NCBI GenBank assembly: GCA_018398765.1
Contig: JAHBMJ010000861.1
Coordinates: 1,540-40,272 of the forward strand
Reading direction: 5' to 3'
Length of the DNA stretch: 38,733 nt
Source of the DNA: Chromera velia
Lineage: Eukaryota; Sar; Chromeraceae
In this document: positions 1 to 38,733 of the stretch, piece after piece
Layout of the letters: every line of letters starts with the position of its first letter
How positions within the stretch are numbered: the stretch's first letter is position 1
Made by a program: the position numbers and the translations under genes
Notes under the pieces: generated by a model
Seen by the model: only the letters and a program-made list of their open reading frames with translations
The model's database searches: none
Told to the model about the DNA's origin: nothing

Positions 1-418
1 GTGTACCCGCCGGCATTGTGGCTACTCGCGGCCAGCGGCATGACGTGGGCGAGCCGCTTGCTCTCACTGCGTGCGACATGCATCGTCAACACACTACGAC
101 GCATCCAAGGACGCATCTATTCATTACTTCCATACCAACTCACTCCCCTCTTTCGTCGAAACGATCAGAGGAGACGAATCAAGTATGCACTTCATTGACA
201 GAACAATCACTGTCGATTCACTGACAGTCATTGACAATTGAGGCAAGATACTATGGCTGTTCCGCCCCCCTGTCCTTCAGCCTTAAGCTGCGCTCACAAT
301 GAGCATTCAATTTTGAACCAGTCGTCACTAGTTCTTCTCTCACTCAGCTGGCTTCTACCGCTACTCTTTATTATTTCTGACACGCTCACCTTAAGCTGCA
401 CCTTTACCTCTCTCCCTC
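1..418. other. Flank without recognised gene
   Basis: Mixed-composition sequence before the left end of the inverted-repeat element. Frames are open for 60-150 codons on both strands, but none resembles a family I know and none has a convincing start. Two copies of CCTTAAGCTGC lie near 280 and 390. I see no gene here. Confidence 0.4.
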
Positions 419-612
419 GCATGCCGGGGCCCGCCGAGTTCTTTTTTGCCCCCCCAAAGCGGCGCTTCACCGCCGAAAACTCGACTAAACCAACCAAGTG
501 CCCTCCAGAGCTGAAAGTTGGGGGATTTCTTACTTATCCCACTCCTATCAATTCTATGGAACAGAATCTCCAGACTTCAACTATAGCTAGTGCACCAGCA
601 GTTTCCTGTTTG
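419..612 (+). repeat. Left terminal inverted repeat
   Basis: Pairs with 3353-3556 on the opposite strand. Matching landmarks from the outside inward are GCATGCCGGGGCCCGCC, a C-run after TTTTTTGC, GCGGCGCTTC, AACCAACCAAGTG, CTCCAGAGCTGAAAGTTG, TCAATTCTATGGAACAG and CACCAGCAGTTTCCTGTTT. Confidence 0.85.
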
Positions 613-659
613 CCAGTTTGTTTTTTGAAAAAAATTCGTGTCCACTCCCTTCCGTCTCC

Positions 660-1814
660 ATGGCTGCTGAAAGTGTGGAGGAAGCCATCGCGGCAGTGAG
701 GCAGTGCAGAAGCATATTTCCGGATGAGGGACCCATCACGGCCCTAATTTTAGCGTTGGAAGGAAAGTCGGCCCCCCCAGAAGAGAAGAAAGACGGAGTC
801 CTTAAATTGTTTGACTCGCTCCAATCGAAGATGACCAACTCTTTCTCTGTTTTGTTTGAAAATCTGCTCTCGTCGACAATGTGGAGGCCTGAGTACGGGG
901 CCAGGGAGGCCCCAAAAGAAATCCCAGGGCACTGGGTTGCGAGGGGCCGGGCCTTTTTTGACTTGTGCAAGGACGAATTCAATGAATTTCACGATTCATT
1001 GAATTGGTTGTCCTACAGATTGTGCGTGTCGAACGGCCTCAAGTACTTCGCGTTGAAGTACCGAGTCCTCTCGCTCGCTACTTACCAGACGGACATTCTG
1101 ACGGGGTTCCTCGGACCTCACTACGTGTGGGGGAGGGTCGTTCTAGGACTGGGGGAAGTAGATGCGTCAGCTAAGCAGGACGACATTCCGAAAGGTGATT
1201 CGATACATCTTTCTCCCCCAATGAAGCAGTGCTGGTCACACTGCGGAGGGGTGTTTGCCTGCCTGCCTGCCTGCCTTGCCTTGCTAGGCTTGCCTGCCTG
1301 CCTGCCTGCCTGCCTGCCTTGCCTGTCTGCCTTGTCTGCCTACCTTGCCTGCCTACCTTGTCTGCCTGCCTTGTCTGCCTGCCTGTCTGCCGGGCTGTTC
1401 GCCTGCCTGCCTGCCTGGTGATGGATGGAGGGATGAATGACTTGATGGTGTATGTGCGCCTCTGTGAGTGCAGAGGTGATTTGTGGAGTGGATCCCGTGT
1501 TCGACGTGACGGACGAGAGGATGCGTGCCTTGCTGATGACGAACTACAACCCCGAGGAGGAGGTGACCTCGGAGGAAGAAGGAGCGGAGGGAAGAGGAGG
1601 GAAGAAGAGAAAGCTGAAGAAAAGGCAGCCCCGAAATGATGCAAAGAGGCGGAAGGCAGTGGAGCGCCTCCTTAAGATGGAGGCCGTCCAATTCAGGACA
1701 GCCATGGAGCGCCCCTGCGTTGTCTGTCTGAGGGGAAAAGCGATCCAGGGTGTGCTGCCTGGGTTGCAGGTCGATGCCGTCTTCAACCGTGGTTTGGAGT
1801 GGAGGGGGGGGTAG
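660..1814 (+). CDS. Element-borne protein of unknown function (two exons), basic C-terminal half
   Basis: I do not recognise this protein. Translation probably starts at the ATG at 660 (context CTCCATGG), giving an N-terminus MAAESVEEAIAAVRQ. The preferred model is exon 1 at 660-1194 and exon 2 at 1474-1814, 291 aa; the intron holds a (CTGC)n array. An alternative donor at 1137 joined to 1476 also keeps frame. The N-terminal ~175 residues are a mixed, folded-looking region rich in F, W and Y. The second exon has an acidic patch (EEEVTSEEEG), then a strongly basic stretch (KKRKLKKRQ and DAKRRKAVERL) that looks like a nuclear localisation or nucleic-acid-binding segment, then a CxxC pair (CVVC). 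The 1844-2110 frame directly downstream looks coding too, so the natural C-terminus is uncertain. It is the left gene of the inverted-repeat element, convergent with 2377-3267. Confidence 0.5.
1257..1421. repeat. (CTGC/CTTGC)n microsatellite in intron
   Basis: Imperfect array of CTGC, CTTGC and CTGTC units filling the middle of the proposed intron of the left element gene. It translates to cysteine/leucine/proline repeats in every frame, which is why it looks open but is not believable coding sequence. Confidence 0.85.
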
Positions 1815-1843
1815 CAAGACGGCTCCTTCGTCCTTCTATTTAT

Positions 1844-2110
1844 ATGTCGTTCAGCAGCAGCAGGGTGGGGTCGGCGTCCCTTCACCTGGTGTATGATGTC
1901 CCAGACAACCCTGCAGTAATGGAGCGGGTGACGTTTATGGCCTCTTCTTCTTTCTTTGCTGCACCAGCACCTGCAGCAGCGGCGGCAGCAGGAGCAGGTG
2001 TCCTCCAGGTGGCTTGGAGTGGGCCGCCACTCCCTTTTCAGCCTTCGGCGCCCGCAGAGGATTCGGCCGATGACGGACAGGATAAAGTCTACTTTGATTT
2101 TGATATTTGA
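1844..2110 (+). CDS. Possible further coding segment of the left element gene
   Basis: Open frame of 88 codons from ATG 1844 (MSFSSSRVGSASLHLVY) to a stop after KVYFDFDI. It overlaps nothing but follows directly on the end of the previous gene in another frame. An alanine/proline run and an acidic tail (EDSADDGQDKVYFDFD) give it a protein-like composition. It may be a separate short gene, an alternatively spliced last exon of the gene at 660-1814, or chance. There is no family match that I know. Confidence 0.3.
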   Translation: MSFSSSRVGSASLHLVYDVPDNPAVMERVTFMASSSFFAAPAPAAAAAAGAGVLQVAWSGPPLPFQPSAPAEDSADDGQDKVYFDFDI

Positions 2111-2181
2111 GTCATTGAGGTTTGAGGTTTGATTTTAAATAAAAAACCGCTCATTTAAATTCTATTTTAAATTTTAATTTA

Positions 2182-2361
2182 TGCTTAAAGTATACTTATA
2201 ATTTAAATTCTTTTTGATTGAAGTATAAAATTTAAACTGAGAAATTCTAGTTTGAAATATAGTTGACGGTTAATGTATTTCATTTAAATTATAGTTTATA
2301 TGCTTTATGTATACTTTATTTATTGATTTATAAATTCTAGTTAAAAATGTAGTTGACGGTT
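2182..2361. repeat. Two degenerate ~90-bp AT-rich repeats between convergent genes
   Basis: AAATTCTAGTT and AGTTGACGGTT each occur twice, exactly 90 bases apart (2242/2332 and 2261/2351), within sequence dominated by ATTTAAAT-like runs. The repeats lie between the two stop codons of the convergent element genes, where both transcripts should end. Confidence 0.6.
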
Positions 2362-2376
2362 GATATCAATGCGATG

Positions 2377-3267
2377 CTATGCTACGCAAATATACGTCAA
2401 CCCCCTCACTCTCTCAAGTCTCTTTTTGATATGAAGGGGCATGTCTGCTCTGTTTTCCCTCTCTGTATCTACGAAACGATACCCCCCCTGCTGTGTGTTC
2501 TCTGCAATCTTCTCGGCCAATTCCATTTCTTTGATGGAGGAGGCTTTGCACGCGATCGAAGCAAAGGCCGATGTGAGGCCTTCCGCACGCTCTTCTGCGG
2601 GCACGGCTTTCAGCCCATACAGGTCATCCACTAGCCCAACCACTGCGGTCGTCTTGTCGGCCAATTTTTCTGTACCCTTCCCTGACCTCTCATAGTCTCG
2701 GGGGTTAAGGATGGGCGCTCCATGGAAGGACGGGGCGTCCCGACAACTGTCGAGCTTCTCAATCGTGTTGGCCCGATTCCGGCGGCCGTTCTCGTAGCTG
2801 CCGTTAGCAGCGTCGGGGTCCTCCTCGGGAATAGGAGGCAAGGGAGCTGCAGAGGAAAGCGCATCTGCAGCCTCTTTGTACTTGTCATGAAGGGGCCAAG
2901 ACGGGGCATCAGATGCAAATCGCTTTACAACCTGCCCCCAATACACCCCCGGCTGCTCACTCATCCATCTCTTCCTTTTATGCTGCTCTTGCTGGTGGGC
3001 ATCTCGCTCCTGCTGTTGCTGTTCGGTCCGCACTGCAGTGAAAGGCGGCATTTCTCTGTCCCTATAGGCCTTGATGGCCTCTAGCCCTGCTATGTGGCGG
3101 GGCCTTTCCAACGTAGGAGACGAACCGCACATGGTTGAGACAAGGTTGGTACGGTACTCTCCTAAGGGTACATATCTGTCCCTCAGACCTTCTGCTTCTG
3201 CTCTTGTGGGTCTCCCTCCCACTCCTTTACGCCCCTTTGAAGATTTGGGCGGTGGGAGCGGTGGCAT
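2377..3267 (-). CDS. Element-borne protein of unknown function, 296 aa, apparently intronless
   Basis: I do not recognise this protein. It starts at ATG 3267 (MPPLPPPKSSKGRKGVGGRP); five codons upstream stay open but have no ATG. It ends in TYICVA before a stop at 2377. The first ~20 residues are proline- and lysine-rich and basic. The middle (about residues 80-105) is a Q/E/H/K/R helix (EQQQQERDAHQQEQHKRKR). After an acidic, proline-rich linker near residue 145 (PIPEEDPDAANG) comes a moderately charged region with likely helices (KLADKTTAVVGLVDDLYGLK, MELAEKIAENTQQ). A DNA-binding role is possible from the basic N-terminus, but no catalytic motif is visible. It is the right gene of the inverted-repeat element. 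Confidence 0.6.
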   Translation of the reverse strand: MPPLPPPKSSKGRKGVGGRPTRAEAEGLRDRYVPLGEYRTNLVSTMCGSSPTLERPRHIAGLEAIKAYRDREMPPFTAVRTEQQQQERDAHQQEQHKRKRWMSEQPGVYWGQVVKRFASDAPSWPLHDKYKEAADALSSAAPLPPIPEEDPDAANGSYENGRRNRANTIEKLDSCRDAPSFHGAPILNPRDYERSGKGTEKLADKTTAVVGLVDDLYGLKAVPAEERAEGLTSAFASIACKASSIKEMELAEKIAENTQQGGYRFVDTERENRADMPLHIKKRLERVRGLTYICVA

Positions 3268-3352
3268 CGCGGCTTGCAACACGGCTCAGTCTGGAACTGA
3301 GCTCAAACAACAGTGAACAACACCTCAGAAATAAAAGTTTATACACATTGCT

Positions 3353-3556
3353 AAACAGGAAACTGCTGGTGCAGAGGCTATAGGTTGAGTCTGCAAATTC
3401 TGTTCCATAGAATTGATGAGAGTGGGATGGGTGAGAAATCTCTCAACTTTCAGCTCTGGAGGCCACTTGGTTGGTTCAGTTGAGTTTTTGGCGGCGAAGC
3501 GCCGCCTACATATGGGCGGGGGGGGGCAAAAAGGAACCCGGCGGGCCCCGGCATGC
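3353..3556 (-). repeat. Right terminal inverted repeat
   Basis: Reverse-complement partner of 419-612. It contains a near-palindrome GGCGGCGAAGCGCCGCC (around 3490-3506) that is only partly kept in the left copy, and a longer C/G run, so the copies have diverged by substitutions and small indels. Confidence 0.85.
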
Positions 3557-5924
3557 GTTGAATTGCTGTCCTTGCGATGGCCTTTTAATTTTCTCAAGGA
3601 ACAATATTTGCGTGTTTTGGTCCGTACGGCCAGTACAGATCTGATTGAAGGATGGCTGAATGAGATTGCGTTTCTGGAGCGCTTTAGGCCAACGATGTAT
3701 TGAATATGTTTACATGTGTATCTTCCTTATTTCGATTCTTTTTGTCCTATTGATCTTCGATCGAGCGTCTCTTTTACATAGCACACAGAGCCAGAAGCGA
3801 TAGAAAAAAGACAGTGGCGAGACCGAAGGGGGGGGTCGCGCGTGATGTTGTGTATTGGAATTGCGGTTGCTCGTCTGGCATGTCAGGATTGAGAGTGTGC
3901 GCATTGGTACTGCGGCTTGTGCCAGGACGATTTTAAATTGTGCGCGTGACCGATCGTTCACGGAGTGGTGTTTGAGCCATGCCGAGATTTATTGATTTTT
4001 TGCGCCGTACGTGTATTTGGCATCGAATTGGCATACATCCGTCTATCTATATATGCGTACTGAGATACAGGCATGTGAGATTTCGAGTAGAAGGACTGCT
4101 CTTCCACTGAACACAGTGCTGCCGCTTACTAGCACAGTGCGGAGACGGTTAGGATATACGTTACAGCTGTCTGAAGTAACGCGATTTCTAAGGTAACACT
4201 AATTACTAAGACTAATATTGAGAACGTCACTTTATTTTTGCCCACTTTCCAAAGCGGATGGGAGTAGATGGAACGTGGCAAGGTCGCCTCATATAGCACG
4301 TTACATGCATGAATGCCGTTCCTGATTTTCTCAACAGAAGAATCTGACTCTACAGACAGAAGGGAAAGCAAAAAAAAGCGTCTGAAAGTAGACAGAAGCC
4401 ATATAAAACATGAAGCTACTTGTGTAGATGGCCTTTCTGACTGTTTATCGATCTAAAATCTCAAGGTAGCCGAACGATAATTCAATTTTGATCCGGCTTG
4501 CAGCGTTGCGAACCTGAAAGCCAGCGGGGGCCATTTGTGCCCTTTTTCACATACAAGTTTGAAACACTTTATGGTTCTTGAACAATTACATGATTTCGAT
4601 GTGTTGCTTCAACATTTGACAAAAAGGCCTCTAACCAAGTAACTCGTAACTATTTTTAACTCCTAATAAAAAGTGAGTAACCATCCACTATAAGGTCTTT
4701 AAACATGTTTTAAACAAGTTTTAAACATTTTTTAAGATAGGCTTTAAATGATGGTTACTGATCCAAAATGACCTCTAACTGAGTAACCCGTAACATCACG
4801 AAGCGACATGTATTTAACCCCTGTAACCTATAATAAAACGAATAACCCATACCAAAATTTTGTGTTTTTTGGAAGTAACTCGTCAAGCCGCACCTGAAAA
4901 ATGTTTGGTTACTAAAAAATCTAACGAAATTTTTACTTTTTTTGGTCATATCAGCTCAAAAATCTAGTATACATACCAGAAATGCTGCTTCCTAGCATTC
5001 ACTTATCTCCCTCTGTTTTCAGCCCTTACTTGAATGCGTGTACCTTCAGTCTTTCTTCTCCTGTCATCTGCCTCCGTCTTTCTGTCTCCCGCCCTCAGGT
5101 CTTTTTCCTTTTTCTTCAGCCGCTCATAGAGGTATATTACGATGCGGGGCGGCGCATGGTGTGGCATGGTGTGGTACACGGCTTGGTTAATGAGAAAGTC
5201 ACTGCTGATTACAGCCGAGAATTGCCCTTGGCTCAAGTTAACCCGATCTAACCGAGAAAATCAGACCCTTTCAAGTTGAATCAAACCTAACTGTCGAAAC
5301 TGCTGAATACTAATCATAATACTGATCAACAGACTATTTGTTTAAAACGGTTTGATCGCTTAAAAATGGTAGACTTGTCTTTAATTTTTATGATTAGTTT
5401 TAAAAGTATTCAGAGGGGTTTCTATATAATAGATTTAAACTTAAATTTCGGAGTCACAATTTATTTTGTATTATCTCTGATGATTGAGGGTAATGATGAT
5501 TAAGGGTTTTGTTTTGAGGATAATTGAGGAATTTGTCATGTAAGTCGCGTCCCCATATATGAGGATCGAGCGGATCTAGCCTAGTCAGTATAATCTCTAA
5601 GTACAGACTCATCGGTTTTAGCCTTACTGGGCCCCGGCATGCCGCAGGAGCGTAGCGGAGGCGGCATAATGCATGCATGCATGGGCCCATGGGGGCCGCG
5701 CAGTCCCGGACAACGGTCGAAAGGCGGTTGAAAGGAAGACAACGATAGACAACGCGAGTTTGGAGACGCTTCTGATTCTGACTCCTCCATTACTTAATTC
5801 TGTTTTTTGCTCTCGCTAGCTGACCTCCGGATGACTAGTTGTTTTGAGAAGATGTGATCGCTGTGTGTAAGAACGCAGTGAGCGGAACAGGCAGAGCTCA
5901 GCAGGCAGCTTTGTACCCGAACCG
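3557..5924. other. Intergenic region, AT-rich centre, no gene recognised
   Basis: No frame here is convincing. The centre (4440-5000) is AT-rich, with (T)TTTAAAC repeats at 4705-4737 and two copies of CTCTAAC(C/T)(A/G)AGTAAC(T/C)CGTAAC at 4630-4650 and 4773-4794, the trace of an old duplicated or mobile sequence. From about 5630 composition changes to GC-rich sequence ahead of the large + strand gene, with a (TGCATGCA) cluster at 5670-5681. Confidence 0.5.
5629..5642 (+). repeat. Isolated copy of the terminal string of the inverted-repeat element
   Basis: GGGCCCCGGCATGC here is identical to the outer 14 bases of the right end of the 419-3556 element. It is followed by a small inverted repeat (ATGCCGC ... 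GCGGCAT, 5639-5667). It could be a relic or solo end of a related element, or a coincidence helped by its palindromic sub-words. Confidence 0.35.
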
Positions 5925-8900
5925 ATGAACGTTCCACTTCCTGGTCTCTTCCTGGCCACAGGGATTGCGGAGGATAGTGGAAGGGCTTCGGAAGAGCCAG
6001 GCATCTTTTCACTTCCAGTCGTTGCAGCGCAGGCAACTGGCTCTTCAGGTGCACCTCAGCAGGCCTGTGCCTTCCCAGAAGCCCCCCTTGTGCAGGCCCT
6101 TGTGGTCCCCTCAGCCACTCATCAATCTCTGCTGCCGCAAGGTGCTGGAGAAAGAGGTCGGAAGGATCAATCTCTCCATGACTTTCGTTTTTCGTCTCTG
6201 AAACACACGAAAGTACAACGCCTGCATATGATCGATTGGTTTTTGTGTTCCCTTCTTTGTTTGCAGGTGGATACAGAGTCGGCCGCTTCGAGGTCATTGA
6301 TCATGGGCGTTCTATGGATGTGGAAGGAGGGAGGGGAGGAGGCATCTTGCAGGCTCTCCATCAGTATCAGCAAAGTGAGATGATACACAGACAGCAGCAG
6401 TATATTATTTCGAAAGACGTGCCCCCCGCAGATGCAGGCGGCAAGTCTCACTCCTCCCTTCCCCTGTCTTCTGCACAAGAAAGTCAAGAGGGACAAGACT
6501 CAAGCACGGCCGCTGGAGCTGCGGAAGGACCTAGGAGACAGAGTGCAGACACGGTGCGACATGCAACCGTCATCGGTCCGCAGATCGGAGTCAACGGAAG
6601 TGCGGCAACATGCAATGGACCGCTTCTGCTTCTTGTCGCTGGTCCTACAGAAGAGGTCAGTGGGTTGCACGCAAGTTCATTCTCTGACCCAGACTGCTGG
6701 TTGGTTGCTTTCAAATTTGGCTTCGTTTCTCGAAGTGTGCCTGTTGGACTTCCAATCCGATCTCTTGTGAGTGTTTTGCCTGTACACCGCCATCGTGCAC
6801 AGAGCGGGGCATTCGCAGTGAACGCCCCTCCCTGCCTTTTCTTCTTCTATCCCGTCTACTGGCCTCCTGTAGTCTTCACCTGCCTTGGAGTCTGTACATT
6901 CTTCGCAAGTTTATTCTTAATCACTTCGCTCTTTCGCTACAGCTTTTCGTACCTTGATCGGGTCTATTTCTTTCCCTCAATACTCCAATAGCTTTGACCT
7001 GTCCCCTTCCCGTCTCACCATGCTTCTGTCTGTCTGCTCACAGCGTAGCGAGTGCGGAAGGAGGGAAGAGGATACACCCCCTCCCTTTGCCTGTTTGTCT
7101 CTCCTTTCTCTTCTCTTCTCTTTTATGCTCTTTGTTTTTTTGCTTGTCTTCCTCCTCTCACCCCGCCTGTCTGCCTCCATGACCCTCCACCTCTTTCTCT
7201 CACTCTGTGTGCAGGGGGGAAAGTCCTGTGCGGGCAGCGACTCCGGGGCTACTGTCTCACTCCACGGCGCCCCAACAGCCGCCTCCTCGAACGAAAAGTC
7301 ACCGCCTCAAGCTACGACACGACACATGACAGAACACGCAAGCGCAGCGGGGGGGGCAGGATCATGTTTGCAAAAGAACGATGCCGATGTAGAGGGATCA
7401 GGAGTGCAGCGGCGGGATAATCCTGACGGGGACGGTGCGTTGTCTTCAGGGGAAGTGAAAGAAAGAGAGGGAGAGGTAGACCGCACAGCTGTTGGAGGGC
7501 CGAGTGCTTATAGAGTTCTTGCGACTCAGCTCGCTCCTATGGCTCTTGCCACTTCCCCCGTTATACCTCTACTTCCCCTCCCGTCTCCATCCCCCTGTGC
7601 CCACACGTTTGTAGCTGGACGAGGAGAGAATGGGGAGACCGCAGATCCCTCTGCTGCTTCTTCCTCGGCTGCGGCCGCAGCTTCAGGGCAGCGCCGCACC
7701 CCCAAGGCGTCAGCTTCCGTGCCGTCTGTGCCGTCTTCCACCGGCCTCCCGTTTCCTTTGGATTTGCAGGCCCTCCTTGCGACTGCAGTAGAGTCCGTTG
7801 TTGCAGACAAACTCGGAGACGGTTTCAAAGAAGAGCTGCTGGACAGATTGGAACGAAGATTCGAAAAGCAAATTGCCGAGAAATTAGAAGAAGAAGAAGA
7901 GGTCGAATTCGAATTCAATCAACACCACCATCACCATCACGGAGGGCATCCGACCGATTCCCCAGACCCATTGCTTGCAGAGGGCCCAGTAGAGTTTCAT
8001 CCCCCATCGCCGTCTCCGGTCGGTGGTGATCACTCAACCTCGGGGGTTGGTCTGGATACAGGTGGGAGTGAATTGCTCAGACATGCGTCTCCGTTTCTTA
8101 CACGGTCACGACCCCCGCTTCCCCCCACGCCGTCACCCTCCAGTCATTTTGTTGCATTTCCACTCAGGGCAGGAACTCGGCCTTCGACAGTCCACTCGCA
8201 CGGGGGTGACACGACTCTGTTTTCCTACAGCTCGTGCTCCTCACCCCAAACGTGTTATGCAACATCACCCCCGCCCCTTCATTTGTCTCAGCCGCTGCAT
8301 ATACGTTCTCCTAGTGGCGGGAATCTAGGTCTAGGCGGAGAGGCAGAGGGAGACGAAGAGGGGGACCAGTCTTTCTCTCTTGACTTTCAGGAGGCCGCCT
8401 CGCAGGTGGTGAAGGCAGAGGAGGGAGAGGCAGGTGCTAGGACCCCTGCGCAAGTGTCCCATGGGGGAAGCGCGAGAATCGGGGGGGGTGCGCATGGAGT
8501 GCTCCGGCTAAGTAGCAGGAGGAGTGAAAGATTGAGAAGTCGGTGTCATTCGGGAAATTCATCCATTGGGCCTGGAGAGGATAGAAGGAGAAGGGGGCGG
8601 GTGCGTTCTGCTAGTTGTTCAGAATTGGGGGTGTTATTGGAAGCAGTGCAGCCCCCATCGTCTGCGAGTGGGGAAGAAGAAAAGAAGGGGGTTGGGAGTG
8701 GGGAAGAAGAAAAAGGGAAGCCCGTTCCTGTAGATGGTTCTGGAAAGGAGACAGAAGAAGAAGGAAAAATGAAAGGACCTTCAGTAGGCAGAGAGCGAGA
8801 GAGGTTGAAGAAGAAAAAGAGGGGGAAAGAGAGTGAGGGTGAAGAAGATGCTGATGATGAAGAGGAAGAAGGGGAGGAAGAGGAAGAGGAGGAAGAAGAA

Positions 8901-10396
8901 GGAACGGTGACGGTGAAACAGCGGCATTCATTTGTTTCCGGTTTTTCGGACGGTGCAGGGTGTGATTTTGATGAAGCTTGTGCAGATGGAGAAAGGGGTG
9001 TGGGAGCTGAAGGGGGGGAGGTGGCAGCTCGGAGCGGGCATCGGGAAGTTCCTCGGGCCCCTCTGAGTCTGGCAGCGGCGTTCCCCGGAGGGGGGGCGCG
9101 TCATCGCTCCACAGGGGCCAGTCGTTTTCGTCAGGGGCGTTCGTCTCGTCGTGCCGCCAGTCTCCGTCTCCGTGGTTCTTGCACAGATGTTGAAGGAGAC
9201 GGAGGAGATGGTGAAGGGGTAGAGGGAGACGTTGAGAAGTCTCCTTCGGTTGACCGCTCGTCCCTTTTCTCGATGAAAGCTCGGGCGGTAGGGAAGGGGG
9301 AACGGTATAAAGGTTTGTGGCGGCGCCATAGGGGTCCTCGCGGTGTGCCGGCGGGAGGGTCTCGGACCCCAGTTACAGACACTCCCTGTACGAGTGTAAG
9401 CAGGCCTGCTGAGCTTGCGAGTGTAAATGGGACAGGGAATATGACCTCTCGTTCCCTTACAACATCCGCGCCCCTTCCCCCCCCCTCGTTTAGTGTGAGT
9501 CTAACCCGGTCTCACTCCCTTGGGGGGCCTCCCACATGGCCCGCCGTCGCTCTGCAGAGAGGGATGAGGGGTGGGGGTCAGGCAGAAGTGGAGACGGGTG
9601 GGGGAACTTTCAGTCCGTCTCCGTTGACGGCACGCGGTGTCACATACGCAGTGCCTTCGGGTGCTCTTCAGAAAGATCTGCGTGCGTCAGATCCTGTCCC
9701 CGTCTCTGCCCCCCGTGGTTTTCTGCCACGGGGGGGCAGAGGCTTGATGGGAAGTAGACACGGACACATGCACTCGCACTCGCACTCCGTTTGGGACAGG
9801 TTGCGGAGTCCTCATGTTGCCTTCCGTGGTGACATGCGGGACAGACGGCGAATGAGATTGAGGTTCGGCACTGTTCATGCAGAGCACCATGCAAGGTTGA
9901 GAGTGGGGGGGTGGGGATTGGTTGGACCGGCCAGTATCAGCGGGGGGCAGTTTTGGGGGGAGGGACGCAGGGGAGGAGGACCGGCTGCCGTTGCTGGTGG
10001 TGTGGAAACACCGGCGGGAGGGATGGGTGAGGATTCTATGGGCAAAGGACCCCAGCAGGCAATGCTGAAGGCGCTCTCTGGGTTCCAGAGATCAATTGTG
10101 AGTTTGTTTGTGTGTTTTCTTTTTCTGTTCGATGCATGGCCAGTTGGGTGGGTTGATTTGAGAGAGACCACTTGAATCGTTCAAATCGATGATGATGTGT
10201 GAGGGAGGTGTTCGGCTGAAGAACTGAAAGCTAATCATTCCTTCCTTCTAGAGCTGCTTTGGATGGACGCGTGCCTCCGTCTGTGTCAAAATGAAATAAT
10301 CGTTGTGTCCCCCGTGGTTGATCGAAGTTTTGCTTGTTCGCTGTCTTTTCTTTCCCTTTTGCTTGTTCGCTTCGTTTCTTTTCGTCCTGATGCATT

Positions 10397-10434
<38 letters not shown>

Positions 10435-13400
10435 GGGTGGTCTGTCTGTCCAGTCTGTCCGAGCAGAGAAGGAGTCAAGAGAAGAGAAGGAAAGACAGAA
10501 AAAGAAGGGTCATCCAGTGTGTGTGGATGTCATGTCCGTACGCCTGCCTTGTCCTTGCCGCTTGCTTATTCTTCTGATGCGCCTTTGCTTCTGATGTCTG
10601 TCTGTATTTCTGAGCTGTATTTCTTTTTTGTTTTTGTGATTTGATGCCTGCAGGTGAAGCTGGAAAAGCAGAACAGAGGGCTGCTCTCAAGAATTCGAAA
10701 TTTGGAATCCGAAAATCTGAAACTTCAGTCAGTCAGTCAGTCAGTCAGCGAGCGAGTCGGGGAGGTCTTCTGGGCACACGAAATTGATTGCCTTTCCCCT
10801 GTCGTGGAATGTTCGATAGAGTCGAGCTTCGTGCAATTTCTGCTGCTGCTGTCTCAGATACCCTTCAAAACGCATGAGTTTTTGTTTCTTGCACCGTTCT
10901 TATCTTTTGTCCTGTACGCCTCTTATGAGTGAATGAAGGAATCTTTTTTTATTCCGTCGCCCTTTGAGGAGATGCTTGTTCGTTTGCACTGTGGGTATAA
11001 CGTTGCGTGTCCTTCTTCGTTGTGCGTGCAGGTCTGCCAATTTAGAGCTGAGAAAGCAGAGGCTGTTTCTTGAGGACTCGACAAGAGGAAAAGCCGCTGC
11101 AGGGTTCTATCCGCACCCCCACTCTCACCCTCACCCGGGGGTAGTTACTGCCGCTGGAGCACACCCAGGCGGCAGCTTTCCGGGAGTTCCCCCGTCTGCA
11201 GGGGCACCAAGGGTGGTGTCATTTCTCCGTCGGTCCGTGCTCTTTCATCCGAACAGACTGGGGGGGGGAATTCCTAGCGGGACCCAACATCGCTCCGCCT
11301 CGAAGCAGGTGTCAAGGGCTCATGGCGCCGCCACATTGCCCCACCCGTCGCCGCAACTTCTCCCCGAGGCAGTGATCAATGTAGATGCGCAGATGGGGGG
11401 AGGTGATGTCAACGACGGGCTTACAGGGGAGGCATGCACACCCCGGAAACCAACCTCCAGCGGGGTGATGGGGAGTGTTGCCGGGGGTGATATGACCAAA
11501 ACAACGGCTGCCCCCCCCATGCCCCTCACGCTTTCCCTCCTATCCCAGTCAGGCTTCCAGAACGGTCCCCCGACAGGCGAGACCCGTGCCGGCGTCTCTG
11601 TCTCCCCCCATCCATCGGGAGGCGGCCGTCTCTCCCCCTCCCGGCAGGCAGCAGAAGGAGACGGGGGACAGGCAGGAGGAGAGAGAGAGAGAGGAGGACC
11701 TTCATCCTCCAGAGGGGCCACTCCCCTTGCACCGCAGCAGGAAAACCAGTCCATTGGTCTGGGGATTCAATTTTTCCTTAACCGCTATCGGGGTGCAGCC
11801 CAGCAGCGACAACCAGCGGGTGCAGAAGGAGTCCGGCAGACGGCGATGGGAGAAGAACCTCCTCCTAGCGTCATTTCCCCTAACCGCCCCCCCCCTCCCC
11901 AAGAGGGGGCGCAGGAGACAGCAGGGATGACGGGCGGTGCAGGCGAAAGACAAGTTCCCCGTTTTGTGGAGGGGAGCGGAGGAAGGGATGAGCCCCCCCT
12001 TGTTGAAAGAAGCAGTCACGCGACAGAGACAACAGAAACCACTGCCCTGCCTGCCGCTGCGTCCTTCCCCTCAGTTGCCCACTTGGACACTCACGAGCCT
12101 GCAACTGTCCCAGCAGGGGCTGTCGCGTTGGTCGGGCCAGGGGGTGGGGGCGAGGGAGGGGTAAGTCTTGGGATGCTGCCGCAGAGGGGAGGTGAGGTTG
12201 TGTTTGGAATTTTGCCGTCAGGGGCGCAAACAGCAGCGTCCGTTGGCGCCCCTCATATGCCGACTGCCGGGCAGGGGGGCGGTCTGGCAGATCTGATGGC
12301 GGCGGCGGCGGGGCACGTGCCCCAAGAAGTGATGGTCGCCTCCACACTGCTGCATCCCCATGGGGGAATGGGTGCAGGTATGTCTGCCGCCGCCCCCGGC
12401 GAGGGGATGGACACGACTGTCCATTTACCGCCCTGTGCTTTCTCTGAAGGGTGTCCGACAGGTGAGCCTGGTGAGCGGTCAGCGATGGCAGCGCCGTTAC
12501 TTTCCCAACCCCCAGCGTCTGCGTCTTCTTCTGATTTTGTTGGGAATGCACCGGCTTACTTTGGGTGTCATCCCATGGGCATGGGGGGTGATTCCTCTGC
12601 TTTTTTTCTTCCCCCCGAGATGCGCGGAAGCGTGTCGTTGGGGACCTTCCAAGGCCTCGTGCCTGCCGGTCCGGGTGTCCGTCCGTTGAATCAGAGACGG
12701 CACTCCCATGGCAGTATGCAACAGGCACAACAACAAGCATCGAGTGAGTTTTGGATGCAACAGGCAGGGTTGGATGGCCTTGTATGCTCACCCCTGACTG
12801 CATTATCGTCCCAATCAGGACGTTATAGAGCCGCCCCTATCTCAGGCTCTCACGGCCAACCGTCGGGAAGGTTGGGTCCCCGTTTTGCGAGTTTTGACCT
12901 GCAAGAGATTGAATCTGATCTCTACCTGCACCGCCGTCCGCACCACCCGTCCTATCTCCACCAGCGACAAGCCGTTCTCTTGAACACACAGAGAAACGGC
13001 CAAAACGCTCATCCACATACGTCAGCCCATTTCGGGGATCCCAGTCCGATCCCCAGCCTGCCGTCACAAATCCCGGCAGGCGTCGCCTCCGTGACGGGCG
13101 GTGGCGCTTTTTCAACGACCGGCTTCTCAGCCACACCCCCAGGCACATCCCCTCGCTCCTTTGAGTCGGCCCCGCTTTTCTTGGCAGGTCCAGATATGAA
13201 TATGCAGCGAGGGGGGGAACTCATGACAGAGGTGACTGCCTCTGGTAGCACCCCTGCTGGGTTGGCGCTTATGCAGACGCATCATGCAGGGGGGGCAGAG
13301 GTTCAGGCTGCTGGTGCGGTTGTACATCTCCATGCGGGTATGCATGGTGTGGGGGGGATGCATGGGGGTAATGACAGAGAGAGCTGGACGCGTGCATCAT

Positions 13401-16054
13401 CTTGTGCGTCTTCGCAAGAGCATGGACCCCCCGCGGGACGGCGCAAGGGTGCGTCGGGAGGGGGGAGGGCCAGGGGAACCACTAGCGGTAGTGGGGTTGG
13501 GGGAAGGAAGAATCGGATTCGTCTGATCGTTGACGTAGATGAAGAAGAGTCAGTTTCGGGGGGGGTGGGGGGGGCTGTAGGTGCCAGTGCAAATAGAGGT
13601 GGGGGAGGAGCGCAGGGTGGAGGGGGAGTGGGGACGGGGCTATCGCGTGCAGACAGCGGAGGGGCGTTGAGTGGGGGGACCTCGGAGGCCGGGGACTGCC
13701 CCCCTCATTTTTCGGGTCCCCTCTCGTCACTGCACGCACCTGGTCATTCAGGTGCGTCGTCTAGGGGGGCGCCTGGGAAAGCGGGGCCTGGCGAGTATGC
13801 AGGGTCGCAGGTGCAAGGGGTTTTCCTTCAACAGACAGCAGGTGAGGCCCCGACATCCCACCTGCAGCATTCAGGGGGGGGCCTTCTGCTGAGGGCCCAG
13901 ACGACTGGTCTGCCTGCAGAGGTCACCACAGCGACGGCCAGCGGTTTGGCCGCCTTCGGTGACCGGCTGCATGAGGCGGGGGGGTCCATGCAGACTTCCC
14001 TTTCCGTCTCAGAGCCGTCTCCGAATCCTGCCTTGGTAGAGGCCCCCCCTGTGGGGTTTGGGCTTGAAGGGCCTGTAGGAGGGGGGGGGGAGGGGGCAGA
14101 GGCAGAGACAGACGAGTCTGCCCGTGTTCTCATTGACTCCGATCTCCAGTTACAGCTGTGTAACCCCGCACACGCCCATCCTCATGCCCCCCATGCGACA
14201 GTCAGTCACGGCCCGCCGGGGCTGTCCTCCCACATCCATGGAGACGCCTTCAGCGACAGAGGGGGGGAGGGGGACGCTTTCCTTCACGGGGGGGTCCCTC
14301 GTGAGTTCAGTCACCCCTCCTCCTCGGGTGAGGGTCCCACGGACAGAGAAAGAGAAGGAGGGGGCGCGCCTTCTGACCCCACGTCACACTTTCCCCCGTC
14401 TCTTCCTCATGGGTCGGGAGAGCCGGATGGAGCCTCAGCCTCTGTCGCGAAGCCGGGGGCGCCGGGGGCTCCTCTGAAAGGACCCAGCCGTTTGCGCGCC
14501 GCCATGCGCGATCGCCCTCTGGTTGCCGTGCCCGTGCCTCACGCAGAAGGAGACTGCAGCTTGCCGGCAGTGCTCCAAGGCACAGGCGCCTCGGCAGCCG
14601 AGAGGGAAACGGTAAGGATGGTGCGTCGGAAGCGTGAGAAAGGGGAAAGAGAAAAGGAGAGGGACAGTAGAGATGGAGGGGATTCATGTCGGAAGACAAA
14701 TAGAAGTGGCACCTCCGCCACAGTCTCCCCTCTTCCCTTTCCCCTCAGCAGTCAGGATGCCGAACATTGGATGCACAGAGAGAGAGTGGGGGATTCTCGT
14801 CCGTCTCTGCAGTCTCTCGTGTCCCACGGTTCCGGTTCTTCGTTCACACAGGCGGATAGGGACCTGCACCTTCCTTGTGTCGAATCCCTTCCAACCTTTT
14901 TGGCACACCAAGCGGCATCGCCAGCCGCAGCTGCCGGCGCCTCCGGTTCAGTCTCCGGAGGCAGTTCGTTTCCCCCGACTGCTCTGAGTCAGCACCAACA
15001 AACACGCCCCCCTAGCCAGGCAGGTACGTGCTCGAGTTCTGTGGATGGAGATGAGGGGATGCACTCTCGTATGGCTGGGGCCTTTCAAGGCCCTCATCCA
15101 TATGGGGGAACTGAGAGAGATGCGGGCCTTCCTGCTCCCTCTGCATCCATACACGACCATCTGCCAACCCAAACCGATCACCTACTCCCTGACGGACCCT
15201 CGTCTCACGTCCTGGGTCCGGAAGGTCCTGAACTATCGGGAGCGGGGGGGAGGGGGCAGGGGAAAACAGCGCAGAAGGGGGGGGGAGATCGCCGTCGTTT
15301 CCTTTCCCCCTTAGCATCCCTTCTAGCTGCCCACGCAGGGGGGCCTTTAGGGTCCTCCGGAAGTGCACAGCTTCAGGTGCACCACGCGGCGGCGTCGCCC
15401 TCTGCGTCTTGCAGTGCTCAACCGTCGGTAGCAGAGTCCTCCTGTGCCGTCTCGTGTGCTGCTTCCGATGCTGCGTCTTCCTGCAGAGGGGACGATGTGG
15501 CTCTGTCTCTCTCACTGGCACATGGAGGCCCGAGTGCAGCGCGCCCACTTGCCTCCGGACCGGCGCCTTCCCATCACCTCCATTCTCAGGCGCCACCCCC
15601 GCTCTCCGTGCAAAGCGCGGTACACGGCCACACCACCCAAGCAGGCTCCTCCGCCTGTACGCGTACACCTCCGGGATTCCCCCCCTCGTCCTCTTCCTCC
15701 CCGTCCATTCTAGGGTCGCCCCAGTCTCCCCCCACAGTCATGGGGCCGGGGTCCTCGTCCTCCTCCCAGAGCCACGCTCTCCCACAGCAACATCCCGCAC
15801 CCACCTTGCCGCCTGTGAGTGAGGGAATAGAAGGTGACGGGGAAAGCGTCAGGGGTGGGGGGGGTGACAGGGGTGGTGCTGGGTCAGACAGGGGTGGGGG
15901 ACCAGAATCGGTCGACCTCAGAGACTCAGGGGACGGGGGCAAGGAGAATGAAGGAGACGCGACTGGATGTGAGACCGTCAGGGCTGGGGTTGGGGTCTGG
16001 AAAGGACAGGAGGGAGGACTGGCTGAGGAAAGGGAGGGAGGGGATCTCACGTGA
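5925..16054 (+). CDS. Very large low-complexity protein with a short coiled coil (about 2,830 aa, five exons)
   Basis: I do not recognise this gene. Model: exon 1 5925-6048 (ATG 5925; donors near 6142 and 6157 also keep phase, so its end is uncertain), exon 2 6267-6655, exon 3 7215-10097, exon 4 10654-10727, exon 5 11032-16054. Phases agree at all junctions. Exon 2 begins GYRVGRFEVIDHG. Exon 3 holds a charged helix (EELLDRLERRFEKQIAEKLE), a six-histidine run (7924-7941), Ser/Pro- and Gly-rich segments and a long Glu/Lys-rich acidic tract (about 8750-8910). Exon 4 is a 74-base exon encoding VKLEKQNRGLLSRIRNLESE, which with the start of exon 5 (ANLELRKQRLFLED) forms the only clear coiled coil. 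Exon 5 is 1,673 codons of Gly/Ser/Pro/His-rich, mostly disordered sequence without a recognised domain. The stop at 16052 coincides with a GTGAGT donor-like string, but the best nearby acceptor also gives an immediate stop. A scaffold or regulatory role is possible; no catalytic function is visible. Confidence 0.7.
10399..10436 (+). repeat. (GTCT)n microsatellite in intron
   Basis: About nine GTCT units inside the intron between exons 3 and 4 of the large + strand gene. A related (GTCA)n array starts directly at the next donor, at 10728. Confidence 0.9.
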
Positions 16055-16519
16055 GTTCATGAAATGCCATTTTTCCTTCCGGCTTGCAACCGTGGAGCCA
16101 GTAGAAAGAAAGGGAAGCAGCATGTCCTGTGGGTGGAAGAGTCGCGTTGCCTTGGTGTCAGTTTTCCTGCTTGCATTCCTTTCTCTTCTTCATGCGTGTG
16201 TGAGGCAGAGGGATTTTCTGTACGTGCTTCTTCAGGTGACTGAAAAAAAAAAGGCGGGCAGCTGGTGGTTTGCTCACTGCCGTCCCTATCAACGATGGGT
16301 CGATCGGGGGCATTTCGGGATGGGGGCATCTAATTAAATTAACTGACTTTCTGAGCATGAATGGACAAAGGAACGGAAAGGAGAGGGCGCTCTCCCTCAC
16401 ACCAGCCCTGCAAAAGCACTGCCGACTTCTTTTTTGTGTTCGCCGGCCGGCACTCTCCACCTATCTATACATTTATCTGTCTTGTCTGTGGGCCGCTTCT
16501 GTCGACACACACCTTTATG

Positions 16520-16525
16520 AATAAA
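16520..16525 (+). terminator. Possible polyadenylation signal of the large + strand gene
   Basis: AATAAA, 466 bases after the stop codon at 16054, in otherwise non-coding sequence. This canonical eukaryotic hexamer supports ending the large gene here rather than extending it to 18.4 kb. Confidence 0.45.
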
Positions 16526-17872
16526 CGGTCATTGGTGTCGTAGCGAACTTAGCAGAAAAACGGGGAGTTGGTGAATGCACGTGTATTTGCTGCCACTCCC
16601 CTCGCCGTCTTCTTCCATGTCTGCGTTGCCAGCCCCTTCTCCTCTTTCCCCCTCTTCTTGCCTGGAATACGCTCACCTGCCTGCCTTACGCATCCCCGTC
16701 TTTCTTCTTTTCATTCAATCCTCTTTGAAAAGTCGAATGAATTTTTCTTCTTTCCCGTGCTGGCATCGTATGCGTAATTGCCTCTCTCCTTCTCTTTGTC
16801 GCTTCTCCTTTCCTGTCTCGCTCCCTGATCTCTCTCTTCGTTCTGTTGCGAAAGTCTTCCTTCATGTCTGTTTGCGCCCTGCATGCGTTAATTCAATTTT
16901 CCGCTCTCTTTGTGTGTTCCTGTAAAGCACCTCCAAGAAAGTGACCATCGACACTTGATCCTGTCCACCTTCCTTGCTTCATTTCCCAACAGCCGCGCTT
17001 TCTTCGTATACATAGCATTTGCACCCATTCTCCCGTACTCGCTCCACCGTTTTTTAAATTAATTCCACAGATGTGCCATTCGTTCCCTCCGTCCTTTCTC
17101 CCATTTGTCCTCTCTCCGTGCGTTTGCCCCTCTCCTTAGGGCGGTCACCGCTTCTTTCCCTTAATTCCCTCCCTTTCATTGCCGGTTGCATCGGCAAGAG
17201 GAGAGGTGAGTCCCTGACGATAGTTGCGCGTGTGGAAGTGTTTTTTTCGAGGGTTTGGCGACCTTCGAAGGAAGGAAGGAAGCACTTGACTTCTGCTGCA
17301 TGGTAGAAGAACTCTCTGCATGCATGTGACTTACTTGTGTGCATGAGTGGAATGAACGGGCATGCAATCACGATGGATGGATTATGGGAATGCAGGGAAC
17401 GCCAAGAGAGGGAGGGCCCTTTCACACATGCATGCATGCAGATGTTCTCATGAAGGGAGGAACTTGCTTCTTTAAAGGACGCGGGTGGATGTTTGTTGCC
17501 CGAGCAAGCTCTGTGATTGTGTGGTTTGCTTTTCTGCCCTCTTTTTCATCTTCTTGCCTCTGCTTTCTTGTTTCATCTTCATCTCACACTCATTTCCTCT
17601 GACTGACCTCTTCATCCATCAAGGCGAAAAAAGAAATCCGTCTCTACGTATTTCTCCATTCGACCTACCGGTGGCAGACTGACTGTCTGGTGGGAAGACT
17701 GGGTGAGTACTGACTGGTTTTCTCTCGCTTTGTGTGTGTGATTGACTTTGCTTTGTTGTGTTGTTTTGTGTTGTCTTGTGTTGTGGGGGGCTGGAGTCTT
17801 AGGTGTCTTTCCCCTCTTGAGCGCTTCTCTCTGACGACAGTTGGTCATCCTGTTGCATTTTCTCTGTCGGTT

Positions 17873-17874
<2 letters not shown>

Positions 17875-17917
<43 letters not shown>

Positions 17918-17934
17918 ATCTATCTATCTATCTC
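17875..17934. repeat. (TC)n followed by (TATC)n microsatellite
   Basis: About seventeen TC units run into TATC units. It lies in the unassigned pyrimidine-rich region, probably intronic or intergenic. Confidence 0.9.
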
Positions 17935-19450
17935 TATCCCTCTCGTCTCTGGGGTTTTGAATGAGTGACCGCGCAGGCATTTTTTTCATTCCATTTTGGT
18001 TGGCCTGAAATGGCCGTACCTGACTTCTGATTTTTCTTCTCTCTCTCTCCTCTTCTCTGTTGGCTAGGTGGTCGACCCCCGTGTGTATGTTAGTTCTCTT
18101 TCTCTCTTTCTTCTTTTTTCCTCTCCGTGGCGTGTGTGTATGAGAAGAAATGAAAAAGAATGAAGATCGAGATGGGTCGCGGTCGGTTTTGAATTCGTCA
18201 TCCGTGCAGATGCGAAGAGAACGCTTGAGTGACATCGGGAAATTAAGTGCATGGGTGAGGAACGATTCTGTCTGTCTGGTGGTAGTTCACTTTTTTCTCC
18301 TCCTCACTGGGCATTAATTCTCTCCGTCTTGCCACGGTCTCTTCTGAGTGTGGGGAGGGAAACAGGTTCGGAAGAACGGGGGGTCATCCTTCGCATGCAG
18401 AGACCTCTCAAGGGAAATTTAAGTCTTGCGTGCGGGCATATGGCGCCAAAGGGTTGTCGAGATCGACCATCGGTCGCTTTTTGTATAGAGTGGCCGCTCT
18501 TGAGGGCCTTAATTAACTTCCGCATTGAAGATGCTGCTGCTGTTACGAGCGCTGTTGGCAAATGCATGTGAGTGTGATTCTATAGGTGTGATTCTGATCG
18601 ATTGATGCACGATGCACTCGCATATCACTGTGATATCAATCATAGTATATAATCATAGTCAATCCATCCAAAAGAATAATTTAAAACGTTTTAGTCTAGC
18701 CTTTAGTTCAGTCATGTAGCATCTAGCATGTATATGCATGCATGCCATTGTGCAGTGGATGCATAAACTCTTAACGCAAACTTAATTGGTCTTAAAACCG
18801 GGAAGCCAACTTTTTTAGTACTTACTAGCTAGTTTAGAAATTTACTACTAAGTTTACTACGAAGTCTACTTATTACTATTAAGTAAATATTAAATTAACC
18901 ATTATTATGTATCGTGCGTTGCCGCCTAGGTTGCCGCTATAAGCGCTTGAGGGGCGGGATGGATTTGAGATCTGTTTTCAGCACGTTCGCCTTCAAGTGA
19001 CTTACTTTTATCCCTAATTCGATCCGAGAGTCCGAAGTGGCATCCCTCTACGCAACACTGCAACACATCTGGTTAATTACATTGCAACACTCTAGGTTCT
19101 AGTACCGTTCTACTCGATCACAGTCGGATCACTCTTTTGCGGTTTAGTCGTCCATAGGGAAAAGTGCCTAGATGAATGCCCTGCTGAATCCCCTCATCCC
19201 CCCCCCTGGGATGCATGCGGCGTGCCCCTGCGGCGTGCCCCTGATGCACGCACTCGCTGCCTGTAGGTGGACAACTAAGTAACCGTCACAACTTATAGCT
19301 AGACTTGCAGCCAAGCCCAGATTCAGTGACACACCTTCCCATACCCTTAATTGCCTCCACTTCTCGTTTAAGAGTCCCGCCAGCACAAAAATGTTTTACT
19401 AGATGTGTTGGCTTCTATGTGCACGGTCCAATTGTGGAGTATGCCATCGA

Positions 19451-19463
19451 CTAGGCTTAGATT

Positions 19464-19503
<40 letters not shown>

Positions 19504-19840
19504 TTAGGGTTCCCCTAATGAATATAATAATATAAACATAATATAATATGATATAACATCTACATAAATTCACCCCGTGTTTGTCTTTTTTTCCCTCTTA
19601 ATTCATCTGAACAGAGCAACTTGCCTCTGAAGCGTTATAAAAAACCGTTTCAAAAAATAATAACCAAAGAGATGCGTCATCATCAGATTTTGCAGGACCG
19701 ATCGTAGGACGGATCTTCATTCTTTGACTCATCTTCGGCCTTCAACCTAATCTTCATCCTCTCATATTACATTAAGTTTATATTCTATTATATTAGCGTT
19801 TTGTCTCAAATATAATATATATTGAATCCGAGCCTAGGCT
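19451..19840. mobile_element. Small inverted-repeat element (MITE-like), ~390 bp
   Basis: CTAGGCTTAGATTCAATATATA at the left end is mirrored at the right end by TATATATTGAATCCGAGCCTAG (19815-19837), two differences in the terminal 22 bases. Weaker inverted similarity continues inward for roughly 90 bp (CTAATGAATATAATAATATAAAC against the complement of the right arm). The interior is AT-rich and has no coding frame. An (AT)n run at 19466-19501 sits just inside the left arm. Confidence 0.6.
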
Positions 19841-21144
19841 ATCGACCATGTAGGCTCACTAGCTTATAGGCTAGCTCACTAGAGGGATGAAGTCGTATGA
19901 TTTGTATCCCCTATCCCCACATGCCCCTGCATGTTTCGTTTTCTACCTTATTTTCTTTTTTTGAGCTTGGGAAAGAAGCTAGGAAAGAAGATGAACGCTA
20001 CTAGTATAGAAGTTGGCCTAGAAATATAAACCGATGGCGAATCGCATTGGCGATGGCGCCATATAATTATAATGATGATAATCGATTTTCAATTTCTCAT
20101 ATCGATATATACCACTACTTTATGATTCCAGTCAGACATTAAAAATTGGGTACAGCATGCCAGGAAGCCATATACATAGTACGACAGTATGCGACTTGAT
20201 GCAGTCTCACCAAATGGTACCAAACTTTTATTGATTTTGCGTAGTTCGAGTTGCAGTTGAACACAAATTGGATTCAAGCCGGTCCAAAATTTGAATTTAT
20301 GCATCCATCGTCATTAGCAGCACACACAGCAGAAGCCCCAGTTGGGAGTGCAAAAGAAACAATGGACACGTGCGCAAAATGAATTCAAAAGAAGCCATCG
20401 AGCTGGATAAGAATGCCGTGGCTCTCCATGCAGACACAGATCGAAAGGGATTTAAATTAATTGTGGATGGATCATGCAGACCTTTTCTATCTTTCTATCA
20501 GTTTCTTTGTTTGCCTCTCTTTCCCTTTCATCTCTTCCCCCTTATTCGATCCCTTCCCTGTTCTCTTCTGGTCGATCTTTTTTCTCGCTTGCCCGCTTTC
20601 GGTGCCCCCCAGGTCGCGACCTCGCGACTTGGGGGGCTCTTCCTTTGGCTCTCTCTCTCCNTCTCTCTCTCTCGCCATCCGGATCCTCGCCTTCCTTCCT
20701 GTCGACTGGATGGTCTGTCTGTCTGTCTGGCTGGCTGTCCATCCGTCCGTTGTTGAGTCAAGAAAAGGAAAAGAAGACAAGATAGAGCATGTAGTCTTTC
20801 TGCCTTTGTCTCTCTCTGTCAAAATCTCAGCGGATCGACAAGTCCGTCCGCATACTTCCTTCCTTTATGATACATACAAGTACAACAACACACGCTGAAC
20901 CTGCTGTCAGTCGAGCACAACAATCTTTCAGCTGCAACTTTGACACCAGGAGGAATAAAGTGAATTAGAAAGAAATCCAATCGGACCTCCAGAAAGAAGA
21001 CAATTGAAACAACCAGAAAGAAGACACAGAAGCAGAATGAAACAAGATAAGGAAAAGCGGAGGTTTCATCGAGCAGAGAATTGCGGAAGAGAGAGCTGCA
21101 TGACATGACTGCAGTGATTCCGAAGCGACGGAAGGAATGAACAA

Positions 21145-21190
21145 ACCCACCACCACCACCACCACCACCACCACAACAACAACAAACAAA
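21145..21190. repeat. (CCA)n/(CAA)n microsatellite
   Basis: Nine CCA units followed by CAA units, downstream of the synthetase stop codon. On the minus strand it would be in the 3' UTR or just beyond. It yields valine/glycine or threonine runs in translated frames that are not real proteins. Confidence 0.85.
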
Positions 21191-21458
21191 TTCACACACA
21201 TCAAAATTGAGAGGCCGGACCTCTCTTCCACCTTCCTCACCCTACTGCACTCTTTTGTTTCATGTGGTTCGAAAAACTTCCTTTCCGACCTTCTTTCTTT
21301 CTCTCTGGCTATGCACCAGTTTCCTTTCCAGACCCTCTCTGTCTTTCTGAGTTTAACCAAAGAACCACCCACATGCTCGATCGATGCCCACTCTCCTTCT
21401 TTTTGCCCCCCTCTTTTTCGAGCTAGTCACTGTCTCTCTCCCTCTCTTGTTTTGTCTC

Positions 21459-24400
21459 TCACATACCGATGGGCCAACCCTGCTTGACTGCGCCTGCATC
21501 CACAGTCTCTCCTGCGGGTGCCAATGTTCTCTCAAGCAACACCGCCCCCTCCTCCAACACCGCCCCTGCCATCACCCTCGAGTGGGCCCTCATTGTCGCA
21601 TTCGGCCCTATGCGCACTCTATCGAGGTCAAACCTGCCTCTAGAGTTCAGATGACATACCACAAACGCGTGATTGACGCACGCACCGTCCTCTATGGTCA
21701 CCAGGTCAGGCTCCGTCATCATCGGGTCACTTCCAACCGGGTACAGACAAACGTTTTTCCCGATTCGTGCCCCGAGAAAGCGGAAAAACATACAGATATA
21801 CTCCGACCCACCCAAGTAATCATCTACCTCGTGCACCCCCCTCAGCTTAACGAATTGGGTGTGCAGCTTCCAATTTCGGTTGTACGATTTCTTGTCCCAG
21901 TCGTAGTTACCAGGACTTACTTTTCCCAAAATCATCCACTTCAAACTCACATCTGCACCCAGAGCAATCAGACGGGAAACCAACGAAGCCCCCAGATAGG
22001 CCACAATCAGGCCTAGAATGACAGTGCCATCGTTCACTCCCTCCGTCCCTTCCGCTTGATCAAGAAACAAAAATTTCACTGCAACGACTGAAGCAAGAAG
22101 AGGCAAAAGTCGCCACCAAAAGACAAAAATACAGGAGAGCATACACCAGAGGCCCCAGGCAAAGGGCCCCGGCAAAACATACGGAAGCGCAGAGCTCCGA
22201 GGAGCACAACAAGCAAAAGCACTCCCACATCCCCCCGCACCGCTTGCCTCTCCATACTGTGCCTTTCCGAAGGGTTTCAATGTCGGTGCACCGCTTCCTG
22301 GTTTGCCCTCTCCAAGGCACAAGGGTCTCCCCTGTCTGTTTCCAATCCAGACAGACTCTTCAGGGACCTCAAACCCCTTCGGTGCCAGACACCCCGACCC
22401 CATGACTGCGTTTCGATGAACAGTCACCCCTGGCAGCAACACACACCGGTCAGAAACTGTGCACCCTTCAATCAGGCGGATCTTCTGTGCTTCTTTTGTG
22501 TCCGTTGTGATAAAATAAGACCGGGATCCAAACACCACATCATCCCCTATTTCAAGAAGATCGTGCTCGAAAGTCCTCAAACCCGATCCCGGCAGAAACA
22601 CACGCTTGCCGACTTTTGCCCCGAGTGCTCTCAACACCCACGAATGAAGGTTCCAGTGAGCGCCAAACACTGGAAGGAACCCCCCCAACTTTCCATTCGG
22701 AAGGAGAGTCTTCATGATCCACCTACGGAACCTCTGCCACTGTGACTTTCCCCTAGCTCCCTCAGCGAACCGACCGACAATCAAACGTTTGACCAAAATC
22801 ACGGCAAGGATGAAGACGGATGGAGTGACCACTGCATACACTGCGCGTACGAGGAGCATGTAGCAGATCTTTTCCCACCCTGAAAAAAACCCCACTGCCC
22901 CAGAGAACGAAGTAAAATCTGCCGCTTCGAGGAAAACACCAAGGAACACAGCCAGGGCGGGAGCACGGGACAGAGCGTTGATGAGCATCACCAACGGCAT
23001 TCCGAACAACCACCGAAGGAGAAAATTCAGGGGGTCTGGTGCTGCCTGGCATGCGGCTCTGAGATCGGGGTCCCATGTTGTCCCCTCCCTTGCGGCGCTG
23101 TTGGGTGCCACTGTGCCTCTGCGTAGCACCTTGCAGGAGGGATTCAGGACTCCGTTATGGCACACGAACGCACGCTTGCCGACCTCAATAGGCGCACAGA
23201 AGAACGTGCCCCTGTCTGCAACTCCCGCTCTGCAGTACGCAGAACTGTCGACCTTGCAGCCGTCTCGAAATTCGAGTAGGTCGTGTTCCCCCACCTGCAA
23301 ACAGAGAGAGCAATGATTGGGATTCGAAATCAAAAGACGGAGAGACGAAAGGACATGTACGTCTGCGCATCCTCTTCTTGTTTGAGGTTCTTTCCTATTC
23401 AACCAGCTTCACCTCCTACTACAATGAAAGACAGCTACAGCTCCACTTTTACAGTCAAGCAACATTCATTTAACGTGACTGACCAACATCAGCACGCAGC
23501 CAACAAAAACCAGAATATAGAGAAATGTCAGGCAGGCCTATGACTGGAAACAAGGGATGAACTTGTCCCCTCATTCTCCCTCCTCCCCGGCCCCTTCCCC
23601 TAGCGTCCGACTCCTCATTCCCACGACCGACCCACCTTTGCATACGGGCTGATGGAGCATCCCTTCCCGACGTTTGCCCCCAAGAGCCTCAGGTATAGGG
23701 AATACAGAGGGTCCGAGGCTGCGAAGATTCCCTTCCCGAAAATGCTCAGCACCCTGTCAGTCAGGTACCACCTCAAGTAGACCCCCCCCCAGAGAGGGTG
23801 CCTCCCCTCCTTCAGTCTTCCGAGCACTACGTGCTTGAAGAGAATACCAAAAAGAGGGAAGGCAATCGATCTGATGGCATAAGAGGTCACGATGGCAAAC
23901 AGGACGGAAGAGAATCGGAAACTGGAAAAGAGCCGATTGGCAGTCACCCACATATAGAGGAACAAAATCCACGAGAGAACTTTTCTCAATGGGGAGAAAA
24001 ACAACCAAGGAAGCAGCTGTACTGTCATTGGAAGACAGCTGCGGCTGTTCACTTTTTCTGCCCCACTCGCACGGCGTTGTTGGCGTCTCTTTCGTCTCGT
24101 CGTCTCCCCCCCCTGCTCTCCCTTCTCAACATCAAGCTCTTCATCCCCAGAAGAGAAGACAGACTCCGCCTGTGAGTATTGCTTTTGAAACAGATACTTT
24201 TGGTTCGCCCGTCTGCTCTGCCCTCCTGTCCGGGACCTGTGTGTGCCCTTCCTTTCTAATCCTCCCCCATTCCCTCCTTGATCAGCTGCAGTTGTGTGCC
24301 TGAGCTCCTCCATTAGGGCGGACATCTTTCGAAGCGATCGCTTGTCAAAGATCGCCATGCCTGTGACTGCTACACCGAATTCTTTTCGGAGGAGAGCAGC

Positions 24401-25618
24401 AAGCTGCCCGGCCACTAGGGAGGAGCCCCCGACCTCAAAGAAGTCGTCTGACGGCCTGAAGGGCACTTCTCCTTCCTTCATTTCAGTGCCGAGAAGTTCT
24501 GCCCAAAGCATGCCCACCTTCTTTTCTGTTTCTCCGAGATTCCCGTCCCCCTCCTCCTCTTTCCCCCCCCTTGCATTCATAGCGTCGACCCACTCTTGCG
24601 GGAGTGCGCCGACTGTCCAGTGTCCCGAGAGGGGGTTCTTGGAGGGGGGAGGACTAGGTGCCTCGGGCGGGGGTCGGGGGACCAGAATGAACTCTCTCTG
24701 GGTGGGTGGTGTTCCCTCCTTCACCTGCAAGCCCATCGGATGGATAGATGGATGGATGGATGGGCGAGTAGATAACTGTGTTTCTAAACGTTCAGGCTTG
24801 CAGAATTCAAAAACGCGTTCCACATTATGCTGAAAAAGGACCCGAACCAAAAAGAGAAAATCGCACATCAGACAGGCATACAAGAACAAACAAACTCGGA
24901 AGAGCGCGCAAAATCTCCCTCTTCTCCTTCAGGAAAACGACAGACATTGGCTTCTTATTACTCAAGGCTGGTCACCCCCAACCCCTCATCCTTTTTCCAA
25001 TTTCTTTCGATACCTCTCAGTCTTCAGTTTCTCTTCCCCCCCCTATTGCAGCCCAGCCTGATTGATTCCTGACCTTCGGGAGAGAGATCTTCGATGCGAG
25101 GCCGATTCTCACGAGTTTGTTCGACGCGTTTTTTGGGAGTTCGGAGACGTGCACGAGGACGTAGGGCCACTTTGTCGGGTGCAGAACTTGGGCTGCAAAC
25201 TTTCGGATCTCCTTCAGGCCTATAGGGGGGGGAGGAGACGGGTCCCCCTCCTTGTCTGCTGATGAGGGAACGTCGGAAGAGACCACAGCGACGCCCACCG
25301 TCTCCTGAAGTTCTTCGTGTGGGGCTGCGAACACACAGAGAGCCTTGATGCCTGGACAGGACAGGAGGGCGGCTTCGATCTCGTTGGGAACCAGGGTCTC
25401 TCCTCCTCTGTTGATGATCTCCTTCGATCGGCCTGCAAGGGCAAGAGAGAGAGGGGAGTGGGGGGGAGTGCGTATGGAGTTTCAAAGCAACCAACACAAT
25501 GAGTGACTGCAAGTACCTCACCACTCACTTCATAGAGAACGAAAAAGTGAGGCGGATCCTCGCTTACATACGGGCACACCCAAAGTGAACGGCAGGCAGT
25601 CTGAAGAAAAGCGAAAGC

Positions 25619-25659
<41 letters not shown>

Positions 25660-26423
25660 GAAAGAAAGCCTACCTACCTGTAATGAAAAGAAATCCTTCT
25701 GAGTCCAGACGACCCATGTCCCCCGTGTCCAGCCATCCGTCCAGAGTTCTGCCAGTGTTGAAGGTTCGCGTCCCTGCAGCGAGGTCCGGAATCTCATACC
25801 CCTTCATCACAGGTGCCCCCCTCACAAAAATTCTTCCCGTCTCTCCCGTCTCCTTTGCCTCCACTCTGCCGGGTCCTTCTCCCACCAACTCTCCAATACA
25901 AATATCTGGACCCAACAGTTGACCGCTCGTGCCGGGGCGTTCCAATCTATACCCGACAGGCGGGGCAGTCACGGGCATACTCTCAGACAATCCGTAGCAC
26001 GGCATGATGCTGGTGTTCGGGTAGGCGTCTTTCATCCTCAGTGCAAGGGAGTGATGAAGAGGCCCGGCAGCGTTGTTGATCATTCGGATCACACCTGCTG
26101 CTAGACTGCACCTCCCCGTCTCCTCGTCTATGTGCCCCCCTGCCTGGAGAGCATCCAGGAACCCCGTGTGGAGCGTGGGGGCTCCGTAGTACCACGTGGG
26201 AGCTCTGTCTCCCATGGTGAGTGACTCGACGAACATGTTGGGGTCGAAGGAGGGGAAGTGGAGGGTGCAGCTGCCACTGAACAGAGGGCCCATCACTGTC
26301 CTGAAGATACCCCCTGCATGCATGGAATGGGACCAGGGTCACTTGTTGTTCACGCATGCATGCACACAAGACACACATTCACACACACACACACACACGC
26401 GCGCGCGCCCGCTGAGAGAGAGG

Positions 26424-26455
<32 letters not shown>

Positions 26456-28205
26456 CACACAGACGCGCATACACACACGCACACACACACGCACACACAC
26501 ACACACACCCCGACACACAGAGGCATTGGCACAGAGGCATTGGCACACAGGCATTGGCCCACAGGCACACCGACACACATTCTCATAAATTAAACCAAAC
26601 CAAACGAAACAAAGGAGAGCATGCAGACAAAAAAAGACCGACCCGCATGGAAGAGAGGCATCATGTTCGCGCACACATCCCCAGGTCGGAGGTCCCCTGA
26701 CGCCGCGATGATCACAGGCCCCAGCACGACGTTCTCCAGAGAGTGTACGACCACCTTCTTGTTGCCTGTCGACCCGGAAGTGTGCATCAGCAGGGACTCC
26801 CTCCCAAAGTCTGCATGCAACAAGCATGTACACAAAGAAGGGGACATGCAACAATGCGGAAATCTGCACTTGCTTGTTTGTTTGGACAAAAAAGAAAATC
26901 TAGTGGTCGAAGGGACCGACGAGGCAAACTCAGATGGGCACGTGAAGGCAGAGAAAGAAAAGGCGAGAGCAGGAAAGTACAGCATTGCATGACGTTCATC
27001 ACACTGGGAAAAGCGGCGCCTATGCATGCATTCTCCCTCCCTCCCTCCCTCCAAGTAAACAGACAGACAGACAGACCTTGAAGTTCGATTTCGTCGAGGG
27101 AGCTGAGGGAGCATTCGTCCTCTCCCCTTTCGTCCTCGTTCTCAGGAATCCCCTCCGGAAACTGGACTTGGGACCTTTGCATCCTTCTGCTCTGACAGGC
27201 ACTACCCGCAGCTCGGTGTGACCTTCTGGTCTCCTCACCAAGCCCTGCTCTACTCGGCCCTCTCGATTTGTGAAAGAGTGACCGAGCTAAATGGCTCAGA
27301 GCCCCCCCCAGGCCTGTCTGAGGAGACCTGTACGCCTCCCTGCCTTTCATGGGAATGACTTCCTCGACGTACACGAGACCCACTTGGTCCTCGTCACTCG
27401 CCGCCGCCAAAACACCAACCTCCTCCTGCCTACACCACGCACAAAGTTCAGCCAATCTCTTATCTTCAGACGACAGAATGAGAACGTCTATGCCGAAACT
27501 CTTGGCCTCGTGTGTGATTTCCTCGTATGTGCTGTTGAAGTTGATGGGTGCTGCTACGGCCTGAGACATGACCGAGGCAAGCAACGTGGCCGCCTCGCAC
27601 CCCTGAGGCATCAACAGCCCCACACGTGTGGAGGGACTAATACCATAGGAACTGCCGAGCTTCAAGAGGTCTCCTGTCAGATGAGAGTGCCACTCCTTGA
27701 ACGTCAAAGGCTGTCTGCCACTAAAGTCGTCGAGGGCCACAGCATCAGAACGAGGCACCAGAGCCAGTACTGGATTCTGCGTGTCTGCCTTGGCAATGGC
27801 CCTTTTCACAAGCACACGGGCATCGTCTGACCTGAGTTCTCCCGTCCTTTTTCTTATCTCACACATCTCCCGGATCCCGTCAAACAAAGGAACCTCACCA
27901 CTCATCAAGGTCTTTGTCTTTGTCTGTCTAGATGCGACTCCTGTCACGAAATGCCGCCTTGTGTCTACACGATTCACAGGACCTGCGTCTCTTCCAACAA
28001 CACCCTGTGACTTACTTCCAAGGTCAAACTGCAAAACTGAGTTCCCCTTTCCTGCATCTGTGAGTGCCGAATCGCTGTGACGGGGTTCCTTCCAAGGTTG
28101 CTCAAGGCCATGCAAAGGCGGTACTCCAACAGACACCGCACTCTGATGTAATCCTGCCGCAGCCGGACTGCGGGGTGGATCGTTCGGCGGCCTCGGTGTC
28201 GCCAT
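21459..28205 (-). CDS. NRPS-like synthetase: adenylation, carrier and Pls-type membrane/beta-helix modules (1,738 aa, six exons)
   Basis: Exons, in transcription order: 28205-27077, 26810-26643, 26313-25678, 25432-25074, 24724-23636, 23294-21459; all junctions are GT/AG and in phase. The adenylation domain (about residues 110-764) has the ATP loop LMHTSGSTGNKK (385-396), HAGG (431-434), YGLSES (539-544), WLDTGD (626-631), GRSKEIINRGGE (645-656) and the C-terminal Lys750 (NASNKLVR). A carrier domain follows with DDFFEVGGSSL; Ser866 is the expected 4'-phosphopantetheine site. From about residue 997 come three repeated modules, each two membrane segments and a hexapeptide-like beta-helix domain, with cognate motifs LLGANVGKG, ALGAKVGKR and FLGARIGKN. 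This matches the known A-T-six-TM-three-C-domain layout of epsilon-poly-L-lysine synthetase (Pls). Activation of an amino or other carboxylic acid and membrane-coupled condensation are inferred. A charged insert of about 70 residues (310-376) precedes the ATP loop. The N-terminal ~105 residues look disordered. Confidence 0.9.
25627..25656. repeat. (GA)n microsatellite in synthetase intron 3
   Basis: On the minus strand this is a (TC)n tract 20-50 bases inside the 5' end of the intron between exons 3 and 4. Confidence 0.9.
26382..26512. repeat. (CA)n/(GA)n/(CA)n compound microsatellite in synthetase intron 2
   Basis: Alternating CA, GA and CA arrays occupy the middle of the intron between exons 2 and 3. 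Minus-strand translations give valine/cysteine and serine/leucine repeats that are artefacts. Confidence 0.9.
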
Positions 28206-28963
28206 GTTTGTTTGTGGTACAAGCTACGCCTCGGTTTACTTCAGTTTTTGAAGACCGAGAGGAAGTACAAAAGGCTGACTCGTTGAGACTGATAATAGAG
28301 AAGCAGAAAATTGTGTCTTTGTTGTTGTTCCTTTGTGCAATCCTGTCTTTCTGCACAACCTGGTCGGGTTGCTGCATTTCAATTTCGACAGCTGCCGTGG
28401 TTGTTGCTTGCGTTGCACTGTGTTGTTTGCATGCGTTCTTTGTGTTCGCACAAAGACTCGTCTCAAGGTGTGGCCCCGGAACACTCCGCTTGAGCGGCTC
28501 TTTTTTTAAAAGGCGAGGGACCTTTGTAAATGTCGACGCTATAACGGGCTGGGCGCACGGCGCGAGGAGTGATTCGTCACGCATGTCGTATACCGAGGCC
28601 CGGAAGGCAACTTTTCGATATTTTGCTTCGTGCGAAAAGCCGGCAAATCATATAAGCGCTTCTCCAAAGTTCTTGGACGTGCCCCACACAATGATTTGCG
28701 GGGCCCCTATGTTTTCTGCACGCGCTTATATAACTGTTGCGCAACAGCTTGGTGTTGCTGCACTGTTGCACAACACTCCACCAGTGGAGGAAGCAACAGT
28801 CGTGGTAAAGTCAAGCTTTTGAAAAAACCGTTCGGTCTGTGCTTGTTTTCATACCAGAGAAGTCGACTCTACTGTATACAGTCATTTTCTGTCAGAAGAA
28901 AGAAATTTCCAAGAAGAGAAACTCCATAGAAAGCAAATTCGAGAACATTAAGCTGATCCCGCC
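28206..28963. promoter_or_regulatory. Shared divergent promoter region of synthetase and aldo/keto reductase
   Basis: The start codons of the minus-strand synthetase (28205) and the plus-strand reductase (28964) are 758 bp apart and point away from each other, so both promoters and 5' leaders must lie here. A TATA-like TTATATAA (28726-28733, itself palindromic) directly abuts a 14-bp palindrome at 28734-28747. Long open frames cross the region on both strands, but none has an early ATG or a recognisable product. Confidence 0.6.
28734..28775. promoter_or_regulatory. Palindrome CTGTTGCGCAACAG and near copy
   Basis: Perfect 14-bp palindrome at 28734-28747, followed by the near copy TGTTGCACAACA at 28764-28775, centred 29 bp apart (about three helical turns). 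The core TTGCGCAA is the half-site arrangement bound by C/EBP-type bZIP proteins in animals; whether a related factor binds here is inference. Confidence 0.45.
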
Positions 28964-32830
<3,867 letters not shown>

Positions 32831-34189
32831 GCCGTCCATATCCATGTCCATGAACATTATCGTATAGCATTACAAATCAGCGTATTTTTGAGCTTTTAGC
32901 GTTAAATGCATACAGACAAGACATTTGAAGCCCATTTTTTTCTTTATTTAGTTCTGTATATTCAAAGCCAGCCTAAGTTTATAAAGTGATAAAAAATATT
33001 CAAATTTAATTCAGCATCATAAAAAATCATATAATTCATGCATAAATATAAAATGATTGGAAATTATAATTCAATGATTGCTCAATTTTTAATTTTTGTT
33101 TATGTTTAAGCGTATGTGGGCCCTGTGGGGGCTATATAAAAAAATCCTAGAAAAAAACAAATCTGGAAAAATAACTTAAAAGTTGAGGGGGTGTGGGCCG
33201 GACACGAACCACACGTGGTGCATATGGGCCAGGGCCTATCAAGGTTGACGCATGTACTTAGTCTGACATGCATGCTGATATCACATGAGACCGTTCTGTA
33301 CTAGTCTTGGCCAGTAGTATAGCCAGTGCTACTGAAATGGGCTAAAGTTGAAGCAGCTGAACGTTGATGAATGGCCACAAACAGACATAGACTCTCCTAA
33401 GTCAGTAATATACTATCATCCAACTATGTATATAACTGCATTGTAATAGCAGCTCTATAATCATGTAGTAGGGTAACATATTAGTAGGCAGAGCTTTTCA
33501 AGCGTGGTTCTTTAGGAAACAGTTGTGCATGTATAATTACGCCGTAATAGCAGAAAGCACTAATATGCTTGAAAACGGACTCTTATGTTGAACTCGGACT
33601 CAAAGATGTAGTATAACTGTATAAATTAAAAAATAAAAAACATTGCTCTTACTTATACTTAGAATTCGAACTGCTCTCTGCAGTATTCATTCTGATTCTA
33701 ATTACAAGCACTAGTAGGCTCATGCATGCGATGACGCACCCTAATTTGAAACATGCATAATAAAAAGATCGATTATCATAAATTAAAACATGCAGGTGAC
33801 TCTTCTATATTTTTTTACCCGACGTAGTAACGCTATCTTGAGTCCAAATTCAACATACGAGTCCGATTTCAAAAATAGTGTCTTGCAGCTCTATAATCAT
33901 ATAATAGAGTGATAGGTGGTCGTTCACCTAACCGTCTACCCTGATAAGGGGGAGGAGCGGCCCTTCTTTTTTTCTAAGTTAGACAGAAAATTGCTGAGAG
34001 CCTGAGGCCTAGTGTTCAAGCTAGCTCACGCATTAGTGAGACAGTGTCTTACTCTGATACAGTGTGTGTTTGCCGATGTTTACTATTCAGGAATGCTCTC
34101 CTACTTTACTTTACTTTCACAAATGATCTTTTTATGAGTCAATAACTTGCAGTACATCTAGTATCTGTTTTATTTAGAGATCACTTTCC
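32831..34189. other. AT-rich intergenic region without recognised gene
   Basis: No frame looks coding. GCAGCTCTATAATCAT followed by (G/A)TA(G/A)TAG occurs at about 33449 and again at about 33886, suggesting fragments of an old repeat. The reductase 3' UTR must end in the first few hundred bases, but no exact AATAAA is present close to the stop. Confidence 0.45.
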
Positions 34190-34390
34190 ATATGTATACA
34201 TATACTAAACACAACTCAATTTGGCAAACCCATACAGCCAATGAGTTAACAATTATATTTCATTGCGATTGCAAATATAAAAAAAAATTATCGTGAAAAC
34301 AGTTTTTTGATACTTGCAACATGTTTTTGATAATATTCGTAAAGTCTATACAAATTTTTAAGTTTGTACACACGACCGATTACGTTAGCA

Positions 34391-34847
34391 AAAGGTTTGG
34401 TTACGTGGGGTCTGATTCTTGTACGCTAACCCTCAACCTTTATTCATGGATGGACCCGGACCGAGACGGTCTCTCTCTATATATACTCGCTAGATTTTTA
34501 TACGAGGAAAGATTCCTAGCACGACCTCTACTGATCTCATTCAGGAAGTCTGTGCTCAGTCTATACCATCAGACCTATCGAAGAGTTCTTGATTCATAGA
34601 GATCAAGATGTGTTTAAGGCTTAGTGCAGAGTAGTTCAACATACAATCAATCGCATTCCATCGATCAGTGAAGCAATTTCCTGGCCATGCATACATGTAT
34701 GCAGCTTGATTCAATCAATTCTCGTATATGCATGCATTTCCTCGTGCGTATGTGTGTGGCGTGTCGGTGGCCCCCGATTCCTGCAAGCTAGTGAGGGCGG
34801 CGGATGTTCAGAAAGGTGGCCGCGCCCGGTGGCAGCGCCAACCCTTT
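34391..34847 (+). repeat. Left ~450-bp direct repeat
   Basis: About 95% identical by eye to 36535-36984, same orientation. Differences are mainly transitions plus small indels around 34700-34780. Confidence 0.9.
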
Positions 34848-35120
34848 CGCACCCCCCTGATCTGGCGTGCTCACTATCCTCTAAGTCGCTCCAAGTCCAT
34901 CAGACCTTGACTGTGATCTTATGGTCACGACGTCCCCAGTCCTAAACATCTTAGTCAACAACTCCCTGTCTTTCTCTTCCTCTTCCTCTTTCACTCTCTC
35001 TTTCCTTCTCTCTTTTTATTTTCTTCTCTCTTCTCATTTTCTTCTCATCATGGCTAAAGGTCTATCAGAAAAGCTTTCTCCCCTCTAAACCCGCCGACTG
35101 TTCTCACTCTGTCTCACTTC

Positions 35121-36379
35121 TTAGTTTCCTTTGTGGAGCTTCTTTCCAATCTCTCCGAAGAGGCTGCTTGTCGTTTTCTTTTCAGGCTTCTCCTGTTTTG
35201 TTTCTTTTTTCTGCACTTGTTTCTTTGCTTGCGTTATCACCTTTAACAAAGTTTCTTTCTCTTCTGCTTTGATTTGTACATCAGCGTCTGTGGCAAGTAA
35301 CTTACTCTGTACCTGCATTTCCGATTCTTGCAACTTTTCCCTTTTTCTTTCACTTCCGAATCCTCTGCACTTCACTTCATTTGTCGGTTCCTCCCCTCTC
35401 TTTCTTTCGGACTTGCTATCGATCAGTGTGGGCTGGGGCACCGATGCAGGAGGACGTGCCGACTGTATACTCCCCCCCTTGCCCCAACGGACAGACTGAC
35501 CGCTCCGTCCTGCATATGTTTTGAAGTTCATCACTGCTTGGCTTCTCAGAACCTATTTCTGTTGTTCGAATGGAGTTGCTGCTTTGTTTTGTTTCTACTG
35601 CTGCGGGTTGCCCAATGGCTCTCCAGTCCCCTTGATGAAAGCTCTCTTGGGACACTCTACCGCTTTTGGAGCTGATGTCACTCTCTTTTTCCTTCACTTC
35701 CAGCATCTGTGGCTTCTCCCGCCAGCTGGTTGCATTGCTACTTCTCTTTTTACTCTTGGTGGCTTGGCTTGCCTGTTCATTCTGCCTCTCACTCCCCTCC
35801 GATGACGCTACTGATTTAAATTCATTTATCACATCGTCTTCAGACTTTGCACCTTGACTTTTCCTTCTCCTGCATCTTCGCTTTCTCTTCTTTTTCTCAT
35901 GTCCTCGCTCTTTCAGTGCACTTGCAATCTCCAGCCGTCTTCTATTTTCTTTTTCATGGCGAGACTGTGCATGCCTTGCATGCACTTATTCCTCGATACG
36001 TGGTGGTCTTTGTCTCAAACGGTGCAGTATGTGAGTCCCCTGCACAATGAAACATCAGACTAATCTCTGCAGAGCTCTGGGGCTGGGGCTGCGCAAACCA
36101 CAGAGCCACCATCACCTGGATGGAACTGTTTACCTACTTTGCTTTCCATCTCAAAAGCTCTGCGTCCTTCTAGTCGGTCAGAATCACCTGGGGCGGTTCT
36201 CGGAAGTACCTGATCCACGCTCTCAGTACGCAACGTCCTGGCACTGGCATCACACGCCGCACCACTCCCGTGAGCATGTCGTACACCTCAAACGAGTCGC
36301 TCGTCCCGTACCGGCAGAACATCATCACCTGCCCGTATTTTCTTGCTGCCCACATCTGGCAACCGTACCTTACGTCCAT
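35121..36379 (-). other. Minus-strand open frames inside the direct-repeat element, function unknown
   Basis: Three minus-strand stretches look protein-like. 36188-36379, from an ATG, begins MDVRYGCQMWAARKYGQ and includes FEVYDMLTGVVRRVMPVPG; it ends in a possible GT donor. 35416-35966 is very basic at its start (HEKKKRKRRCRRRKSQG), then Ser/Glu/Lys-rich. 35121-35534 is Lys/Glu/Gln-rich with a likely helix (IKAEEKETLLKVITQAKKQV). None matches a family I know. They could be pieces of captured host sequence or of an element gene, and I make no claim about how they relate. Confidence 0.35.
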
Positions 36380-36534
36380 CTTCGCTTGCCACTCTGTCCT
36401 GCTTTTCTCTTTCCTGCTTCTGCTTTCTGCTCCCACTCAGTCTGATGCGTCTGCACTCTCCAGTCTTCCCCGAAAGGTCAACGAGAACAGCAGACCTGAA
36501 TCGACGGTCTCTGCCCGCTGACGCAGCACCAGTG

Positions 36535-36984
36535 AAAGGTTTGGTTACATGGGGTCTGATTCTCGCATGCTAACCCTCAACCTTTGTTCATGGATGGACC
36601 CGGACCAAGACGGTCTCTCTATATATATACTCGCTAGATTTTTATACGAGGAAAGATTCCTAGCACGACCTCTACTGATCTCATTCAGGAAGTCTGTGCT
36701 CAGTCCATACTATCAGACCTATCGAAGAGTTCTTGATTCATAGAGATCAAGATGTGTTTAAGGCTTAGTGCAGAGTAGTTCAACATACAATCAATCGCAT
36801 TCCATCGATCAGTGAAGCAATTTCCTGGCCATACATGTATGTATGCAGCTTGATTCAATCAATTCTCGTGTATGCATGGATTTCCTCGCACGTATGTGTC
36901 GGTATAGACCCCGATTCCTGCAAGCTAGTGAGGGCGGCGGATGTTCAGAAAGGCGGCCACGCCCGGTGGCGGCGCCAACCCTTT
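36535..36984 (+). repeat. Right ~450-bp direct repeat
   Basis: Partner of 34391-34847, with the same terminal strings AAAGGTTTGG and CCAACCCTTT. Confidence 0.9.
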
Positions 36985-37003
36985 CGCAACGTTTCTATAG
37001 CAA

Positions 37004-37087
37004 CGTTTGCAAAAAATATGAAAATTCAAAGTCAGGCGGCCCCGGAAAACGAATCCCAACTTTGAATTTTCATATTTTTTGCAAACG
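37004..37087. repeat. Perfect 29-bp inverted repeat with 26-base loop
   Basis: 37004-37032 (CGTTTGCAAAAAATATG onward) is the exact reverse complement of 37059-37087. The loop 37033-37058 is GC-rich. It is interpreted as the core of the fold-back element; as RNA it would form a long hairpin. Confidence 0.9.
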
Positions 37088-37746
37088 TAATCAGTGGTGC
37101 GTACGAACTTGAAAATTTGCACAGACTTTACGAATATTATTAGAAACATATTGCAAGTCTTAAAAGACTGTTTGCACGATAAAAATATTTTTCACATTTG
37201 CAATCACAATCATAATCGTACCAAATTGAGTTGCACTTGGTATATGCATATAGGTAATCAGGCTGTGATACACTAATAATGGTGATCATATTATACGACA
37301 CTATATTTTTTATTTCTCAAGCGTTTATAAAGTGTCAATGTACACTCTTTAGAACTTGAATGACATGTTCCAGATATGTTTGAGCCTACGCAAAGGGTTC
37401 TTTAAACCAGAGGCAGTGACCTCCCAAAAATGTCCTCGTTTAATCTCGCCATGAAGACTTTAACATTGATTGAGACCACTATGTTCCGGCTGGAAGAGGC
37501 AGACGGGCGCCACTGCAGAAAGATGTATGAAATGAATGTAATCGCAGATATTTGCACGTATTAAAGTATTTGATATGTATAGATCTATATAAATTAGACT
37601 TCTATATACATAAATTTACAAAAACCTATATAATTTTTTTTATATTTTTGTGCGGATTGATTGAATGATTGATTGATGCCAAACCCTAGGTAATAGGGGT
37701 CTAGAATTGCTATCACAAAACCTTATAAAGGGGCATTGTGGGCTTT

Positions 37747-37821
37747 GCGTGTATATAGTGCCTCGGAGAGGGGGCGTCAGCCTTTGGCTGACGGCTATAT
37801 ACAACGCCCCTGTAGGGGCGT
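37747..37821. repeat. Nested and adjacent short hairpins
   Basis: CGTCAGCC-TTT-GGCTGACG (37775-37793) is enclosed by GCGTGTATATAG (37747-37758) pairing with CTATATACAACGC (37795-37807, one bulge). The outer arm overlaps a second hairpin, ACGCCCCT-GT-AGGGGCGT (37804-37821). The two structures are mutually exclusive. It may be a small inverted-repeat element or a structured RNA. Confidence 0.6.
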
Positions 37822-38388
37822 AGGGGGGCGTTGGGAGGGCACTTTCTAGGGCCATGCACGAGCGTGCACGAGCCTTCAAGAGCCGTTTTTTTCAGACCTG
37901 CATGCCAGTAAGGACCTTCTTCCATGCAAGGGCCACAACTCTAATTGATTTCAAAGGATTGCTAGTACTCCATATCTGTCTTTACATTATAACTCTGTAT
38001 AAAAGCTATTTGTTGGAGTGGAAGAATATAGAGAAAGTTGAAGAGAGAGGAAGGTTGCTGTAAATTTAAAAGCATACGTCGTCTGCTAGTGTGAAAGGTG
38101 GTGAAAAGGAAGGTAAAAGGAAAGTAAGGGGATTTGTTAGTGTTTCGAAGGTAGAACGATGTCATAAATGATAACAGGATGTGATAAAGTGCATGATCAG
38201 TGGACATGAAATAATATAAATTTCTATAATAAATGTTTGATTTAAATTTAAAAAACAGATTTTGATATATTAAAGGGTGTTAATTGATGTAAACTGGCTA
38301 ACACTATATGATTATTCGTGAGTTTTGTTCATTTTTTGGTTAATGAAGGGGCATAGCTTGTCTAAGACCTTATATATACATGTTGGGA

Positions 38389-38494
38389 ACCAGAAAGAAT
38401 TCATGCGCGCACGCCGAGCGATAAAGAAAGCGCGAGGCGGGACCAGAAAGAATTCATGCGCGCACGCTGAGCAATAAAGAAAGCGCAAGGCGAT
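38389..38494 (+). repeat. Two tandem copies of a 53-bp unit
   Basis: Each copy starts ACCAGAAAGAATTCATGCGC, and includes AATAAAGAAAGCGC or a one-base variant. The copies are about 90% identical and are followed by a partial, degenerate third copy. Confidence 0.8.
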
Positions 38495-38733
38495 GTCAGG
38501 CAATAAGCACCGCGCGCACATGCAGAGCGCTCATGCAGTTTGTAATGCATGCATGAATACATAGAAAAAAAAAAAATACCACAGAAGTGAGTTCACACAA
38601 AACGGAATAACACAGAGATAGAATAGACGTTAGAAAGACGGACACAGCAAATACAGAGGGGACATGCATTTAAGTGGACCGATACAAATGAATACCGTTC
38701 TATATGCACAACGCGTGCACGTATGCCGTCTGA

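Follow-up and report, generated by a model that had tools for sequence, protein, structure and literature searches.

Does a spliced gene of Chromera velia that has the domain order of the Pls/PosA synthetases encode a peptide-polymer synthetase, as the initial annotation of the locus proposed? The gene lies at 21459-28205 on the minus strand of the window, by which we mean the whole 38,733-nucleotide stretch of contig JAHBMJ010000861.1 that was analysed. Its position and structure were correctly given in that annotation: five GT-AG introns separate six exons, which together make one predicted frame of 1738 aa (Table 1). Common to its product and to Pls/PosA (TIGR02353) are an adenylation domain, a carrier and three TM-pair/beta-helix units in one chain, and this order of loader, carrier and membrane module in a spliced eukaryotic gene holds. 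Pls-type synthetases have been described in fungi, as Epls (PMC7179176), and Pls homologues have been reported from 'Alveota', Amoebozoa and Metazoa; their occurrence in alveolates is already known from that report and is not new (PMC10522769).

Table 1. Predicted features of the gene, in positions of the window
Feature	Position	Strand	Content
Exon 1	27077..28205	-	start codon, N-terminal extension of ~100 aa, first part of adenylating domain
Intron 1	26811..27076	-	GT-AG, 266 nt
Exon 2	26643..26810	-	A3 (LLMHTSGSTGNKKVVVHS) and start of A4 (MPLFHAG)
Intron 2	26314..26642	-	GT-AG, 329 nt
Exon 3	25678..26313	-	adenylating domain core, A4-A7 (TWYYGAPTLH, YGLSES, TGD); AMP-binding E 2.1e-14
Intron 3	25433..25677	-	GT-AG, 245 nt
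Exon 4	25074..25432	-	A8 (from GRSKEIINRGGETLVPNEIE), AMP-binding_C E 1e-8, A10 lysine (LPKNASNKLVRI)
Intron 4	24725..25073	-	GT-AG, 349 nt; within loader-carrier linker; 3' end uncertain
Exon 5	23636..24724	-	carrier domain with Ser866, first TM pair, start of C1; TIGR02353 E 3.9e-15
Intron 5	23295..23635	-	GT-AG, 341 nt
Exon 6	21459..23294	-	remainder of C1, TM pairs 2 and 3, C2 and C3 beta-helix domains, stop codon
C2 beta-helix domain, hexapeptide type	22305..22742	-	PDB matches

The exons join at aa 376, 432, 644, 764 and 1127, and four of the five joints are bridged by single NCBIfam matches: FadD7 (aa 380-757) covers joints 432 and 644, NF005307 (aa 372-758) additionally reaches across joint 376, if barely, and TIGR02353 (aa 1006-1320) spans joint 1127. 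At joint 764, in the loader-carrier linker, no NCBIfam profile match bridges the two sides, and at this intron-bearing linker the locus could be split: exon 4 would then end a gene for an acyl-CoA ligase, and exon 5 would begin a second gene for the carrier and membrane part. The frame of exon 4 does stay open as far as a stop near 25017, and just ahead of exon 5 stands an ATG (MGLQVK). However, the GT-AG intron is in phase, a carrier without its loader would be orphaned, and a single uninterrupted frame holds both loader and carrier in L022 and L025, two paralogues from this genome, so that we regard separate genes as very improbable. Read by eye, exon 5 has a possible alternative in-frame acceptor, with which its 5' edge would lie at about 24829. 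Pfam matches at E 0.01 were absent in 10/10 neighbouring frames of the window, and the Rfam search gave no match.

The first domain had been taken for an amino-acid adenylation domain with a complete motif set. Motifs A3, A4, A5, A7, A8 and A10 are indeed present in the alignment, but A3 is atypical (TSGSTGNKKV, with NKK in place of PKG) and A4 is that of an acyl-CoA ligase, with PLFHAGG in the place of the FDxS of amino-acid A domains. The positions of the A7 Asp, A5 Glu and A10 Lys, which are catalytic in adenylating enzymes, are retained. The exon 1 frame matches AMP-binding (Pfam) below its cut-off (E 9.9e-6, 25.0 bits against 29.9). When the 1738-aa protein was searched against NCBIfam at E 1e-5, FadD7 ligase (166.4 bits) came next after TIGR02353; the other 23 of the best 25 of 90 families were 22 acyl-CoA ligases or synthetases and one acyl-ACP--phospholipid acyltransferase, and TIGR01733 (amino-acid adenylation) was absent among these 25. 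Exon 3 alone gave a weak TIGR01733 match, of 29.7 bits against 62.9 for FadD7. Among the best 60 of 74 PDB matches, oxalyl-CoA synthetase 6qjz (E 2.5e-33) and oxalate--CoA ligase 5ie0 (E 9.2e-33) stand at the top, and the first NRPS entry is 3wvn (E 1.2e-16).

In the alignment, the loader blocks PLFHAGG, TWY..PT.H, GRSKEIINRGGE and LPKNASNKL are nearest to those of rows that we take to be AAE3-like in view of the PDB match, their own annotation being AMP-binding protein or none; the shared blocks have the form GRxKEIINRGGE, TWY...PT.H and LPKxxxxKLxRIG. Unlike AAE3/Pcs60 oxalyl-CoA synthetase, which is stand-alone, the loader is fused to its own carrier and membrane module, and it lacks one His of the HxHG block, the second, which is replaced by Gly. 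Because of this replacement and the atypical A3, oxalate itself is not supported as the substrate.

In the A-domain tree, a quick computation on 27 rows with long branches, the loader falls in a set of 4 with L008 of its own genome, a row that fills 43% of the columns, and two plasmid ligases (support 98), and a topology in which it joins the 15 Pls-type A domains was rejected (p-AU 5.98e-7). The tree was made without characterised AAE3, and the AAE3 link comes from the PDB matches. The A4 Asp, absent from the loader, is kept in 42/42 bacterial Pls-type proteins, although these 42 rows are not 42 independent proteins because L034, L037, L038 and L039 are near copies. Profile, PDB match, motif and tree together indicate that this is not an amino-acid adenylation domain and contradict that part of the initial annotation; judged by these comparisons, the loader is of acyl-CoA-ligase type, near oxalyl-CoA synthetase.

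Before the 42-row counts were made, we dropped L035 (a second record of strain E41, like L034), L040 (cut by the contig end), L041-L046 (duplicates of earlier loci or a fragment), the fragments L073 and L074, and L080-L103, which are without an adenylation core in the matched frame. L108, L110 and L112 were added by hand, and L071 (cut short), L072 and L079 (both under the TIGR02353 cut-off) were retained. TIGR02353 was found at E <=1e-25 in at least 27/398 genomes of Pseudomonadota, at least 26 of them above the cut-off, and at 1e-15 in at least 27/199 genomes of Acidobacteriota, at least 5 of them above it; these counts are lower bounds because only the best candidates per genome were scored, and phyla beyond these two are represented by five plasmid records only. 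A scan of genome contigs with A2 gave 8 loci, 8/8 with amino-acid-type loaders, a viral-contig scan using exon 6 gave no pattern match, and a search of phage records returned one unannotated record of 18.9 kb.

The carrier serine had been correctly identified as Ser866: it lies in the motif FFEVGGSSLVAG, which begins at aa 859, and PP-binding matches the domain at E 2.4e-11 to 3.1e-11. For the part of the protein that follows, the exon 6 frame matches TIGR02353 at E 4.5e-42 and Hexapep at E 5.6e-9, and TIGR02353 is the best NCBIfam family of the whole protein (E 2e-61), with 208.2 bits, less than half the curated cut-off of 423.1. The terminal module can be aligned end to end with Pls/PosA modules and is, by its predicted sequence, a distant relative of them; of the two halves of the protein, only the N-terminal one has its affinities elsewhere, and the C-terminal half did not group with unrelated enzymes. 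Six membrane segments had been claimed, and C-terminal of the carrier five hydrophobic regions (1038-1065, 1218-1249, 1270-1305, 1500-1541 and 1549-1574) exceed a Kyte-Doolittle threshold of 1.6, but the sixth, N-terminal of 1038, falls below it; the test is not sharp, because this segment misses and two stretches in the soluble A domain (396-414 and 663-681) also just pass. The three beta-helix domains stand as described, C2 through its Hexapep and PDB matches (N-acetyltransferase 7s43, E 1.9e-5; gamma carbonic anhydrase 6x89, E 8e-5; 'bacterial transferase hexapeptide repeat' 4n27, E 3.9e-4) and C1 and C3 through the TIGR02353 alignment. Structural information on the membrane part of synthetases of the poly-lysine type was lacking at the time of one report, in which the role of this part is modelled and not shown (PMC10522769). 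Our PDB search, made with the window's own divergent sequence and thus able to miss one, found no structure of such a membrane half, and AlphaFold models of exon 6 (5 rows, pLDDT 36.0) and C2 (6 rows, pLDDT 35.3) were of low confidence.

With conserved positions defined as those present in at least 95% of the 42 bacterial modules, the window's module retains 5/11 polar positions, with 2 more gapped, and 19/24 non-polar ones; in the joint alignment the polar comparison gave 5/12 retained and 1 gapped. The loss of D1384, N1427, R1515, Q1673 and others would fit a non-catalytic module, a mere membrane anchor for loader and carrier, with the acyl group being collected by another enzyme. Against such an anchor, which we think unlikely, stand the retained R1082, R1349, E1655, H1675 and E1723, a reading frame that is open across 611 codons in exon 6, and non-polar conserved positions that are as well retained as in the ordinary paralogues L022 (20/25) and L023 (18/25).

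Those paralogues retain the polar positions as well (11/11 in L022 and 11/12 in L023). Together with L024 they are three other loci of the same genome in which the module is joined to amino-acid-type loaders, and paralogues exceed the TIGR02353 cut-off (C1658, 486.9 bits; C3597, 442.2 bits). L025, a FAAL-type loader joined to the same kind of module, retains 5/13 polar and 13/22 non-polar positions; its polar loss resembles that of the window's module, and part of it is general divergence. In the terminal-module tree the rows of the window and of L025 join, but their end branches are very long (3.85 and 4.75), and for this reason we do not rely on the grouping as a sign of one origin.

A genuine homopoly(amino acid) synthetase whose substrate is unusual, with a loader that activates an amino acid and a module that polymerises it, would agree with the architecture and the best family, with the amino-acid-type loaders of L022, L023 and L024, and with the weak TIGR01733 match of exon 3. 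We nevertheless hold it to be quite improbable. The loader comes from another ANL branch, outside the Pls A-domain group, and is without the A4 Asp, and a peptide homopolymer is also unlikely because the module does not reach the TIGR02353 cut-off and only about half of the conserved polar positions remain in it. What survives of the proposed Pls-type peptide-polymer synthetase is the domain order and the distant Pls/PosA affinity of its module.

Our preferred reading, to which we give a probability of roughly 55%, is a membrane acyl-transfer enzyme in which one chain carries an adenylating domain of the acyl-CoA-ligase type, then a carrier, then a TM/beta-helix module of the Pls/PosA type. 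The sequence establishes how the domains are ordered, that the loader is not of an amino-acid type, that the carrier serine is there, and that about half of the polar positions conserved in bacterial polymer synthetases have been lost. In such an enzyme, acyl-AMP would be formed from ATP and a carboxylic acid that bears no alpha-amino group (as a first guess a small acid or a dicarboxylic one), the acyl group would pass to phosphopantetheine on Ser866 and not to CoA, and the membrane module would transfer it to an acceptor with an amine or hydroxyl group, located at the membrane or beyond it. FAAL and carrier systems also have a loader that passes the acyl group to a carrier rather than to CoA; paralogue L025 is of such a kind, whereas FAAL families are absent among the best 25 of 90 NCBIfam families for the window's protein. 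Since the loaded unit would lack an amine, we do not expect isopeptide bonds to be formed repeatedly, but rather a single acylation (capping) of the acceptor; as the loader belongs to a family of organic-acid enzymes, the acid is probably attached to something at the membrane and no peptide is made. Direct amide formation with diaminopropionate has been reported for grass-pea AAE3 (PMC9935904).

Within this genome, the loaders that accompany this kind of module are of amino-acid, fatty-acid (FAAL) and oxalyl-CoA-ligase-like type. We tentatively suggest, as a possibility, that the membrane module of Pls/PosA acts as a portable acyltransferase, not tied to a single type of loader, and that versions with non-amino-acid loaders cap an acceptor, possibly the homopolymers of the paralogues. 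Naming by architecture alone would label this protein a peptide synthetase, while its loader indicates otherwise. Natural loader-swapped versions that have lost conserved polar residues could separate the residues that handle amino acids from those needed for acyl transfer, and could thereby supply direct mutants for testing.

The six-exon gene and its architecture, as described in the initial annotation, were confirmed. Its five introns, all GT-AG, are 245-349 nt long, the frame closes with a stop at 21459, and successive frames match the Pfam families AMP-binding, AMP-binding_C, PP-binding and Hexapep, the PP-binding match agreeing with Ser866 as carrier serine. On the joined protein the top NCBIfam family is TIGR02353, the profile of the Pls/PosA terminal module (2e-61), at 208.2 bits against a curated cut-off of 423.1 bits, followed by the FadD7 ligase (9.4e-49). 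Four of the five exon joints are each spanned by a single profile stretch, the first barely; no NCBIfam stretch on the joined protein spans the joint between the adenylating domain (the loader) and the carrier, at residue 764. The C2 unit, the second beta-helix of the module, matches solved hexapeptide-type proteins in the PDB. Six membrane segments had been proposed; five hydrophobic stretches past the carrier exceed the standard hydropathy threshold but the sixth does not, and this threshold is not selective, since two stretches within the soluble adenylating domain exceed it as well.

The proposal of a Pls-type amino-acid loader did not hold. As judged from sequence, profiles, PDB matches, motifs and tree concordantly place the adenylating domain among acyl-CoA ligases. 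The best 25 of 90 NCBIfam families comprised TIGR02353, 23 acyl-CoA ligases or synthetases and one acyl-ACP--phospholipid acyltransferase, while the amino-acid family TIGR01733 was weakly matched by exon 3 alone (29.7 bits versus 62.9 for FadD7). The top PDB chains were oxalyl-CoA synthetases (6qjz, 2.5e-33; 5ie0, 9.2e-33), with malonyl-CoA synthetase next and the first NRPS chain among the matches listed at 1.2e-16. Adenylation motifs A4 (PLFHAGG) and A8 (GRSKEIINRGGETLVPNEIE) read as in the compared ligases, where aligned Pls-type domains have FDxS and GRxDxQVK. In a 27-row A-domain tree, in which a quick method and long branches restrict exact placement, the loader grouped, at support 98, with two plasmid ligases and L008 of the same genome, whose row fills 43% of the columns, and it stood apart from the 15 Pls-type A domains, a tree constrained to include it among them being 79 log units worse (p-AU 5.98e-7). 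A 338-residue stretch of the loader, searched against the genome, gave no further copy, the next match being at E 2.2e-9.

Asp occupies A4 in all 42 bacterial Pls-type proteins (40 FD, 2 YD) and a ligase-type A4 in none, in a sample of Pseudomonadota and Acidobacteriota together with five plasmid records, three of them actinobacterial. A Sphingomonas plasmid (NZ_CP155753.1) carries a phosphopantetheinyl transferase and a GNAT acetyltransferase adjoining an ordinary Pls/PosA gene. One report places Pls homologues in Alveolata and states the substrates of sequences from other eukaryotes as unknown (PMC10522769), so alveolate occurrence would not be new; in the open-access literature we found no version of the module loaded by a ligase or by a fatty acyl-AMP ligase (FAAL).

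The genome (177.8 Mb, 4040 contigs), which is without relatives in the prokaryote collection, has TIGR02353 matches at E <=10 on six contigs: C1658, C3597, C3992, C152, C3928, where the match is weak, and C860, which holds the window. A single frame passes the cut-off on C1658 and C3597 but not on the other four, and loaders on C1658, C3597 and C3992 are of amino-acid type. The gene on C152 (L025) is a second, different loader swap to a non-amino-acid type on the same kind of module: a long-chain ligase subfamily scores highest (224.3 bits), several FAAL families follow, the first of them at 216.7 bits, and a DIP2-like C-terminal domain is present (29.3 bits, cut-off 27). Past its module, the C3597 paralogue (L023) apparently has several further hydrophobic segments, as seen by eye. 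The stop codons in the C3992 gene (L024) may mark an intron that went unrecognised, stem from a misassembly or mean that the copy is decaying.

Features of the window and of related loci in the same genome
Feature	Position	Strand	Description
Window gene	28205-21459	minus	6 exons, 5 GT-AG introns; 1738 aa
Aldo/keto reductase gene pieces	28952-29924	plus	two joined frames
Long open frame	6921-10175	plus	1084 aa
Long open frame	10937-16054	plus	1705 aa
Direct repeat	34391-34690 and 36535-36834		300 nt, 97% identical, 2144 nt apart
Inverted arms	34279-34393 and 37077-37191		115 nt, 83% complementary, flanking the direct repeat
L025	G000:C152:44500-54400	minus	single gene: FAAL-type loader, carrier, Pls-type module
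L023	G000:C3597:144000-152000, frame 2507-7228	plus	ordinary Pls-type gene with added C-terminal stretch
L024	G000:C3992:43500-53400		Pls-type gene; stop codons within module matches

Elsewhere in the window, the aldo/keto reductase pieces (Pfam E 2.2e-4; 20.8 bits, below the cut-off of 24) adjoin the gene in divergent orientation. The two long open frames are Ser-, Gly- and Pro-rich by eye and have no Pfam match at E 0.01, and the repeat with its inverted arms is probably a mobile or duplicated element.

The terminal module was compared with 42 bacterial modules (6 from a genome-contig scan, 26 and 5 from Pseudomonadota and Acidobacteriota surveys, 5 from plasmids), aligned first, each row from the C. 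velia genome then being added singly. Among 13 polar columns conserved in at least 95% of them, the window module keeps 5/11 (2 gapped) and the FAAL-type L025 5/13, against 11/11 (2 gapped) for paralogue L022 and 11/12 (1 gapped) for L023; the lowest bacterial row in a leave-one-out retains 10/13. Conserved non-polar columns are kept in 19/24, 13/22, 20/25 and 18/25, respectively. The window module thus equals ordinary paralogues in non-polar columns and is far worse in polar ones, whereas part of the polar loss of L025 is general divergence, as it is weaker in non-polar columns too. A joint alignment gave polar counts of 5/12, 5/13, 11/11 and 12/12 in the same order (Fisher p 3.4e-6 with the two loader kinds pooled and positions taken as independent). 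With rows added singly, 90% conservation gave 8/18, 8/22, 16/19 and 16/21. R1082, R1349, E1655, H1675 and E1723 are retained in the window module and T1624 is replaced by Ser; D1384, N1427 and Q1673 are lost, with identical substitutes in both alignments, as are R1515 and E1603, with substitutes that vary with the alignment.

A peptide-polymer product, as originally suggested, is unlikely. Beyond the domain types, we infer a mechanism in which the loader would adenylate an acid without an amine, the acyl group would be loaded onto Ser866 and the membrane module would transfer it to an acceptor. In grass pea, an enzyme of the AAE3 type (the oxalyl-CoA synthetase group) reportedly can lead to amides, and is said to retain the acyl adenylate up to amide formation with diaminopropionate (PMC9935904). 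The window gene is a known architecture with a swapped loader.
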